Part shown: positions 1 through 64,000 of the stretch, piece after piece
How the letters are laid out: each line of letters begins with the position of its first letter
Numbering within the stretch: the stretch's first letter is position 1
Assembly: GCF_003992675.1 (NCBI RefSeq)
Contig: NZ_RZMZ01000013.1
Coordinates: forward strand, 62,001-126,000
Length of the DNA stretch: 64,000 bases
From: Flagellimonas marinaquae
Lineage (GTDB): Bacteria > Bacteroidota > Bacteroidia > Flavobacteriales > Flavobacteriaceae
Direction of reading: 5' to 3'
Notes under the pieces: model-generated
Databases searched by the model: none
What the model was told of the DNA's origin: nothing
The model's input: only the letters and a program-made list of their open reading frames with translations
Position numbers and translations under genes: made by a program

Positions 1-301
1 AAAAACCCTTTACTTCCTCAAAAAGTACTTTCACTCGCTCATATACTGGGTGATTTCGATTTTGGAACAAATCGGTAATAATTTTATTATGGTACTCTAC
101 CACTTCTTGCAACGATGGTTGCACATTGGCTTTATCATTAAAATAGGACTCTACCACCTTCTCCATGGCATTGGTCATCTTCCCCATGGCAGAAATCACC
201 ACCAAAGTGTCTTGGTAACCTACCTCCTTGAGTACATTCACCACATTCCTCACCGCGTCAGCATTTTTTACGGATGCCCCTCCAAACTTAAATACTCTCA
301 T
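1..301 (-). CDS. aspartate kinase, N-terminal part (cut by window edge)
   Basis: The minus strand reads from an ATG at 301 off the left edge of the window, giving about 100 residues. It begins MRVFKFGGASVKNADAVRNV; KFGGASV is the amino-acid-kinase motif that binds ATP phosphate in aspartate kinases. Family knowledge: it phosphorylates aspartate in the first step of lysine, threonine and methionine synthesis. The catalytic C-terminal half and any ACT or homoserine dehydrogenase domain lie outside, so mono- versus bifunctional type cannot be decided. It lies 27 bases downstream of the GNAT gene on the same strand and probably shares its transcript. Confidence 0.85.
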   Translation of the reverse strand, partial: MRVFKFGGASVKNADAVRNVVNVLKEVGYQDTLVVISAMGKMTNAMEKVVESYFNDKANVQPSLQEVVEYHNKIITDLFQNRNHPVYERVKVLFEEVKGF

Positions 302-328
302 GTAACTTATCTTCTATAAATTGACGGC

Positions 329-811
329 CTAGTTAAGGCTCTCGATATAATTTTTGATTCCTGCTTCATCCAGTTGCACCACATCCCAATCCCGGAGCAC
401 GTGGGCCCCTTTCTTTTCATAAAATTCGATGGCGGGCTCGTTCCAATCCAGTACCTCCCAGCATATCCGTTTCACGCCTAGGTTGTGGCCATATTTGACA
501 ACCTCGTCCAGCAGGGCGGTTCCCAAACCACTTCCCCTCATTTTTTCGGACACGATCAAATCCTCCAAATGGACGGCAGGTCCTTTCCATGTGGAATACC
601 GTGGGTATACCAAGGCAATGCCCGCGATTCCATCGGAGGTATCGGCAACAAAGCAATGGAACATCTTTTGATCTCCAAAGCCATGTTGCACCAAATCTTC
701 TTCGGTAATCTCAACAGCATCGGGCTCCTTTTCATAATGAGCCAATTCCTGAATCAGTTTAAAAACTTGCCCCATATCCTCGGGTTGGGCCGCCCTGATG
801 GTGTATTCCAT
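329..811 (-). CDS. GNAT family N-acetyltransferase
   Basis: This 160-residue protein is a single GNAT domain. The segment VHLEDLIVSEKMRGSGLGTA (about residues 80-100) carries the beta4 strand and the R/Q-x-x-G-x-G/A acetyl-CoA loop (RGSGLG), and WNEPAIEFYEKKGA near residue 123 is the usual C-terminal helix and strand. The family transfers acetyl from acetyl-CoA to an amine; the overall look is of the diamine acetyltransferase-like subgroup, but the substrate is not known. It is divergent from fbp and lies just upstream of the aspartate kinase on the minus strand, likely as the first gene of that operon. Confidence 0.85.
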   Translation of the reverse strand: MEYTIRAAQPEDMGQVFKLIQELAHYEKEPDAVEITEEDLVQHGFGDQKMFHCFVADTSDGIAGIALVYPRYSTWKGPAVHLEDLIVSEKMRGSGLGTALLDEVVKYGHNLGVKRICWEVLDWNEPAIEFYEKKGAHVLRDWDVVQLDEAGIKNYIESLN

Positions 812-830
812 AATTGTTACAAATAAAACT

Positions 831-838
831 CAAAGTTA
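831..838 (-). promoter_or_regulatory. -7 box for the GNAT/aspartate kinase operon
   Basis: On the minus strand this reads TAACTTTG, a full match to the Bacteroidota -7 element TAnnTTTG, 19 bases before the GNAT start codon. No clear -33 TTG was found at the usual spacing. Confidence 0.45.
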
Positions 839-870
839 TAAAATTACATAATTAAAGTCTTTCGAAAACG

Positions 871-899
871 TTGTAGTTTCACAAAATGCCCGATATTTG
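871..899 (+). promoter_or_regulatory. fbp promoter
   Basis: A -33 TTG at 871-873 is followed after 18 bases by GATATTTG at 892-899, one mismatch from TAnnTTTG. The predicted transcript would start near 905, giving a leader of about 18 bases before the fbp ATG. Confidence 0.5.
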
Positions 900-922
900 T
901 CCTCAAATAAAACAGCCTTTCC

Positions 923-1930
923 ATGTTTGAAAAACAACATCGTACGCTCGGCGAGTTTATCATCGCCAATCAAAATTCATTTCAATACACTTCCGGGGAA
1001 TTATCACGACTGCTCAACGGAATCCGCTTGGCCGCAAAAGTAGTAAACCACGAAGTGAACAAAGCGGGACTGGTGGATATTATCGGTGCGGCAGGAGATA
1101 CTAATATCCAAGGGGAAAATCAGCAAAAATTGGATGTTCTGGCCAATGAAAAATTCATTCAGACCTTAAAAAATCGAGAGATTGTTTGTGGTATTGCTTC
1201 GGAGGAAGAGGACGATTTCATCAGTATCAACAGTTTTGACAAACAGCACCAAAATAAGTATGTGGTATTGATTGATCCTTTGGACGGCTCTTCCAATATT
1301 GATGTGAACGTTTCGGTGGGAACCATTTTTTCCATTTACAGAAGGGTTACTCCAGTAGGAACGCCGGTGACCTTGGAAGACTTTTTACAGCCAGGAAAGA
1401 ATCAGATTGCAGCGGGATACATTATTTATGGTACCTCAACGATGTTGGTCTACACCACTGGCGATGGGGTAAACGGGTTTACACTAAATCCGGCCCTGGG
1501 CACTTTTTACCTATCCCATCCAACTATGCAATTTTCGGAAACGGGAAACATCTACAGCATCAACGAGGGCAACTACGTGCATTTTCCGCAAGGGGTAAAG
1601 GATTATATCAAGTACTGTCAAATGGAAGAAGATGATAGGCCCTACACTTCACGGTATATCGGTTCGCTTGTTTCGGATTTTCATCGGAACATGATCAAAG
1701 GGGGTATTTACATCTATCCCAAGACCAGTAAGGCACAAAAGGGAAAGCTTCGTTTACTCTACGAATGTAATCCTATGGCGTTCTTGGCGGAACAAGCCAA
1801 CGGAAAGGCCAGTGACGGCTATCAACGAATTATGGATATTCAACCCACTGAATTGCACCAAAGGGTTCCCTTTTTCTGCGGAAGTCGAAAAATGGTGGAA
1901 AAAGCAGAAGAATTTATGGCGAAATATTAG
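923..1930 (+). CDS. fbp: fructose-1,6-bisphosphatase, class I
   Basis: The 335-residue protein has the length and motifs of class I FBPase. [10 protein letters not shown] at about residues 118-127 is the metal- and phosphate-binding signature, and [20 protein letters not shown] near residue 273 is the C-terminal substrate-binding signature. It hydrolyses fructose 1,6-bisphosphate to fructose 6-phosphate in gluconeogenesis, in the cytoplasm. It has its own promoter in the divergent region with the GNAT gene, and its stop codon overlaps the stop of the convergent TerB-like gene by a few bases. Confidence 0.96.
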
Positions 1931-2355
1931 TTTTCGCGCATCACCAATTCGTAGTAATCCTCAAATGGGATTTTACCTCTAAAAATCTTGATGGATTTAT
2001 CGATGATCTCTGCTGCTGACTTCGTGGAAAAGCCAAGTCCAATGGCATATTTTTCAACCATTTTACGTTCTTGGTCATCAATATCATAATCAGAGAAAAT
2101 AATCTGAAAAAATTCGAATAGCCTCTTGTATCGTTTCTCGCCGCTGTGAGGAGTCTCGATGGGATATTTGTTCTCCTTTTTCATCACCTCTTTAAATTCC
2201 TCCTCACTAATGTTGAGTTTAAAAGCAAACTTCTGCAAAACGGCCATCTCCTTGGGATTGATTTCCCCATCTACAGCAGCCAAACTTGCCAATGTGGCAA
2301 AATGGGCCATATTCTTTCTATGGTCACCGTGCTCGTAAAGATCTAAAATCGGCAT
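1927..2355 (-). CDS. TerB-like (tellurite resistance fold) protein
   Basis: This is a 142-residue, mostly helical cytoplasmic protein. The segment [20 protein letters not shown] (about residues 19-38) and a second acidic DYDIDDQE (about 93-100) give the repeated D-G-x-I/D-D metal-binding pattern of the TerB fold. Family knowledge: TerB domains are small helical proteins often linked to stress responses, with no agreed reaction. It is a single gene converging on fbp and divergent from the ligase cluster. Nothing here ties it to tellurite, since no other ter genes are present. Confidence 0.75.
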
Positions 2356-2373
2356 ATCTCAAATTTTGTGGGA

Positions 2374-2381
2374 CAAATATA
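2374..2381 (-). promoter_or_regulatory. -7 box for the TerB-like gene
   Basis: The minus strand reads TATATTTG, a perfect TAnnTTTG, 18 bases upstream of the start codon. No convincing -33 element was found. Confidence 0.45.
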
Positions 2382-2445
2382 AATCTTTAAAAGAGATATA
2401 ATATATAAAATGGGCACCAAAAGAAATTTGTAATTTACGGCTGCT

Positions 2446-3474
2446 ATGAAAACACCTTTGCTGCAATTTACCCCCAAAGGAATCTACTGTGAACAAGCGG
2501 ATGTGTATTTGGATCCATGGGAACCGATAAACAAGGCCATCATTTCCCACGGACACGCCGACCACAGCAGATGGGGTCACCAACAATACATTACCCACCA
2601 TAAGAATATTCCCATTGTACAACATCGTCTAGGTGATGTGAACATTTCAGGCAAGGATTGGGGCGAGACCTTCACGATAAACAACGTAAAATTCAGTTTG
2701 CACCCTGCGGGACATATTGTGGGTTCTTCCCAAATACGGGTAGAGCACAATGGCGAGGTTTGGGTCTTTACCGGGGATTACAAAATTGAAGATGATGGGC
2801 TCACCACTCCATTTGAGCTTGTAAAGTGTCACACCTTCATCACCGAATGTACCTTTGGGTTGCCAGCCTTTCAATGGAGACCACAAAAAGAGGTGTTCAA
2901 CGATATCAACCATTGGTGGGCTCAGAACAAATCGGAAGGGAAAACCTCTGTGCTGTTTGGTTATTCCCTGGGCAAAGCCCAGCGTTTGTTGAAACATTTG
3001 GACACTTCCATCGGAAAAATTTATACTCACGGTGCTGTGGAAAATATGACCGAAGTGCTCCGCCCTTTGGTCGATTTGCCGTCGACCCATTTGATTACCA
3101 AGGACACCAAAAAAGACGAACTATTGGGCAATATCGTGGTGGCCCCGCCAAGCGCACACGGCAGCACTTGGATCCGCAAAATGGTGCCTTATGTAACGGC
3201 TACGGCCAGTGGTTGGATGGCTTTTAGGGGCGCACGAAGGCGGAGAGCGATTGATAAAGTTTTTGTGCTGAGCGACCATTGTGATTGGAGCGGGCTTTTG
3301 AAAACTGTTGAGGCCACTGGTGCTGAAAAAATCATCTGTACCCATGGCTACACTGATATTTTCTCCAAATATTTACAGGAACTGGGGTACGACGCCCGAA
3401 CGGAAGCCACGCAATACGAAGGCGAACTATCCGAAGATAATACTCCTGAACAGGAAAAATCGGAAGCGGAATGA
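2446..3474 (+). CDS. ligase-associated DNA exonuclease (MBL / beta-CASP type)
   Basis: The 342-residue protein opens with a metallo-beta-lactamase fold; SHGHADHSRWG at about residues 35-45 is the HxHxDH metal site, HPAGHIVGSSQ near residue 86 and FTGDY near 108 are further metal-site motifs. The C-terminal half resembles beta-CASP/Artemis-like nucleases (HGYTDIF near residue 300). It matches the exonuclease encoded next to ATP-dependent ligases in bacterial repair clusters. Its last four bases overlap the ligase start (ATGA), so it is translated with the ligase as the first gene of the cluster. Confidence 0.9.
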   Translation: MKTPLLQFTPKGIYCEQADVYLDPWEPINKAIISHGHADHSRWGHQQYITHHKNIPIVQHRLGDVNISGKDWGETFTINNVKFSLHPAGHIVGSSQIRVEHNGEVWVFTGDYKIEDDGLTTPFELVKCHTFITECTFGLPAFQWRPQKEVFNDINHWWAQNKSEGKTSVLFGYSLGKAQRLLKHLDTSIGKIYTHGAVENMTEVLRPLVDLPSTHLITKDTKKDELLGNIVVAPPSAHGSTWIRKMVPYVTATASGWMAFRGARRRRAIDKVFVLSDHCDWSGLLKTVEATGAEKIICTHGYTDIFSKYLQELGYDARTEATQYEGELSEDNTPEQEKSEAE

Positions 3475-5126
3475 GACAGTTTGCCCAGCTCATAAAAACA
3501 TTGGACGGCACCAACAAAACCAACCTAAAGGTAGAGGCGCTCTCCCAATATTTCAAAGCAGCGAGCGACCAAGACAAGGTTTGGACCATAGCCATTCTCT
3601 CCCACCGAAGACCTCCACGCCCTGTAAATACCACCTTGCTTCGTACATGGGCCGCTGAACTTTCGAACATTCCCGCTTGGCTCTTCGAAGAGAGTTACCA
3701 CATTGTCGGGGATTTGGCGGAGACCATCGCTTTGGTAGTACCCTCATCAGAAAAAGGTTCTAAAAAATCACTCACTACATTTTTACAGGAGATGATTGCC
3801 TTGAAACCGAAATCCGAGAACGAAAAAAAGAAATACCTATTTCAAAATTGGTCGGTGTTGGATTACTACGAACGGTTTGTTTTTACCAAATTGATTACGG
3901 GTGGTTTCCGGATTGGGGTAAGTCAAAAATTAATGACCCGTGCACTGTCCAAAGCTACGGGCATCGAAGAGGACATTCTCGCCTACAAATTAATGGGCAA
4001 TTGGGACCCGAACCGTATCAGCTTTCATGACCTCATTTTGGAAGAAAAAGAAAGCGATTATCTGTCCAAACCTTATCCTTTCTTTTTGGCGTACGCTGTG
4101 GAGGATGATGTTTCCGACTTGGGGGATGTGAACCAATGGTCCGTAGAACACAAATGGGATGGTATTCGCTGCCAAGTGATTCTAAGAAATGATGAACTCT
4201 TTGTTTGGAGCCGTGGGGAAGAACTGGTTACAGACAAATACCCTGAATTTGAGGCCTTCGTAGGCGTTATCCCTAACGGAACAGTATTGGATGGTGAACT
4301 GCTCCCCTATCCCAAAGGTGAAATAGGCACTTTTAAAGATCTTCAGACCCGAATAGGCCGCAAAAATATTTCAAGATCACTTTTAGAAAAGATTCCCTGC
4401 AAATTGAAAGTATATGATGTGCTGGAATGGAAGGGCAAGGACATCAGGAATAAAACGTATCTGGAGCGAAGAAAAATTTTAGAGTCTATGATTTCGACTA
4501 CGCTCAATAAACAGGTCACAGAGCGTAGTCGAAGTGACGAATTACCCCTACTCCTCTCCGAACGGATGCAATTCGATTCTTGGGAAGAGGTGGCAAAAGA
4601 AAGGGAATTGTCCAGAGAAAAACATAGTGAAGGGCTCATGCTCAAACGCAATGACTCCACCTACCAAGTGGGACGAAAAAAAGGGGAATGGTGGAAATGG
4701 AAGGTCGACCCGCTGACCATTGATGCCGTGCTCACTTATGCCATGCGTGGACATGGTCGTCGAAGCAATCTTTTTACCGACTATACCTTTGCCCTTTGGG
4801 ACACGAACGAACAAGGGGAAAAAGAACTGGTGACCTTTGCCAAGGCCTATTCGGGCTTAACGGACAAAGAGTTTAGACAAGTTGATGCGTGGATCAAGAA
4901 AAATACCTTGGACCGTTTCGGCCCCGTTCGAAGTGTTACTCCGGAGCATGTGTTTGAAATCGCTTTTGAGGGGATTGCTCCTTCCAAGCGACATAAAAGT
5001 GGCGTTGCCACACGCTTTCCCAGAATTTTAAGATGGCGGAAGGACAAAAAAATCGATGAGGCCAATTCTTTGGATGAATTAAAAGCGCTGATCCCGAGCG
5101 GAACTAAGGAATCTCATAAAAAATGA
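3471..5126 (+). CDS. ATP-dependent DNA ligase (ligase-associated repair cluster)
   Basis: The protein has 551 residues. The order is an N-terminal DNA-binding domain (about 1-200), a nucleotidyltransferase domain with motif I EHKWDGIRCQ and the adenylated lysine near residue 228, motif III-like FVWSRGEE, motif IV EGLMLK near 385, motif V WWKWK near 404, then an OB domain. It seals DNA nicks using ATP. It overlaps both neighbours by four bases, so exonuclease, ligase and helicase form a translationally coupled trio. Odd point: about residues 341-356 are encoded by an inverted repeat (see 4493-4533), giving VTERSRSD, absent from the conserved ligase core and apparently a repeat insertion. Confidence 0.93.
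   Translation: MRQFAQLIKTLDGTNKTNLKVEALSQYFKAASDQDKVWTIAILSHRRPPRPVNTTLLRTWAAELSNIPAWLFEESYHIVGDLAETIALVVPSSEKGSKKSLTTFLQEMIALKPKSENEKKKYLFQNWSVLDYYERFVFTKLITGGFRIGVSQKLMTRALSKATGIEEDILAYKLMGNWDPNRISFHDLILEEKESDYLSKPYPFFLAYAVEDDVSDLGDVNQWSVEHKWDGIRCQVILRNDELFVWSRGEELVTDKYPEFEAFVGVIPNGTVLDGELLPYPKGEIGTFKDLQTRIGRKNISRSLLEKIPCKLKVYDVLEWKGKDIRNKTYLERRKILESMISTTLNKQVTERSRSDELPLLLSERMQFDSWEEVAKERELSREKHSEGLMLKRNDSTYQVGRKKGEWWKWKVDPLTIDAVLTYAMRGHGRRSNLFTDYTFALWDTNEQGEKELVTFAKAYSGLTDKEFRQVDAWIKKNTLDRFGPVRSVTPEHVFEIAFEGIAPSKRHKSGVATRFPRILRWRKDKKIDEANSLDELKALIPSGTKESHKK
4493..4533. repeat. palindromic repeat in frame within the ligase gene
   Basis: A perfect 13-base inverted repeat has arms TTCGACTACGCTC (4493-4505) and GAGCGTAGTCGAA (4521-4533). 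The right arm reads in frame as part of VTERSRSD. Close relatives occur in mfd (10416-10473), before tex (about 23263-23284) and in the 7.6-9.3 kb spacers. Confidence 0.75.
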
Positions 5127-7585
5127 ATCAAAAGAACCTTTTCAATATCGCCGAAAATTGGTTCCAAGAACAAGATTGGAAGCCATTCCCTTTTCAAAAA
5201 GAGAGTTGGAATGCCTTTTTGGAGGGCAAACATGGCCTTTTGAACGCTCCCACCGGAAGCGGAAAAACCTATGCGCTTTGGTTTCCGATCGTGCTCAACT
5301 ACATCAAAAACAATCCTGATTACAAGACCAAGCACAAAAAAGGATTAAAAGCCATCTGGATCACGCCATTGCGAGCACTTTCACAGGAAATCAAACAATC
5401 TGCGGAACGCATTACCCAGGATTTGGAAACCCAAATGACCGTGGGTATTCGTACCGGTGATACTTCAGCAAAAGAAAGGGCAAAAATGCGTACCAACATG
5501 CCCGACTTATTGATTACCACACCTGAGAGTCTGCAGTTGTTATTGTCATCCAAAGACTATAAAAAAACATTCAAGAACTGCTCCGCCATTGTAGTGGACG
5601 AATGGCACGAATTGTTGGGCACCAAACGGGGCGTTCAAATGGAACTCGGGCTATCCCGCCTAAAAACAATTTGCAAAGATTTACGTATTTGGGGTATATC
5701 GGCCACTATCGGTAATTTGGAGCAAGCTCGCGAAGTCCTGTTGGGGCCAACATCGCCAGAATTGGAAAATTCGGTCTTGGTGAAGGCCAACCTCAACAAA
5801 AAAATCACGGTAAAAAGCATCATTCCAAAAGAGATGGAAACATTTCCTTGGCGCGGACACTTGGGATTGCATCTTTTAGATCAGGTGGTGCCCATCGTCA
5901 ACAACAGTAAAACCACCTTGCTTTTTACCAACACGCGAAGCCAATGTGAAATCTGGTTCCAGAAAATATTGGAAAAATACCCTGAGTTTGCTGGCGAAAT
6001 GGCGATGCACCACGGCAGCATCAACAAAGAAACCCGACTGTGGGTGGAGCAGGCCATCCGAAACGAAAGTCTAAAAGCAGTGGTCTGCACATCGAGCCTT
6101 GACCTTGGAGTTGATTTTGCGCCTGTGGAAACTGTGATCCAAATTGGCGGCCCAAAGGGTGTTGCCCGGTTTTTACAACGTGCCGGACGTAGCGGGCACC
6201 GACCTGGCAAGGAAAGCGTCATTTACTTTTTACCTACCCACGCCATAGAGTTGGTCGAAGCTTCGGCCATGCAAAAAGCGGTATTGAACAGCGCCGTGGA
6301 AGACCGCATACCCTACCTCAACAGTTTTGATGTCCTTATTCAATATTTGACCACCTTGGCGGTGTCCAATGGGTTTTTTCCTGATGAGATCTATCCAGAA
6401 ATCAAACAAACGTTCTGTTATCAGACCTTGACCGAAGAACAGTGGCAATGGCTGTTGAATTTTTTAGTAATGGGAAGCCAAAGCCTAAAAAGCTACGACG
6501 AGTATAAAAAGGTGGAGGTTGAAGAAGATGGCAAATTCAAAGTGAACAGCAGGGCGGTTGCTATGCGACATCGGTTTCAGATTGGGACCATTGTGGGCGA
6601 TGCCACCATCTCCGTTCGCTATCAAAAAGGGGGCTACATTGGCAGTATCGAGGAATATTTTATATCCAAACTAAGCGCTGGAGATGTATTTACTTTTGCA
6701 GGACGTAATTTGGAATTTATCCGAATCAAGGGGATGGCCGCCCATGTGCGCAATTCCTCCAAGCGAACAAACAAAGTACCCAGTTGGATGGGCGGACGTT
6801 TGAGCTTTTCCGCAAAGATGTCCGAATTATTACGCCAAGAATTGTACACCGCCGAGTTGGAATTTGACCAACAATCAGAGGAAATACAGGCATTACAGCC
6901 CATGTTTTCCAAGCAAAGGGAAGAAAGCCTTGTCCCGCAGCCACATCAATTTTTGATAGAAACCTTTAAGACCCGTGATGGCTACCACCATATGTTTTAC
7001 CCTTTTGAAGGTAGGGCCATTCACGAAGGGATGAGCAGTCTCTTGGCCTATCGCATCAGTTTGTTGACGCCGATAACCTGCTCACTCGCATTTAACGATT
7101 ATGGTTTTGAGTTGCTATCGGACAGGGAAATCAATATTCAGGAAATTCTGGACAACAACCTTTTTACCCCGGAGTATATGTTGTCCGACCTTCAAAAAAG
7201 TTTGAACTCCAATGAAATGGCACGCAGAAAATTCCGTGATATTGCCGTTATCAGTGGAATGGTTTTTACGGGCTATCCCGAGAAAGGAGTCAAAATGAAG
7301 CATCTGCAAAGCAGTTCGGAATTGCTGTTTGATGTGTTCCGTGATTTTGAAGATGATAATCTACTTTACCAACAGGCCTTTACCGAAACTTTTGAGCATC
7401 AATTGGAAGAAGGTCGACTACGATTGGCCTTGGAACGAATCGCGGAACAAGAGATTGTTTGGAAAAAATGTACCCAACCCACGCCCCTATCCTTCCCGAT
7501 AATTACCGACAGGCTGCGCGAAAAACTATCCAACGAAAAATTGGCAGACCGCATCCAACGGATGATAAATAAATTGACCAAATAG
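5123..7585 (+). CDS. ligase-associated DEXH-box helicase (Lhr-core type)
   Basis: The 820-residue protein is a superfamily 2 helicase. NAPTGSGKT at about residues 42-50 is Walker A, VVDEWHELLG near 158 is the DExH box with tryptophan at the variable place as in Lhr, SATIGN near 194 is motif III, and QRAGRSGHRPG near 354 is motif VI. The part after about 420 corresponds to the winged-helix and DUF4145-like/Lhr core domains. Characterised relatives are 3'-to-5' DNA translocases. It overlaps the ligase stop by four bases and is third in the cluster; a 291-base repeat-containing gap separates it from PdeM. Confidence 0.93.
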   Translation: MNQKNLFNIAENWFQEQDWKPFPFQKESWNAFLEGKHGLLNAPTGSGKTYALWFPIVLNYIKNNPDYKTKHKKGLKAIWITPLRALSQEIKQSAERITQDLETQMTVGIRTGDTSAKERAKMRTNMPDLLITTPESLQLLLSSKDYKKTFKNCSAIVVDEWHELLGTKRGVQMELGLSRLKTICKDLRIWGISATIGNLEQAREVLLGPTSPELENSVLVKANLNKKITVKSIIPKEMETFPWRGHLGLHLLDQVVPIVNNSKTTLLFTNTRSQCEIWFQKILEKYPEFAGEMAMHHGSINKETRLWVEQAIRNESLKAVVCTSSLDLGVDFAPVETVIQIGGPKGVARFLQRAGRSGHRPGKESVIYFLPTHAIELVEASAMQKAVLNSAVEDRIPYLNSFDVLIQYLTTLAVSNGFFPDEIYPEIKQTFCYQTLTEEQWQWLLNFLVMGSQSLKSYDEYKKVEVEEDGKFKVNSRAVAMRHRFQIGTIVGDATISVRYQKGGYIGSIEEYFISKLSAGDVFTFAGRNLEFIRIKGMAAHVRNSSKRTNKVPSWMGGRLSFSAKMSELLRQELYTAELEFDQQSEEIQALQPMFSKQREESLVPQPHQFLIETFKTRDGYHHMFYPFEGRAIHEGMSSLLAYRISLLTPITCSLAFNDYGFELLSDREINIQEILDNNLFTPEYMLSDLQKSLNSNEMARRKFRDIAVISGMVFTGYPEKGVKMKHLQSSSELLFDVFRDFEDDNLLYQQAFTETFEHQLEEGRLRLALERIAEQEIVWKKCTQPTPLSFPIITDRLREKLSNEKLADRIQRMINKLTK

Positions 7586-7876
7586 CCAACGAACATCCTA
7601 GTACCTGTCATTCCGTGCAGATGCTGAGGGCTGGTCATTGAGCGAAGTCGAAATGAGCCGAAGTATGGCACGCATCGATCTGTTGAGATACTGAAACCTG
7701 CCTTTGCCGCAGGCAGGCAAGTTCAGCATGAAGAGAGAAGGTGTCATTTCGAAATGAGGAGGCAACGACGATTGAGAAATCCCATTGATTCCAAAACACA
7801 TTAAAAAAAGATTTCTCACGCTCCCGCTGGTCGGTACGAAATGACAATTGAACTAAATTTGTAGTATCGAAGGCAA
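7586..7876. repeat. intergenic spacer with palindromic repeats
   Basis: This gap between helicase and PdeM holds no gene. It contains a palindrome at 7691-7726 (CTGAA...TTCAG around CCTGCC/GGCAGG arms) that recurs near 13033-13075. It also has fragments of the dispersed GTCATTTCGAAATGAGG / GAGCGAAGTCGAAATGA repeats also found at 8519, 8672 and 8890. The repeats could form strong hairpins in the transcript between the two genes. Confidence 0.7.
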
Positions 7877-8509
7877 ATGAGGAAAAATATTCAAATACAC
7901 AATCAAAAATTTCAACTGCACCCTTTGGGTGGACTGTTTTGGGAGGAAAAATCACTCTTGCTGATCAGTGATGTACACTTGGGCAAGGTATCCCATTTCA
8001 GAAAATTTGGAGCAGCGGTACCCCGAAAGGCCATTCACAAAAACTTCTTGCTTTTGGATAAAATCGTTTCAGATTTTCAGCCTTTTCAAATCTGTTTTTT
8101 GGGCGATCTGTTCCATTCATCGCTCAACAAAGAATGGGAATTGTTTGAGAATTGGGTAGGCAAAACACCTGCTGAAATCCTTTTGGTGGCAGGCAACCAC
8201 GACATTATTGCACCCGAAAAGTTCGAAAAACTTAAGATTTCAATATTTCCAGAGTTGGTTATTGACTCTTTTTTATTGACCCATCATCCCGAAGAACGTG
8301 AGGGCTATTTTACCTTTTGCGGCCATATTCATCCTTCCATTAAACTCAAAGGTTTTGGAAGGGAACGCATCAAATTGCCCTGCTTTTTTAAGTCCAACAA
8401 TCAAATGATTCTCCCTGCTTTCGGACAATTCACGGGTACCCATTCCCTTGACCCCAAAGATTCGGATGAAGTTTTTGCCATTGTTGAAGATAGTATTCTT
8501 AAGGTTTAG
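7877..8509 (+). CDS. pdeM: ligase-associated endonuclease/phosphoesterase PdeM
   Basis: The 210-residue protein is a calcineurin-like metallophosphoesterase. The metal-site motifs appear in order: SDVHLGK near residue 34, FLGDLFHS near 74, AGNHD near 112 and CGHIH near 152. Relatives in ligase-associated clusters are manganese-dependent DNA nucleases/phosphoesterases that work with the Lhr-type helicase, the ligase and the MBL exonuclease. It is the last of the four genes on the same strand, and no competing promoter was seen in the repeat-rich gap before it. Confidence 0.9.
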   Translation: MRKNIQIHNQKFQLHPLGGLFWEEKSLLLISDVHLGKVSHFRKFGAAVPRKAIHKNFLLLDKIVSDFQPFQICFLGDLFHSSLNKEWELFENWVGKTPAEILLVAGNHDIIAPEKFEKLKISIFPELVIDSFLLTHHPEEREGYFTFCGHIHPSIKLKGFGRERIKLPCFFKSNNQMILPAFGQFTGTHSLDPKDSDEVFAIVEDSILKV

Positions 8510-9410
8510 ATTTGCTTCGTCATTTCGAAATGAGGCACGAAGTGACGATTGAGAATCAGTTTGAGAAACTCAAATTCAAGTGTCAAGTTCAAGGTTTAAG
8601 GTTTAAGTAAAAAAATAGTTTTTGGGAAATTCTCACCAAACCGATGCCAGCTAACCATCCTGAATGTCTCACGTCATTTCGACATGAGGCACGAAGTGAC
8701 GATGGAGAAATCTGACGGAAAAACTCAAATTCAAGCACCAATTTCAAAAAACTGTCTTCTTGGGTCTTGGTTCTTAGCTCTCCAATGAACTAGGCTGTCA
8801 TTCCGCACGGTTGCTTAGCCGTCATTCCGAACTTGTTTCGGAATCCCATCTGAGTGAGACGCTGAAACAAATTCAGCATGACGGTAAGAGGTCATTTCGA
8901 CATGAGACACGAAGTGACGATGGAGAAATCTGATAGAAAAGCTCAAGTTCAAGTATCAAGTTCAAATAACTGCGCTCTTAGGTCTTGGTTCTTGGCTCAC
9001 CACTGAACAAGGTTCTCGATACATTTTTTGCCTCTTTTTTTACAAAAACCGCCAAAAAATACAAGAACTACACACTATCTTACAAAATCAACAACTGCCA
9101 ACTGCTGACTGACTTCCGACTTCCGACTTCCGACTTCCGACTTCCAATAGATTTCTCGACTGCCCCCTCGACTGATTTCGACTTCGCTCAATGACCATCG
9201 CTCGGGGCGACAGCTCGAAATGACCAAGAACACTATTTGTGCTAATTCGTGAAATGAGTGTCAACTGCATACTGCCAACTGAATCCTGACTTCCGACTTC
9301 TGACTTCGAACTCCCCACCTTCGCTTCACAAACTCGATGTAACATCCTAATCTCACCAAGCTCACACAAGTTCAACCTCATCAAAACAAACCCAAAAAAA
9401 CATTTTCAGT
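8510..9410. repeat. repeat-rich intergenic region (about 0.9 kb)
   Basis: No believable gene is present. The region is built from degenerate copies of a few units. GTCATTTCGAYATGAGRCACG with AAGTGACGATKGAGAA occurs at about 8519, 8672 and 8890. The copies at 8672-8787 and 8890-9012 are followed by matching text (tcaagttcaa..., then ggtcttggttctt), so they are a diverged duplication of about 115-120 bases. Other units are TTCGACTTCGCTCAATGACC near 9177 and CAACTGCCAACTG near 9090 and 9270. The spacing and palindromic arms fit dispersed repeats of flavobacterial chromosomes rather than an insertion sequence. Confidence 0.7.
9111..9145. repeat. five tandem copies of the 7-mer GACTTCC
   Basis: Five perfect head-to-tail copies of GACTTCC fill this stretch. 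A degenerate relative (GACTTCCGACTTCTGACTTCG) lies near 9290. The number of copies is likely variable between strains. Confidence 0.85.
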
Positions 9411-9426
9411 AAACCTTTTCGCGGTT

Positions 9427-9434
9427 TATCTTTG
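9427..9434 (+). promoter_or_regulatory. mfd -7 promoter box
   Basis: TATCTTTG is a perfect TAnnTTTG element, 17 bases before the mfd TTG start. This short leader supports the TTG at 9452 as the true start. The -33 region (about 9403-9408) is T-rich but lacks a clear TTG. Confidence 0.55.
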
Positions 9435-9451
9435 CCGCAAAGTTTTTTGGA

Positions 9452-12400
9452 TTGACCAAAACCCCGATTTCACAACTTTTTGAACAGTCTCCCCAACTTG
9501 GGAAACTGAGGGAGATTATTGCCCAACCTGTCACTTCGAGCGCAGTCGAGAAGTCATCGGCTTCACGAAAAATCAACATCAAAGGACTAGTCGGTTCTTC
9601 CCTTTCCTTTGTAATCGCTGAAGCTTTCAAGTCTGCCGAATCGCCATTCTTGTTGATTTTGAACGACAAGGAAGAGGCTGCTTATCTTTTGAATGATTTG
9701 GAGCAGTTGATCGGAGAAAAAGATGTGCTTTTTTATCCGGGAAGCTACCGAAGACCGTATCAAATTGAAGAAACGGACAATGCCAATGTACTCCTTCGTG
9801 CAGAGGTATTGAACCGCATCAATTCCAGAAAGAAACCGGCAATAATCGTTACGTATCCCGATGCCCTTTTTGAGAAAGTGGTGACCAGAAAGGAACTGGA
9901 CAAAAACACCCAAAAAATAAAATTGGGCGATGAAATCTCGTTGGATTTTTTAAACGAAGTGCTGTTTGAATACCAGTTTAAACGGGTGGATTTTGTGACC
10001 GAACCCGGGGAGTTTTCTGTTCGTGGGGGTATTGTGGATGTCTTTTCCTTCTCTCACGATGAACCTTATCGTATCGAGTTTTTCGGGGATGAAGTGGACA
10101 GCATTCGAACTTTTGATGTGGAAACCCAGCTTTCCACCGACAAAGTGAAGAAAATTACCATCATACCCAATGTGGAAAACAAGTTTACCGAGGAAACACG
10201 GGAAAGCTTCTTAAAATATATTTCGGCCAATACCGTAGTCTTTGCAAAAAACCCTGCGCTCATCTACGACCGAATTGATTCCTTTTTTGAAAAAGCTGAG
10301 GAGAGTTTTGCCAAGTTGAGTCAAGAGATCAAACACGCGAAACCGAAGGAACTGTTTTTGGATTCAGCTTTGTTGAAAGAGCAGTTGAAGGATTATTTAT
10401 GTTTTGAGATTGGGGCTTCGACTCCGCTCAGCCACCAAAATACAGGAGAAATGGTCACTGAGCGGAGTCGAAGTGAAATCATCCAATTCAACACCAAACC
10501 CCAGCCAGCTTTCAACAAAAAATTTGACCTGCTTATTGAAAATCTCAATGACAATCGGGATGCAGGTTACAGCAATTATATTTTTTGTTCCACCGAGCAA
10601 CAGGCTAAACGCTTTCACGACATTTTTGATGAAGTGGACGAAACGGTGCACTACCAGACCATCATTTTTCCGTTGTACCAAGGTTTTGTGGACCAAAACC
10701 TAAAGATTGCTTGCTATACGGACCACCAAATTTTTGAGCGGTACCACAAATTTCATCTGAAGAATGGCTACGCCAAAAAGCAGGCCATCACACTGAAGGA
10801 ACTCAACAAGCTGGAAATCGGTGATTATGTTACGCATATAGATCATGGTATAGGCAAGTTTGGTGGTTTGCAGAAGATTGATGTGGAGGGCAAAAAGCAG
10901 GAAGCCATCAAACTGATCTATGGTGACCGTGATATCCTCTACGTCAGCATCCATTCGCTTCATAAAATTTCCAAATACAACGGTAAGGACGGGGCGCCTC
11001 CCAAAATATACAAACTGGGTTCGGCGGCTTGGAAAAAACTCAAGCAAAAGACCAAGGCCAGGGTCAAAAAGATTGCCTTCGACCTTATAAAAGTCTATGC
11101 CAAACGGCGATTGGAAAAAGGATTTCAATATGCGCCGGACAGCTATTTACAACACGAGCTCGAAGCCTCTTTCTTGTACGAAGACACGCCGGATCAAGAA
11201 AAAAGCACCCAGGACGTCAAGAAGGATATGGAGAGTGAGCGTCCGATGGACCGACTCATCTGTGGCGATGTAGGCTTTGGAAAAACAGAGGTCGCCATCA
11301 GGGCAGCATTCAAGGCTGTGGACAACGGCAAACAGGTGGCTATTTTGGTTCCCACCACGATTTTGGCTTTTCAGCATCATAGAACATTTTCCGAACGATT
11401 GAAAGAAATGCCGGTAACCGTGGATTACCTCAACCGGTTTAGAACAGCAAAGGAGAAAAAGGAGACCCTAGAAAATCTGGAAAGTGGCAAAGTGGATATC
11501 ATTATTGGAACACACCAGTTGGTCAACAAGAATGTAAAGTTCAAGGATTTGGGCTTGCTCATTGTGGACGAGGAACAGAAATTCGGGGTTTCCGTAAAAG
11601 AAAAACTGCGTTCCATCAAAGAAAATGTGGATGTGCTTACACTGACCGCCACCCCCATTCCAAGGACGTTACAGTTTAGTTTGATGGCCGCTCGTGACCT
11701 CTCTGTCATCAATACGCCGCCACCGAACCGCTATCCCATCGAAAGCCATGTGATTCGATTGAACGAAGAAATTATCCGCGATGCGATATCCTACGAAATC
11801 CAACGGGGCGGACAGGTGTTCTTCATTCACAATCGTATTGAAAACATCAAAGAGGTCGCTGGAATGCTCCAACGCTTGGTGCCAGATGCCAAAATAGGGA
11901 TAGGACATGGCCAAATGGAGGGCAAAAAACTGGAAACCTTGATGCTTTCCTTTATGAACGGCGAGTTTGATGTGTTGGTTTCAACCACCATCATTGAAAG
12001 TGGTTTGGACGTGACCAACGCCAATACCATTTTCATTCACAATGCCAACAATTTCGGATTGAGTGATCTTCACCAGATGCGTGGACGTGTTGGCCGAAGC
12101 AACAAAAAAGCGTTCTGTTATTTTATCACGCCACCTTATGAAGTAATGACCCCCGAAGCCCGAAAACGTATCGAAGCTTTGGAACAATTCACCGAGCTGG
12201 GCAGTGGTTTCAATATTGCGATGAAGGATTTGGAAATTCGTGGTGCCGGTGACTTATTGGGAGGTGAGCAGAGTGGGTTCATTAATGAAATCGGATTTGA
12301 GACCTATCAAAAAATACTGTCCGAAGCCATTGAGGAACTCAAAGAAAACGAGTTCAAAGAATTGTATGATGAAGTTGAGGGCGATAAGGAAAAAGTATAT

Positions 12401-12886
12401 GTGAAAGAGATGCAGTTGGACACCGATTTTGAACTGCTCTTCCCAGATGACTACATTAATAATATTACAGAGCGACTCAACCTGTACACTCAACTGAATG
12501 AGGTAGCGGATGAAGAGGGACTTCAAAAATTCGAGGCACAACTGGTAGATAGGTTTGGAGAATTACCCGAACAAGCGGCAGACTTACTGAACTCCGTTCG
12601 TATTAAATGGATTGCCACCCACATTGGTCTGGAAAAGGTCATCATGAAAAAGGGCAAATTTATCGGTTACTTTATTGCGGACCAGCAATCCAGTTTTTAC
12701 CAAAGTCCCGTGTTTACCCAAGTGCTGCAATATGTACAGAGCCATCCCCAACAGGCCAAGCTCAAGGAAAAACAGACCCGAACTGGGTTACGGTTACTGT
12801 TGACGTTTGACAGGATTACGAGTGTGGACAAAGCGTTGAAGGTTTTGGGGCCTTTTACGCCACAAGAGCAAAATGTTTCTGTTTAA
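9452..12886 (+). CDS. mfd: transcription-repair coupling factor Mfd
   Basis: The 1144-residue protein displaces stalled RNA polymerase and recruits UvrA to damage. In order it has UvrB-like N-terminal domains (about 1-320), the RNA-polymerase-interacting domain (about 450-550), a helicase with Walker A GDVGFGKTE near residue 608, DEEQKFGV near 707 and QMRGRVGRS near 875, then the TRCF C-terminal domain. The start is a TTG placed just after the promoter, and the reading MTKTPISQLFEQSPQLGK fits the family N-terminus. Two stretches are unlike the family: about residues 27-35 (VTSSAVEKS) and about 322-341 (STPLSHQN...VTERSRSE), both encoded by repeat elements. Confidence 0.96.
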   Translation: MTKTPISQLFEQSPQLGKLREIIAQPVTSSAVEKSSASRKINIKGLVGSSLSFVIAEAFKSAESPFLLILNDKEEAAYLLNDLEQLIGEKDVLFYPGSYRRPYQIEETDNANVLLRAEVLNRINSRKKPAIIVTYPDALFEKVVTRKELDKNTQKIKLGDEISLDFLNEVLFEYQFKRVDFVTEPGEFSVRGGIVDVFSFSHDEPYRIEFFGDEVDSIRTFDVETQLSTDKVKKITIIPNVENKFTEETRESFLKYISANTVVFAKNPALIYDRIDSFFEKAEESFAKLSQEIKHAKPKELFLDSALLKEQLKDYLCFEIGASTPLSHQNTGEMVTERSRSEIIQFNTKPQPAFNKKFDLLIENLNDNRDAGYSNYIFCSTEQQAKRFHDIFDEVDETVHYQTIIFPLYQGFVDQNLKIACYTDHQIFERYHKFHLKNGYAKKQAITLKELNKLEIGDYVTHIDHGIGKFGGLQKIDVEGKKQEAIKLIYGDRDILYVSIHSLHKISKYNGKDGAPPKIYKLGSAAWKKLKQKTKARVKKIAFDLIKVYAKRRLEKGFQYAPDSYLQHELEASFLYEDTPDQEKSTQDVKKDMESERPMDRLICGDVGFGKTEVAIRAAFKAVDNGKQVAILVPTTILAFQHHRTFSERLKEMPVTVDYLNRFRTAKEKKETLENLESGKVDIIIGTHQLVNKNVKFKDLGLLIVDEEQKFGVSVKEKLRSIKENVDVLTLTATPIPRTLQFSLMAARDLSVINTPPPNRYPIESHVIRLNEEIIRDAISYEIQRGGQVFFIHNRIENIKEVAGMLQRLVPDAKIGIGHGQMEGKKLETLMLSFMNGEFDVLVSTTIIESGLDVTNANTIFIHNANNFGLSDLHQMRGRVGRSNKKAFCYFITPPYEVMTPEARKRIEALEQFTELGSGFNIAMKDLEIRGAGDLLGGEQSGFINEIGFETYQKILSEAIEELKENEFKELYDEVEGDKEKVYVKEMQLDTDFELLFPDDYINNITERLNLYTQLNEVADEEGLQKFEAQLVDRFGELPEQAADLLNSVRIKWIATHIGLEKVIMKKGKFIGYFIADQQSSFYQSPVFTQVLQYVQSHPQQAKLKEKQTRTGLRLLLTFDRITSVDKALKVLGPFTPQEQNVSV
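9532..9554. repeat. short palindromic repeat in frame near the mfd start
   Basis: CACTTCGAGCGCAGTCGAGA and the next bases form an imperfect palindrome (ACTTC...GAAGT) of the same family as the copy at 10416-10473. It is read in frame as part of VTSSAVEKSSA at about residues 27-37 of Mfd. Confidence 0.55.
10416..10473. repeat. 16-base inverted repeat in frame within mfd
   Basis: Arms CTTCGACTCCGCTCAG (10416-10431) and CTGAGCGGAGTCGAAG (10458-10473) are perfect inverted complements separated by 26 bases. The element is translated as about residues 322-341 of Mfd, between the UvrB-like domains and the polymerase-binding domain. The same VTERSRS peptide appears in the ligase at 4514-4534. Confidence 0.8.
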
Positions 12887-13095
12887 AACTCGCCATACTG
12901 AATTTATTTTTGCATCTCATTATTAGATATTTAAGATTCTTCGCTTCGCTTCGAATGACACCAATTATGATTTGTGAAGATTCGTGTAAATCGTGTCATT
13001 TTTAATTGCACAACAATATCAAAACATATGAGACCCTGAAACCTGCCTTTGCTGGCAGGCAGGCAAGTTCAGGGTGACGGACTATTACTTACTAA
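12887..13095. repeat. spacer with palindromic repeat between mfd and the serine hydrolase
   Basis: No gene. A nested palindrome at 13033-13075 has outer arms ACCCTGAA/TTCAGGGT and inner arms CCTGCC/GGCAGG. It is a copy of the unit at 7691-7726 and sits between two convergent genes, where it could act as a bidirectional transcript end, though it lacks a T run. CTTCGCTTCGCTTCGAATGAC near 12939 is another repeat fragment. Confidence 0.65.
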
Positions 13096-14253
13096 TTAAA
13101 AAACCTCATACACCTGCTTTACAAACTCCCCAATTTTTGAAGGTTCCAGCCAGCGCGTTACAATGACCAATCCACTTTTTTGGTCCACCACGATAAAGTT
13201 ACCTCCAAAACCAGCGGCGTAAAACACATGTTCGGGAACACCGTCCCAGTGGCGGTCACCCTGTTGGTTCAACCACCACATATAGCCATAGTTCACATTG
13301 GGTATGGAAGGCGTAGTGGCCTTTTTGATCCAATCTTCGCTAATGAGCTGTTCGTTTCCCCATTTTCCGTTGTTCAAAAACAACATACCAAATCGGGCCA
13401 TATCCTCTGTGGAGATAAAAAGTCCAGCTCCCGAATGTCCGCCACCGGTCACGGATTTCATCTGTATTCCATCTACCACGGTCCAAGCATTCTCGTAACC
13501 AAACCATCGCCATGAGGTTGTTGCTCCAATTTTATCCATTATCTCTTCCTTGAGCACCATGGGCACTGGTTTTCTCCACACATGGGTAAGCGCATAAGCA
13601 AGCACGTTGACGCGAACGTCGTTGTACTCCATTACGGTGCCAGGTTCGTTGAGCTTTCGGAATTTCCAATCGTCCAGACCACCTTCACTCGGTGGACGGT
13701 CTGCCCAATCCTTGCCGCCCCACAATTCTCCGGACCAGTCAGAATTTTGTTGCAATAGGTGTTCCCAGGTTATTTTGGAGTTGTGCGCTCCATCAAAAGT
13801 GCCATCCCAAATGTAGTCCCCCACTTTGTCCTTGGTATCCTTTATCAAACCATGATCTTCGGCAAGTCCAGCGACAGTAGATAGAAAACTTTTGGTAACG
13901 CTGAAAGTCATGTCCACACGTTGGGTATCGCCCCAAGAAGCCAGCACATAGCCATTTTTTAGAATCATCCCTGCAGGACCGCCTCTTTTCTTGGTAGGCC
14001 CCAAAATTTGATGAAAAGGTTCGCGTTTGAAGCCTTCCAATATGGCAATCCGCAAGTCCCGAGACCCCGAATATTCATTCGCATTGGCAAACGCTACAGC
14101 TTCATCTAGTGCTGATTGATCATATTTAAATTGATTCTTTTCCGCTGTTTTCCATGTTGCGTAGCGCTCTGGAAAATTGATTTGTTGTGCGTTGGCGGCT
14201 ACCGTTGTAAAGAATGCAGCGAGTAGTATAACTGCAACTACTATTTTTTTCAT
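13096..14253 (-). CDS. secreted serine hydrolase, class C beta-lactamase family
   Basis: From the ATG at 14253 the protein has 385 residues and begins with a signal peptide (MKKIVVAVILLAAFFTTVAA, cut before QQI). SVTKS at about residue 115 is the Ser-x-x-Lys nucleophile motif and the Tyr of EYNDVRVN near residue 210 is the second catalytic motif. It is exported, likely to the periplasm, and could be an esterase, D-aminopeptidase or penicillin-binding-like enzyme; the substrate is unknown. An upstream in-frame ATG at 14313 would add 20 residues before the signal peptide and is less likely. Confidence 0.85.
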   Translation of the reverse strand: MKKIVVAVILLAAFFTTVAANAQQINFPERYATWKTAEKNQFKYDQSALDEAVAFANANEYSGSRDLRIAILEGFKREPFHQILGPTKKRGGPAGMILKNGYVLASWGDTQRVDMTFSVTKSFLSTVAGLAEDHGLIKDTKDKVGDYIWDGTFDGAHNSKITWEHLLQQNSDWSGELWGGKDWADRPPSEGGLDDWKFRKLNEPGTVMEYNDVRVNVLAYALTHVWRKPVPMVLKEEIMDKIGATTSWRWFGYENAWTVVDGIQMKSVTGGGHSGAGLFISTEDMARFGMLFLNNGKWGNEQLISEDWIKKATTPSIPNVNYGYMWWLNQQGDRHWDGVPEHVFYAAGFGGNFIVVDQKSGLVIVTRWLEPSKIGEFVKQVYEVF

Positions 14254-14426
14254 GCTTTCGGAGGTTTGGTTTAGAAGAGAAAGGTAATGATTGTTGGGGA
14301 ATTTATTATCCACGACAACGCTCAGGATAGTCTAGATTACTATTTTTTGGGATAAGATTCCGTGTTATGTACGGAATAACAATTACCTCTAACTAGTCAT
14401 TTCGACAGAGCGGAGCGACGAAAAAC

Positions 14427-16409
14427 CTAAAACCGCTTTTTGTGAACCTGTTCTCCATTTTTATCATAGTACCGCCAAGTGCCTACCTGGACATCATCTC
14501 GAAAGCGACCCCTGATCTTTCGGGTGCCATCGGGATAAAATTCTTCGTAACGGCCATGCTTTAAGCCATCCTTTAGGTCCACTTCAAACCTAGTGTTCCC
14601 GTTGGTGTACTGTTTACCAAACGATTTGGCATTCAAGTCAGTGGGATAAATAGGCTTCAAATCAAAAACAGCATCGGTGATCTCCGTTGAAGCCGAAGCT
14701 TGCTTTTTTGGAATTGCTTTATTGACAGATGTTGACGTTTTAAACGTCCTCTTAACCTCATCCACATTCCGATAGTTCAATACCAAACGACTTTCAAACA
14801 AATCGTCTTCCGGTGATAATTGTAGTCCTACCTGCGGAAAACAGATGATAAAATCCTTGTTCTTGAGCATTTTTTGCTTTGTTGGGGCATCAGCCAACGC
14901 ATACATATTATCAAAAAGCAAAGGCACATTACTATACACAAACACCGAGGACTCTGAATCGAACCTTTCATCAAAACTTTTGAACTCCTCTGAAGTCGCA
15001 AGGATATCGCCTTCCGAAACTTTATCAATAATACCCTTAAGGGTATTGGGGCTATCACTAAAAATGACAAAGTCATCAATTTGGGTGAAGTAGGGTTTGT
15101 CAAACTCATCAAACCTACCGCCCAAAAGCATTTTAAAAAACCCTTTGATGGAAAGAAAATTGATTTCGTAATCCTTGTAATTGACCGCTTTGAATTTGAC
15201 AGGTGTTTTTTTGCGGATCTGCTCTACCACAAAATCCAGATTGGTCTTGGCAGCTTCAGCATCATTGGCCTTGAGCACCAGCGCAACATCATTCTTGCCC
15301 TTATTTATGTGCGATTGAATTTGAAGCACGGCAATTTCATCCCCTATCCAGCTTACAAAATGTTCCTTTATATCGATTTTCAGGAATTTCTCCATCTTGG
15401 CGATACTTGTTTGGTAACTCTCGAACTGCTCAGGGTCGTTCTGCTGGACGCTTTCGAAATTTTTGTAGAACTCAGCGAAGCTATCAAACCCATAACTGAT
15501 GTATAGGGCCGTACTATTGGGAGCCACTTCGGGAACAGAACGTTTGGCCGTGCCCGATTTTTGCAATGCCTCCAGATAATATTCGTTCACGCCGCTGATG
15601 TTGGTATATCCATTGGCCGTTAGGCTACTGTTTTCATCCAAATCAAAATAGAAACCGGAGAACAGGAAGTTTTCACTTACCCGTTTTACCCAATCCGAAG
15701 GGCGGTCCGAATACATTTGAACATAATCATCAAAATAATGGTACTGCACATACATACGGAACAAATCCTCATGTCCCACCTTTTGATTGATTTCCAAAAA
15801 GTTAAGGTTACGCCCCAATACAGGTTCCATATATTGATCAATCGAAGCCTCCACCAAGGTATGGGTATAGGAGGCCACCAACTGGTTTTTGATAAAGGCC
15901 AAATACATGGTCTCCTTACTTTCCCGGTCGTGCACTTCCAAAATCTCCTGTTCGTGATAGGTCCGCTTGCTCAACACATAACCATCATCCAACAAGGTAT
16001 TCAGATAGGTTTTGAGCAGTTGTAGTTTGGCAATTCGCTTCAAATCCAACACATAAAATATTCCATAGTCCTTTGGCGAAATCATATGGATGGAGATGAA
16101 CAGGGAACGATTGTCGAAAAACTCGAACAGTTTATGGTTGTTGTTGAAAATCGTATCTACCCGTTGGATGTTCTCGGTGAGGTCTGAAAAATAAGCGTTC
16201 TTTTTAAGGTGGCGCCACCCCTCGCTCTTGCTGATTTGTTCCCAACTCTCTACGGGCTGTTCCGATTCAATAATGAAAACCGCATCTTTGGGAATCAGGT
16301 AAATGGACTGTAGATTGGTCTTTGGGGAAAGAATAAAAATGTAGGCCAGATAGCACAGATACAGTACGATCAGACCCAAAAAACCGAACAAAATCCTTTT
16401 TTTGGTCAT
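14427..16409 (-). CDS. membrane-anchored DUF3352-like protein with C-terminal MORN-type repeats
   Basis: The 660-residue protein begins with an uncleaved-looking anchor (about residues 5-27, FGFLGLIVLYLCYLAYIFIL) and continues as a long extracytoplasmic domain rich in beta and alpha segments, resembling DUF3352. The end (about 610-660) has two MORN/toxin-antitoxin-like units: HGRYEEFYPDGTRKIRGRF and GTWRYYDKNGEQV. The function is unknown; the membrane anchor and repeats suggest an envelope role. It is followed (upstream on the minus strand) by an ACT-like protein 74 bases away, but separate transcription is possible. Confidence 0.6.
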   Translation of the reverse strand: MTKKRILFGFLGLIVLYLCYLAYIFILSPKTNLQSIYLIPKDAVFIIESEQPVESWEQISKSEGWRHLKKNAYFSDLTENIQRVDTIFNNNHKLFEFFDNRSLFISIHMISPKDYGIFYVLDLKRIAKLQLLKTYLNTLLDDGYVLSKRTYHEQEILEVHDRESKETMYLAFIKNQLVASYTHTLVEASIDQYMEPVLGRNLNFLEINQKVGHEDLFRMYVQYHYFDDYVQMYSDRPSDWVKRVSENFLFSGFYFDLDENSSLTANGYTNISGVNEYYLEALQKSGTAKRSVPEVAPNSTALYISYGFDSFAEFYKNFESVQQNDPEQFESYQTSIAKMEKFLKIDIKEHFVSWIGDEIAVLQIQSHINKGKNDVALVLKANDAEAAKTNLDFVVEQIRKKTPVKFKAVNYKDYEINFLSIKGFFKMLLGGRFDEFDKPYFTQIDDFVIFSDSPNTLKGIIDKVSEGDILATSEEFKSFDERFDSESSVFVYSNVPLLFDNMYALADAPTKQKMLKNKDFIICFPQVGLQLSPEDDLFESRLVLNYRNVDEVKRTFKTSTSVNKAIPKKQASASTEITDAVFDLKPIYPTDLNAKSFGKQYTNGNTRFEVDLKDGLKHGRYEEFYPDGTRKIRGRFRDDVQVGTWRYYDKNGEQVHKKRF

Positions 16410-16483
16410 TTTTCAAAAAAGTGTCTTTTTCAAGAACGAAGAAGATCTCTTTTTAGTTTAGACCACCGAACTGGAAACTAATT

Positions 16484-17143
16484 TTAAAGTGATTTTAAAT
16501 CCTTGATGGTCTTGAAGGCAACATCTACCTGTTCGTCGTTCACCAGAATGGTAAACTCGTTGGTTGTGGAAATCACCTCATAGAGCACAATGCCCTCCCA
16601 AGCCAATCGCTGGAAAATGAAGTAATAGATTCCTGGCACCGATACGTTTTCAGCCGGGAGTTTTACCGTAATTGACGAGAGTCCTTCGGCCTTTTGGGTA
16701 CAGCGTTCCATTTTGAAGTATTTCTCCACTACCCCGTCCATCACATTGCTGATCACAATATTGATTTCGTTTACCCCTCTGGACGAAGTGTAGAAGACAT
16801 CCTGGTTGGCGTTTACTTCCTCCAACAATCTTGCCTGTTGCTCCAAAATCGTATCCGAAGCCAAAAAGGTATAATCGGTCAGGTTGGAACGCACCGTGAT
16901 TTCACCAATATTTTTAAGGACCTTCACAATTTTGTGGGTGGCCCTAAACTCCAAATCATCCGAAAGCCGTTTGAGAGCCATCACAATGGCACCGTCTTTT
17001 ACATCTTTTCCTAGTTCTTCGGCGATTTCAGGCTTTATTTGGCGAGATAAAGAGGTCAAATTAATGATTCCTTGCCCCAAGGCTGTTTGCAAAAAGGGCT
17101 TTTTCTTGATGTAATGCTCGACAACGGCAGATATTGTTTTCAT
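16484..17143 (-). CDS. ACT-domain-like regulatory protein
   Basis: The 219-residue cytoplasmic protein has an N-terminal helical part (about 1-90; LTSLSRQIKPEIAEELGK looks like a winged-helix-type DNA-binding or dimerisation segment). The C-terminal half (about 95-219) reads as two ACT-like units, the second being GIYYFIFQRLAWEGIVLYEV and FTILVNDEQVDVAF, similar to the regulatory end of aspartate kinases. It lacks a kinase domain. It may sense an amino acid, but no ligand or target is evident. It starts 54 bases downstream of the YraN gene on the same strand. Confidence 0.55.
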   Translation of the reverse strand: MKTISAVVEHYIKKKPFLQTALGQGIINLTSLSRQIKPEIAEELGKDVKDGAIVMALKRLSDDLEFRATHKIVKVLKNIGEITVRSNLTDYTFLASDTILEQQARLLEEVNANQDVFYTSSRGVNEINIVISNVMDGVVEKYFKMERCTQKAEGLSSITVKLPAENVSVPGIYYFIFQRLAWEGIVLYEVISTTNEFTILVNDEQVDVAFKTIKDLKSL

Positions 17144-17197
17144 GAATTGGCATGGTTTTTAACAAAAATAACATATTGTTATAAAACAAACAAATGG

Positions 17198-17557
17198 TTA
17201 GAAATGATAGAATGCATTTTCAATATGCTCAATATCAAAATGGTCAGCATGCTTGATCACGGTCACGATGTCGAACCTCACCTCGACATCGGCCTCCATT
17301 TCCTCCACAAAATGATTCGCTGCCATGGTCAACAACTTCACTTTTTTTGGGGTAATGACATGGGAAACATCTTCCAAAAATCCTTTGGTTCTCGACTTTA
17401 CCTCTATAATTACTAGGATATCCCCTTGCCTTGCGATAATATCAATTTCAGCCTTGAGATAACGGTAGTTTCGCTTTACTATATCATATCCTGAAGCCTT
17501 CAAATAATCGACTGCTTTTTGCTCTCCAAGCTTGCCAAATGTGTTATGATCACCCAT
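17198..17557 (-). CDS. YraN family (UPF0102) nuclease-like protein
   Basis: The 119-residue protein matches the YraN family in length and motifs. GKLGEQKAVDYLKASGYDIV (about residues 7-26), EIDIIARQGDILVIIEVKSR (about 37-56) carry the E...D...E-x-K pattern of the restriction-endonuclease/Holliday-junction-resolvase fold. The family is widespread but its biological role is still uncertain. It probably heads a short minus-strand operon with the ACT-like gene. Confidence 0.9.
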   Translation of the reverse strand: MGDHNTFGKLGEQKAVDYLKASGYDIVKRNYRYLKAEIDIIARQGDILVIIEVKSRTKGFLEDVSHVITPKKVKLLTMAANHFVEEMEADVEVRFDIVTVIKHADHFDIEHIENAFYHF

Positions 17558-17727
17558 AGAATTACTAAAATTCCAAAAATTTACTGCATTTCATCGAAAA
17601 ATTTGGTAGTTCATGGACTTTAGAACGTTAAGATTGTAATTTGTTGGCTCAATTGAACCACATCCAACATTAGCATAAACATATAGTTGCCCCAAAACTA
17701 TGTACCTAATTAACGCCAGACATTGCT

Positions 17728-19242
17728 ATGGAGTACTTTATCAATTGTAATTCCTCAACCTTGGCGCCGTACACTACTCCATTGGACGAGGTACGTGCGG
17801 CCCACTTGTATCGAAGGCTCGGATTCAGTGCCTCGGTGCAGACCATTAACGCCGCTGTTGGTCAAACAGCCGGCACCCTAATCGACAATTTGGTAGATCA
17901 GGCACTAGCCGCCCCGGCCATTCCAGCACCGGAATGGGCAGATTGGAATAATGCCAACTATCCAGAGGACGATGATCTTGCCCGCCAACTGCGAAGCGCC
18001 CAGATTGAAGATTTTACCGCGGCTTACGGAAATGCCTTGGTCAATAATGAACTGCACGACAGAATGAGTTTTTTCTGGAGCAATCACTTTGTGACCCAAT
18101 TGGGAATCTATAATTGCCCCGGATTCCTTTATTATTACATCAACTGTCTGCAAAGGAATGCCTTGGGCAACTTTAAGACCTTTACCAGTGAAATTGGTCT
18201 TACCAGTGCGATGCTCTATTATTTGGATGGGGTGCGCAACCGAGGTAACAATCCCAACGAGAACTATGCCCGGGAGCTTTACGAGCTCTTTACCATGGGC
18301 GAGGGGAACAACTATACCGAAGAAGACATCATTGAAACCTCCAAAGCGCTATCCGGTTATACCGAACGCGGAGAAGAAGGTTGTACCCAAGTAACTTTTG
18401 ACCCGACAGAATTCAATACCGACAATAAGACCATATTCGGTCAGACCGGAAATTGGGGCTACGATGATGTTATCGACATTCTGTTCAATGAACGTCCCAA
18501 TGAAATCGGTTGGTTTATCTGTAAAAAATTATACGAGTTCTTCGTTCACCCAGATTCTACAGGGGACGAAGGAAATGGCATTGCCCCACAGATTATCGAT
18601 GGCATGGCCCAAACGTTCATCAGTAGTGGGTTTGAAATTGCTCCTGTGCTGCGACAATTGTTCAAAAGCCAGCACTTTTTTGATGAAACCGCAATCGGGG
18701 TCATTATAAAAAGCCCTGCGGATCTCTATTTCAATTTTTTGAAGGAGAGCGGTTTCTCATATGATGATGGTACCATTATCAATATGATGGATTCCTGCTC
18801 CCTGATCGGTCAACGTTTTTTCGAGCCTCCAGAAGTGGAAGGTTGGCAGCGGGACCGAACCTGGATCAATACCAATTTTATTATTGGTCGATGGCTGACC
18901 ATGGAGGTTTTCTTGGAGCGCTTTTTTCAGAATAACCCAGAAGAGTTTCGCAATTTGGCAGTAGCTGCCGTTGGACCTACCAATAGCAATACCAGCAATC
19001 CTGAAATTGTGGTGCGGGCCTTGGTCAATAAGTTCACGCCCAAGGGCCTTTTAACGGAAGCTGATTTTGAACGGGCCATGGATGCCTTCAAGATTGACGA
19101 TGTTCCCGAGGAATACTATTCTCCGGATTACTACCCCGGAGGAACGAGCCAGTGGATGCTGCAAATTAGTGCAGAAACCCCAACACAGGTGTATATCCTG
19201 TTGCGCCATTTGTCCCGCGAACCCGAATTTCAACTCAAATAA
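17728..19242 (+). CDS. DUF1800 family protein
   Basis: The 504-residue protein has the hallmarks of DUF1800: AAHLYRRLGFSAS near residue 25, MSFFWSNHFVTQ near 112, ENYARELYELFTMG near 178, FICKKLYEFFVHP near 262 and PPEVEGWQ near 370. No clear signal peptide is visible at this start. DUF1800 proteins are almost always encoded before a DUF1501 protein, as here, with 10 bases between stop and next start. The function is not established; co-occurrence suggests an exported complex with the DUF1501 partner. Confidence 0.88.
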   Translation: MEYFINCNSSTLAPYTTPLDEVRAAHLYRRLGFSASVQTINAAVGQTAGTLIDNLVDQALAAPAIPAPEWADWNNANYPEDDDLARQLRSAQIEDFTAAYGNALVNNELHDRMSFFWSNHFVTQLGIYNCPGFLYYYINCLQRNALGNFKTFTSEIGLTSAMLYYLDGVRNRGNNPNENYARELYELFTMGEGNNYTEEDIIETSKALSGYTERGEEGCTQVTFDPTEFNTDNKTIFGQTGNWGYDDVIDILFNERPNEIGWFICKKLYEFFVHPDSTGDEGNGIAPQIIDGMAQTFISSGFEIAPVLRQLFKSQHFFDETAIGVIIKSPADLYFNFLKESGFSYDDGTIINMMDSCSLIGQRFFEPPEVEGWQRDRTWINTNFIIGRWLTMEVFLERFFQNNPEEFRNLAVAAVGPTNSNTSNPEIVVRALVNKFTPKGLLTEADFERAMDAFKIDDVPEEYYSPDYYPGGTSQWMLQISAETPTQVYILLRHLSREPEFQLK

Positions 19243-19252
19243 CCCCATCACC

Positions 19253-20971
19253 ATGTGCGATAATCACCATACCCACGATAGTTCCCCTTTCAAAGGCCTA
19301 GAACACGAAGGCCACGACCTGGAACACAAAAAATGGAGCCGACGCTCGTTTATCCAAGCTTTGGGTATAGCGGGATCGGGATCCATGTTTTTAGGAAGCC
19401 ATTTTATATCGGCCTCCTCACCGTCACCGTTAACGGCTGCGGTAGCTGCCGCAGAAACGGACAATATTTTGATATTGATCCGATTATCAGGTGGGAACGA
19501 TGGTCTCAGCACCGTCATCCCCATTCAACAATATGACACCTACGCCAATGCTAGGCCCAATATCTACATTCCAGAAAGTAAGGTCCTAAAGCTTACTGAT
19601 GATTTTGGAATACCTACCTACATGAGTGCACTGGAATCGCTTTGGGGCGATGGCCAGTTTAAAGCGGTGCACGGAGTGGGCTATGAAAACCAAAGCCTTT
19701 CCCATTTCACTGGTTCCGATATTTTTGCCAACACCGACTTGACCACTACCGGATTTTCCGGCGAAAACACCGGCTGGATGGGCCGTCACTTTGAAAACCT
19801 GTATCCCGATTACCTTATCAATCCGCCCGCTGCCCCGGCAGCCATTCAAATTGGAAACTTGGCCAATTTGGTCTTCCAAGGCGAAGAAACCAACTACGCC
19901 TTTGTGACCAACAATGTGGACCAATTGGAGCAAATCGCGGAGACAGGTTCGTTTTACGAGATTGAAAATGCACCTTTTGGCGACTGTATGTATGGCGACC
20001 AGCTTCGATTCTTAAGAGGCGTAGCCAACACTACCTACGAATATGCCGGTACCATTCACGATGCCTACATGAGAGGGCAGAACCAAGTGGAGTATCAGGA
20101 CAACGGCTTTGCCCGTCAATTGGCGCTGTTGGCGCGACTGATCAAAGGAAACCTAGGCACCAAGGTGTATATGATTTCTTTGGGAGGTTTTGACACCCAC
20201 GGCAATCAGCCTATCGTACACGAACGTTTGATGTCCAACCTGTCCGTTGCCATCAACAATTTTTATGAGGATTTGGCCTTTACCGAACAAGACGATAAGG
20301 TGCTGAGCATGACCTTCTCCGAATTTGGCCGTAGGATCTTTGAAAATGGTTCCAACGGCACCGATCACGGTAAAGCAGCCCCTACTCTTTTCTTTGGTTC
20401 AGGATTGAGTGGAAGTGCCTTTGTGGGCGACCATCCATCTTTGGACGAACCTAACAACCGGGGCAACCTAGACTACACCATGGACTTCAGAAACCTTTAC
20501 GGAACCGTATTGGCAGAGTGGCTCTGTGTTCCACGACAAACTGTGGAACAACATTTATTGGGCCACCCTTACCAAGCTGTGGACTTAGGGTTCAACTGTA
20601 GTGGTGAAGTGTTTGATGACATTGCGATGGACAACGACCCGCCGACTTTGCCAGAAACGCCACCGAGCCAAGATCCCATGGATCCGAACATTGATATTTT
20701 GGATACCATAGAACACGCCGCGATTTATCCCGCTACCTCACCAAGAGACCCCTATATCCATTTGGAAATGCCCGTTTCGGCCCATGTGGATATTGAGCTC
20801 TTCAATATTTTGGGACAACGGGTAGGCACACTGTTCAACGAGATGATGTTGGAAGGTGCCGTGGATATCAATATCCGCGAACGTATGCGGGATAGCTTGT
20901 CTACAGGAAAATACATCTACCGAATCTCCGTGGGAGAAAAGAAGATGAGCAAATCCGTGATGATTGCTTAA
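19253..20971 (+). CDS. DUF1501 family protein with Tat signal and T9SS sorting domain
   Basis: From the ATG at 19253 the protein has 572 residues. WSRRSFIQALGIAGSGSMF near residue 28 is a twin-arginine signal. The DUF1501 domain follows, with LIRLSGGNDGLST near 79, YMISLGGFDTHGNQP near 303 and FSEFGRRIFENGSNGTDHG near 359, the alkaline-phosphatase-like pattern. The last 80 residues or so (IELFNILGQRVGTL...GKYIYRISV) are a T9SS type A C-terminal sorting domain. The combination predicts folded export by Tat, then crossing of the outer membrane by T9SS. A much longer in-frame ORF begins at 19067 inside DUF1800 and is rejected. Confidence 0.88.
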   Translation: MCDNHHTHDSSPFKGLEHEGHDLEHKKWSRRSFIQALGIAGSGSMFLGSHFISASSPSPLTAAVAAAETDNILILIRLSGGNDGLSTVIPIQQYDTYANARPNIYIPESKVLKLTDDFGIPTYMSALESLWGDGQFKAVHGVGYENQSLSHFTGSDIFANTDLTTTGFSGENTGWMGRHFENLYPDYLINPPAAPAAIQIGNLANLVFQGEETNYAFVTNNVDQLEQIAETGSFYEIENAPFGDCMYGDQLRFLRGVANTTYEYAGTIHDAYMRGQNQVEYQDNGFARQLALLARLIKGNLGTKVYMISLGGFDTHGNQPIVHERLMSNLSVAINNFYEDLAFTEQDDKVLSMTFSEFGRRIFENGSNGTDHGKAAPTLFFGSGLSGSAFVGDHPSLDEPNNRGNLDYTMDFRNLYGTVLAEWLCVPRQTVEQHLLGHPYQAVDLGFNCSGEVFDDIAMDNDPPTLPETPPSQDPMDPNIDILDTIEHAAIYPATSPRDPYIHLEMPVSAHVDIELFNILGQRVGTLFNEMMLEGAVDINIRERMRDSLSTGKYIYRISVGEKKMSKSVMIA

Positions 20972-21059
20972 AGACTATTCGAAGTCATTCATTTTTGGAA
21001 GCCCTTCGGAAATGCACCCCTCACCCCAAATAGGGTCGCATTTTCGGGGGTTTCGTTTT

Positions 21060-21091
21060 TTGTGCGTATCCCGTTAAAATCAGTATTTTTG
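21060..21091 (+). promoter_or_regulatory. metG promoter
   Basis: A -33 TTG at 21060-21062 and, after 21 bases, a perfect -7 box TATTTTTG at 21084-21091, 19 bases before the metG start. Confidence 0.6.
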
Positions 21092-21110
21092 GGGCTTAAT
21101 TAAAATTTAC

Positions 21111-23207
21111 ATGGCTCAGAATACTTCTCCTTCCAGATACACCATTACAGCGGCCCTCCCCTACACCAATGGCCCCATCCATATTGGGCACTTGGCGGGT
21201 GTTTACGTTCCGGCAGATATCTATTCCCGTTATTTACGGCTAAAAGGCAACGATGTGGCCTTTGTTTGTGGGAGCGACGAACATGGTGTGGCCATCTCCA
21301 TGAAGGCCAAAAAAGAAGGGGTAACCCCAACCGAAATTATTGACAAGTACCACGGCATCATCAAAAAATCGTTTGCCGATTTCGGTATTTCCTTTGACAA
21401 CTACTCTCGGACTTCTGCGGAAGTACATCATAAAACCGCATCGGAATTTTTCAAAAAAATGTACGAGCAGGGCGATTTTATAGAAGAGGAGACCGAACAA
21501 TTGTACGACGAGGAGGCCAACCAATTTTTGGCGGACCGATTTGTTATCGGCACCTGTCCGCGCTGTGGTCACGAAGAAGCCTATGGCGACCAATGCGAAA
21601 ATTGTGGCTCTTCCTTGAATGCCACGGATCTCATCAACCCAAAATCCACTATCACGGGAACCGTTCCTACCTTAAAAAAGACCAAACATTGGTTTTTGCC
21701 CTTGGATCGGTACGAAGGATTTTTAAAACAATGGATTCTGGAAGATCACAAATCGGACTGGAAGCCCAATGTGTACGGACAATGCAAATCGTGGATTGAT
21801 GAAGGTTTGAAGCCACGGGCCGTTACCCGCGATCTCGACTGGGGCATACCCGTCCCCGTTCAAGGAGGTGAAGGGAAAGTGCTTTATGTTTGGTTCGATG
21901 CGCCCATTGGCTACATTTCTTCCACCAAGGAGTGGGCCGAACGCGAAGGCAAGGATTGGGAGCCCTACTGGAAGGATAAGGACACCAAATTGGTGCACTT
22001 TATCGGTAAGGACAATATTGTATTCCACTGTATTATCTTCCCAAGTATGTTAAAGGCGAATGGCGACTTTATCCTACCCGATAACGTACCAGCGAATGAA
22101 TTCTTGAATCTTGAGGGAAACAAACTTTCCACCTCCAAAAACTGGGCAGTCTGGTTGCACGAATACCTCGAAGAATTTCCCGATATGCAAGATGTCCTCC
22201 GCTACGCTTTAACAGCAAACGCCCCAGAGACCAAGGACAACGATTTTACGTGGAAGGATTTCCAGTCCCGAAACAATAACGAGCTGGTAGCCATTTTTGG
22301 GAACTTTGTCAACCGTGTGGCCGTTTTGACCCATAAATATTACGATGGCAAGGTGCCATCACCAGCTGAACTTTTGGCTGTTGACAAGGATGTATTGGAA
22401 GCCCTAAAAGAATTTCCAAATACACTTTCCTCATCCTTGGAGCGCTACCGTTTCCGGGAAGGAAGCCAACAATTGATGAACTTGGCGCGATTGGGGAATA
22501 AATATTTGGCCGACCAAGAGCCTTGGAAACTTGTCAAAACGGACGAAGAGCGCGTTCAGACCATTATGTATGTAGCACTTCAAATCGCTACGGGACTGGC
22601 CGTTTTAAGTGAGCCCTTTTTACCGTTCACTTCGGAAAAACTGAAAGGAATTCTAAATTTCAATTCAAATGGGGTCAAGGCCACTTGGGATGATGTTGCA
22701 ACTGCCAAAGCTTTGCTCCCGGCTGGGCATACCATTAATTCAAGTGAATTGCTCTTCAGGAAAATCGAGGATTCCGAAATTCAACAACAACTGGACAAAT
22801 TGGAAGCCACAAAAAAAGCCAATGCCTCAACTACCAACGAACCAACTGATATGGACAAGGAAATAACACCTCAAAAAGATACCATTACCTACGATGATTT
22901 CTCCAAACTCGATATGCGGGTGGGGACAATCGTCGAAGCCGAAAAAATGCCAAAGGCAGACAAACTTTTGGTCTTAAAAGTGGACACAGGTTTGGATACC
23001 CGTACCATTGTATCGGGTATTGCGAACAGCTTTAAACCCGAAGACATCGTAGGCAAAAAGGTAACTGTCTTGGTCAATTTGGCCCCTAGAAAATTACGTG
23101 GTGTGGAAAGCGAGGGGATGATTTTGATGACTGAGAATGCCGAAGGAAAATTGGTTTTCGTCAATCCTGATGAGGACGGGGTGGCCAATGGTGAAGGAAT
23201 AAATTAA
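21111..23207 (+). CDS. metG: methionyl-tRNA synthetase
   Basis: The 698-residue enzyme charges tRNA-Met. HIGH is read as HIGH in [10 protein letters not shown] (about residues 20-29), KMSKS as KLSTSK near 340. A zinc knuckle CPRC...CENC lies at about 148-164, with the CxxC pairs intact. The C-terminal 115 residues (from [20 protein letters not shown]) form the OB-fold tRNA-binding/dimerisation domain. It is essential and has its own promoter directly upstream. Confidence 0.97.
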
Positions 23208-23245
23208 TTCATATCCAAAGCAACTGTCAGGTCGAGCACCCGCCT

Positions 23246-23284
23246 GCTTGAGCGGAAAAGCTTCTCGACTCCGCTCGAAGTGAC
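23246..23284. repeat. dispersed palindromic repeat upstream of tex
   Basis: CTTGAGCGGAAAAGCTTCTC is followed by GACTCCGCTCGAAGTGACA; GAGCGG and CCGCTC are inverted arms. The unit is of the same family as the in-gene copies in mfd and the ligase and lies between metG and tex. Confidence 0.6.
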
Positions 23285-23303
23285 AACTACAAAAAATACA
23301 TCA

Positions 23304-25436
23304 ATGCAACTCGTTCCCTACATTGTCCAGCACACCCAACTATCGCAAAAAAGTGTGGAAAACACGGTTGCGCTGTTAAATCAGGATTGTACCGTTCCCT
23401 TTATTTCTCGCTATCGAAAAGAGTTAACCGGAAATTTGGACGAAGTGCAGATTGGGTCGATCGTCGAATTCAAAAACCAGTTCGAGGCCTTGGAAAAGCG
23501 AAAAGCGGCCATCATCAAAGCAGTTGCAGAGCAAGACGCCCTTACTCCAGAACTGGAGGCAAAATTTTTGAATTGTACCGACCTCACTAGTTTGGAAGAC
23601 CTGTATCTTCCGTTCAAAAAAAGCAAAAAGACCAAGGCCGAGACCGCTCGCAAAAATGGACTGGAACCTTTGGCCAAAATTATTATGGCCCAAAGGAACG
23701 ATGATATCGAGTTTACAGCTTCCAAATACCTCAACAAGGAGGTCACCAACGAAGATGAGGCCTTGGAAGGGGCAAGACACATCATTTCTGAGTGGATTAA
23801 CGAAAGAACGGACATCCGAAATCAATTAAGGGGCCAATTGGAGCGCTATGCCTTGATCACCACAAAGGTGGTCAAAACCAAAAAGGATGATGAAAAAGCC
23901 CAAAAATTCCGTGACTATTTTGATTGGAGCGAGCCTTTGAACCGCTGTCCATCGCACCGGTTTTTGGCTATCATGCGTGCCGAAAAGGAAGGTTTTATCC
24001 GTGTAAAAATTGAAATTGATGACGAGCGGGCCATTCAAAACATGGAACGTCGCCTCATCAAATCGAATAACGCCTGTACCCAACAGATAGAACTCGCCAT
24101 CGCAGATGCTTACAAACGACTTCTGCTACCTTCCCTGTCCAATGAACTTTTAAAAACGGCCAAGGAAAAGGCAGACGCTGCTGCCATTCAGGTATTTTCA
24201 AAAAACCTAAAGCAATTGCTACTCGGCGCCCCATTGGGTGAAAAGCGAATCTTGGCCATCGACCCAGGGTTTCGAACAGGTTGTAAGATAGTCTGTTTGG
24301 ATGAGCAGGGCGACCTAAAGCATAACGAAACCATTTATCCCCATCCACCACAACGCGACAGTTCTGGTGCTATCAAAAAAATCAGCTCTTTGGTAGATGC
24401 CTATAAAATTGAGGCCATCGCCATTGGCAATGGCACGGCATCGCGTGAGACAGAGCAGTTGGTAAAGCGAATTCCGTTTAAAAAACCCATTGAGGTATTT
24501 GTGGTCAGTGAAGCTGGGGCCTCTATTTATTCGGCCTCTAAAATTGCCCGGGAGGAGTTTCCCAATTACGATGTTACCGTTCGTGGTGCGGTTTCCATCG
24601 GTCGGCGACTGGCCGACCCTTTGGCGGAATTGGTCAAGATCGATGCGAAATCCATTGGTGTGGGCCAATATCAGCATGATGTGGACCAGACCCAATTAAA
24701 AAATTCCTTGGACACGGTGGTGGAAAGCTGCGTCAACTCCGTTGGCGTAAACATCAATACTGCCAGTGTACCTCTTTTGAGCTATGTTTCGGGCATTGGG
24801 CCCAAACTCGCCGAAAACATTGTGGCACATCGGAATGAAAACGGCGCTTTTAAAAACAGGGAAGACATCAAAAATGTGCCCCGTTTGGGCGGAAAGGCCT
24901 TTGAACAGAGTGCAGGGTTTTTACGTATCAAAAATGGGGATAATCCGCTGGATGACTCAGCCGTACACCCCGAAAGCTATGGTATTGTATCGCAAATGGC
25001 CAAGGATAAGGGTGTTTCATTAAAGGAAATTGTTGGCAACAAGGCGGCTCTTCAAGGTATTGACCTAAAATCGTATTGTACGGATACCATTGGAATGCCC
25101 ACTTTGCAGGACATTTTGAAGGAACTGGAGAAACCGGGCTTGGACCTTCGGGAAAAGGCCAAGGTGTTCACTTTTAATCAAAATATCAAAGAAATCACCG
25201 ATTTGCGTCAAGGTCAGCTATTGCCAGGGATTGTCAACAACATTACCAATTTTGGGTGCTTTGTGGACATCGGCATCAAAGAAAGTGGGCTCATCCATAT
25301 TTCCAATCTGTCCGATACCTTTGTAAAAGATGTGAACGAACACGTGAGCCTTCATCAACAAGTAGTGGTGAAAGTGCTGGATGTAGATGTGCAAAGAAAA
25401 CGCATACAGTTGGCGTTGCATAAACAGGGATCATAA
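23304..25436 (+). CDS. tex: RNA-binding transcriptional accessory protein Tex
   Basis: From the ATG at 23304 the protein has 710 residues. It contains the N-terminal helical region, a YqgF-like RNase H fold (LAIDPGFRTGCKIVCLD near residue 317), a helix-hairpin-helix segment (SYVSGIGPKLAENIVAHRNE near 492) and a C-terminal S1 domain (LLPGIVNNITNFGCFVDIG near 636). A GTG at 23280 would add eight residues but lies inside a palindromic repeat, so the ATG is preferred. Tex is a nucleic-acid-binding protein of broad effect on transcription. Only one base separates its stop from the next start. Confidence 0.95.
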   Translation: MQLVPYIVQHTQLSQKSVENTVALLNQDCTVPFISRYRKELTGNLDEVQIGSIVEFKNQFEALEKRKAAIIKAVAEQDALTPELEAKFLNCTDLTSLEDLYLPFKKSKKTKAETARKNGLEPLAKIIMAQRNDDIEFTASKYLNKEVTNEDEALEGARHIISEWINERTDIRNQLRGQLERYALITTKVVKTKKDDEKAQKFRDYFDWSEPLNRCPSHRFLAIMRAEKEGFIRVKIEIDDERAIQNMERRLIKSNNACTQQIELAIADAYKRLLLPSLSNELLKTAKEKADAAAIQVFSKNLKQLLLGAPLGEKRILAIDPGFRTGCKIVCLDEQGDLKHNETIYPHPPQRDSSGAIKKISSLVDAYKIEAIAIGNGTASRETEQLVKRIPFKKPIEVFVVSEAGASIYSASKIAREEFPNYDVTVRGAVSIGRRLADPLAELVKIDAKSIGVGQYQHDVDQTQLKNSLDTVVESCVNSVGVNINTASVPLLSYVSGIGPKLAENIVAHRNENGAFKNREDIKNVPRLGGKAFEQSAGFLRIKNGDNPLDDSAVHPESYGIVSQMAKDKGVSLKEIVGNKAALQGIDLKSYCTDTIGMPTLQDILKELEKPGLDLREKAKVFTFNQNIKEITDLRQGQLLPGIVNNITNFGCFVDIGIKESGLIHISNLSDTFVKDVNEHVSLHQQVVVKVLDVDVQRKRIQLALHKQGS

Positions 25437-25437
25437 C

Positions 25438-26340
25438 ATGCTCAAAATAGCTTATCATCCCATATACAAACATCCCTTGCCCGAAGGGCATCGCTTCCCC
25501 ATGATCAAATATGAGTTGTTACCACAACAGTTACTGCATGAGGGAACCTGTACATCGGATAACTTTTATGAACCTGAACTTCCCGATGACCAAGATATTT
25601 TGGCCGCGCATGATGCGACTTACTATAAGGATTTGGTAGCGTTGGACCTTTCCAAAAGCGCCGCTCGCAAGATTGGTTTCCCCTTGAGTGAAGAACTGGT
25701 ACTTCGGGAACGCATAATTGCGGATGGCACCATAAAAGGTTGCCATTTTGCGCTCCAAAATGGTATCGCCATGAACATTGCAGGGGGTACCCACCATGCC
25801 TATTCCAATCGAGGCGAAGCTTTTTGTATGCTGAACGACCAGGCCATCGGTGCGCGTTACCTCTTGAACAATGGCCTGGCCCAAAAGATTTTAATCGTGG
25901 ATTTGGACGTGCACCAAGGTAATGGAACGGCTGAAATTTTCCAGACCGACCCTACTGTATTTACGTTCTCCATGCACGGAAAAGGCAACTATCCCTTTAA
26001 AAAAGAGGTGTCCGATTTGGATATTCCTTTGGAAAAAGGCACCTCCGATGAGGAATATTTGTCCATCCTAAAAAACACCTTGCCAGAATTACTGGAGGAA
26101 GTACAGCCCGATTTCATCTTTTACCTATGCGGGGTAGATGTGCTCGAATCGGATAAATTGGGCACCCTGTCCATGACCTTGGATGGTTGCAAGGAACGCG
26201 ACCGTTTTGTACTTCAAAGTTGTTTTGATGCCAAAATTCCCGTGCAATGCAGTATGGGCGGCGGGTATTCTCCCGAAATCAAGGTGATTGTGGAGGCACA
26301 TGCCAATACTTTTCGCTTGGCCCAAGATATGTATGAATAA
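25438..26340 (+). CDS. histone-deacetylase-family amidohydrolase
   Basis: The 300-residue protein starts one base after the tex stop, so the two are probably co-translated. GGTHHAYSNRGEAFCMLND (about residues 115-133) carries the catalytic His pair, and VDLDVHQGNG (about 152-161) the zinc-binding Asp and His; a third ligand is the Asp in CGVDVLESD near 240. Bacterial members are deacetylases of small molecules (for example acetylpolyamines or acetoin-related compounds) or of lysine; the substrate cannot be read from sequence. Confidence 0.9.
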   Translation: MLKIAYHPIYKHPLPEGHRFPMIKYELLPQQLLHEGTCTSDNFYEPELPDDQDILAAHDATYYKDLVALDLSKSAARKIGFPLSEELVLRERIIADGTIKGCHFALQNGIAMNIAGGTHHAYSNRGEAFCMLNDQAIGARYLLNNGLAQKILIVDLDVHQGNGTAEIFQTDPTVFTFSMHGKGNYPFKKEVSDLDIPLEKGTSDEEYLSILKNTLPELLEEVQPDFIFYLCGVDVLESDKLGTLSMTLDGCKERDRFVLQSCFDAKIPVQCSMGGGYSPEIKVIVEAHANTFRLAQDMYE

Positions 26341-26369
26341 TTTTAGCGACTACTTCTTTTTAAGCAATC

Positions 26370-27212
26370 ATGAAAACGTATCTCTACCTCTCGGTACTAT
26401 TGTTGACCACTACAATATCGGGTCAAGAATTGCCTCAAAAGCAAGAAAAAAATCTTTGGAACCATTTTACTTATGATATCGGAAACGTATTTGGTGGAGT
26501 GGGACATGCCTATTCCAGACCCTTTCATTGGAAAGGTAACGATTGGGCCAACTTTGGCTACTTGACCGGAGGGACCTTGATGCTATTTACTGTGGATGAT
26601 GAACTGAACGATTGGAAAAATGGTTTTGAACAGGATGTTCCCGATTTCATCAAAGACTATGGAAACAAATACGGTGCTCCGGAAAACAACTATATGATTA
26701 CCGGTGGGGTGTACTTGGCCGGACTTTTTACGAAAAACGAGAAACTGCGACGTACGGGAGTGCTATTGATCTCCTCGGCAACGGCCGGCGGTTTCCTGCA
26801 ACAAGTCAGTAAACGTATCATTGGGCGGGCACGGCCAAAGAGTGGCGCTGGTTCTGCAACTTTTGACCCTCTGCATCTGGACCGGGTCTACGATTACGAC
26901 TCTTTCCCTTCAGGACATGCCATGCTGGCTTTTAGCAATGCGTACGCCATCGCCAAACAATTTAAGAGTCCGTGGGTAAAGGGAGGTCTTTATGCTGTGG
27001 GGATGATTCCCGGCATGGTCAGGGTACTGGACGATTTCCATTGGGTTTCCGATGTAGCCTTCAGTACGGTACTGAGCATTTTTATAGTGGAATCCATAGA
27101 CAAATACTTGGACTCCAAATACAATGAAAAATACAACAATCAAAAACCCAAGAACGTGAGCTGGAACCTGTCCTTTGGACCGAATACCTTGGGAGTTTCC
27201 GTTCACTTCTAG
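26370..27212 (+). CDS. PAP2-type acid phosphatase (membrane or periplasmic)
   Basis: The 280-residue protein begins with a signal peptide (MKTYLYLSVLLLTTTISG). The three PAP2 motifs are present: KRIIGRARP near residue 150 (K-x6-RP), FPSGH near 178 and R-VLDDF-H-WVSD near 216-227. PAP2 enzymes dephosphorylate phosphatidic acid, isoprenoid pyrophosphates or lipid A. Its position behind HDAC has a 29-base gap, so it may be in the same transcript. The exact substrate is unknown. Confidence 0.88.
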   Translation: MKTYLYLSVLLLTTTISGQELPQKQEKNLWNHFTYDIGNVFGGVGHAYSRPFHWKGNDWANFGYLTGGTLMLFTVDDELNDWKNGFEQDVPDFIKDYGNKYGAPENNYMITGGVYLAGLFTKNEKLRRTGVLLISSATAGGFLQQVSKRIIGRARPKSGAGSATFDPLHLDRVYDYDSFPSGHAMLAFSNAYAIAKQFKSPWVKGGLYAVGMIPGMVRVLDDFHWVSDVAFSTVLSIFIVESIDKYLDSKYNEKYNNQKPKNVSWNLSFGPNTLGVSVHF

Positions 27213-27265
27213 CAGATTAGGCCTGAGTTTTTTGTTAAATTTTATTTAGATTGATTTAAAACAAT

Positions 27266-27273
27266 TAATTTTG
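27266..27273 (+). promoter_or_regulatory. -7 box before the small basic protein
   Basis: TAATTTTG matches TAnnTTTG perfectly and lies 18 bases before the ATG at 27292. No -33 element was found at the usual spacing. Confidence 0.45.
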
Positions 27274-27291
27274 TCGTCTATTCTGTCCACA

Positions 27292-27453
27292 ATGGGAAAG
27301 AAAAAAGACAAGAAAAAACTCAAAAAGGCCGTGCTTCGGGAATTGCCTCCTACCGGAAAGGTGAAATCCAAATGCTGTAAAAAATACAAGAAGAGCGAAA
27401 GCAAGCGTTGTAAAAAATGTCCTTGCTTTGATTTGCTCAAAAAAGTGGCCTGA
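27292..27453 (+). CDS. small basic cysteine-containing protein
   Basis: The protein has 53 residues: a lysine-rich N-terminus (MGKKKDKKKLKKA) followed by two Cys pairs, KSKCCKKYKKSESKRCKKCP and another Cys in CPCFD. The pattern CC...C..C.C could bind zinc or a nucleic acid. It begins just after a full -7 box, which supports the ATG at 27292 over a start at 27271. No recognised family; similar short, basic proteins are common in Flavobacteriia. Confidence 0.65.
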   Translation: MGKKKDKKKLKKAVLRELPPTGKVKSKCCKKYKKSESKRCKKCPCFDLLKKVA

Positions 27454-27540
27454 TTCTCTCCGTCAAAAACGTAGTTTACTTCTTTCTATCCCCACCCATG
27501 GTTCTTTTATTTGTGCTATTTTTAAGGCAAACTAGAAACC

Positions 27541-29094
27541 ATGATCAAAAAAACCTCATTTTTATTTGCCTTACTCCTCAGCTGCGGTATGTCGCTGCTG
27601 GCACAGGACAAGGAGACCGTTATTGAAGCGATTGTTACGGAAGCCAACGAAAATTCCCAGCTCGAAGTATTGGGACATGAACTTATGGATGGCATTGGCC
27701 CCCGATTAGTAGGAACACCCCAAATGAAAAATGCCCATGACTGGGCCGTTGCCAAATATGCAAGTTGGGGCATTCCCGCCCGAAATGAACAATGGGGCGA
27801 GTGGAAAGGATGGGAGCGTGGCATTACCCACATCGATATGGTCCATCCCAGAACCCAAAGCCTTAGAGGAACACAATTGGCCTGGAGCCCAAGTACGCCC
27901 AAAAAAGGTGTTACCGCGGAGCTTATTGTTTTGCCAACCGTGTCCGATTCGTCGGAATTTACCAAATGGCTGCCGAACGTAAAGGGCAAACTGGTGATGA
28001 TTTCCATGCCACAACCCACAGGTAGACCTGATTACAACTGGGAGGAATTTGCCACCGAAAAGTCCTTCGAAAAGATGAAAAAGGAACGCGAAGAGCAGAC
28101 TGAAGCTTGGAACAAAAACATGGGCAACATAGGTTTGGACAGACGCTCCCTGCCCATCGCTTTGGAAGAAGCTGGTGCAGTCGGAATAGTCTCTTCTTAC
28201 TGGTCCAGAGGTTTTGGTGTGAACAAAATCTTCGGTGCCTACACCAAAGAGATTCCCACCGTAGATTTGGAACTAGAGGATTACGGAATGCTTTACCGTT
28301 TGGTGGAATCCGGTCAAAAACCACAACTTCACGTGGTGGCGGAATCCAAGGAATTGGGCAAAGTACCTACTTTTAATACCATAGCCGAAATAAAGGGTAC
28401 CGAAAAACCCGATGAATATGTCATTCTTTCTGCCCATTTTGATTCATGGGACGGTGCAACGGGTGCAACGGACAATGGAACAGGAACCTTGGTCATGATG
28501 GAAGCCATGAGAATATTGAAAAAGGTCTATCCCAATCCGAAACGTTCCATTCTTGTGGGCCATTGGGGAAGCGAGGAACAGGGTCTAAACGGGTCTAGGG
28601 CCTTTGTGGAGGACAACCCAGAAATTGTTGATGGCGTACAGGCCGTATTCAATCAAGACAATGGAACCGGGAGGGTAGTCCGTATTTCCGGTGGCGGCTT
28701 TTTGAATTCGTACGATTATCTAGGCAAGTGGTTGCACGAAGTACCTTCGGAAATCACCGACGAGATTGAAACCACCTTTCCAGGAACACCTGCACGTGGG
28801 GGGTCGGACTATGCCTCTTTCCAAGCGGCAGGAGCCCCTGCCTTCAGTTTAAGCTCTTTGAGTTGGGCCTACTGGAACTATACCTGGCATACCAATAGGG
28901 ACACTTACGATAAGATTGTTTTTGATGATGTTCGCAACAATGCCATACTTACGGCCATTCTGGCGTATATGGCCAGTGAACATCCTGAAAAAACATCAAG
29001 GGAAAAGGCGGTTTTACCCATTAGTGGAAGAACGGGTGAGCAAATGGAGTGGCCCACACCGCGTTCACCAGAGCGAGATGGCGGTCAGAACTAA
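27541..29094 (+). CDS. secreted M28-family zinc peptidase
   Basis: The 517-residue protein begins with a signal peptide (MIKKTSFLFALLLSCGMSLLA). A PA-like insert domain occupies about residues 120-260, then the M28 catalytic domain: SAHFDSWDGATGATDNGTG (about 297-315) gives His and the bridging Asp, and GSEEQGLNGS near 342 the catalytic Glu pair. It is an extracellular or periplasmic aminopeptidase/carboxypeptidase. It ends at a strong hairpin terminator. Confidence 0.9.
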   Translation: MIKKTSFLFALLLSCGMSLLAQDKETVIEAIVTEANENSQLEVLGHELMDGIGPRLVGTPQMKNAHDWAVAKYASWGIPARNEQWGEWKGWERGITHIDMVHPRTQSLRGTQLAWSPSTPKKGVTAELIVLPTVSDSSEFTKWLPNVKGKLVMISMPQPTGRPDYNWEEFATEKSFEKMKKEREEQTEAWNKNMGNIGLDRRSLPIALEEAGAVGIVSSYWSRGFGVNKIFGAYTKEIPTVDLELEDYGMLYRLVESGQKPQLHVVAESKELGKVPTFNTIAEIKGTEKPDEYVILSAHFDSWDGATGATDNGTGTLVMMEAMRILKKVYPNPKRSILVGHWGSEEQGLNGSRAFVEDNPEIVDGVQAVFNQDNGTGRVVRISGGGFLNSYDYLGKWLHEVPSEITDEIETTFPGTPARGGSDYASFQAAGAPAFSLSSLSWAYWNYTWHTNRDTYDKIVFDDVRNNAILTAILAYMASEHPEKTSREKAVLPISGRTGEQMEWPTPRSPERDGGQN

Positions 29095-29114
29095 GTCTAA
29101 ACCAAGCATAAAGT

Positions 29115-29145
29115 AAAAAATGCGCCCAGTTGGGCGCATTTTTTT
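29115..29145. terminator. bidirectional rho-independent terminator
   Basis: Stem TGCGCCCA/TGGGCGCA (29121-29138) with a two-base loop, A run on the left and T run on the right. It lies between the M28 peptidase (+) and the convergent minus-strand gene at 29167, and can serve both. Confidence 0.9.
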
Positions 29146-29166
29146 GACTAACTAACTAAAACACAT

Positions 29167-29571
29167 TCAAAATATTCGTGGAGAAGCTACTTGAACTCCT
29201 GTCCCAACCACCTCTTTTGTAAGTATGGTATCGTCCGAATAAGTAAAGTAAAATCCGGCCTGTTGGTAATAAAGGTCGCTATGCGTACAGCCGTTTTTAC
29301 ATTCTTCGGCATGATTGGAATACGCTACCCTTTTTTCATTCATGTATACTTGATAAGCCCGTAGGTTTTGGATCTTTAAGTCGTTTTCAAATTGAATCTG
29401 ATCATTCCAAAAATCCTTTTCGTCCTCTATGTTCGAAAAAGCAATTGTTTGTTCACGAAGGGCATCTTTCCGGGCCAGTTCTTGATAAAAGGATAGGCCA
29501 TTATGTTGAGCCATACTCGCGGTCGCCAAACCTAAAGTAAACCATATCGCGATGTGAATTTGTAATCTCAT
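29167..29571 (-). CDS. secreted protein of unknown function
   Basis: The 134-residue protein begins with a signal peptide (MRLQIHIAIWFTLGLATASMA, cut before QHN). It is acidic and helical, with two Cys residues (EECKNGCTHSD) that may form a disulfide or bind metal. No family was recognised. It converges on the M28 peptidase and is read on the minus strand. Confidence 0.6.
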   Translation of the reverse strand: MRLQIHIAIWFTLGLATASMAQHNGLSFYQELARKDALREQTIAFSNIEDEKDFWNDQIQFENDLKIQNLRAYQVYMNEKRVAYSNHAEECKNGCTHSDLYYQQAGFYFTYSDDTILTKEVVGTGVQVASPRIF

Positions 29572-29662
29572 CTTTCTTGATGTTAATGGATACGTAGTTC
29601 ATTTACTAAAGTTCTGGCGTTTGGTCATGTAACAACTCAAAGCAGGTTTACCCTACCATAGA

Positions 29663-29690
29663 AAATAAAAAAGGGGCTGTTACACCCCTT
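29663..29690 (-). terminator. terminator for ssb
   Basis: On the minus strand AAGGGG (29685-29690) and CCCCTT (29671-29676) form a stem with an 8-base loop, followed by a T run (plus-strand A run 29665-29672). It lies 24 bases after the ssb stop. Confidence 0.7.
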
Positions 29691-29713
29691 TAGTCTGCAT
29701 TCAAATGAAAAGC

Positions 29714-30046
29714 TTACTTGCCCAACATCAATAGTTCATTGCATTTGATCTCGGTGATATATCTTTTTTCCCCCTCGTTGGTCTCGTAGGAGCGATTCAC
29801 AAGCTTACCCTCTACCATAATTTCCTTTCCTTTGGAAAGAAACTCCTCGGCAATCTCGGCCAATTTACCCCAAGCTACAATGTTGTGCCATTGGGTATCG
29901 GTCACTTTTTCACCTTTGGCATTTTTATAGGTTTCATTGGTGGCGATGGAAAACTTGGCGAGCTTGGTCCCGTTTTCAAGGGTGATGATTTCTGGATCAT
30001 TTCCCAAATTACCAATCAACTGAACTTTGTTTCTAAGTGAATTCAT
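29714..30046 (-). CDS. ssb: single-stranded DNA-binding protein
   Basis: From the ATG at 30046 the protein has 110 residues and begins MNSLRNKVQLIGNLGNDPEI, the conserved SSB start. KFSIATNET and TQWHNIVAWGKLAEIAEEFL follow as the OB-fold core. It lacks the long acidic tail of housekeeping SSB, ending at about the OB fold, so it is a short secondary SSB typical of Bacteroidota. An upstream ATG at 30070 is rejected because it would place extra residues before the canonical start. Confidence 0.9.
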   Translation of the reverse strand: MNSLRNKVQLIGNLGNDPEIITLENGTKLAKFSIATNETYKNAKGEKVTDTQWHNIVAWGKLAEIAEEFLSKGKEIMVEGKLVNRSYETNEGEKRYITEIKCNELLMLGK

Positions 30047-30101
30047 AATAGTAAGATTTAAGTTTAACACGTATTCATCGAACTTCCTTAGTCCGACGAG
30101 G

Positions 30102-30109
30102 CAAACTTA
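30102..30109 (-). promoter_or_regulatory. ssb -7 promoter box
   Basis: The minus strand reads TAAGTTTG, a perfect TAnnTTTG, giving a leader of about 50 bases before ssb. Confidence 0.45.
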
Positions 30110-30245
30110 GAGGTGTCCTAAAATCTCATTCGGTTTGTACTTATTTGTTTTCGTTTGTAAACGTATGTAAATACTTAAAACTGTTTAAAAAAGTGACCAC
30201 GCACAAAAAATGGTGTCCTAATCGGCAACCCAAAACCACTTAGAC

Positions 30246-30488
30246 ATGCCCATTCGCAGTATCAACAAATACACTGTAATCAAAAGGTTCAGTTTAGGGA
30301 AAAAATTGTACGACAAGCTCGACACCGTATACGTTCAAGAACACGACCCCATCAATAAGGAACCGCAAAAAGTGTTCAACGGTGAAAAGGAATACGTTAC
30401 CGATATTTCTTCCGATGTGTACTTATCGCTAAGAAAAGGATTCATCATTGACGAGCAGGAAACCTCGCTCGACCCCAAAAACATATAA
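30246..30488 (+). CDS. small hypothetical protein
   Basis: The protein has 80 residues, is charged and has no signal peptide or membrane segment. It contains repeated aromatic and acidic positions (VYVQEHDPI, DVYLSLRKG). No family recognised. It lies between divergent ssb and the dps operon, and is followed by a hairpin at 30568-30596. Coding is supported only by length and context. Confidence 0.45.
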   Translation: MPIRSINKYTVIKRFSLGKKLYDKLDTVYVQEHDPINKEPQKVFNGEKEYVTDISSDVYLSLRKGFIIDEQETSLDPKNI

Positions 30489-30567
30489 CAAGTGTTAACG
30501 TTTGTTAAATATTTGATTTTCTGTTCTTTATAAATTGTCCATTGAAGAGACACAGCTATCAAATCGT

Positions 30568-30596
30568 CCTATTTTGACTACAAAATAGGGCTTTTT
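30568..30596 (+). terminator. hairpin terminator downstream of the 80-residue gene
   Basis: Stem CCTATTTTG (30568-30576) and CAAAATAGG (30581-30589) with a four-base loop and a T run (30592-30596). It is 80 bases past the stop at 30488. Confidence 0.75.
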
Positions 30597-30706
30597 ACCT
30601 CTTTTTGGTATCCAAACACCTATAGCATCAAGAATTACATCGTTACCATCAATCCTTCCGAGCATCCTCCTGTACTTTAGTAGTGAACAAATCAAAAATC
30701 TATTAT

Positions 30707-31201
30707 ATGGAAGCTATTAAAGCAAAAAATAAAACATTTAAAAAATTAGGATTCACTTATTTAGAAACCGCAGAGATTGTTGTAAGTCTAAATACACTTT
30801 TAGCCAACTATCAGGTCTTCTACAATAAGCTAAGAAATTTTCACTGGAACATTGAAGGACCAGACTTCTTTGAACTTCACGAAGAGTTTGAAAATGAATA
30901 CAACACCGTGAAAGAAAATATAGATGTCGTGGCGGAAAGAATCCGTGTGTTTGGCGTGAAAACCAATTTCACCATGAAAAAGACCATGGAGCTTTCCAAG
31001 ATAGAAGAGAAGGATAAAGACTTGTCCGCCTTGGAAATGGTGAGGGAAGTGTTGCACGACTACGAAATTCTTCACGATAGCATGTTAGATGCCGTAAATG
31101 CTTCTCTAGAAACTGGCGATGTGGTCACTGAAAACATGTTGACCGAATTTATGACCGAGCTGGAGAAAAGGCACTGGATGTTCACTTCCTTCTTAAAGTA
31201 A
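30707..31201 (+). CDS. dps: Dps-family ferritin-like DNA-protection protein
   Basis: From the ATG at 30707 the protein has 164 residues. The helices carry the Dps ferroxidase site: YNKLRNFHWNIEGPDFFELH (about 42-61) gives the conserved His and Asp, and EEFENEYNTVKENIDVVAER (about 62-81) the second helix. Family knowledge: Dps oxidises and stores Fe(II) with H2O2 and protects DNA. A -7-like box TACTTTAG at 30673-30680 precedes it. The next gene begins 53 bases later. Confidence 0.88.
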   Translation: MEAIKAKNKTFKKLGFTYLETAEIVVSLNTLLANYQVFYNKLRNFHWNIEGPDFFELHEEFENEYNTVKENIDVVAERIRVFGVKTNFTMKKTMELSKIEEKDKDLSALEMVREVLHDYEILHDSMLDAVNASLETGDVVTENMLTEFMTELEKRHWMFTSFLK

Positions 31202-31254
31202 GTCCTAACCGAACAGTCCTAAGAACTGATTTATTAACCTTTAAAAACAAGACT

Positions 31255-31725
31255 ATGAAAAAGATACTCACTATACTATCATTCGCGACCTTAACCACTT
31301 TTGCCGGATATAGCCAAAGTCAAAATTCTGGGGTCATGAAAGCGACCACCCAGATGAATACATTTACCATCTCTGAAAACGGTGTAGAAAAGGAATACAG
31401 CGTGAAAGTAATGGAACGAAGAAAATACGGTATGGAATTGAACCGTAAAGATAGAGGAATGGTCAATCAAGATAGGAAACTATCATCACCATTAGTTACC
31501 AAATTGGTAGCCATTGATAGCGATTCCGACGCGAACTACGACGATTATATGGTGCTGAAGTACAGGGGCACCGAAAACAATGATTTTGACGTAGTGCAGA
31601 CCGAGAAAGGATTTGATATCAAAGTTGACGATAAAACAATGCACTATGATGTATTGGAAAGCAATTACCTCGTAGACAAGAAGAGTAAAAACTTCTTCAT
31701 TATTGAGGAATTTGAATCGAAATAG
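31255..31725 (+). CDS. secreted protein of unknown function following dps
   Basis: The 156-residue protein starts with a signal peptide (MKKILTILSFATLTTFAGYS). The mature part is beta-rich and charged with repeated acidic/aromatic stretches (DSDSDANYDDYMVLKYRG). No recognised domain. It is in the same direction as dps with a 53-base gap, and a strong terminator follows, so co-transcription with dps is likely. Confidence 0.6.
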   Translation: MKKILTILSFATLTTFAGYSQSQNSGVMKATTQMNTFTISENGVEKEYSVKVMERRKYGMELNRKDRGMVNQDRKLSSPLVTKLVAIDSDSDANYDDYMVLKYRGTENNDFDVVQTEKGFDIKVDDKTMHYDVLESNYLVDKKSKNFFIIEEFESK

Positions 31726-31756
31726 TTGATATAATTTCGTTTTTTGATTGATGTGA

Positions 31757-31780
31757 AGCCAGGGATATCCCTGGCTTTTT
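31757..31780 (+). terminator. terminator of the dps operon
   Basis: A perfect 20-base palindrome AGCCAGGGATATCCCTGGCT (31757-31776) followed by a T run. It ends the dps/secreted-protein unit. Confidence 0.9.
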
Positions 31781-31782
31781 CT

Positions 31783-31815
31783 TTGTTCAAATCGGCAGAT
31801 TAAGACTTATATTTG
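31783..31815 (+). promoter_or_regulatory. promoter of the GNAT gene at 31833
   Basis: A -33 TTG at 31783-31785, then 22 bases, then a perfect -7 box TATATTTG at 31808-31815, 17 bases before the start codon. Confidence 0.6.
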
Positions 31816-31832
31816 AGGCTTAAATTCAACTT

Positions 31833-32435
31833 ATGGACCCTTGGCTACGTCCCATACAACTGGAAGGCGAATTGGTAAAGCTCGTTCCGTTGCAGAAATC
31901 CCAAAAAGTAGATCTGGTATTCGCCGCATCCGACGGCAAGCTATGGGAGCTTTGGTACACCACCGTACCTTCCCCCAAAACCATGGATTCCTATTTGGAC
32001 ACTGCTCTTGCCGAACAAGCCTTGGGCAAGGCATTGACCTTTGCCGTAATCAACAAAAAAACCAACACCATTGTAGGGAGTACCCGCTACTTAAATGTGG
32101 ATTCAAAAAACAAGAGAGTAGAAATCGGAGCTACGTGGTATGCCAAGAAAGTGCAGCGGACAGGCATAAATACCGAATGCAAATACCTGCTGCTCAAATA
32201 TGCTTTTGAAAATTTGAACTGTATTGCCGTAGAATTCCGAACCCATTTTCACAATCATGCATCCCGAAATGCCATTCTGCGTTTAGGTGCCAAACAAGAT
32301 GGAATCTTGCGGAATCATCGGGTAGACGAACAAGGCAACATGCGCGACACTGTGGTCTATTCCATTTTGGACAGTGAATGGAAAACGGTCAAAACCGCCT
32401 TGGAATTTAAGATGGGCCGAAGTTATTTAAGCTGA
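31833..32435 (+). CDS. GNAT acetyltransferase, RimJ/RimL-like
   Basis: The 200-residue protein has the RimJ/RimL-type GNAT fold: LEGELVKLVPLQKSQKVDLV at about residues 10-29, EIGATWYAKKVQRTGINTEC near 95 and the C-terminal ASRNAILRLGAKQDGILRNH near 145. The family acetylates N-terminal amines of ribosomal proteins or small molecules. It has its own promoter and converges on glycerate kinase with a 13-base overlap. Confidence 0.85.
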   Translation: MDPWLRPIQLEGELVKLVPLQKSQKVDLVFAASDGKLWELWYTTVPSPKTMDSYLDTALAEQALGKALTFAVINKKTNTIVGSTRYLNVDSKNKRVEIGATWYAKKVQRTGINTECKYLLLKYAFENLNCIAVEFRTHFHNHASRNAILRLGAKQDGILRNHRVDEQGNMRDTVVYSILDSEWKTVKTALEFKMGRSYLS

Positions 32436-33568
32436 CCTTTTCCCAACCGCAATACATGGGCAAAATTGTAACTGGCCAGTTCCAAATTCTCGATTGTTTT
32501 GGCCTTGGCCTCTTCCAAATTCCCTATTTGATTGAGAATGGAAACCGCATAATCCAGCCCCATCTGCTGCATTGCTTCAATCGAAATATCCACCGACCCA
32601 CAAAATGCCGCGACGGGAACATGGTACTTTTTGGAAGACCGGACTACACCGTTGATGGTTTTTCCAGACAGCGTTTGTCCATCCAACTGCCCTTCGCCCG
32701 TAATCACCCAATCAGCGCCTTCCAAAACGGCATCAAAATTGGCCAGTTGCATCACCAGATCAACCCCAGAAGCCAGCTTGGCATTCAAAAAAACCACCGC
32801 CCCACCGCCAAGACCTCCGGCAGCTCCAGCGCCCGCGATTTGTTGTACATCAACCTCAAAGGTGGATTTCAGCACTTCCGCAAAACTTTCCAACCCTTGG
32901 TCCAAAACCATGATATCTTCTTCAGATGCTCCTTTTTGCGCTCCATACACCTTGGCTGCCCCATTTGTTCCATAAAAAGGATTGTTCACATCACAAGCCA
33001 CCTGAATCTTCGCATCCCACAACTTGGAATTCACATGACCTTTTTGAATCTCTTTTACGTTGCCCAAGTTTTTACCGATGGGTTCCAATTCATCTCCGTT
33101 GGCATCCAAAAATATGTAACCGAGTGCCTTGGCCATACCCATGCCGCCATCATTGGTAGCACTGCCACCTATCCCGAGCACAATGTTCCGCGCTCCCTTT
33201 TCCAAAGCATCCAGAATCAGTTCACCAGTACCGTAAGAAGTCGTGTTCATACAGTTCATCTCGGATTTTTGCAGCAATTTATAGCCAGATGCTTCGGACA
33301 TTTCGATAAAAGCCGTTTGTTTATCATCCGAGAGCAAGTAATCTATTCTGATTTCTCGAAAAAGAGGGTCCTTCACGATCACAGCAACTTTTGAGGCGTT
33401 CAGATAATCCGCAACCACATCAATGGTACCATCCCCACCGTCGGCCAAAGGCCGGTGTATCAGTTCCGCATTTGGGAAAACTTTTACAATGCCACGGGCA
33501 ACGGTTTCGCAAAATTCGCGTCCTGTTAAAGAGCCTTTATATTTATCGGGTGCCAAAATAAATTTCAT
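32423..33568 (-). CDS. glycerate kinase
   Basis: The 381-residue protein starts MKFILAPDKYKGSLTGREFC, the glycerate kinase (GlxK/GarK family) N-terminus. RPLADGGDGTIDVV near 42, GIGGSATNDGGMGMAKALG near 135 and DWVITGEGQLDGQTLSGKT near 283 are family-specific phosphate- and substrate-binding stretches. It phosphorylates D-glycerate using ATP. The start at 33568 gives the canonical N-terminus; an ATG at 33574 would add two residues and cannot be excluded. Confidence 0.94.
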   Translation of the reverse strand: MKFILAPDKYKGSLTGREFCETVARGIVKVFPNAELIHRPLADGGDGTIDVVADYLNASKVAVIVKDPLFREIRIDYLLSDDKQTAFIEMSEASGYKLLQKSEMNCMNTTSYGTGELILDALEKGARNIVLGIGGSATNDGGMGMAKALGYIFLDANGDELEPIGKNLGNVKEIQKGHVNSKLWDAKIQVACDVNNPFYGTNGAAKVYGAQKGASEEDIMVLDQGLESFAEVLKSTFEVDVQQIAGAGAAGGLGGGAVVFLNAKLASGVDLVMQLANFDAVLEGADWVITGEGQLDGQTLSGKTINGVVRSSKKYHVPVAAFCGSVDISIEAMQQMGLDYAVSILNQIGNLEEAKAKTIENLELASYNFAHVLRLGKGQLK

Positions 33569-33691
33569 ATTCACAATGTACTCAAGTTAATCGAGTTAAG
33601 CCAGATAATTTGACCTACTCCGTTTCAAAATGGAATGCGGCACAGGTTTTGAACATAAGGCGGAAGTATTTACCTTTAATAAAACTACATC

Positions 33692-34390
33692 ATGAAAAAA
33701 ACAATCTTTTTTATAGCTACGGTACTGTTCGGCACGGGAATTTTCGCCCAGTCCAAAAACTTTTTGGATACGCCATATCTGGAGACCCAAGCACAGGTGG
33801 ACACCCTGGTCACTCCGGACAAGATTTACCTCAACATCTTTATCCAAGAAAAGGACACCAAAGGCCGCGTTTCTGTGGAAGAGCAGGAAAACCAAATGGC
33901 CCAACGTTTCAAAGCCATGGGAATTGACCTAGAGGAACAATTGGTGATCAAAGATGCGAGCAGCAACTTCCAGAAATACTTTTTGCAACAAAAAGAAGTG
34001 CTCAAAAGCAAACAATATTCTCTATTGGTCTATTCAGGCAAGCAGTTGGGCGATGTAATGATGGCATTGGAACAATTGGACATTGCCAATACAAGTATCG
34101 AAAAAACCGAATATTCCAAAATGGACGAACTGGAATTGGAGCTCAAAACAAGGGCCGTAAAAAAGGCCGTCCAAAAGGCCGAAGCACTAACTAAACCTCT
34201 AGGTCAAAATGTAGGAGCGGCCATACATATTGTGGATAATTCGCAGTACTACCCAAGATATAACCAAGCTCCTATGATGGAAATGAAAGCCGTTTCTGCT
34301 GATATGGGCAACGCACAACCCTTGAACCTTGATTTTGAGAAAATCAAAGTAGAAACCACTGTCAACGTAAAGTTTGCCTTGTCCAATTAA
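33692..34390 (+). CDS. exported SIMPL (DUF541) domain protein
   Basis: The 232-residue protein begins with a signal peptide (MKKTIFFIATVLFGTGIFA, cut before QSK). It has the SIMPL pattern: TLVTPDKIYLNIFIQEKDTK near residue 38 and the domain end AVKKAVQKAEALTKPLGQNV near 155. Family knowledge: SIMPL proteins are periplasmic or outer-membrane proteins of uncertain role. A -7-like TACCTTTA lies at 33672-33679. Confidence 0.85.
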   Translation: MKKTIFFIATVLFGTGIFAQSKNFLDTPYLETQAQVDTLVTPDKIYLNIFIQEKDTKGRVSVEEQENQMAQRFKAMGIDLEEQLVIKDASSNFQKYFLQQKEVLKSKQYSLLVYSGKQLGDVMMALEQLDIANTSIEKTEYSKMDELELELKTRAVKKAVQKAEALTKPLGQNVGAAIHIVDNSQYYPRYNQAPMMEMKAVSADMGNAQPLNLDFEKIKVETTVNVKFALSN

Positions 34391-34424
34391 AGGACAGGGT
34401 CGTATCATTCGAACCTAAACCCAT

Positions 34425-34916
34425 ATGAAATCAACTGTCTTACTTTTTCTCTTTACCGTCGGACTTGTTTCTGCCCAAGAAACCCTGCAACTGTCCGAAG
34501 GACAAGCATATCCCCCGGCCAACTTGTCGGATGTGGCGTGGATTGCCGGTCATTGGCAAGGCGAAGCTTTTGGCGGTACCGCAGAGGAAATCTGGAGTGC
34601 ACCTTTGGGCAATTCCATGATGTTTGTCTTCCGATTGGTCAACGATGGTATGGTTTCCTTCTACGAATCGGGCCATATCCAGCAATTGGACGATTCCCTC
34701 ATGCTACAACTCAAGCATTTTGATGGTAACATGATAGGTTGGGAAGAAAGGGACGAGACCATTGATTTTAAATTGGTAAAGCTAGAGCCGAACAAAGTCT
34801 TCTTTGAAGGACTCACCATGGAAAAAATCGCCGATGACCAAATGAATGTCTGGGTACTTATCGAAGAGGGAGGAAAGCAAGAAGAGATTTTATTTGCCTA
34901 CAAAAGGGTAAATTGA
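34425..34916 (+). CDS. exported DUF6265 family protein
   Basis: The 163-residue protein begins with a signal peptide (MKSTVLLFLFTVGLVSA). WIAGHWQGEAFGGTAEEIWS (about residues 39-58) is the DUF6265 signature, with a beta-barrel-like pattern after it. It follows the SIMPL gene by 34 bases, so the two are probably co-transcribed. No function is known. Confidence 0.75.
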   Translation: MKSTVLLFLFTVGLVSAQETLQLSEGQAYPPANLSDVAWIAGHWQGEAFGGTAEEIWSAPLGNSMMFVFRLVNDGMVSFYESGHIQQLDDSLMLQLKHFDGNMIGWEERDETIDFKLVKLEPNKVFFEGLTMEKIADDQMNVWVLIEEGGKQEEILFAYKRVN

Positions 34917-34978
34917 ATTAGTTTCACAGGAAACGGTTGAATTAGTATCTTTAACGGACTAACTAAACCAACCCTATT

Positions 34979-37900
34979 GTGAAATTCAAATCTCTACTTT
35001 TAGTTTGCGTCATACTTATGGCGTGGCATCCCGCAGATGCACAACGCAGAAACAAAAAATCCGACCAACCCTCCATTATTGTGAACGACTCCCTTTTTCC
35101 GGGGTTGAAATGGCGTAATATCGGTCCTTTCCGTGGCGGGCGTAGTGTCACCTCCTCCGGAGTAGTGGGCCAGCCCCATACTTACTACATGGGAACCACT
35201 GGCGGTGGTATCTGGAAAACCACTGATGATGGCATTACCTGGAAAAACGTTTCCGATGGATTCTTAAAAACAGGAACAGTTGGCGATATCGCCGTTTCCG
35301 AAAGTCATCCCAATATTGTGGTTGTTGGAATGGGAGAACATGCCGCCCGAGGTGTTATGACCTCAATGGGCGATGGTGTCTACAAATCCACCGATGCCGG
35401 AAAAACCTGGAAACACATAGGTCTGGACTTTACACGTCATATTTCTGACGTTATCATCCACCCTACCAATCCCGATATCCTATTCGTTGCCGCTCAGGGT
35501 GCTCAATACGGTCCCTCCGAAGACCGAGGCATCTACCGTTCCACCAATGGGGGACAATCTTGGGAAAAAGTGCTTTACGTGAACACGATTACTGGAGCTT
35601 CCTCCCTATCCATGGATATGAACAACCCCCTTGTTTTGTACGCAGCCATGTGGCAACACGAACGAACTCCATGGACCATTACCTCTGGGGGAGCCTCTTC
35701 TGGATTTTATAAATCCACCGACGGGGGAACTACTTGGGACAAAATGGAAAAAGGTCTTCCCAAAGAATTTGGTAAATCGGGCGTTTCCGTATCAAGGGCT
35801 AACTCGGAGGTAGTCTATGCCGTAATCGAGGCCGAAGGGGAAAAAGGCGGTGTGTACAAAAGTACCGACGCTGGAAAAACATGGAAGCAGACCAATAAAG
35901 ACCGAATCAATATTGCACGTTCTTGGTATTACATGGAAATTTTTGCCGATACCCAAGATGAAAATATCGTATACGTACTAAATGCTCCCGTCACCAAATC
36001 CATTGATGGTGGAAAAACCTTTACGCCCGTTCCAACACCCCATGGCGATAACCATGACCTATGGATTCATCCGAAGAACAATCAGATTATGATCAATTCC
36101 AACGATGGTGGGGCGAATGTATCCAACAACGGTGGGCTTAGCTGGAGTTCACAACAAAATCAACCCACAGCACAGTTTTACCGAGTTATTACGGATAATT
36201 TGGTGCCCTATAATGTTTATGGAGGGCAACAGGACAACTCTTCCGTGGCCATTGCCAGCCGGACAAGGGATGGCGGTATAGATTGGAAGGACTGGTATGC
36301 CGTAGCCGGTTGCGAAAGCGCCTATTTGGCCTTTGACCCCGATAATCCAGAGATTGTGTATGGTGGATGTTACCAAGGAATCATAGATAAGTGGGTAAAG
36401 GCTTCACGCGAAACAAAGCCTATTAAAGCATACCCAGAATTGGGTCTAGGAAACATTCCAAAGGACTTTAAGTTCCGTTACAATTGGAATGCACCCATCA
36501 TCAGTTCACCACACGACCGCAACACGATCTACCATGCAGGAAACGTGGTATTCCGGACAACTGATGGTGGCTACAGTTGGGACGTCATCAGTCCAGATCT
36601 CACACGAAACGAAATTGAGAAACAAGGTCCCGGAAGTGGCCCGTACACCAACGAAGCGGCGGGTGGGGAAAACTACAACACCATCATGTACTTGGTAGAG
36701 TCTCCCCATGAACAAGGAGTACTTTATGCGGGTACCGACGATGGATTGGTCCACATCACCAAAAATGGTGGCCAGAGTTGGGAAAATATCACCCCTCCCA
36801 ATACCAAGGAAGGAATCATCAACAGCATTGAGGTATCCCCGCATGACCCTGCTACAGCCTATATCACCTTAATGCGATACAAGTTCATGGATTTAGATAC
36901 CTACATTTATAAAACATCGGATTACGGTCAAACGTGGACCAAAATCACCAATGGCATAGATGGCGAACATACCTTTGCCCGTGTGGTCCGTGAAGATAAA
37001 AAGCAAAAAGGGTTGTTGTATGCCGGCACAGAAACCGGACTATACGTTTCTTTGGATGATGGACAGCACTGGCAGCCCTTGCAATTGAATTTACCTATTG
37101 TACCCATCAATGATTTGATTATTCAAGAGAACGATTTGGTAGCCGCAACGGCAGGAAGGTCATTTTGGATATTGGATGATTTGGGTGCGATTCAACATAG
37201 TTTAAGTAAGCAGAATTCGCTTCAGATTGTAACCCCGAAACCGTCGTACCGCATTTTTAATGGAAGTTCCGATGAATTTGTACCTGGATTGGGCCAGAAC
37301 CCAAAATCGGGTGTGACCTTTGACTATTATTTGCCCCAAAAATTGGATTCCACAGAACTAAAATTGGAAGTGCTTTCCGGTGGAAAAGTGATACGAACCT
37401 ATACCAACCAAGCACCTAAAGACTTTAAGAGTTGGGCAGGAGGACCCTCAAAACCAAAGGTGTTGCCCGCGGCCAAAGGCTATAATCGGTTTACTTGGGA
37501 TTTTTACCGCGAACCATCCCCTGCCATTGAAAACGTTTTTGGATTTGATGGTTATGGCAGTTCGCGTGTGGCACCGGGCACTTACACCCTTCGGCTGACC
37601 ATGGGTACCGAAACCGTGGAAACCAAGGCAGCGGTATTGCCAGACCCCCTTATCGATGCCTCAGCTGCCGATTATGCAGAACAACAATCGTACTTGACCC
37701 GTATTGATGAAACCTTGGTAAACATGCACAAAGCGGTGAACCAAATGCGCATGGCCAAAAGTCAACTTAAAAGCTATAAGGAATTGCTCAAGGACAACGA
37801 AAAAGCCAAAGAGCTATTGGAGAAAGGTGATGCATTGCTGGAACGTATCAATACTTGGGAAGAAAACCTCATCCAGCCCAAGCAAAAAACCTTTCAGGAT

Positions 37901-38131
37901 GTGGTGAACTTTAGCAGTAAACTCAATGCAGATTTCATGCACCTTAGAGGATTTATCGATGTGGCCGAACCCAAGGTCACCGAAGGAGCAAAAGAACTCT
38001 TTAGGGACAACTTGGCCGAATGGAAAACTTTTGAAGATGAAAAGAATGCCATTGTGGGTACTGGCATGAAAGAATACAACGATATGTTCAAAGCATTGGA
38101 CATTCCGGCCATCATTTTAACTGGAGAATAA
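34979..38131 (+). CDS. large exported BNR/VPS10-like repeat protein
   Basis: The 1050-residue protein starts with GTG and a signal peptide ([21 protein letters not shown]). It contains many beta-propeller repeats with the S-x-D-x-G-x-T-W or N-G-G-x-S-W pattern: [53 protein letters not shown], about eight copies in residues 60-680. The C-terminal 300 residues are different and include a helical bundle. The protein looks like a secreted sortilin-like/glycosyl-hydrolase-like propeller. No lipobox is evident. Its last base overlaps the ATG of the pentapeptide gene. Confidence 0.85.
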
Positions 38132-38703
38132 TGGCAGACACCTTTTGGACCGAGCAGGAGTTCACAAGACAGGATTATACCCAGCAAAAATTGCCAAGAG
38201 GCGATTATGAAAATTGCCGTTTTGTGGACTGCCTGTTCTCCAATGGGTATTTGGACAACCAAAACTTTGTGGATTGTGTTTTTGAAGATTGCGACCTTAC
38301 CAATGCCAATATGGCCCATACTACCCTTAACGAAGTTACCTTTAAGGATTGTAAGTTGGTAGGAGTCCAGTTTGAAACATGCAACCCGCTTTTATTGTCC
38401 CTACACTTTATCGGTTGCAATCTATCGGTGGCTTCCTTTCATGGTATGGATTTGCCACGTACCGTTTTTCAAGACTGCAGGCTGCATCAAACGGATTTTT
38501 CTGAGACCCTTCTAAAAGAAGGGGAGTTTGTTGATTGTGATTTTAAAGATGCCATTTTCGATCAGACAGATTTGGCGCAGGCCGATTTGACTTCGTCGAT
38601 AAATTTTAACATCGACCCTTCCATCAATCACCTGAAGAAAACGCGCTTCAGCAAAGAGGGATTGATCGGTTTGTTAAAAAAGTATGATATTGTGGTCACC
38701 TAA
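38131..38703 (+). CDS. pentapeptide-repeat protein
   Basis: The 190-residue protein is made of degenerate pentapeptide repeats of A(D/N)LxF type (FVDCVFEDCDLTNANMAHTT, FHGMDLPRTVFQDCRLHQTD, FVDCDFKDAIFDQTDLAQAD), which predict a right-handed quadrilateral beta-helix. It is cytoplasmic and related to the Qnr/McbG type. It starts one base before the BNR-protein stop (TAATG), so it is translationally coupled to it. Function unknown. Confidence 0.85.
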   Translation: MADTFWTEQEFTRQDYTQQKLPRGDYENCRFVDCLFSNGYLDNQNFVDCVFEDCDLTNANMAHTTLNEVTFKDCKLVGVQFETCNPLLLSLHFIGCNLSVASFHGMDLPRTVFQDCRLHQTDFSETLLKEGEFVDCDFKDAIFDQTDLAQADLTSSINFNIDPSINHLKKTRFSKEGLIGLLKKYDIVVT

Positions 38704-38712
38704 TCTTATCCT

Positions 38713-39066
38713 ATGTCCGAAAGAAAGTGCTTGGTCTGTGGAGAAAAGCTACTGGGCCGTATCGACCAAAAATACTGTTCCGACCATTGCAGAAATGCCT
38801 ACAACAACCTGCTAAACCGTGACAGCAAAAATTTGGTGCGCAATATCAACAACAAACTCCGCAAAAATTATCGGATACTGGACAGTTTTCCACTGAAAGA
38901 TGGCAAAACCAAGACCACTAAGATGCGGCTACTGGACAAAGGCTTTGATTTTGAATACATTACCAACCTTTATACCACCAAAAAAGGCAGCACCTACTAT
39001 TTCGTGTACGATCTTGGCTATTTGCCACTCGACAACGATTATTACATGATCGTGAAAAGGGAATAG
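38713..39066 (+). CDS. zinc-ribbon protein (DUF2116-like)
   Basis: The 117-residue protein opens with a zinc ribbon: CLVCGEKLLGRIDQKYCSDH, then C at residue 26 (CxxC ... CxxxC). The rest is helical and basic (NLVRNINNKLRKNYR). Similar short zinc-ribbon proteins are found in flavobacteria, function unknown. It is 9 bases behind the pentapeptide gene and ends next to the convergent CBS gene. Confidence 0.7.
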   Translation: MSERKCLVCGEKLLGRIDQKYCSDHCRNAYNNLLNRDSKNLVRNINNKLRKNYRILDSFPLKDGKTKTTKMRLLDKGFDFEYITNLYTTKKGSTYYFVYDLGYLPLDNDYYMIVKRE

Positions 39067-39067
39067 A

Positions 39068-39538
39068 TTATTTCCAGTTTTGGCCACTTAATTTCAGTGC
39101 GGCTACCACAATATCCTTTCGGCTGATCTGGCCTACCAAAATACCATTTTTCATTACGGGCAAGCGTCGCCTGTTGTGGCGATCAAAAACACCTGCAGCA
39201 TCAAAAATGGACATGTCGTGCGGAATGGTTTCCACATTCTTGGTCATGAAACGCTCCACACTCTTGTCCAGAATAGGTTGATTAAAATACCTGCTCTCCG
39301 AAATCTGCTTCATACAGTCAGCTTCAGAGACAATCCCAACCAAAAAACCATTATTGTCCAACACAGGCCCACCTGAGATATGGTGCTTGGCAAAAGTCTC
39401 CATCACTTCCAGAATGGATTGGTCTGGAGAAAAGGTAATCAATTTTTTGGTCATATAGTCCTCCACCAAAATTGGGGCATTGTACTTCTTCTTGGATTCC
39501 TCCTTGGAGCGAACGCCTTGAAAACTCTTGATTGCCAT
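39068..39538 (-). CDS. tandem CBS-domain protein
   Basis: The 156-residue protein has two CBS domains: VEDYMTKKLITFSPDQSILE...HHISGGPVLDNNG (about residues 26-68) and ERFMTKNVETIPHDMSIFDA...HNRRRLPVMKNG (about 92-138). A pair of CBS domains binds AMP, ATP or SAM and regulates a partner; no partner domain is fused. A -7-like TATATTTA lies upstream on the minus strand (near 39567-39574). Confidence 0.92.
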   Translation of the reverse strand: MAIKSFQGVRSKEESKKKYNAPILVEDYMTKKLITFSPDQSILEVMETFAKHHISGGPVLDNNGFLVGIVSEADCMKQISESRYFNQPILDKSVERFMTKNVETIPHDMSIFDAAGVFDRHNRRRLPVMKNGILVGQISRKDIVVAALKLSGQNWK

Positions 39539-39660
39539 AGGGTTAGATTTTAAAGTTGAATATTAAATATAGCCTTTTTTAGCGAATAACCTAATTTTCC
39601 CAATCAAAATATGAGAACCTTTTAGAATTTCATACATTTAATCACGAATAATGCTTTGCC

Positions 39661-41931
39661 ATGAAATCTTCAAGGACCTTTGCCCTATTATTGCTCTTTG
39701 CTGCCGTTTATTGGAGCTTTGATTCCCTCATGCCATCCTACAAGCCGGACAAGGAGACTACTTCTTCCGAGTTTTCTGTGGACAGGGCACTGGAACATGT
39801 TAGGGAACTATCCAAAGAACCGCATGCCGTCGGTTTTCCTGGGCACGAAGACGTAAAAAAATACATTATTTCCGAGCTGAAGGAAATGGGGTTGGAAACC
39901 TTGGTCCAAGAAGGGTATACAGCTGGGGATTGGGGCAATTTGAGCAAGGCGAGCAATATTTTGGCCCGAATCGAGGGCAGTGAAGAGGGCAAGGCACTGC
40001 TTCTGCTGTCCCATTACGACAGCAGCCCGCATTCGTCCCTCGGCGCCAGTGACGCAGGAAGTGGAGTCGCCACGATTCTTGAGGGGGTGAGAGCTTTCTT
40101 AAGCGAAAATAGGGTTCCAAAAAACGATATCATCATACTCATTAGCGATGCGGAGGAATTGGGGTTGAACGGAGCCGATCTCTTTGTAAACAATCATCCT
40201 TGGGTCAAGGACGTTGGGCTAGTCCTAAATTTTGAGGCGCGGGGCAGCGGCGGCCCCAGTTATATGCTTATCGAAACCAACAGGGGCAACGGAAATTTGA
40301 TAAAGGAGTTCAAAAATGCCAATCCGCAATACCCCGTAGCCAACTCTTTGGTGTACAGTATTTACAAAATGCTGCCCAATGACACCGACCTTACGGTGTT
40401 TCGGGAAGACGCGGACATTGAAGGCTTCAATTTTGCCTTTATCGATGACCATTTCGACTATCACACCGCATTGGACAACTATGAACGATTGGACAGAAAG
40501 ACCCTGGCCCATCAAGGAAGTTATTTGATGCCACTCCTATCCTACTTCAGCGATGCCGATCTGGACAACCTAAAAAGTCTGAATGACGAAGTGTATTACA
40601 ATCTGCCCTTCTACAAATTGGTCTCCTATCCGTTTGAATGGATATGGCCCATGTCCTTTTTTGGCGCCCTTTCTTTTGTGTTGTTGTTATTCTGGGGCTT
40701 CAAAAAGAAGCAACTGGAACTATCTCACATTTTGAAAGGCTTTTTACCCATGCTCATCACATTGGTGGTAAATGGACTGGCCGGTTATTTCTGTTGGTCC
40801 ATCATCACTTGGTGGTATCCAGACTTTAAGGATATGTTGCACGGATTCACCTATAATGGCTACACTTATATTGCGGTCTTTGTATCCTTTGCCCTTTTTG
40901 TTTGCTTTTATACCTATCATCAATTCCGAAGGATAAGCACACCGAATCTCTTGATAGCCCCTAGTTTTTTATGGTTGGTCATTTGTGGGTTGGTGGCACA
41001 TTATTTAAAGGGGGCCAGCTTTTTTATCATTCCTTTGTATGGATTGTTGGCTGGATTGTTGGTCACTATCAACCAAAAGGAACCCAATCCGTTTCTCATG
41101 GTCTTCTTGGTCCTGCCTGCTGTATTGATCTATTCACCGTTCATTAAAATGTTTCCCGTTGGTCTTGGTCTCAAAATGATGGTTGCGGCCACCGTCCTCA
41201 CCACCCTACTATTTGTATTGATCCTTCCCTTTTTCGGGCAACTGAAAAGCAAGGGCAGATTGGCTTACCTCTTCCTTTTCCTATTCTTTGCCCTTGGCAT
41301 CACCAGTCATGTACAATCCGACTTTAATGAGGAACGTCCAAAACCAAGCAGCTTGCTGTATGTATACGATGCTGACAAAGAGTCCTCCCTATGGGCCACC
41401 TATGATCATGTACTGATGGATTGGAACGGGCAATTTTTAGGAGATGATAAAAGAGAGCCTTCTGCAGAGACCATCTCGAGCAAATACAGGACCCGTCTGA
41501 ACTATGTCGCCGATGCGCCCAAGAAGAATATCCCTGCCCCATACATTGACACTGTTTTGGACACCATAATCGGGGATAAAAGGCATATTGAGGTTTGCAT
41601 CACCCCAAAACGGAACGTAAACCGGTTGGAGGTATTCACCAATCCCGTAGCTATTAGCGCTGCCAAGGTGAACCGTATCCCGCTATCAACCTATTATTTA
41701 GAACACCGAAGAAGCAAGTTGCTTACCCATTACATCTCCAACAACGATTTTACAGAGCTGCAATTGGAGTTTCCAAAAGATTCGGTTTTGGAACTCACCC
41801 TTTACGAAGCCTCCAACGATTTACTCACTCATCCGGATTTTAGCATTCCGGAACGACCCAAAAACAGTATTCCTATGCCTTTTGTATTGAATGATGCCAT
41901 AATGACCATCAAAACGGTTCGGTTTGAGTAA
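39661..41931 (+). CDS. membrane-bound M28 peptidase
   Basis: The 756-residue protein begins with a signal anchor (SRTFALLLLFAAVYWSF). The M28 domain follows: LSHYDSSPHSSLGASDAGSG (about residues 116-135) and SDAEELGLNG (about 161-170), with all metal-ligand types present. From about residue 330 to 560 there are roughly eight membrane-spanning segments, then a C-terminal soluble domain. This arrangement resembles the Fxna/ERMP1-like group. The last 8 bases overlap the next gene. Confidence 0.88.
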   Translation: MKSSRTFALLLLFAAVYWSFDSLMPSYKPDKETTSSEFSVDRALEHVRELSKEPHAVGFPGHEDVKKYIISELKEMGLETLVQEGYTAGDWGNLSKASNILARIEGSEEGKALLLLSHYDSSPHSSLGASDAGSGVATILEGVRAFLSENRVPKNDIIILISDAEELGLNGADLFVNNHPWVKDVGLVLNFEARGSGGPSYMLIETNRGNGNLIKEFKNANPQYPVANSLVYSIYKMLPNDTDLTVFREDADIEGFNFAFIDDHFDYHTALDNYERLDRKTLAHQGSYLMPLLSYFSDADLDNLKSLNDEVYYNLPFYKLVSYPFEWIWPMSFFGALSFVLLLFWGFKKKQLELSHILKGFLPMLITLVVNGLAGYFCWSIITWWYPDFKDMLHGFTYNGYTYIAVFVSFALFVCFYTYHQFRRISTPNLLIAPSFLWLVICGLVAHYLKGASFFIIPLYGLLAGLLVTINQKEPNPFLMVFLVLPAVLIYSPFIKMFPVGLGLKMMVAATVLTTLLFVLILPFFGQLKSKGRLAYLFLFLFFALGITSHVQSDFNEERPKPSSLLYVYDADKESSLWATYDHVLMDWNGQFLGDDKREPSAETISSKYRTRLNYVADAPKKNIPAPYIDTVLDTIIGDKRHIEVCITPKRNVNRLEVFTNPVAISAAKVNRIPLSTYYLEHRRSKLLTHYISNNDFTELQLEFPKDSVLELTLYEASNDLLTHPDFSIPERPKNSIPMPFVLNDAIMTIKTVRFE

Positions 41932-42733
41932 AAGAATCGGCATATTGGGATGTGGTTGGCTAGGTTTTCCCTTGGCCCAGCGATTGGTCAATAGGGGATT
42001 TACCGTTAAAGGAACTACGACATCGCCATCCAAAATTCAACATTTGCAGGATGAAGGCATACAACCTTTTCTGGTCAGTCTTTCGGAAAATGGGATACAA
42101 GGCCCCATTGGAGAGTTTTTGACAGGAGTGGATACGCTCATCATCAACGTTCCTCCAAAACTTCGGGGAAATGCTACGGAAAATTACGTGGACAAAATGA
42201 AACACCTCTTGGAAGCTATTGGAAAAAGTACGGTCTCTCAGGTGTTATTCATAAGCAGTACGGCTGTGTACGGGGATGCTGAGGGAGAGATAACGGAAGA
42301 CACTCCATTGGCACCTGTCACCGAATCGGGGAAACAGTTGGTATCGTGCGAAAATCTGTTCCGGAACCAAAAGGGGTTCATCGCATCCATTATCCGTTTT
42401 GGTGGACTCATCGGGCCCGACCGCCATCCTGTTACCACGCTATCGGGCAGGGAGGGGCTTAGCAATGGCCATCATCCCATCAACCTCATTCATCTGGAAG
42501 ACTGCATCCACATGATTTTGACCATCTTGGACAATTCCTACTGGGGTGAAACCTTCAATGGAGTATATCCCCATCATCCCGAAAAACAAATCTATTATTT
42601 TGAAGAAGCCCAAAAAAGAGGGCTGCCCGCACCTTCCTATCAAAGGGAACCCGCTTCCAACAGCGGCAAATTGGTACGAAGTGCAAACTTCTTGAAAAAG
42701 GGCCATAGCTTCACCACATCCGTCGTTTCCTAG
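41924..42733 (+). CDS. NAD(P)-dependent epimerase/dehydratase-like protein
   Basis: The 269-residue protein begins LSKRIGILGCGWLGFPLAQR, with a Rossmann GxGxxG (GCGWLG). It resembles the YeeZ-type short SDR family; it lacks a clear YxxxK pair (AVYGDAEGE is at about residue 112). It starts with TTG, overlapping the M28 stop by eight bases, so it is translationally coupled. The reaction is unknown. Confidence 0.75.
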   Translation: MSKRIGILGCGWLGFPLAQRLVNRGFTVKGTTTSPSKIQHLQDEGIQPFLVSLSENGIQGPIGEFLTGVDTLIINVPPKLRGNATENYVDKMKHLLEAIGKSTVSQVLFISSTAVYGDAEGEITEDTPLAPVTESGKQLVSCENLFRNQKGFIASIIRFGGLIGPDRHPVTTLSGREGLSNGHHPINLIHLEDCIHMILTILDNSYWGETFNGVYPHHPEKQIYYFEEAQKRGLPAPSYQREPASNSGKLVRSANFLKKGHSFTTSVVS

Positions 42734-42754
42734 CCTTATTGAATTCTTAACAAC

Positions 42755-42781
42755 TTGGTTGGGATTATTTTGTTAGTTTTG
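42755..42781 (+). promoter_or_regulatory. promoter of the exported TPR-like gene
   Basis: A -33 TTG at 42755-42757, 16 bases, and a perfect -7 box TAGTTTTG at 42774-42781, 20 bases before the start at 42802. Confidence 0.5.
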
Positions 42782-42801
42782 GCGCACTAAATTGAAGATC
42801 A

Positions 42802-43509
42802 ATGAAAAAGACCGTACTCTTACTGCTCCTATTTGTGGGCTTTAGTGGTATATCCCAAACCAACAATGCCCTTGTGGAACACTACAAGGCGTACTACCAA
42901 GAAATGCGATTGCAAGGTGACGTTAACGGTGTAATTGGTGCACTCACCCACCTGAATGTTTTGGAACCTTCCAAAGGGCGCAGGGACACCTTGGCCTTTG
43001 TTTACATGAACAATGGGCAGCACATGCAGGCGCTGAACACTATTGGCGTGGACAAAAATGCAGATGATTCCGACTTGGCCGTGCAGATCAAAGCGTTTTC
43101 CTTGAAAGCCTTGAACCAACCAAAAAGAGCTTTGGAGCACTTTGAAGAACTGTATAAAAGAGAGGCATCTCCATATATTGCTTATGAAATGGCCGATCTT
43201 AAGATCCAAACCGGTGACATGAACGGTGCCATTACCAATATCGATTATGGTATTGCCAATGCCACTGACGATATGACCTATGCTTTTTATGAGCGCCAAC
43301 AACCGTATGAAGTGCCTTTAAAAGCTGCATTTTATCACTTGAAAGGATTGGCCGATTTTAACAAGGACAAGGAGAACATTGATGGGGCCATAGCTTCCAT
43401 TGATGAAGCCCTGAAAATAGCACCCAATTTCAACTTGGCGAGCTTGAGCAAGCAGGCCTTGGAATCCCGTAAAAAGGAAGCTTCCGAAGGCGGTGGAGGC
43501 GAAAAATAG
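42802..43509 (+). CDS. exported TPR-like protein
   Basis: The 235-residue protein has a signal peptide (MKKTVLLLLLFVGFSGISQ). The mature part is an all-helical repeat array of TPR type (VIGALTHLNVLEPSKGRRDT, AFSLKALNQPKRALEHFEEL, AIASIDEALKIAPNFNLASL), with the last repeat the most typical. TPRs mediate protein contacts. It is alone on the plus strand and ends 1 base before the stop of the convergent NTF2-like gene. Confidence 0.8.
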   Translation: MKKTVLLLLLFVGFSGISQTNNALVEHYKAYYQEMRLQGDVNGVIGALTHLNVLEPSKGRRDTLAFVYMNNGQHMQALNTIGVDKNADDSDLAVQIKAFSLKALNQPKRALEHFEELYKREASPYIAYEMADLKIQTGDMNGAITNIDYGIANATDDMTYAFYERQQPYEVPLKAAFYHLKGLADFNKDKENIDGAIASIDEALKIAPNFNLASLSKQALESRKKEASEGGGGEK

Positions 43510-43510
43510 G

Positions 43511-44014
43511 TTATTGCTTATTTTTTAATTCTTGGAGCAAGGCATTGTCCTTTTCCTCCTTGATCTGGACAAGCTCATCCACAAATTCGTTGGGTACAGC
43601 AATTGAAAGTACATAATGGGCAATTTTCCATTGCCCATTTATTTTTTTGAGCACTCCAGACCCCCTGCAAATCTTCATCTGAGTGTCCAACAGTTCATCG
43701 AACCAGGCAAATTCCCCTGACTCATCTACATAAATGTTGCGTTCCACCGCGGTAAAGCTCCATGCCTTGCCCCTGTCAAAATAGGGTTTGGAAAAAGCTC
43801 GGAACTCATCATTTTGCCAATTTTCCGTCGCGTCAGTCCCCAAAAACACACCATCCTCGGTCATTTTCCCAAAGTAGGACTCAAAATCGGCATTGGCCGC
43901 GTCCTTGTGCCAACCATCCAATACATTATGAATAACTTCTTTGTCGGTGGTCTGCGAAAATAGGTTGATGGAAACCATCAAAAAGGCAACAAATAGATAG
44001 TTAAGCTTCTTCAT
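43511..44014 (-). CDS. exported NTF2-like (SnoaL/DUF4440) protein
   Basis: The 167-residue protein begins with a signal peptide (MKKLNYLFVAFLMVSINLFS). The domain has the NTF2 pattern: VLDGWHKDAANADFESYFGK (about residues 32-51), FDELLDTQMKICRGSGVLKK and GQWKIAHYVLSIAVP (about 125-140). NTF2-like folds bind or act on small molecules; no catalytic pair was recognised. It overlaps the lipoprotein gene by 14 bases, so the two are coupled. Confidence 0.82.
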   Translation of the reverse strand: MKKLNYLFVAFLMVSINLFSQTTDKEVIHNVLDGWHKDAANADFESYFGKMTEDGVFLGTDATENWQNDEFRAFSKPYFDRGKAWSFTAVERNIYVDESGEFAWFDELLDTQMKICRGSGVLKKINGQWKIAHYVLSIAVPNEFVDELVQIKEEKDNALLQELKNKQ

Positions 44015-44501
44015 CTAAAATCAGTTTTTTGTCCAATTGGCTGTTCATGATCAAATTCAACTGTCTGCGCATGGCATTATAGGCTTCCAGCACTTTTACG
44101 GTTGATTCGGTGGTCGGTTGGTTATCTAGAATACTGGCCTTGGTCTTGTACAAAAAGGTACGCATGACCATTTGCCGGCTCTTTAATTGAAAAGAATCGA
44201 ACAGTTCGGGATAGGTGCCTTCCTCCAATTTCTTTTCCTTTTCGATAAGATCATCAATGGCAAGGGCCAAATCTTCGTTGTTGGTAGCTTTGTACAGGAC
44301 GTCAATGCTTGCATTCAAATTCTTAAACTCCTGCCATTGTTCCACAATCGCGCTCGCCTCAGGATTTATAGGGGCCTTGTCGGGCATTTTTTGGTAGTTG
44401 AATTCCAGAGCCGAAGTATCCACTGCCGTGGTGGCTTTTTCAGACTTTTTGCATGCCCCTAACGAGACCAACAAAATCAGTATGCCTAATAAATTTCGCA
44501 T
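44001..44501 (-). CDS. lipoprotein of unknown function
   Basis: The 166-residue protein has a lipoprotein signal peptide (MRNLLGILILLVSLGACKKS; LGAC is the lipobox). The mature part is helical with heptad-like stretches. No family recognised. It is the first gene of the two-gene minus-strand unit with the NTF2-like gene, and is divergent from threonine dehydrogenase with only a 64-base gap. Confidence 0.75.
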   Translation of the reverse strand: MRNLLGILILLVSLGACKKSEKATTAVDTSALEFNYQKMPDKAPINPEASAIVEQWQEFKNLNASIDVLYKATNNEDLALAIDDLIEKEKKLEEGTYPELFDSFQLKSRQMVMRTFLYKTKASILDNQPTTESTVKVLEAYNAMRRQLNLIMNSQLDKKLILDEEA

Positions 44502-44565
44502 AGGCGAATGTACAAATTTTAATAAAGGGTATCTTTACCATCAAACTAAATTAACTTCATTTTTA

Positions 44566-45507
44566 ATGCACAAACCCGTTTTGATTATTGGCGCCTGCGG
44601 CCAAATAGGAACCGAACTGACCATTGAACTACGAAATAAGTACGGAGCTGAGAATGTTATTGCGAGCGACATTCGGGAAGGCAGCGATGCCCTGATGCAA
44701 TCCGGTCCGTTTGAACTGTTGGATGCTACCAACTACGCTGCTATTGAAGACGTGGTGATGCATTACGAGATTGATGAAGTTTATTTAATGGCGGCCATGT
44801 TGAGTGCCACCGCCGAAAAATTTCCCATGCGTGCCTGGAACCTGAACATGAACTCCCTTTTTAATGTGCTTAATCTGGCAAAGGAGAAAAAGATTTCCAA
44901 AGTGTTCTGGCCCTCCAGTATTGCGGTTTTTGGGCCCAACACCCCAAAACAGGACACGCCACAAAACACCATTATGGAGCCCAGTACGGTCTACGGAATC
45001 AGTAAACAGTCCGGTGAACGTTGGTGCGAATACTACCATAAGAAATACGGAGTGGATGTGCGAAGTATCAGGTACCCAGGTTTGATCAGTTGGAAGACTA
45101 TGCCGGGAGGAGGAACTACCGATTACGCAGTAGAAATCTACCACGAAGCTCTTAAAACAGGGGCTTATGAATGCTTTTTGAAAAGCGATACCGAGCTTCC
45201 GATGATGTATATGGACGATGCCATTAGGGCAACGATAAGCCTTATGGAAAGTCCTTCGGAAAACATAAAGGTGCGGTCCTCTTACAATTTGGCCGGGATG
45301 AACTTTACCCCCGAGCAAATGGCGCAAAGCATCACCAAGCACATTCCAGGTTTTACGATCAGCTACGCACCTGATTTTAGGCAAGAAATAGCAGACTCGT
45401 GGCCCAGCAGCATAGACGATTCACTGGCCAAGGAGCAGTGGGGGTGGACGCCCAAGTTCAATTTGGACCAAACCACTAAGGAAATGCTAGAAAATTTACA
45501 GAAATAG
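44566..45507 (+). CDS. L-threonine 3-dehydrogenase (SDR type)
   Basis: From the ATG at 44566 the protein has 313 residues. HKPVLIIGACGQIGTELT has the Rossmann GxxGxxG (residues 9-15), and TVYGISKQSGERW near 142 has the YxxxK pair. The closing motif RYPGLISWKTMPGGGTTDYA (near 167-186) is diagnostic of NAD-dependent threonine dehydrogenase of epimerase type. It makes 2-amino-3-ketobutyrate from threonine. An in-frame ORF begins at 44398, but its first 56 residues lie in the divergent lipoprotein and are rejected. Confidence 0.92.
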   Translation: MHKPVLIIGACGQIGTELTIELRNKYGAENVIASDIREGSDALMQSGPFELLDATNYAAIEDVVMHYEIDEVYLMAAMLSATAEKFPMRAWNLNMNSLFNVLNLAKEKKISKVFWPSSIAVFGPNTPKQDTPQNTIMEPSTVYGISKQSGERWCEYYHKKYGVDVRSIRYPGLISWKTMPGGGTTDYAVEIYHEALKTGAYECFLKSDTELPMMYMDDAIRATISLMESPSENIKVRSSYNLAGMNFTPEQMAQSITKHIPGFTISYAPDFRQEIADSWPSSIDDSLAKEQWGWTPKFNLDQTTKEMLENLQK

Positions 45508-45511
45508 GGGG

Positions 45512-45832
45512 TTATTCCTCCTCTCCATCGTCAGCATCTGAAAACTCTTCGTCTTCATCTTCTGGAATCTTATCAAAAGGTTCCGAATCAAAATTGTCAT
45601 CGTCATCCTCGTCGAAGTCGGCCATGGTACGCTCTAGTTTGGAGCTGATTTTTACCAAATACTTGGTGTCCTCGGTAGATACTTCCACGGCTTCAATATA
45701 TTCGCCCTTTAGGTTCTTAAAATGGATGACATCGTCATCCCCATATCCATCGGGGTATTTTTCCACCAAAAGCTTAAGGACTTCAGATGTCAGTTTTTTA
45801 TAGTCTACTATTACGCGTTTGAGGTTATCCAT
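45512..45832 (-). CDS. acidic protein of unknown function
   Basis: The 106-residue protein has an ordered N-terminus (VDYKKLTSEVLKLLVEKYPD) and a highly acidic tail of Asp and Glu (about residues 75-106). Proteins of this kind are conserved in Flavobacteriia without known function; some records call them primase, for which nothing here gives support. It converges on threonine dehydrogenase. Confidence 0.6.
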   Translation of the reverse strand: MDNLKRVIVDYKKLTSEVLKLLVEKYPDGYGDDDVIHFKNLKGEYIEAVEVSTEDTKYLVKISSKLERTMADFDEDDDDNFDSEPFDKIPEDEDEEFSDADDGEEE

Positions 45833-45996
45833 GTTTATGGGATTGATTTGTACCGTGGCTAAATTTAGAATAAAAGTGATTACATGTAGAAATTATAAAA
45901 AAAATCTTGGGTTGTCAAAATTGGGGTGATTTAATCGACCAAAGATTTAGCCAAGCTTAAGCTATCACTAAGAAGCAATGAAGTGAACCTTGCAAT

Positions 45997-46028
45997 TTGA
46001 TGAACAAATATTCGGTAAAGGATATTTG
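45997..46028 (+). promoter_or_regulatory. promoter of the DUF2157 operon
   Basis: TTG at 45997-45999, 21 bases, then GATATTTG at 46021-46028, one mismatch from TAnnTTTG. It predicts a transcript start near 46035, favouring 46074 over 45990 as the translational start. Confidence 0.45.
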
Positions 46029-46073
46029 ATAATTATGTATCTTCCCTATCCCAAACCTATAAAACACAGCACC

Positions 46074-47351
46074 ATGGACCTACCCGATGACCTACCAGAA
46101 CTTGTGAAGGCTGGGGTAATTTCCGAAGATACCGCAGCAGCTATTGCTTCGTACTACAACAACAAAAAGGAACCCTCCACCAATAAACTTTTTGTGGTTT
46201 TTGGCATTTTGGGTGCCATTTTGGTTGGATTGGGCATCATTCTGATCATTGCCCATAATTGGGACGACCTTTCGCGCAGCCTGAAAACCGTATTCGCATT
46301 CCTTCCGTTGTTGATCGGACAGCTGTTATGTGCATTTGCCTTTCTTAAAAAACCGGGCAATGTGGCATGGAGAGAAAGTAGCACGGTTTTCCTCTTTTTT
46401 GCAGTGGGTGCCAGCATTGGTTTGGTGAGTCAGATTTACAATATTCCGGGTGACCTCAGCACTTATCTACTGACATGGATGCTTTTGACACTGCCCTTGA
46501 TTTATGTGATGCAATCGCCCATGACCTCCCTCCTCTGTTTAGTGGGAATCACTTATTATGCCAGTGAAACCAGTTACTGGGGGTATCCCACATCCGATTC
46601 ATATCCGTACTGGGGGATGTTGGTTGCCATCCTCCCCTTTTATTATCAAATGTTTCGAAAAAATCCTTTTAGCAATTTTGTTCGCTTCCACAACTGGTTG
46701 GTTCCATTGTCCCTCATTACAGTTTTGGGAACCTTGTCCAACGCATTGGAAGAATTCATGTTTATAGCTTACCTCTCCCTTTTTGGTCTCTTTTACCTCT
46801 TGGGTACCGGCACATGGATGCCACAAGGCTCCTCTAAAAACGACTATACAATTTTAGGGAGCTTGGGAACTATTATTTTGTTGCTGTTTCTGAGTTTTAA
46901 TGAATTTTGGGAGCATCTGTTCAAAAAGGAAATTCAGCTTACGGAAATCTTCGCTTCACAGGAATTTATTTTGATATTGCTCTTGAGCTGTGCGGCATCA
47001 CTACTGTTATACCAAAGGATTCAGCAGAAGGGAATACGAAACCTATCCCTTTTCTCCTTAGTGTTCTTAGTGTTCATTCCCATTTTTGCCATCGGAACAA
47101 TGGCGACCATTGCCGTTGTTTTGGTGAATGTGTTGATATTCCTTTTGGGCGTCTTTACTATTCGGGAAGGGTCACAACAACATCATCTGGGCCTGCTCAA
47201 TTACGGGCTTCTAATTATCACTGCCTTGATTGTATGCCGCTTTTTTGATACCGATCTGAGTTTTGTGGTCAGAGGTTTATTGTTTGTGGGAGTGGGTGCA
47301 GGGTTTTTCTTCGCCAATTATTGGACAATTCAAAAAAGAAAAGAAAAATGA
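46074..47351 (+). CDS. DUF2157 membrane protein
   Basis: From 46074 the protein has 425 residues. A soluble N-terminal DUF2157 helix pair (PDDLPELVKAGVISEDTAAA, then YYNNKK) precedes about 12 hydrophobic segments. DUF2157 proteins are inner-membrane proteins typically paired with GDYXXLXY proteins, as here. The ATG at 46074 is after a promoter-like box; alternatives are 46035 and 45990. Its stop overlaps the next ATG (ATGA). No function is known. Confidence 0.82.
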   Translation: MDLPDDLPELVKAGVISEDTAAAIASYYNNKKEPSTNKLFVVFGILGAILVGLGIILIIAHNWDDLSRSLKTVFAFLPLLIGQLLCAFAFLKKPGNVAWRESSTVFLFFAVGASIGLVSQIYNIPGDLSTYLLTWMLLTLPLIYVMQSPMTSLLCLVGITYYASETSYWGYPTSDSYPYWGMLVAILPFYYQMFRKNPFSNFVRFHNWLVPLSLITVLGTLSNALEEFMFIAYLSLFGLFYLLGTGTWMPQGSSKNDYTILGSLGTIILLLFLSFNEFWEHLFKKEIQLTEIFASQEFILILLLSCAASLLLYQRIQQKGIRNLSLFSLVFLVFIPIFAIGTMATIAVVLVNVLIFLLGVFTIREGSQQHHLGLLNYGLLIITALIVCRFFDTDLSFVVRGLLFVGVGAGFFFANYWTIQKRKEK

Positions 47352-47929
47352 TGGGCAAGAAAATCCAAATAACAGGCTTTGTGTTGCTGGCATTCGTTCA
47401 ACTCTTAATTCCAGCAAAGATGATATGGGAGCAAGAGCATATCCTAAAAAAGGGAACCGAGTACAAGTTTAAAACTGCCCCGGTGGACCCAAACGACCCC
47501 TTTCGGGGAAAATACATTACACTGAGCTATGAGGCCTCCTCATTCAACGTGGCCAATGAAATGGACTGGGAGTATGGGCAAACCATCTATGTTGTGCTGA
47601 CCACGGACCAAAAGGGGTTTGCAAAAATAGCGTCCATTACCAGCGAAGTTCCCGAAGGAACTGAGGCATATGTAGAAGGTTCCATCCTATTTGTGACCCG
47701 AAATGGCAGCAACCAAGTAACCATCGGCTATCCTTTTGATCGTTTTTATATGGAGGAATCCAAAGCCCAACCTGCGGAAATAACCTATAGAAATTCCCAA
47801 CGGGACACTACAACGACCACTTATGCACTTGTCCGCATTAAAAACGGAAAAGCAGTGCTAAAAGACGTCCTAATTGATGGTGTTCCGATAAAAGAACTGG
47901 TTGGAAAAGAACGAACGGGAAACGATTGA
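47348..47929 (+). CDS. GDYXXLXY domain protein
   Basis: From the ATG at 47348 the protein has 193 residues with one N-terminal anchor (QITGFVLLAFVQLLIPAKMI). The mature domain has PVDPNDPFRGKYITLSYE near residue 45, the motif of this family (here RGKYITLSY). It is translationally coupled to DUF2157 and together they probably form a membrane complex. Function unknown. Confidence 0.85.
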   Translation: MMGKKIQITGFVLLAFVQLLIPAKMIWEQEHILKKGTEYKFKTAPVDPNDPFRGKYITLSYEASSFNVANEMDWEYGQTIYVVLTTDQKGFAKIASITSEVPEGTEAYVEGSILFVTRNGSNQVTIGYPFDRFYMEESKAQPAEITYRNSQRDTTTTTYALVRIKNGKAVLKDVLIDGVPIKELVGKERTGND

Positions 47930-48491
47930 AGAAAGTAGCTTTCACAGGAAGCGAACTTTTACCCAGTCCCTAAGTTTTATCAGGCTTTTCACTTTTTTCT
48001 TTTGTAAAAGAATGGATTTAGAACTCCTTTAATTCACTTGTTTTAAGTGATATTCATGAAAAACGAACCGGTGTAAATCATTGATTTTCAAAATAATGTA
48101 TCTGATTATTCCGTTGCCCAAAATTTATTGTCTTTTCCCAAGTACCACAAAGTATCAACTCGTTTCAACTTAGAAAGTAAGAGGGTCGACTATATCCTTA
48201 AAGTTCTATAGAACTTTGATTCATTTTTAATTTGTAGACATTCTACCACAATACACTCTTGTACGGAATCTGAAAGATTCGAGAAATGAATTGATTTGTC
48301 AAGGAGCAAACTGAAAGGGCGCATTTTTAAGTTGGAAGGAAACACCCCATCGAGATAACTGGTCCATATCGGTGTGCGCCTTACTCACTTAAGCGTTGTA
48401 TTCCCAAGGCCCCCAATGGGTCTTATATTTGGATGTTTCGGGTATCCCTTTCATCATTTTGACTCGATGAACTTATGTGAAAAATCCTGTG
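47930..48491. other. long intergenic region, no gene seen
   Basis: A gap of about 560 bases before the first GTAAC operator. No open frame with a start and good codon use was found on either strand. It contains an 18-base perfect palindrome (48200-48217), an orphan -7 box TATATTTG (48424-48431) with no evident gene after it, and a T-rich stretch near 47990. A non-coding RNA here is possible but not shown. Confidence 0.6.
48200..48217. repeat. 18-base perfect palindrome
   Basis: AAAGTTCTATAGAACTTT is self-complementary with no loop base and is followed by a T-rich stretch (ATTCATTTTTAATTTG). It could be a regulator site or part of a weak terminator for the DUF2157 unit, 270 bases upstream. 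Confidence 0.6.
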
Positions 48492-48535
48492 TAACATACG
48501 TTACTGCCATCACCATAACAATAGATTAATTTTAT
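48492..48535 (+). promoter_or_regulatory. GTAAC-N4-GTTAC operator with -7 box, peroxiredoxin promoter
   Basis: GTAAC (48492-48496), four bases, GTTAC (48501-48505); after 22 bases a -7-like box TAATTTTA (48528-48535). The spacing is identical to three other promoters in the window. The 5-4-5 inverted repeat and a position near -41.5 are typical of CRP/FNR-family activator sites. Confidence 0.72.
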
Positions 48536-48573
48536 CATTTAAAATAATTACAATAAATTATACTTATATTATT

Positions 48574-49239
48574 GTGGAAAACTCTTATGTAGAAAAGGAA
48601 AAAGTAAATCAGATGCCACGGATTGGGGATTTTGCACCCGATTTTGAAGCCGTGACCACAAAAGGTAAGATCAAGTTCTCGGAATTTGCCAAGGATAAAT
48701 GGACCGTAATGTTCTCCCACCCTGCAGATTTTACACCTGTATGCACTACCGAAATGAGTGGCTTTGCACAAAGAAAACCTGAATTCGAGGCTTTGAACAC
48801 CGAGCTTCTTGGTTTAAGCATCGACAGTATCCACGCTCATTTGGGTTGGGTGCATAGCGTTAGGGAAAACACGGGTGTTTATTTTGATTTTCCGATTATT
48901 GCTGATTTGGACATGAAGGTTTCCAAATTATATGGAATGCTTCAGCCCAACGAGAGCGAAACTGCTGCGGTGAGGGCAGTATTCTTTATCGACCCATCCA
49001 AAAAGATTAGATTGATCATGTACTATCCATTGAACGTTGGACGTAACATGGACGAGATTCTTAGAGCTTTGGAGGCCCTTCAAACTTCTGATGAGCATAA
49101 AGTCGCTATGCCATTGGATTGGAAAAAAGGAGACAAGGTAATTGTGGGCGCTCCAAAAACCTTGGATGAACTGAATGCGCGTTTGGCAGATGATTCCTTG
49201 GAAAAAGTGGATTGGTACTTGGCTAAAAAAACAATTTAA
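48574..49239 (+). CDS. peroxiredoxin, Prx6/1-Cys-like type
   Basis: The 221-residue protein contains MFSHPADFTPVCTTEMSGFA, with the peroxidatic Cys at residue 57. The long C-terminal part (LGLSIDSIHAHLGWV and the end with DWKKGD) is of the Prx6 type. Family knowledge: it reduces H2O2 or organic peroxides, and may act on persulfides. The chosen start is GTG; an ATG at 48613 (MPRIGDF) gives a 208-residue protein with Cys44, closer to classical Prx6, and is possible. It is first in a unit with the persulfide dioxygenase. Confidence 0.88.
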   Translation: MENSYVEKEKVNQMPRIGDFAPDFEAVTTKGKIKFSEFAKDKWTVMFSHPADFTPVCTTEMSGFAQRKPEFEALNTELLGLSIDSIHAHLGWVHSVRENTGVYFDFPIIADLDMKVSKLYGMLQPNESETAAVRAVFFIDPSKKIRLIMYYPLNVGRNMDEILRALEALQTSDEHKVAMPLDWKKGDKVIVGAPKTLDELNARLADDSLEKVDWYLAKKTI

Positions 49240-49252
49240 TAACTTTCATCAT

Positions 49253-49280
49253 GGGCATCTTGCTTTTAAGGTGCCCTTTA
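49253..49280 (+). terminator. hairpin between peroxiredoxin and persulfide dioxygenase
   Basis: GGGCATCTT (49253-49261) and AAGGTGCCC (49268-49276) form a 9-base stem with one G-T pair and a six-base loop, followed by a short T/A stretch. The T run is weak, so it may only partly stop transcription (attenuator) and set the ratio of the two genes. Confidence 0.5.
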
Positions 49281-49292
49281 AAACATTATTCT

Positions 49293-50621
49293 ATGGAAAT
49301 AAAACAGTTTGAATACAAACCCTTGGCCCACTATTCTTATGCCATCGTGGACAATGGTGAAATGGCCGTTATAGATCCTGAAAGAAATCCGATGCAGTAT
49401 TATGCTTTTGCTAAGGATCATGATGCCAAAATAACCGCGGTTATAGAAACCCATCCACATGCCGATTTTGTGAGTTCCCATTTACAAATCCACAACGAAA
49501 CAGGAGCCCCTATTTATCACAGTAAAGATTTGGGTGCCGACTATGAATATGAACCTTTTGATGAAGGCCAAAGCATTATGGTAGGTAATATCAAAGTCTC
49601 GGCCTTGAATACCCCAGGGCACTCTCCTGATAGCATTACCATTGTTGCAGAAAAAGATGGAAAAACTGCACTATTTACTGGTGACACCCTTTTTATTGGG
49701 GATGTGGGAAGACCAGATTTACGCGAAAAAGCAGGTAATATGACCGCGAAGCGTCAAGAACTGGCCGAAATGATGTACGATACCATCCAAAATAAATTCA
49801 AGGACTTACCCGATGAAGCCTTGGTATACCCTGCCCATGGCGCGGGATCCTTGTGCGGAAAAAACCTTAGCTCCGACAACAGCAGCACCCTAGGCAATGA
49901 AAGAATGGGCAACTGGGCATTTAAACCACAATCGAAAGAAGAATTTGTTCATACCATTTTGGACAGTCAGCCCTTTATCCCATCCTATTTTGGGTTCAAT
50001 GTAGACACCAACAGACAAGGCCCTGAAAATCTGAGAACCTCCCTAGCCAAAATACCCCTTCGATTAAATACCGATACAGATGGCTTAATTGTGGATGTCA
50101 GGGATGAATCCGAATTTAAAAAAGGCCACCTGCAGGGAAGCATCAACATTATGGCGGTTTCCGAAAATGATAAATTTGAAACGTGGTTGGGCTCAATCGT
50201 AGCACCAAAAGAGCCGTTTCATTTGGTTATCGGAAATCCAAAGGATTTATCTAATATCTTGGAAAGAGTATCCAAGATTGGTTACGAAACACAATTACAA
50301 TCCATCATTACATTGGGCAAGGAACATTTGGTAAAAAGCGCCATTTTGAATCTGGAGGATTTTCAGAACAACCCATCTAATTATACTATTGTTGACATTA
50401 GAAACCAAAGTGAGCTAAATGATGGAAAGTTTTTTGAGCAGTCAATTGCACATCCTTTGAACGAATTGAGGGATACGATGAATGAAATACCTACAAATAA
50501 GCCCATTGTGGTACATTGCGCAGGCGGCTACAGGAGTGCGGCGGGAAGCAGCATTCTAGAGCGTGGACTTAGGAATACAACCATTTTTGACCTCAGTGAA
50601 AACGTTAACGATTTCATTTAA
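49293..50621 (+). CDS. persulfide dioxygenase-rhodanese fusion, CstB-like
   Basis: From the ATG at 49293 the protein has 442 residues in three parts. Part 1 (1-250) is an MBL domain with ETHPHADFVSSH near residue 52 and TGDTLFIGDVGRPDL near 130; the HxHxD motif ends in Phe (HADF), which leaves a mononuclear-type site, as in ETHE1-like persulfide dioxygenases. Part 2 (about 260-350) is a rhodanese fold with no active-site Cys. Part 3 (about 350-442) is a rhodanese with VVHCAGGYRSA, Cys409. This is the architecture of S. aureus CstB, which oxidises thiol persulfides and makes thiosulfate. The start at 49251 is rejected as it crosses the hairpin. Confidence 0.88.
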   Translation: MEIKQFEYKPLAHYSYAIVDNGEMAVIDPERNPMQYYAFAKDHDAKITAVIETHPHADFVSSHLQIHNETGAPIYHSKDLGADYEYEPFDEGQSIMVGNIKVSALNTPGHSPDSITIVAEKDGKTALFTGDTLFIGDVGRPDLREKAGNMTAKRQELAEMMYDTIQNKFKDLPDEALVYPAHGAGSLCGKNLSSDNSSTLGNERMGNWAFKPQSKEEFVHTILDSQPFIPSYFGFNVDTNRQGPENLRTSLAKIPLRLNTDTDGLIVDVRDESEFKKGHLQGSINIMAVSENDKFETWLGSIVAPKEPFHLVIGNPKDLSNILERVSKIGYETQLQSIITLGKEHLVKSAILNLEDFQNNPSNYTIVDIRNQSELNDGKFFEQSIAHPLNELRDTMNEIPTNKPIVVHCAGGYRSAAGSSILERGLRNTTIFDLSENVNDFI

Positions 50622-50645
50622 TAAATTCATTTTCACCTGTTTTAT

Positions 50646-50689
50646 GTAACTGGGGTTACTTGATATGAACGCCATGCCAAATACCTTTG
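50646..50689 (+). promoter_or_regulatory. GTAAC-N4-GTTAC operator with -7 box, cydAB promoter
   Basis: GTAAC (50646-50650), TGGG, GTTAC (50655-50659); after 22 bases a perfect -7 box TACCTTTG (50682-50689), 18 bases before cydA. A TTG at 50660-50662 also gives a -33 element with 19-base spacing. Confidence 0.75.
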
Positions 50690-50707
50690 AGTCAAATTTT
50701 CAATACT

Positions 50708-52054
50708 ATGGAAACTGAAATTCTCGCTCGGATACAATTTGCCTTCACGGTAGCTTTTCATTATATCTATCCACCCCTTAGTATTGGTATTGGCCTCATT
50801 ATGGTGATTATGGAGGGGCTTTACCTTAAAACCGGAAACAAACATTATGAGGTTCTCACACGCTTTTGGCTAAAAATATTTGCCATAACCTTTGGTATCG
50901 GTGTGGCTACCGGAATTATCATGGAATTTGAATTTGGGACCAACTGGGCGGTATACTCTAGGTACGTTGGCGATATTTTTGGCAGTGCCTTAGCTGCTGA
51001 GGGATTATTTGCCTTTGGTTTGGAAAGTGCATTTTTAGGGGTTTTGATATTTGGTTGGAATCGCGTGTCTCCCAAAGTGCATTTTATATCGGCAATTGGG
51101 GTGTTTTTGGGATCTATGTTCTCAGCCGTTTGGATTGTAGTGGCCAATAGCTGGCAACAGACACCGGCAGGTTATCATATCGTTGGCGAAGGGTTTAATG
51201 CAAGAGCAGAGGTCACCGATTTTTGGGCCATGGTTTTTAACCCCTCTAGTGTTGATAGAATTATTCATGTGTGGCAAGGAGCCTTTTTGGCAGGGGCGTT
51301 TTTAGTCCTAAGTGTACATGCGTATTACCTTTTGAAGGGCAGATATATAGAAATCTCCAAGAAGGCATTTAAAATAGCCTTGGGGGTGGCGACCGTAATC
51401 TCGTTGACACAATTGGTATCAGGCCATAGTTCCGCGGATGGCGTTGCCGAGAACCAGCCAGCAAAATTGGCTGCAATGGAAGGACACTACGAACCCTCTG
51501 CTCCAGCAGACCTATACCTCTTTGGGTGGGTGGACAACCAAACGCAGGAAGTGACAGGTATTAAGGTGCCTGGCGGTCTGTCTTTTTTGGTGCATCAGGA
51601 TTTTGAGGAGCCTGTGACGGGTTTAAATGCATTCCCTGAAGAAGATAGGCCGAGTCAGGTGAATGCCGTTTTTCAATTTTATCACATCATGATTTCAATT
51701 GGTATGTTTTTGATAGGCCTCACCCTATATGCAAGCTATCTCTGGTGGAAAGGAACACTATTTGATAAAAAATGGCTACTGCGAATTTTTGCATTTTCCG
51801 TGCTCTTGCCCCAAATAGCAAATCAGGTGGGATGGTTCGCCGCAGAGATGGGCAGACAGCCATGGATTGTCTACGGTCATTTAAGAACAAGCGAGGGCTT
51901 TTCCCAAGAAGTCTCTTCCAATCAAATACTATTTTCGCTGATACTGTTCCTTGTGGTCTATACCTTACTCTTTCTATTGTTTATGTATTCTTTGAACAAA
52001 AAAATAAAACAAGGGCCCTACGATGAAGCTAAAAATGCATTAGAAATAATTTAA
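50708..52054 (+). CDS. cydA: cytochrome bd quinol oxidase subunit I
   Basis: The 448-residue protein has nine or so transmembrane helices. The start METEILARIQFAFTVAFHYI places the heme-ligand His near residue 18; the signature GRQPW lies near residue 383 in GWFAAEMGRQPWIVYG. The Q-loop between helices 6 and 7 is of the short type. It oxidises quinol and reduces O2 with high affinity and is not inhibited by sulfide in known cases. It has its own operator-bearing promoter and is followed by cydB 12 bases later. Confidence 0.95.
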   Translation: METEILARIQFAFTVAFHYIYPPLSIGIGLIMVIMEGLYLKTGNKHYEVLTRFWLKIFAITFGIGVATGIIMEFEFGTNWAVYSRYVGDIFGSALAAEGLFAFGLESAFLGVLIFGWNRVSPKVHFISAIGVFLGSMFSAVWIVVANSWQQTPAGYHIVGEGFNARAEVTDFWAMVFNPSSVDRIIHVWQGAFLAGAFLVLSVHAYYLLKGRYIEISKKAFKIALGVATVISLTQLVSGHSSADGVAENQPAKLAAMEGHYEPSAPADLYLFGWVDNQTQEVTGIKVPGGLSFLVHQDFEEPVTGLNAFPEEDRPSQVNAVFQFYHIMISIGMFLIGLTLYASYLWWKGTLFDKKWLLRIFAFSVLLPQIANQVGWFAAEMGRQPWIVYGHLRTSEGFSQEVSSNQILFSLILFLVVYTLLFLLFMYSLNKKIKQGPYDEAKNALEII

Positions 52055-52066
52055 CAAGACAATCAA

Positions 52067-53104
52067 ATGGAAACTTTTTTTGGTATAGATTATCCAACGC
52101 TTTGGTACTTAGTTGTAGGCCTTTTATTTTCCGGATACGCCATTTTGGAGGGATTTGATTACGGTGCCGGGGCATGGCACCTGTTCTTTAAAAAAGACTT
52201 AAGCCGTCGTATCGCCATTAACGCTATTGGACCTTTATGGGACGCCAATCAGGTGTGGCTCATTATTGGTGGTGGTGCGTTGTTCGCCGGATTTCCCGTA
52301 ATGTATGCCACTATGCTATCTGCCATGTACATTCCCTTTATGCTCTTCCTAATGTTGCTGGTGTTACGTTCTGCCGCTATAAAGTTCCGAAGTGCGGAAG
52401 AAATGAAATGGTGGCGAAAAACTTGGGATGTCATTTACTTTACCTCCAACATACTCATTGCCTTTTTATTAGGTGTGGTACTGGGAAATATATTACAGGG
52501 TTTTGAAATCGGCGAAAATTTTAGCTACCAAGGTGGTATTTTCTTCTCTTTCCTAAACCCCTACGCAATTATGGTCGGCTTAACAACACTATCAATATTC
52601 ATGACGCAAGGCGCTATTTTTTTGTTGTTGAAAACCGAAGGACGTTTGCATGCCAGATTAACGTTTCTACTTAAAAAAGGTATGATTTTCTTTATACTTA
52701 GTTTTGCGTTTACATCATTTTACACCCTTATCTATCTTCCTGGTGTAACCGATAATTTTAAAGCAAACCCAGTTTTTTTCATATTGCCAATCTTGGCTTT
52801 TTTGGCCGTTGCCAATGTACCTAGACTCGTATCCAAAAAGAAATATGCACCCGCCTTGGTATTTTCCTCATTGACCATGGCTTTTTTGTTGATGTTGGTT
52901 GCTTTTCAGCTATACCCGGTTTTACTGCCCTCCACAATAGACCCAGCACATAGTGTTACCATTTACAATGCCGCCTCTTCACAGAAGTCCCTAGGTATAA
53001 TGTTGACCATAGTCCTTATTGGAGCGCCGCTTTTAGCTGGTTATTTTCTTTTTTTATATAAAACTTTCCATGGTAAGGTCGAACTGGACGATACAAGCTA
53101 TTGA
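52067..53104 (+). CDS. cydB: cytochrome bd quinol oxidase subunit II
   Basis: The 345-residue protein has eight to nine transmembrane helices and starts with the CydB pattern (DYPTLWYLVVGLLFSGYAIL, EGFDYGAG, WDANQVWLIIGGGALFAGFP). It pairs with CydA. Same transcript as cydA. No CydX-like small ORF was seen immediately after it in the 174-base gap to the next operator. Confidence 0.94.
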   Translation: METFFGIDYPTLWYLVVGLLFSGYAILEGFDYGAGAWHLFFKKDLSRRIAINAIGPLWDANQVWLIIGGGALFAGFPVMYATMLSAMYIPFMLFLMLLVLRSAAIKFRSAEEMKWWRKTWDVIYFTSNILIAFLLGVVLGNILQGFEIGENFSYQGGIFFSFLNPYAIMVGLTTLSIFMTQGAIFLLLKTEGRLHARLTFLLKKGMIFFILSFAFTSFYTLIYLPGVTDNFKANPVFFILPILAFLAVANVPRLVSKKKYAPALVFSSLTMAFLLMLVAFQLYPVLLPSTIDPAHSVTIYNAASSQKSLGIMLTIVLIGAPLLAGYFLFLYKTFHGKVELDDTSY

Positions 53105-53217
53105 TCCAGCCTCAAAATTCAACACCTCGTATGTCTTAAGATAAACAACATCCATTGTTGTTTTCCATTATGCATAGTTATTCCGCAAAGCAAGCCCTGG
53201 GAACAGTTTGTTCATGG

Positions 53218-53261
53218 GTAACATAGGTTACTGTGCACACAGGACGCTTCATCTATATTTA
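53218..53261 (+). promoter_or_regulatory. GTAAC-N4-GTTAC operator with -7 box, sqr promoter
   Basis: GTAAC (53218-53222), ATAG, GTTAC (53227-53231); after 22 bases TATATTTA (53254-53261), one mismatch from TAnnTTTG, 17 bases before the start. The flanks CATGG... and ...TGTGC are shared with the tolC site. Confidence 0.72.
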
Positions 53262-53278
53262 TTGAAAATAATATAGCA

Positions 53279-54736
53279 GTGTCTAGAATTGTAATCTTAG
53301 GAGCAGGTATTGCAGGTCATGTAGCCGCTTCCCACTTACGTAGAAAACTACCCAAAGAGCATGAGGTTGTCGTTGTTTCACCAAACAGCAATTACCAATG
53401 GATCCCATCCAATATTTGGGTAGGAATCGGTAGAATGAAACCAAAGGACATCTTGTTCCCATTGGCACCTTTGTATGCAAAAAAGCATATCGATTATAAA
53501 CAGGCCAAAGCCATAAGTTTTTACCCGGAAGGAGATGCTGAGGAAGTAAAACCTTACGTGCTGGCAGAATACGTGGCAGGAGCAAATAAAGGAACCACAG
53601 AAAAAGTGACGTATGACTATCTGATCAATGCCACCGGTCCAAAACTAAACTTCGAGGCCACCGAAGGACTTTCTCCTGGAAAGAACAAAACACATTCCGT
53701 TTGTACCTATACCCATGCCGATGAGGCCTGGAACGCATTGAATGATCTGATTCAACAAATGAAACAGGGGAAAAAAGCCAAAATACTTATTGGAACAGGT
53801 CATGCAAAAGCCACCTGTCAAGGCGCGGCATTTGAATATATTTTAAATGTAGAGCAAGAATTGAGAAGGCACAAAGTGAGGGATATGGCCCAGATTACTT
53901 GGATTTCCAATGAATATCATTTGGGAGATTTTGGGATGGATGGCATGTTGATGAGTTATGGCAGCAATATCATGAAATCCAGTGAGATGGTAGAAATGAT
54001 TTTTGAAGACAGGGGAATTTCTTGGATTTTAGGTGCCGGGGTCAATAAAATAGAAGATGGTGTAGCCCAATACGAAACCTTGGAAGGCGACTATAAAACC
54101 GAAAGTTATGATTTTGCCATGCTCATACCCTCATTTTCGGGTCATGGTTTTAAGGCCTACAATAAGGATGGCGAAGAGATTACGAACAAACTTTTTAAAG
54201 GGTTCATGATCGTGGATGCGGATTATACACCCAAACCCTACGAGGAATGGAGTGTACAGGATTGGCCAGAAACCTATCAAAATCCATCGTATTCTAATAT
54301 TTTTGCTCCAGGCATTGCCTTTGCACCGCCTCACAGCATTTCCAAACCACGGAAGAGCAAAAATGGAACAGATATTACACCTGCTCCTCCAAGAACCGGA
54401 ATGCCATCGGGTATTACGGCCAAATTAGTGGCAGATAACATCATCGAGATGATCAAACACTCTAATAATGAACTTCATCACAAAGGATCAATGGGCAACA
54501 TGGGTGCTGCATGTATCGCTTCAGCAGGTTTTGGTATGACCAAGGGAAGCGGCGTGAGCATCACCACATATCCCATTGTGCCCGATTACAATAAGTATCC
54601 AGATACCCAGGGCAGGAAACTAGGCAAGACTTTTGGTACCATAGGTCTTGCAGGTCACTGGCTTAAGTTGGCCCTGCACCATGCCTTCATATATAAAGCA
54701 AAAATGAAACCCTTTTGGTGGTTGATTCCTGAATAG
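53279..54736 (+). CDS. sqr: sulfide:quinone oxidoreductase-like flavoprotein
   Basis: The 485-residue FAD enzyme starts (GTG) with SRIVILGAGIAGHVAASHL, the dinucleotide-binding motif. Two cysteines sit at the redox-active positions: Cys180 in GHAKATCQGAAF and Cys412 in NMGAACIASAGFGM. The C-terminal KPFWWLIPE tail is an amphipathic membrane-binding segment. It oxidises sulfide to polysulfide/persulfide and passes electrons to quinone. The long central insert (near 290-370) suggests one of the less-studied SQR types rather than type I. It has its own operator and is followed by a 45-residue gene six bases later. Confidence 0.85.
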   Translation: MSRIVILGAGIAGHVAASHLRRKLPKEHEVVVVSPNSNYQWIPSNIWVGIGRMKPKDILFPLAPLYAKKHIDYKQAKAISFYPEGDAEEVKPYVLAEYVAGANKGTTEKVTYDYLINATGPKLNFEATEGLSPGKNKTHSVCTYTHADEAWNALNDLIQQMKQGKKAKILIGTGHAKATCQGAAFEYILNVEQELRRHKVRDMAQITWISNEYHLGDFGMDGMLMSYGSNIMKSSEMVEMIFEDRGISWILGAGVNKIEDGVAQYETLEGDYKTESYDFAMLIPSFSGHGFKAYNKDGEEITNKLFKGFMIVDADYTPKPYEEWSVQDWPETYQNPSYSNIFAPGIAFAPPHSISKPRKSKNGTDITPAPPRTGMPSGITAKLVADNIIEMIKHSNNELHHKGSMGNMGAACIASAGFGMTKGSGVSITTYPIVPDYNKYPDTQGRKLGKTFGTIGLAGHWLKLALHHAFIYKAKMKPFWWLIPE

Positions 54737-54742
54737 AAAGTT

Positions 54743-54880
54743 ATGACACGAAGAATATCCAAATACAAACGATTTCTAATGATGAACCCAATAATACAGT
54801 TCTTTAAGTTCATCTATTTAAGCATCAAAATAATGATTGTAGTCGCTGGTGGACATGGGGGGACCCGAGAGATCAATTGA
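54743..54880 (+). CDS. 45-residue small protein coupled to sqr
   Basis: The ATG lies six bases after the sqr stop. The 45 residues are a basic start (MTRRISKYKR), a hydrophobic helix (about 17-34, with IIQFFKFIYLSIKIMIVV) and a glycine-rich tail AGGHGGTREIN. The pattern suggests a membrane-attached peptide. It is too short for standard gene finding and has no ortholog that I can name, but the amphipathic composition and tight spacing support that it is real. Confidence 0.5.
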   Translation: MTRRISKYKRFLMMNPIIQFFKFIYLSIKIMIVVAGGHGGTREIN

Positions 54881-55108
54881 ACATCTATTGCTGATTTCTA
54901 CTTGCCATTTTCTGTTGAAAACACCAGGGTTTGTTAAGGCTATATAAACGCTTTAAAGTATAGTGCTGCAGGTTTATTAGCTTTTCATGTAAACCACTTT
55001 AGTGATTCTGAAAATAGGTTAAGGAGAGACTTACATTTGCCCTATTGTGGATAACTCTGACTGTCAAGCTCGGCTTTGAACACTTTATGTGTATTTAAGC
55101 TTGTTTTG
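54881..55108. other. intergenic region between the small sqr-linked gene and tRNA-Arg
   Basis: No open frame with convincing codon use on either strand and no clear repeat. No terminator hairpin with a T run was seen. Confidence 0.5.
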
Positions 55109-55180
55109 TAGCCCCGGCAAGAATCGAACTTGCATCTAAAGTTTAGGAAACTTCTATTCTATCCATTGAACTACGGGGCC
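55109..55180 (-). tRNA. tRNA-Arg (anticodon CCT)
   Basis: On the minus strand 72 bases fold as a tRNA. The acceptor stem is GGCCCCG/CGGGGCT with a G-T first pair and discriminator A; the anticodon loop TTCCTAA between GAAGT and ACTTT gives anticodon CCT. The T arm GCAAGTTCGATTCTTGC is intact. No encoded CCA is present. It sits in the middle of the sulfur/respiration gene module. Confidence 0.93.
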
Positions 55181-55271
55181 ATTCCATAAAATGGACTGCA
55201 AAAATAGGGTTTTTGCCGTATCTTATGCAACCCCTTACATCTATTTCTCTTTGGATTTCTTTGGAACAGCC

Positions 55272-55676
55272 TTATGATCTTTTTGCCTTTTCCTCCTTTA
55301 AGATTTTTTCGAGATAAGAACGGGACAAGGGTTTGTCCACATAACCCGAAATCATGCCGTTTTTTTTGGCAATGGTTCTATCCGAAGCATTCGTAAAAGC
55401 GGAGAGCACATACACACTGGGCAGTTGGTGTTCCTTAAACAGATTCTTGAGGTTTTCCAAAAAATCCCAGCCGTTCATTCCGTCCATTACCAAATCCAAA
55501 AAAATAATATCGGGCAGTCTATCGTGCTCCTCAATATATCCGAAACAGGCTTGTATCCCTTCCTCACCGCTGGAGCAGGTCACAATATCGAAGTTACCTT
55601 GGGATTGCTGTATGCAGTACCGGGTCGCGAACTGCGACACCAAGTCATCGTCTATAATAAACGTCGTGAGTTTCAT
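55272..55676 (-). CDS. single-domain response regulator (receiver only)
   Basis: From the ATG at 55676 the protein has 134 residues. It starts KLTTFIIDDDLVSQF (acidic pocket), with the phosphoacceptor Asp in IIFLDLVMDGMNG near residue 60 and the conserved Lys in GYVDKPLS near 110. No output domain follows, so it cannot bind DNA and probably acts by protein contact. No partner kinase is in the window. A longer ORF from 55721 lacks a start suited to the family. Confidence 0.9.
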   Translation of the reverse strand: MKLTTFIIDDDLVSQFATRYCIQQSQGNFDIVTCSSGEEGIQACFGYIEEHDRLPDIIFLDLVMDGMNGWDFLENLKNLFKEHQLPSVYVLSAFTNASDRTIAKKNGMISGYVDKPLSRSYLEKILKEEKAKRS

Positions 55677-55706
55677 GTAGGGTCTATTATGTAAGTTTGG
55701 GACATC

Positions 55707-55714
55707 CAAAGCTA
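55707..55714 (-). promoter_or_regulatory. -7 box of the response regulator gene
   Basis: The minus strand reads TAGCTTTG, a perfect TAnnTTTG, with the ATG at 55676 30 bases downstream, showing that this gene is transcribed separately from the operon upstream. Confidence 0.45.
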
Positions 55715-55778
55715 TAAGCAAGCCCTCAATAAACCATCCATTTTCGTTGTGTGGACGAAATATACCGTCAATCCACGC

Positions 55779-56192
55779 CTAATGGGGCAATCTGGCCCGT
55801 ACTAGGCCATACACAAAGGCTCCCAAAATAGCACCTATCAGCACGATAACTATGGGCCAATAGCCGGCTCCCACCAAAATATAAATCGGTCCGGGACAAG
55901 CACCTGCCAAGGCCCAACCCAATCCAAAAAGCGTTCCTCCTAGGATATACCTGGCAAACGATTTTTCCTTGTCTGGAATACTGATGAGTTCCCCTGTAAA
56001 TGATTTGACCTTCGATTTTTTAATCCAAAAGACCAAAACAACACCAACGGCCAAAGCAGAACCAATGATACCGTACATATGAAAAGAATCGAACTGGAAC
56101 ATTTCATAAATCCGGAACCACGAAGCGGCTTCCGACTTGTATAGGACAATTCCCAAAAAGGTTCCCAATAAAATATAAACTATATTCTTCAT
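55779..56192 (-). CDS. YeeE/YedE-like (DUF6691) sulfur transport protein
   Basis: The 137-residue protein has four hydrophobic segments. GTLFGLGWALAGACPGPIYI (about residues 86-105) is the YeeE-type half motif with a Cys, as in thiosulfate-uptake channels. It is the second half of a two-protein YeeE pair; the first ORF overlaps it by four bases. It is the last gene of the long minus-strand operon. Family knowledge suggests uptake or export of thiosulfate or persulfide sulfur. Confidence 0.88.
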   Translation of the reverse strand: MKNIVYILLGTFLGIVLYKSEAASWFRIYEMFQFDSFHMYGIIGSALAVGVVLVFWIKKSKVKSFTGELISIPDKEKSFARYILGGTLFGLGWALAGACPGPIYILVGAGYWPIVIVLIGAILGAFVYGLVRARLPH

Positions 56193-56746
56193 GCTTCAAA
56201 AATTAGGGGAAACAAGAGGTGAACCATAGCCAGTCCGCCAATAAAAAAGCCAATAACCGCAATCAAAGAGGGTCGTTGCAGGTTACTCAGCCCTGAAATG
56301 GCATGCCCAGAAGTACATCCACCAGCGTAACGAGTTCCAAAACCAACCAGAAAACCGGCAACCAAAAGAATAATCCACACCTTGGGATTCGCCAACGCTT
56401 CTATACTAAAAAGCTCTGTAGGCAAATAGGCGGCCCCAGCACTTTCAAAACCGAGGTCTTTGAGTTTAATTACGGTTTGTTCCGATATATCCACAGCGGG
56501 GTTCGGGGACAACCATTGTGCTCCCAAAAAACCACCAAGCACGGAACCAAGAACCACCATTAGGTTCCATCGTTTGGATTTAGTGTCCACTTTGAAGTAA
56601 TCCGAGAATTTTCCAGCCCCGCCCAAGGAGCAAAATGTCTCCAAGTTGGAGGACATTCCAAATTTTTTGCCCATGAGTATAAGCAGTGCCATGATGATAG
56701 CGATAAGTGGGCCCGCCACATACCAAGGCCAAGGTTGATAAAGCAT
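56189..56746 (-). CDS. YeeE/YedE family sulfur transporter
   Basis: From the ATG at 56746 the protein has 185 residues and several membrane segments. [20 protein letters not shown] (about residues 135-154) is the YeeE signature with the conserved Cys and H. The four-base overlap with the DUF6691 gene shows they are a pair. A TTG at 56767 would add seven residues. In sulfur modules such pairs move thiosulfate or related sulfur anions across the inner membrane. Confidence 0.88.
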
Positions 56747-56807
56747 TTTCGTGAGGTTTTTGAGCAAAGGTCACGAAAATGCCTTACATATCAAATAGTG
56801 TAGCTGA

Positions 56808-57011
56808 CTAACAGCAGTTTTTATCAGCATCAGAAACCCCGAATTTCTTCAGGATATCTTCCAACAAACACCACTTGGTCAAAGATGACTGTAATAGATT
56901 AGCCCCTACAAAAGCGGTAAACCATAACCAGTTGATATTTACATATACGGCCAAGATAAGGCTGATGAGCACAAAACTTCCCGCTACACCTCTTACGATT
57001 CTATTTCTCAT
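56808..57011 (-). CDS. YgaP-like (DUF2892) membrane protein
   Basis: From the ATG at 57011 the protein has 67 residues: MRNRIVRGVAGSFVLISLIL, then a second hydrophobic segment and a C-terminal KKFGVSDADKNCC. The arrangement is that of DUF2892 (the transmembrane part of YgaP-type proteins, which are rhodanese-linked). A Cys pair ends the protein. It lies inside the long operon between the PII-like gene and YeeE. Confidence 0.82.
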   Translation of the reverse strand: MRNRIVRGVAGSFVLISLILAVYVNINWLWFTAFVGANLLQSSLTKWCLLEDILKKFGVSDADKNCC

Positions 57012-57021
57012 TTTTTGATTT

Positions 57022-57327
57022 TTAAACGGTTCTTTCGATAGGTATCTCCACCGCCCTGATCGGGTTGGTGGTCTCACTTTCTGTGTTGAATTGTTTGATC
57101 AATCTGAACAATTCCGTTGCTTTTTCCTCTTCAGTAAAAGAGAAGAACATATTGGAGGCCGCTCCGCCCTTTTCACTTGGGAACCAGCTACTGGTGTACA
57201 TCAAAGGCGCTGCACTTTTGTATCCGTCAATATCAGATCCGCTAAAGCTTTCCACGCCTGCTCTCTTGAACAGCTTGAAGACTTCGCTCTTATATTCCTC
57301 GACCGTGGTAACAATGATCATTTTCAT
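57022..57327 (-). CDS. PII-like small protein
   Basis: The 101-residue protein begins MKMIIVTTVEEYKSEVFKLF, and the order of strands and helices (MIIVTTVEEYKSEVFKLFKR, GVESFSGSDIDGYK, MFFSFTEEEKATELFRLIKQ) follows the beta-alpha-beta-beta-alpha-beta PII fold. PII-like proteins of the DUF3240 type occur next to RND pumps in other bacteria; membership here is inference. The uridylylation T-loop tyrosine of GlnB is not evident. It starts one base after the RND stop, so it belongs to the pump operon. Confidence 0.55.
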   Translation of the reverse strand: MKMIIVTTVEEYKSEVFKLFKRAGVESFSGSDIDGYKSAAPLMYTSSWFPSEKGGAASNMFFSFTEEEKATELFRLIKQFNTESETTNPIRAVEIPIERTV

Positions 57328-57328
57328 C

Positions 57329-60300
57329 TTACTTGTAGTTTTTACGTTCTATCATATAATACACCAATGGCACTACCAATAGCGTCAAAATGGTGGACAC
57401 TATGGTTCCTCCCATGAGTGAAATGGCCAATCCTTGAAAGATAGGGTCGAACAAAATCACAAAAGCTCCAATAACAACGGTTCCCGCTGTCAACAAAATG
57501 GGCGTGGTACGTACGGCCCCGGCTTCGATAACGGCTTGCTTAAGGGGAACTCCATCATCCAAGCGTAGGTTCACAAAGTCGATAAGCAAAACCGAATTCC
57601 GCACCATGATTCCTGCCAACGCAATCATCCCGATAAATGAGGTTGCGGTAAAAAAGGCCCCCAACATCCAGTGCCCGAGCACGATTCCGATCAACGAAAG
57701 TGGAATGGCCACCATCATCACCACAGGTGCCTTAAAGTTTTGGAACCAGCCTACGATCAACATGTAAATGATTACGATGACCCCAAGGAAGGCAATTCCC
57801 AAGTCTCGGAACACCTCCAAGGTCACCTGCCATTCACCATCCCATTTCACGGTATAGTCATCTTCGAACTGAGGTTGTTCCATGTAAAGTTCATTGATGG
57901 AATACCCCTTGGGTAGCTCCAATTGGTTCAACTTATCCGTCATCCCTAAAATGGCATACACGGGACTTTCCAGTTCGCCAGCCATATCGGACATTACATA
58001 CACTACTCTTTTCTGATTTTTTCTGTAGATGCTCTTGGCCTTGATTCCTTCTTTGACTTCAACCAAATCCCCGACGGAGACCATACCTCCCTTTTGGGAT
58101 GCTATTTTCAATTGTTTGATCTCATCCAAACTGGATTTATCCTTCTCGCTGATGGACAGTACAATCCCGATTTGATCAAAAGCATCCTCTCGATATATAT
58201 GGGATACCGGTTGTTCACGGAAAGCCATTGCCATTACCTGAACAATTTGTTGTGGAGTGATACCGTAGAGCATCGCTTTTTCCTTGTCAATCACAAAATC
58301 GTACTCCACTTGATCATCCTCGACCATCCAATCTACATCCACTACGTCGGTAGTATTGTTCAAGATGCCCTTTACCTTATCGGCCAATGCAATTTGCTTT
58401 TCATAATCTGGACCGTACACCTCGGCTACAATGGTTGAAAGTACAGGGGGTCCTGGTGGCACCTCCACAATCTTGATGTTTGCATCGTACTTTTTGCCCA
58501 ATTCTTGGATTTTTGGCCTGAGCAATTTGGCGATATCATGGCTCTGCGCACTCCTGTCGTGCTTGTCCACCAGGTTTACCTGGATATCGGCCATATTGCT
58601 ACCTCCGCGAAGATCGTAGTGTCTAACCAATCCATTGAAAGTTATGGGTGCAGATGTTCCCACATAAGTCTGGTAGTTGACCACTTCCGGACGTGTGGAG
58701 AGATATGCGCCTATTTCCTTGGTCACCGCCGATGTTCTTTCCAAGGTGGTTCCCTCCGGAAGGTCTATGACCACTTGAAACTCGTTCTTGTTATCAAAAG
58801 GGAGCATTTTTACAGCAACCGATTTGGTAAAGAACATTCCCATAGATGCAAGTAGCAAAAAGAAGGTGATGCCCAAGAACATCCATCTCTTTTTCCGGCT
58901 CTCTATCAAAGGACTTTCAAAGCGCGAATAGGCTTTGTAAATAAACGTGTCCTGAATTTCGACGGGTTCCTTTTCCTTTTTCTTCTTTTTGTCCTTTTCT
59001 CTTAGGAAAATGTATCCTAAATAGGGTGTAATGGTCAATGCTACAAACAGTGACAACAACATCGCAATCGAAGCTCCAATAGGCATGGGCGACATGTAAG
59101 GACCCATTAGACCAGATACAAAGGCCATGGGCAATACGGAGGCAATTACCGTAAATGTGGCCAGAATGGTGGGGTTACCTACTTCGTTGATAGCATAAAT
59201 TGCTGCATCCTTAAAAGGCAACCGTTTCATTTTAAAGTGGCGATGCATGTTCTCCGCTATAATGATGGAGTCGTCCACCACAATACCCGTTACGAACACC
59301 AACGCAAACAAGGTAATTCGGTTCAAGGTATAATCCAGCATGTAGTAACTGAGCAAGGTCAATGCAAAAGTGATGGGAACCGAAAGAAAAACCACAAGTC
59401 CTCCTCTCCATCCCATGGCCAACATCACCACAAAAGTCACTGCGATGATGGCCCCGATCAAGTGCATCAATAGTTCGGATACCTTCTGCGAAGCGGTCTG
59501 CCCATAGTTACGGGTCACCTCAACTTTTACTTCATCTGGAAGCAATGTTGTTTTTAGGTGGTCCACTTTTTCCAAAACCACATCGGCAATCTTCATGGCA
59601 TCGGCTCCCTTGCGCTTGGCGATGGAAATGGTCACTGCTGGATATTCCGATTTATAGGTCTCTGCTTTTTCACTGGCAGCTCCAAATCCAAGGGAAACAT
59701 AGTTTTTCGGCAGCTCAGGACCGTCCAAAACAGTAGCCACTTGCTTCAAATAAATGGGTTGACCTTGTTTGGTGCCCACAATCAGGTTTTCTAGGTCCTC
59801 TTGGGTTTCCAAGAAGTTTCCAGTGCTGATATGAAACTCGGTATCGTTGGAAAGGAAGTTGCCGGAATCCATTTGCTGGTTATTGGCTTGGATCATTTGG
59901 GCCACAGTCAACATATCTAGGCCCGACTCTGCCAGTTTATCCTTATCCACCACCACGCGAAGTTGGGGGCTGCGCCCTCCTATCTTTTTGGTAATGGAAA
60001 CCCCGTTTACCTTTTCAATCTCGTTGATGAGCTCTCCTGATATCTGCCTCAACTGAAAATCATTATACTCTTCACTCCAAAGTGTCAATGCCAGCATGGG
60101 CACATCGTCAATGGCACGGGTTTTTACCAAAGGCATGGTCACTCCGGCAGGCATTTGGTCCATATGCTTATTAATCTCGTCGTACAAACGTACCAAGGAC
60201 CTTTCGATATCCTCTCCTACATAAAACTGCACAATGGCCATCCCTTGCTCTTGCATGGAGGTGGTGTATACATACTCTACGCCTTTGATGTTCGATATAA

Positions 60301-60523
60301 TTTTTTCGAGTGGTTTTGTTATCCTGGATTCCACCTCGGTTGGGCTGGCCCCTGGATATCCTACGAAGATATCCGCCATGGGCACATCAATCTGTGGCTC
60401 CTCTTCCCTTGGAATAAGGAAGGAACTGTACACCCCAATGACCATAAATACAATCATGAGAAGCACCGTTAGTTTGGAGCTGATAAACCCTTTCGCTATT
60501 TTTCCTGCAAGTCCGTCTTTCAT
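57329..60523 (-). CDS. RND efflux permease (AcrB/HAE-1-like)
   Basis: The 1064-residue protein has the RND layout: TM1 (about 15-35), two large periplasmic loops, and 12 TM segments. PREEEPQIDVPMADIFVGYP near residue 39 and TGIVVDDSIIIAEN at about 412-425 (TM4, with the paired Asp for proton transfer) are family motifs. It is related to AcrB/MexB and the Bacteroidota HAE-1-like pumps; no metal-binding signature was seen. It is read with the adaptor and TolC upstream and the PII-like and YeeE genes downstream. Confidence 0.92.
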   Translation of the reverse strand: MKDGLAGKIAKGFISSKLTVLLMIVFMVIGVYSSFLIPREEEPQIDVPMADIFVGYPGASPTEVESRITKPLEKIISNIKGVEYVYTTSMQEQGMAIVQFYVGEDIERSLVRLYDEINKHMDQMPAGVTMPLVKTRAIDDVPMLALTLWSEEYNDFQLRQISGELINEIEKVNGVSITKKIGGRSPQLRVVVDKDKLAESGLDMLTVAQMIQANNQQMDSGNFLSNDTEFHISTGNFLETQEDLENLIVGTKQGQPIYLKQVATVLDGPELPKNYVSLGFGAASEKAETYKSEYPAVTISIAKRKGADAMKIADVVLEKVDHLKTTLLPDEVKVEVTRNYGQTASQKVSELLMHLIGAIIAVTFVVMLAMGWRGGLVVFLSVPITFALTLLSYYMLDYTLNRITLFALVFVTGIVVDDSIIIAENMHRHFKMKRLPFKDAAIYAINEVGNPTILATFTVIASVLPMAFVSGLMGPYMSPMPIGASIAMLLSLFVALTITPYLGYIFLREKDKKKKKEKEPVEIQDTFIYKAYSRFESPLIESRKKRWMFLGITFFLLLASMGMFFTKSVAVKMLPFDNKNEFQVVIDLPEGTTLERTSAVTKEIGAYLSTRPEVVNYQTYVGTSAPITFNGLVRHYDLRGGSNMADIQVNLVDKHDRSAQSHDIAKLLRPKIQELGKKYDANIKIVEVPPGPPVLSTIVAEVYGPDYEKQIALADKVKGILNNTTDVVDVDWMVEDDQVEYDFVIDKEKAMLYGITPQQIVQVMAMAFREQPVSHIYREDAFDQIGIVLSISEKDKSSLDEIKQLKIASQKGGMVSVGDLVEVKEGIKAKSIYRKNQKRVVYVMSDMAGELESPVYAILGMTDKLNQLELPKGYSINELYMEQPQFEDDYTVKWDGEWQVTLEVFRDLGIAFLGVIVIIYMLIVGWFQNFKAPVVMMVAIPLSLIGIVLGHWMLGAFFTATSFIGMIALAGIMVRNSVLLIDFVNLRLDDGVPLKQAVIEAGAVRTTPILLTAGTVVIGAFVILFDPIFQGLAISLMGGTIVSTILTLLVVPLVYYMIERKNYK

Positions 60524-60539
60524 TGTTGGCTTTTTTGGG

Positions 60540-61628
60540 TTATTGAATTCGTACTTTAGCTCCGTTGTAGAGTTTTCCTTCTGCCGATACGATGTACTGG
60601 TCTCCTATGGACAGGCCTGACAGCACTTCTACTTCGTCACCGAAATTCTCGCCCAGTCGTAACCACCTAAGTAAGGCAACATTATCTTGGCCCAAAGTAT
60701 ACACCCCTGTCAACTGCCCTTTATGCACCAGGGCTTCGGACGGAACGGTCACAACCGTTTTACCTTCACTTCCGTTTTCCGCCTCGAGCCTAACGGTGGC
60801 ATACATACCTGACAAAATCTTGGCGCCTGTTTTGTCCAATGAAACTTTCATCACATATTGTCCGCCCGTATGTTGCGCGGATGCACTGAGTTCGGACACT
60901 TTACCCGTAATCGTGGTATTCAATGCTTTTACCAGAATGTGCGCTTTGGTACCCACACTTATTCCTGAAATGTTGTTCTCAGCCACTTTGGCCTCCACCT
61001 CAAATCCACCGGGAGACTCTACGGAAACCAGCGGGACCCCTGGGTTCGCCATATCGCCTTCATCAATGTAAGTGTTGGTAACCACCCCACTGAAGGGCGC
61101 ACGAATATTGGCGTAGGCAAATTGGGAGTTCACCTCGTTCTTCATTTGGTTTGCGGCTTCCAATCGAGCTTTGGCCATTTCATAGCGGGCCGTCATATCA
61201 TCCAGCTCTTTTTGGGAGGCACTGTTTTCTTTAAAAAGGTTTTGGAACCTTTCATAGTCCTTTTTTGCATTGTTGAAAGCCACTGTTGCTTCAGTAATAG
61301 AAGCTTCAACTTGCGCTTTTTTAGCGCGCAGGTCCACATTGTTGATGGAAATCAAAAGATCTCCCTTGTTTACCTTCTGACCTATTTTCACGGGAAGGTA
61401 TTCCACATAGCCCATCATTCGGGTACTTAGAGTGGCGCTGTTCACCGCTTTTATTTGACCACTTCCGGCCAAGATCGCTGAGCTATCGCCCATATCCACA
61501 TTGGCAACGGTTACCGGAATTGCCTCTGTGTTGTCCTCAGTCTGTTTTTCGTCGCTTCCACATCCCATTAGTAAGAATGCCAAGGAGGCGGTTAGTAGCA
61601 AACTTTTATATATCGTATTGTTTTTCAT
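60540..61628 (-). CDS. RND membrane fusion (adaptor) lipoprotein
   Basis: The 362-residue protein has a lipobox (LTASLAFLLMGCGSDEK). The barrel-sandwich lipoyl halves (VKIGQKVNKGDLLISINNVD near 80 and ANIRAPFSGVVTNTYIDEGD near 172) flank a coiled-coil hairpin (about 100-165). The C-terminal barrel and MP domain follow. It connects the RND pump with the outer-membrane channel. The gap to the permease is 16 bases. Confidence 0.92.
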   Translation of the reverse strand: MKNNTIYKSLLLTASLAFLLMGCGSDEKQTEDNTEAIPVTVANVDMGDSSAILAGSGQIKAVNSATLSTRMMGYVEYLPVKIGQKVNKGDLLISINNVDLRAKKAQVEASITEATVAFNNAKKDYERFQNLFKENSASQKELDDMTARYEMAKARLEAANQMKNEVNSQFAYANIRAPFSGVVTNTYIDEGDMANPGVPLVSVESPGGFEVEAKVAENNISGISVGTKAHILVKALNTTITGKVSELSASAQHTGGQYVMKVSLDKTGAKILSGMYATVRLEAENGSEGKTVVTVPSEALVHKGQLTGVYTLGQDNVALLRWLRLGENFGDEVEVLSGLSIGDQYIVSAEGKLYNGAKVRIQ

Positions 61629-61635
61629 CTTGCAA

Positions 61636-62937
61636 TTATTCTTTGGTTAAAAATGTTAATAAGGATTGTGCTTGATTGTATTCAAAAATGGTCTGATAAT
61701 AGGCCAATTGCTTTTCGGCATAGGTGGCTTCGGCCATCAATAAATCGGTTGTTTTCTCCAAGCCCTCTTTGAATCGGTTGGTGCGTATCCTCAATGATTC
61801 TTCGGATTGCTCCATAGCCAATTTTGAGGTCTGGAGCCTGCTTTCTGCATCTTCGACCATCCGTTTGGTGCGTTGAAGCTCCATAGAACTTTTGGCGACG
61901 TACTGTTCGTATTCCTGTTTTGCTTTTTCATAACTTGTTTTGCTCTTTCCCACTTTGGCAAACCGCTGGGAACCTTTAAAAACATCCCAGCTCAAACTTG
62001 CCCCAATAATGTATCCACTGGCATCGGCCTGAAAGATTTGATCATCGTACATTTCGTAGCTGGCGAATGCATTCAACCTTGGCATGAAGGTCATGTTTTC
62101 CGCCTTCATGTTGGCTTTGTATGCTTCTGACACTAAATCCATGGCTTTCACATCTGCCCTATTTTCCAGTGAGCCTTCCGAGTTTTCAACTAGGTTGTAT
62201 GGTACCAGTTCTTCGGAAGGTTTGTAGACCACATCACCCTGTTCATTCATTAAAAATGATACATAGTCAGATGCATTCTGGACATTGCTCTTGGCCGTTT
62301 TTAATTGATCGGAAACCTCGGTGACCCGAACTTTAACTTCCAACAAATCCGATTTTTGAAGCAAGCCTTGATCATAGCTGTTCTGTGCCATATTCAAGTT
62401 AGCATTGGCAGCTTCAAAAGCTTTTTCCAAAACCGCTACAGCTCTGTGGGCCAGTTGTAATTGCCCAAAGGCCTTCCTAGCTTCAAAGTCTAAATAATCC
62501 CTAGTGCGCATGGCTTGGAGCTCTTTGGCTTCCATCGTCGTCTTTGCCGCTTTGCGTTGGTAAAACCCGTCCAAATTGATCAATGGTTGTTCCACCGAAA
62601 CTATGGTAGCATAGTTTTCCACCTGATCTGGATCGTTTAACAGGGCTGGGTTAAAATCGGCTTGGGTCAAGATGGCTTGGTTCAGTTTAGAACCAAAAGC
62701 CATTAATGGGTTTGTGGTGGCCAATCCGGTATGCGACACAGCGATCTGTGGCAAAAAGATGGAATTGGAGAACCTATAGTCGTATTTGGCCATTTGGGCT
62801 TCCTGCTCAGAAACCTTTATGCTTGCATTGGATTCCTGGACCTTGGCCAATACCTCTTCCAACGAAATCTGTATATGGTCTTGGGCGAGTACCGCTTGCA
62901 TAAGCCCGAACGCAATAAAAGTTAAAATATGCCTCAT
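61636..62937 (-). CDS. TolC family outer-membrane efflux protein
   Basis: From the ATG at 62937 the protein has 433 residues, starts with a signal peptide (MRHILTFIAFGLMQAVLA) and is made of two TolC repeats with long coiled-coil helices (VLEKAFEAANANLNMAQNSY, and the second half YEKAKQEYEQYVAKS). An ATG at 62949 would give four more residues; the operator architecture places the transcript start near 62952, favouring 62937. It is the first gene of the 7-gene operon. Confidence 0.9.
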   Translation of the reverse strand: MRHILTFIAFGLMQAVLAQDHIQISLEEVLAKVQESNASIKVSEQEAQMAKYDYRFSNSIFLPQIAVSHTGLATTNPLMAFGSKLNQAILTQADFNPALLNDPDQVENYATIVSVEQPLINLDGFYQRKAAKTTMEAKELQAMRTRDYLDFEARKAFGQLQLAHRAVAVLEKAFEAANANLNMAQNSYDQGLLQKSDLLEVKVRVTEVSDQLKTAKSNVQNASDYVSFLMNEQGDVVYKPSEELVPYNLVENSEGSLENRADVKAMDLVSEAYKANMKAENMTFMPRLNAFASYEMYDDQIFQADASGYIIGASLSWDVFKGSQRFAKVGKSKTSYEKAKQEYEQYVAKSSMELQRTKRMVEDAESRLQTSKLAMEQSEESLRIRTNRFKEGLEKTTDLLMAEATYAEKQLAYYQTIFEYNQAQSLLTFLTKE

Positions 62938-62956
62938 TGGTAATATCATTTTGAGG

Positions 62957-63000
62957 CAAAATTATCATGATACAACTACCTGCACAGTAACATTAGTTAC
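62957..63000 (-). promoter_or_regulatory. GTAAC-N4-GTTAC operator with -7 box, tolC-RND-YeeE operon promoter
   Basis: GTAAC-N4-GTTAC (62987-63000) reads the same on both strands. On the minus strand, 22 bases after it, TAATTTTG (62964-62957) is a perfect -7 box, 19 bases before the TolC ATG at 62937. The flank GTTACTGTGC is identical to that at sqr. Confidence 0.78.
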
Positions 63001-63013
63001 CATGGCGCATATA

Positions 63014-63039
63014 TAAAAAAAGGAGGCACAATGGCCTCC
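63014..63039 (-). terminator. terminator between the 45-residue membrane protein and tolC operon
   Basis: On the minus strand GGAGGC (63039-63034) and GCCTCC (63027-63022) form a stem with a six-base loop, followed by T7 (plus-strand A run 63015-63021). It isolates the tolC operator from the upstream gene. Confidence 0.85.
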
Positions 63040-63113
63040 CTATTTATTTAACTATCAGAAGAATAAATGGTTCAATCCCTTTACTATTGGGGCTTGGACA
63101 AATGTAGACCCGT

Positions 63114-63251
63114 TTAGGATGGTTTATTTTTGTCGCTGTTCATCATGGCAAAAACAGCTATGACCAGAACTACGACCACCAGTGCAAACACACCTATCAT
63201 CCAGATGCCGTTTTCCCATGATACCAGTGGAATATTGATTAATGATTTCAC
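63114..63251 (-). CDS. 45-residue single-pass membrane protein
   Basis: A GTG at 63251 opens a 45-residue protein: MKSLINIPLVSWENGIWMIG, then a strong hydrophobic helix (VFALVVVVLVIAVFAMM, about residues 21-37) and a short charged tail NSDKNKPS. A perfect -7 box lies 24 bases upstream and a strong terminator follows. This size and shape resemble small respiratory-enzyme subunits, but no family was recognised. It is too short for standard gene finding. Confidence 0.6.
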   Translation of the reverse strand: MKSLINIPLVSWENGIWMIGVFALVVVVLVIAVFAMMNSDKNKPS

Positions 63252-63275
63252 GATGTATTGGTTTTAAGTTTGGTC

Positions 63276-63283
63276 CAAATGTA
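63276..63283 (-). promoter_or_regulatory. -7 box of the 45-residue membrane protein gene
   Basis: The minus strand reads TACATTTG, a perfect TAnnTTTG, 24 bases before the GTG at 63251. No GTAAC operator is present, so it is controlled separately from the four-promoter regulon. Confidence 0.5.
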
Positions 63284-63346
63284 CAAGCTTCGTGTTTTTG
63301 AAAATATGATAATTCTCATATAAAACAATCTCATCCCAGATGAATG

Positions 63347-64000
63347 CTATACATTTTCTCCTTTAAGCATCTTATTCCAATATAAATACGGCAATCCATA
63401 TTTTTTTAGCATCCAAAGTCTCCAATGCTCTTTTTCGCTATTAAAGACCAACATGCGTTTCAACTTGGGATCTGGAATAAAGTTATTGTTGTAATCAAAC
63501 TCGGCCAAGGTCATTTTTCCATAACCAGTAACCAAAGGACATGAAGAATAACCATGGTACGAAGCATTATTGGCCGCTTTGTGATCCAACAATTTCAAGA
63601 GATTATCCACCACTACGGGAACCTGCTTTCTAACCGCGGCACCTGTTTTGGCCGTAGGCAATGCCGCAACGTCTCCCAGACCAAAAATATTGGGGTACTT
63701 AAGGTGCTGCATGGAATGATGGTCCACGTTCAACCAACCTGATTCATTGACCAATACTGAATCACGGATAAACTTTGGCGCTGCCTGTGGCGGAGCCAAG
63801 TGCAACAGATCAAAAGGTACGCTGATGTCCACATCCCCCACCATGGTCTCTCCAAGCTCGTTGTCTTCGTTGATGATACATCTGTTCTCCTCTGGAGCGG
63901 TATGACTGAAATGGACAATTCGATTCTCCACATCAATTTCTTTGGGGGCATAAAAAGGCTTAAAGTGAATACCGTACCTATCGATTACTTTCATAAGGGT
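63347..64000 (-). CDS. sulfide:quinone oxidoreductase, C-terminal part (cut by window edge)
   Basis: The minus strand reads in frame into the window from the right edge, so only the last 217 or so residues are seen. PNIFGLGDVAALPTAKTGAA is the FAD-binding end motif of SQR, and SYHGYSSCPLVTGYGKMTLA carries a Cys and the conserved C-terminal pattern of the eukaryotic-like (type II) SQR group. The tail WRLWMLKKYGLPYLYWNKML is amphipathic. It differs from the SQR at 53279, so the genome has two. The ATG at 63994 is internal. Confidence 0.85.
   Translation of the reverse strand, partial: TLMKVIDRYGIHFKPFYAPKEIDVENRIVHFSHTAPEENRCIINEDNELGETMVGDVDISVPFDLLHLAPPQAAPKFIRDSVLVNESGWLNVDHHSMQHLKYPNIFGLGDVAALPTAKTGAAVRKQVPVVVDNLLKLLDHKAANNASYHGYSSCPLVTGYGKMTLAEFDYNNNFIPDPKLKRMLVFNSEKEHWRLWMLKKYGLPYLYWNKMLKGENV

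Follow-up and report, generated by a model that had tools for sequence, protein, structure and literature searches.

Gene content and promoters of the island

The window, i.e., the whole stretch of 64,000 nucleotides that was analysed (C13:62001-126000), carries a sulfide-oxidation island that extends beyond the window end. The following features were identified (window coordinates, except where C13 is given).

48491..48504, +, operator GTAACATACGTTAC of the peroxiredoxin/persulfide dioxygenase promoter (pattern count; near-identical in two congeneric genomes, G341 and G349)
48527..48534, +, -7 box TAATTTTA of the peroxiredoxin promoter, 22 bases past the operator (box consensus)
48574..49239, +, peroxiredoxin (AhpC-TSA, 1-Cys Prx C-terminal; Pfam, NCBIfam)
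49251..50621, +, putative ETHE1-like persulfide dioxygenase with rhodanese domains, copy 1 (Pfam Lactamase_B and Rhodanese)
50646..50659, +, operator GTAACTGGGGTTAC of cydAB (pattern count; near-identical match in G349)
50682..50689, +, -7 box TACCTTTG of cydAB (by eye)
50687..52054, +, cydA, cytochrome bd subunit I (Pfam PF01654)
52067..53104, +, cydB, cytochrome bd subunit II (Pfam PF02322)
53218..53231, +, operator GTAACATAGGTTAC of sqr copy 1 (pattern count; 43-base match identical in G341)
53254..53261, +, -7 box TATATTTA of sqr copy 1 (by eye)
53279..54736, +, FAD protein, putatively SQR-like, copy 1 (Pfam, NCBIfam)
55779-56192 and 56189-56767, -, two half-size YeeE-type sulfur transporter genes (Pfam Sulf_transp)
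57329-60523, -, RND permease (Pfam)
60540-61628, -, membrane-fusion protein (Pfam)
61636..62949, -, TolC-type outer-membrane protein, first gene in the RND operon (NCBIfam)
62957..62964, -, start 62964, -7 box TAATTTTG of tolC (by eye)
62987..63000, -, operator GTAACTAATGTTAC of tolC-mfp-rnd (pattern count)
63347..64000, -, second SQR-like gene, cut at the window end
C13:126664-126677, just past the window, operator of the second SQR-like gene
Past the window, further island genes: YgaP-like, FA-hydroxylase, rhodanese-HMA-cytochrome c, persulfide dioxygenase 2, SulP and a CRP/FNR regulator

The -7 box of cydAB overlaps the TTG listed as the start of cydA, and translation more likely begins at the ATG at 50708. 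Copy 1 of the SQR-like protein scored 59.4 bits against the NCBIfam model SQR_III_seleno (cut-off 525).

Number and spacing of the operators

The original prediction described a four-promoter regulon with four perfect GTAAC-N4-GTTAC sites in the window. Exactly four were present, the first of them starting at 48491 and not at 48492, and the pattern count agreed that there is no fifth perfect copy. In 100 dinucleotide shuffles of the window, the perfect palindrome occurred 0.05 times on average and at most once. At all four operators the box started after exactly 22 intervening bases, both by eye and by pattern, as had been claimed.

The whole genome (3.42 Mb) contained ten perfect palindromes, seven of them within 19.3 kb (C13:110491-129764). 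The remaining three had no TAnnTTT box at the 22-base spacing; two were located inside stop-free frames of at least 100 amino acids and one was not. The palindrome was not over-represented in the raw genome count (10 versus 24 for the backwards control), and its non-random features are the clustering, the gap and the spacing. Composites of operator and box with zero or one mismatch were found nine times in this genome, all within the 20.8 kb island (C13:110491-131272). They correspond to eight operators, one of which faces both directions. A composite with two mismatches was located between the CRP/FNR regulator gene and sulP. At up to three mismatches, the composite was rarer than its backwards control (86/62 versus 206/187). 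The regulon comprises not four but about nine or ten promoters, all of them in one island.

Conservation of the operators in other genomes

The 40 ortholog loci and the 50 regulator-positive genomes were chosen as the best-scoring matches to the regulator and therefore represent near orthologs. Around the 40 orthologs, GTAAC-N4-GTTAC was the commonest 5-4-5 palindrome, with 129 copies in 38 loci against 0.46 expected. All other gaps from 0 to 15 bases gave three copies or fewer each. A box matching at least five of six positions was found at offset 22 in 121 orientations (at most eight for each other offset from 0 to 45), and 114 of the 129 palindromes displayed a box on at least one side. The perfect palindrome was missing at two of the 40 loci, L110 (same genus) and L130. 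The named loci L171-L229, which include some Allomuricauda, contained 189 palindromes in 58 of 59 loci, 171 of them with a box; they are not independent of the 40 loci because the genomes overlap. A chance origin of the sites was rejected on the window shuffles and the excess around the orthologs.

The regulator-positive genomes displayed a mean of 7.70 composite matches (at most one mismatch) versus 1.94 for the backwards control, with 46 above, two equal to and two below their own control. Regulator-negative genomes, i.e., those without a match at E <= 1e-20 (20 listed of 44, many of them small), showed no excess, with means of 0.50 and 1.05, respectively. The enrichment was weaker among 60 genomes of the same genus (6.33 versus 3.43; 42 above, six equal, 12 below), one of which, G301, had zero composite matches; the comparative counts here and below are uncorrected for shared ancestry. 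The ortholog loci, the same-genus genomes and the promoter footprints agreed in that the repeat was kept in orthologous promoters, and the spaced operator is widespread in the family. The footprint of the desat promoter was poor (operator 0.88, box 0.52, rest 0.60, n = 18), possibly owing to misaligned gene starts. The sulP promoter footprint contains coding sequence of the regulator gene.

A logo built from 270 unique promoters, preselected to have a good box and a core without mismatch, displayed a 22-base spacer without a -33 element. Mapped transcription starts of F. psychrophilum place the box at -12 to -5, according to an excerpt of PMC9723704. With the offset of 22 bases, this box position puts the 5-4-5 repeat at about -41.5, in agreement with the original prediction, so that the operator centre lies upstream of the sigma box as in class II promoters. 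The constant position at -41.5, ahead of the -7 box and with no -33 element between them, is by its sequence the geometry expected of a class II activator.

The proposed regulator of the island

The regulator had been said to lie outside the window. A CRP/FNR gene encoding 215 amino acids (C13:133066-133713) was found at the far end of the island, at a distance of 7 kb from the window. The protein contains a cNMP-binding beta-roll (PF00027, 38.8 bits, cut-off 27.5) and a Crp-type HTH (HTH_Crp_2, PF13545), the two domains of the CRP/FNR superfamily; the latter scored 26.7 bits in the protein search, just below the cut-off of 27, and 29.2 bits, above it, in the genome search. The predicted structure aligned with CRP, FNR, NtcA and Vfr. 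Near-full-length alignments mostly gave an rmsd around 13, which in these models is taken to reflect differing domain placement, and the structural comparison confirms the CRP/FNR fold only. A search for autoregulation in the own genome revealed no operator before the regulator gene, although elsewhere the regulator ortholog itself was located downstream of an operator in eight promoter rows.

The only cysteines of the regulator are C82, C88 and C89. All three are located in the beta-roll and are invariant in 41/41 orthologs, which share no other conserved cysteine column. C82 and C88 were kept in 36 of the 40 wider loci, and C89 was not kept in all wider relatives. A sulfur gene was present in the fetched stretch at 33 of these 36 loci, compared with two of the other four. 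Persulfide-sensing regulators characteristically have two conserved cysteines in their sensor domain, as does this protein, and we infer that it senses sulfide or persulfide. AlphaFold confidence was lowest at the cysteine segment (below 50 at model residues 83-88), so the model does not reveal the sensor geometry.

The recognition helix of the island regulator reads SRVVISR, with Val188 in 41/41 orthologs, while the two other Crp-type HTH proteins found in the genome have Glu at that position (TESAIR and TESLIR). A further 40 loci were hand-picked, 20 mostly high-scoring ones outside the family and then 20 weaker or paralogous ones chosen to find Glu types. Among them, the palindrome was present in 11 of 15 with Val regulators (absent from L274, L287, L288 and L308) and in one of 25 with Glu regulators (L307). 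Twenty Val genomes contained 171 GTAAC sites (control 39) and 74 GTGAY sites (control 55), and 20 Glu genomes contained 34 (control 51) and 129 (control 47), respectively, a contrast confounded with taxonomy because all 20 Val genomes belong to the same family and 11 of the 20 Glu genomes lie outside it. Where the recognition helix of a relative carries Glu in place of Val, GTGAY sites are seen rather than GTAAC.

Regulon content and proposed mode of regulation

Homologs of ethe1, sqr, rhodanese, prx, yeeE, sulP or tolC were located downstream of the operator in 79 of 130 promoter rows. Among the single genes, prx was found in eight rows (its own site included), yeeE1 in seven and tolC in seven, five of the latter in relatives and two being its own single site counted twice. 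In 31 rows the downstream gene had no match to the island (Pfam was run on ten of these 31 proteins), and four rows had no ORF. By predicted function, the downstream genes mostly serve sulfide or persulfide disposal, and the regulon is in this sense a sulfur regulon. Operators before sqr, pdo and rhodanese genes, as found here, are also a property of the persulfide-sensing class of regulators. An excerpt of PMC12345210 reports that NaHS in sediment raised sqr and pdo transcripts in several phyla, Bacteroidota included. The comparative evidence supports the earlier proposal that one CRP/FNR-type regulator controls sulfide oxidation, cydAB and the TolC/RND/YeeE operon.

These results suggest that the island CRP/FNR protein is probably a class II activator of sulfide and sulfane-sulfur disposal that acts through these operators and responds to persulfide or polysulfide by way of its cysteines. 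The operator, its gap, spacing and box, their conservation, the regulon content and the co-occurrence with the regulator are supported by comparison across genomes. We infer binding and activation rather than repression: a regulator dimer would bind GTAAC-N4-GTTAC at -48 to -35 (centre -41.5), replace the -33 element and recruit RNA polymerase with the Bacteroidota housekeeping sigma factor to the TAnnTTTG box at -12 to -5. The genes for SQR, persulfide dioxygenases, rhodaneses and peroxiredoxin would thereby be turned on, together with those for the sulfur and sulfate/sulfite transporters, the TolC-RND pump and the bd oxidase. Most likely, a sulfide-derived persulfide or polysulfide would act as the inducer and be sensed by C82, C88 and C89, in the part of the beta-roll that corresponds to the cAMP site of CRP.

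The same regulator and operator could instead respond to low oxygen or nitric oxide in the manner of FNR, DNR or HcpR2, and the sulfide genes would then be induced because anoxia goes along with sulfide. The CRP/FNR fold and the presence of cydAB, a usual target of low-oxygen or nitric oxide regulation, agree with this, and so does the operator, which equals the HcpR2 consensus in the excerpt of PMC1274295. This signal is nevertheless rather unlikely, since hcp was found in 0/41 genomes, the matched downstream genes are mostly sulfur genes, and the three cysteines all belong to the beta-roll, leaving none at the N-terminus for an FNR cluster. Persulfide dioxygenase, moreover, consumes oxygen. 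Repression from these sites, with relief by sulfide, is highly improbable: SqrR, BigR and CstR are repressors of this kind, but a repressor would not need an exact 22-base spacing, and the constant -41.5 position without a -33 element is class II activator geometry, the same as that of NtcA (excerpt of PMC3898017). Least probable is that the sites are bound by a different regulator, either of the two remaining CRP/FNR proteins or a member of another family, and that the island protein is just a neighbour. The island gene does lack an operator of its own in this genome, but the sites track the island regulator in presence and absence across 70 genomes and precede its ortholog in eight promoter rows, residue 188 co-varies with the operator type, and both other proteins carry Glu helices.

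Beyond the activator role proposed for the island, there is an even chance that these promoters represent a sulfide-response master regulon of the Flavobacteriaceae and much of the Bacteroidota, governed by a previously undescribed branch of CRP/FNR activators. What was once the cyclic-nucleotide pocket would sense persulfide through a C-x5-C(C) motif, and, within the branch, Val or Glu at residue 188 would switch between GTAAC and GTGAY with the kind of target constant. Searches limited to open-access PMC papers listed none on the regulation of sulfide oxidation in Bacteroidota, and those on sulfane sulfur, CRP/FNR and flavobacteria listed no report of the island regulator, which does not establish absence from print. 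If the proposal is right, one DNA pattern would predict sulfide-disposal genes in many flavobacterial genomes, and the relatives would form a natural series in which the specificity of a CRP/FNR regulator shifts by single residues while its targets stay much alike.

Comparison with known regulatory systems

The operator is not new, as it was already predicted for HcpR2 and fits the NtcA consensus. HcpR2, a CRP/FNR branch of Clostridium, Bacteroides, Thermotogales and others, has a predicted operator that is letter for letter GTAACnnnnGTTAC, the same as that of the island; it was explained by a change away from Glu-181 of CRP, the residue being Pro in HcpR2 (excerpt of PMC1274295). The target described there is hcp, whereas in the island regulator the residue is Val, the cysteines of the beta-roll are invariant and the regulon concerns sulfur. 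A search for hcp (PF03063) in 41 genomes gave 0/41, with controls matched in 5/14. Identity with HcpR2 and a role in nitrosative stress were rejected because hcp was not found in these 41 genomes and the helix residue differs, although the operator fits.

NtcA, the cyanobacterial nitrogen activator, binds GTA-N8-TAC at about -41.5 in class II promoters, with 22 nucleotides between operator and -10 box in one example (excerpt of PMC3898017), and the island sites display the same pattern at the same position. The recognition helices are also alike in alignment (RVTVTR in NtcA, RVVISR here). Unlike the island regulator with its sulfur regulon, NtcA governs nitrogen genes in response to 2-oxoglutarate (same excerpt), and the island regulator scored 40.5 bits against the NtcA equivalog cut-off of 244.95 in NCBIfam, which excludes it from that family. 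A cAMP-type CRP was rejected in the same way (55.7 bits, cut-off 266). An FNR-type [4Fe-4S] cluster requires N-terminal cysteines, a set that is absent from a protein with only C82, C88 and C89.

The Crp of Acinetobacter baumannii is 50% identical to E. coli Crp and is persulfidated; the excerpt of PMC7315123 gives this modification no known effect and does not tie it to control of sulfide genes. The best PDB sequence match of the island regulator was 3dv8, a Crp/Fnr protein of Eubacterium rectale (E 6e-16, residues 49-214), which shares the C-x5-C spacing. The targets of SqrR/BigR (ArsR), CstR (CsoR) and FisR (a sigma-54 activator) are likewise genes for SQR, persulfide dioxygenase or rhodanese, and their sensing is cysteine-based. 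These regulators belong to other protein families, and to our knowledge none of them is a CRP/FNR protein. If the proposed activator role is correct, CRP/FNR would join the protein families that act as sulfide-response regulators.

Operator sites in the window and genome

The perfect palindrome GTAAC-N4-GTTAC was detected exactly four times in the window, starting at 48491, 50646, 53218 and 62987, against a shuffle expectation of 0.05 (n = 100). The original prediction had placed these sites before peroxiredoxin, cydA, sqr and tolC; all four stand, although the first starts one base to the left of the position assigned to it. The proposed spacing was confirmed, since the distance between each site and the TAnnTTTG-like box on its gene side is exactly 22 bases.

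A pattern scan of the 3.42 Mb assembly (18 contigs; the window is positions 62001-126000 of contig C13) identified 10 perfect palindromes, seven of them within C13:110491-129764. The backwards control pattern occurred 24 times, and therefore the raw count is not the signal. When the box at 22 bases was included, nine composites with zero or one mismatch were found, all inside one island (C13:110491-131272). At up to three mismatches, composites were rarer than the control (86/62 versus 206/187), so weak matches outside the island carry no weight. A composite with two mismatches (C13:133019-133061) is located between the CRP/FNR gene and sulP. The palindrome at C13:127103-127116 (L014:7104 in the fetched own-genome stretch) is flanked on each side by a box at the right spacing; the genes it faces, for FA-hydroxylase family and YgaP-like proteins, are divergent, and this one operator may drive two promoters. 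Such two-sided sites were also found in many relatives.

The regulator gene was expected to lie outside the window, and a candidate is indeed located in the island continuation, which encodes:
second SQR-like gene
YgaP-like membrane protein
L014:7122-8072, FA_hydroxylase-domain (fatty-acid-hydroxylase family) protein
rhodanese, HMA protein and cytochrome c
second ETHE1-rhodanese protein
SulP transporter
C13:133066-133713, CRP/FNR protein of 215 aa

Conservation around regulator orthologs

Of the 299 genomes of the family, 255 contained a match to the regulator at E <= 1e-20. In the neighborhoods of 40 top-scoring orthologs (792,551 bases in total), GTAAC was by far the top 5-4-5 palindrome, with 129 copies in 38 loci and 0.46 expected. 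The gap was four bases in these 129 cases, while any other gap from 0 to 15 gave at most three each; the box lay at offset 22 in 121 orientations versus at most eight at any other offset from 0 to 45. A box was present on at least one side of 114 of the 129 palindromes. Two organism-named sets, which partly overlap the 40 loci, behaved likewise: L171-L229 (59 loci) yielded 189 palindromes spread over 58 loci, 171 with a box, and L150-L170 (21 Allomuricauda/Flagellimonas-group loci) yielded 56 spread over 18, 38 with a box. The Allomuricauda loci L110 and L170 (one species) displayed GTAAC-N4-GTAAC type sites with one mismatch in the right half; the L110 regulator helix, SRVVVSR, is nearly unchanged despite the altered half-site.

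Composites averaged 7.70 versus 1.94 for the control in 50 regulator-positive genomes (46 above, two equal, two below) and 0.50 versus 1.05 in 20 regulator-negative genomes. The contrast was weaker among 60 genomes of the same genus (6.33 versus 3.43; 12 below control).

Conservation of orthologous promoters in alignments anchored on gene starts, with the motif not used as anchor (gene; n; half-site identity; other columns; box)
ethe1b; 22; 0.96; 0.72; 1.00
rhodanese; 21; 0.94; 0.58; 0.84
sqrII; 11; 1.00; 0.71; 0.98
desat; 18; 0.88; 0.60; 0.52
sulP; 22; 0.90; 0.76; 0.92

The predicted regulon is real and larger than the four promoters first assigned to a single regulator, and a strong CRP/FNR candidate for that role is encoded within its island.

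Regulon content

The 130 promoter rows comprised 121 from the 40 loci and nine from the own genome, one site being counted twice. The first downstream genes were ethe1b (26), sqrII (11), rhodanese (9), crp (8), prx (8), tolC (7), yeeE1 (7), sulP (5), desat (5), ethe1a (4), cydA (2), sqrI (2) and cytc (1); 31 rows had no own-island homolog downstream and four had no ORF. Pfam analysis of 10 of the 31 unmatched proteins gave TauE, DUF983, molybdopterin oxidoreductase and YgaP-like (two each) and no result for two. This gene set serves disposal of sulfide and sulfane sulfur, with bd oxidase likely a sulfide-resistant partner. The FA_hydroxylase-domain protein recurs as a regulon member (5/130 rows). 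A protein of about 125-132 aa with its own operator is encoded upstream of the regulator in six loci (L113, L116, L121, L123, L124 and L131); the two analyzed, from L113 and L116, gave DUF983.

Candidate regulator and operator specificity

The island CRP/FNR protein is very probably the regulator of these sites. Its recognition helix reads SRVVISR, while the two other Crp-type HTH proteins found in the own genome carry Glu (TESAIR and TESLIR). Its three cysteines, C82, C88 and C89, are invariant in 41/41 orthologs, and C82 and C88 are kept in 36 of 40 wider relatives; a sulfur gene was present in the fetched stretch for 33 of these 36 and for two of the four without both. This pattern fits a possible role in persulfide sensing. 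The signal is likely sulfide-derived, and the cysteines are somewhat favored as the sensing residues. The AlphaFold model is of CRP/FNR type (mean pLDDT 81.3; below 50 at model residues 83-88).

Across the phylum, 130 of 395 genomes, family members included, encode a relative at E <= 1e-40. Among 40 further loci chosen from these (position 188 being Val in 15 and Glu in 25), GTAAC palindromes occurred in 11/15 Val versus 1/25 Glu loci (Fisher p 6e-6, uncorrected for ancestry). Beside Glu regulators the top box-anchored palindrome was GTGAT (six in four loci); GTGAC followed (two in two loci), tied with an unrelated palindrome. In 20 Glu genomes, GTGAY composites numbered 129 versus 47 for the control and GTAAC 34 versus 51; in 20 Val genomes, GTAAC numbered 171 versus 39 and GTGAY 74 versus 55. 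The Val genomes all belong to one family and 11 Glu genomes lie outside it, therefore residue is partly confounded with taxonomy. Most Glu-type loci contain sulfur genes of the same kinds. Seven Glu-type genomes of one genus (G490, G421, G518, G522, G380, G568 and G502) have in common a 14-mer with mixed half-sites, GTAACATTAGTCAC, at 22-base spacing.

An operator base was previously linked to CRP residue 181 and the HcpR2 operator predicted as GTAACnnnnGTTAC (PMC1274295, in the portion available), therefore both operator and principle were already known; that portion makes no mention of the regulator branch, residue and gene set found here.

Promoter architecture

The logo of 270 unique promoters, selected to have a perfect core and a box matching in 5/6 or more letters, reads TnT-GTAAC-N4-GTTAC-tG followed by TAnnTTT(G/A), with no -33 element in the 22-base spacer. 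Mapped starts in Flavobacterium psychrophilum place the housekeeping box TAnnTTTG at -12 to -5 (PMC9723704, excerpt); with 22 intervening bases the operator therefore spans -48 to -35, centered at -41.5. The predicted layout is that of a class II activator, and class II activation by the candidate regulator is quite probable. NtcA, in the available part of PMC3898017, has the same architecture as the regulon predicted here, binding GTAN8TAC at about -41.5; in one example the -10 box lies 22 nucleotides away.
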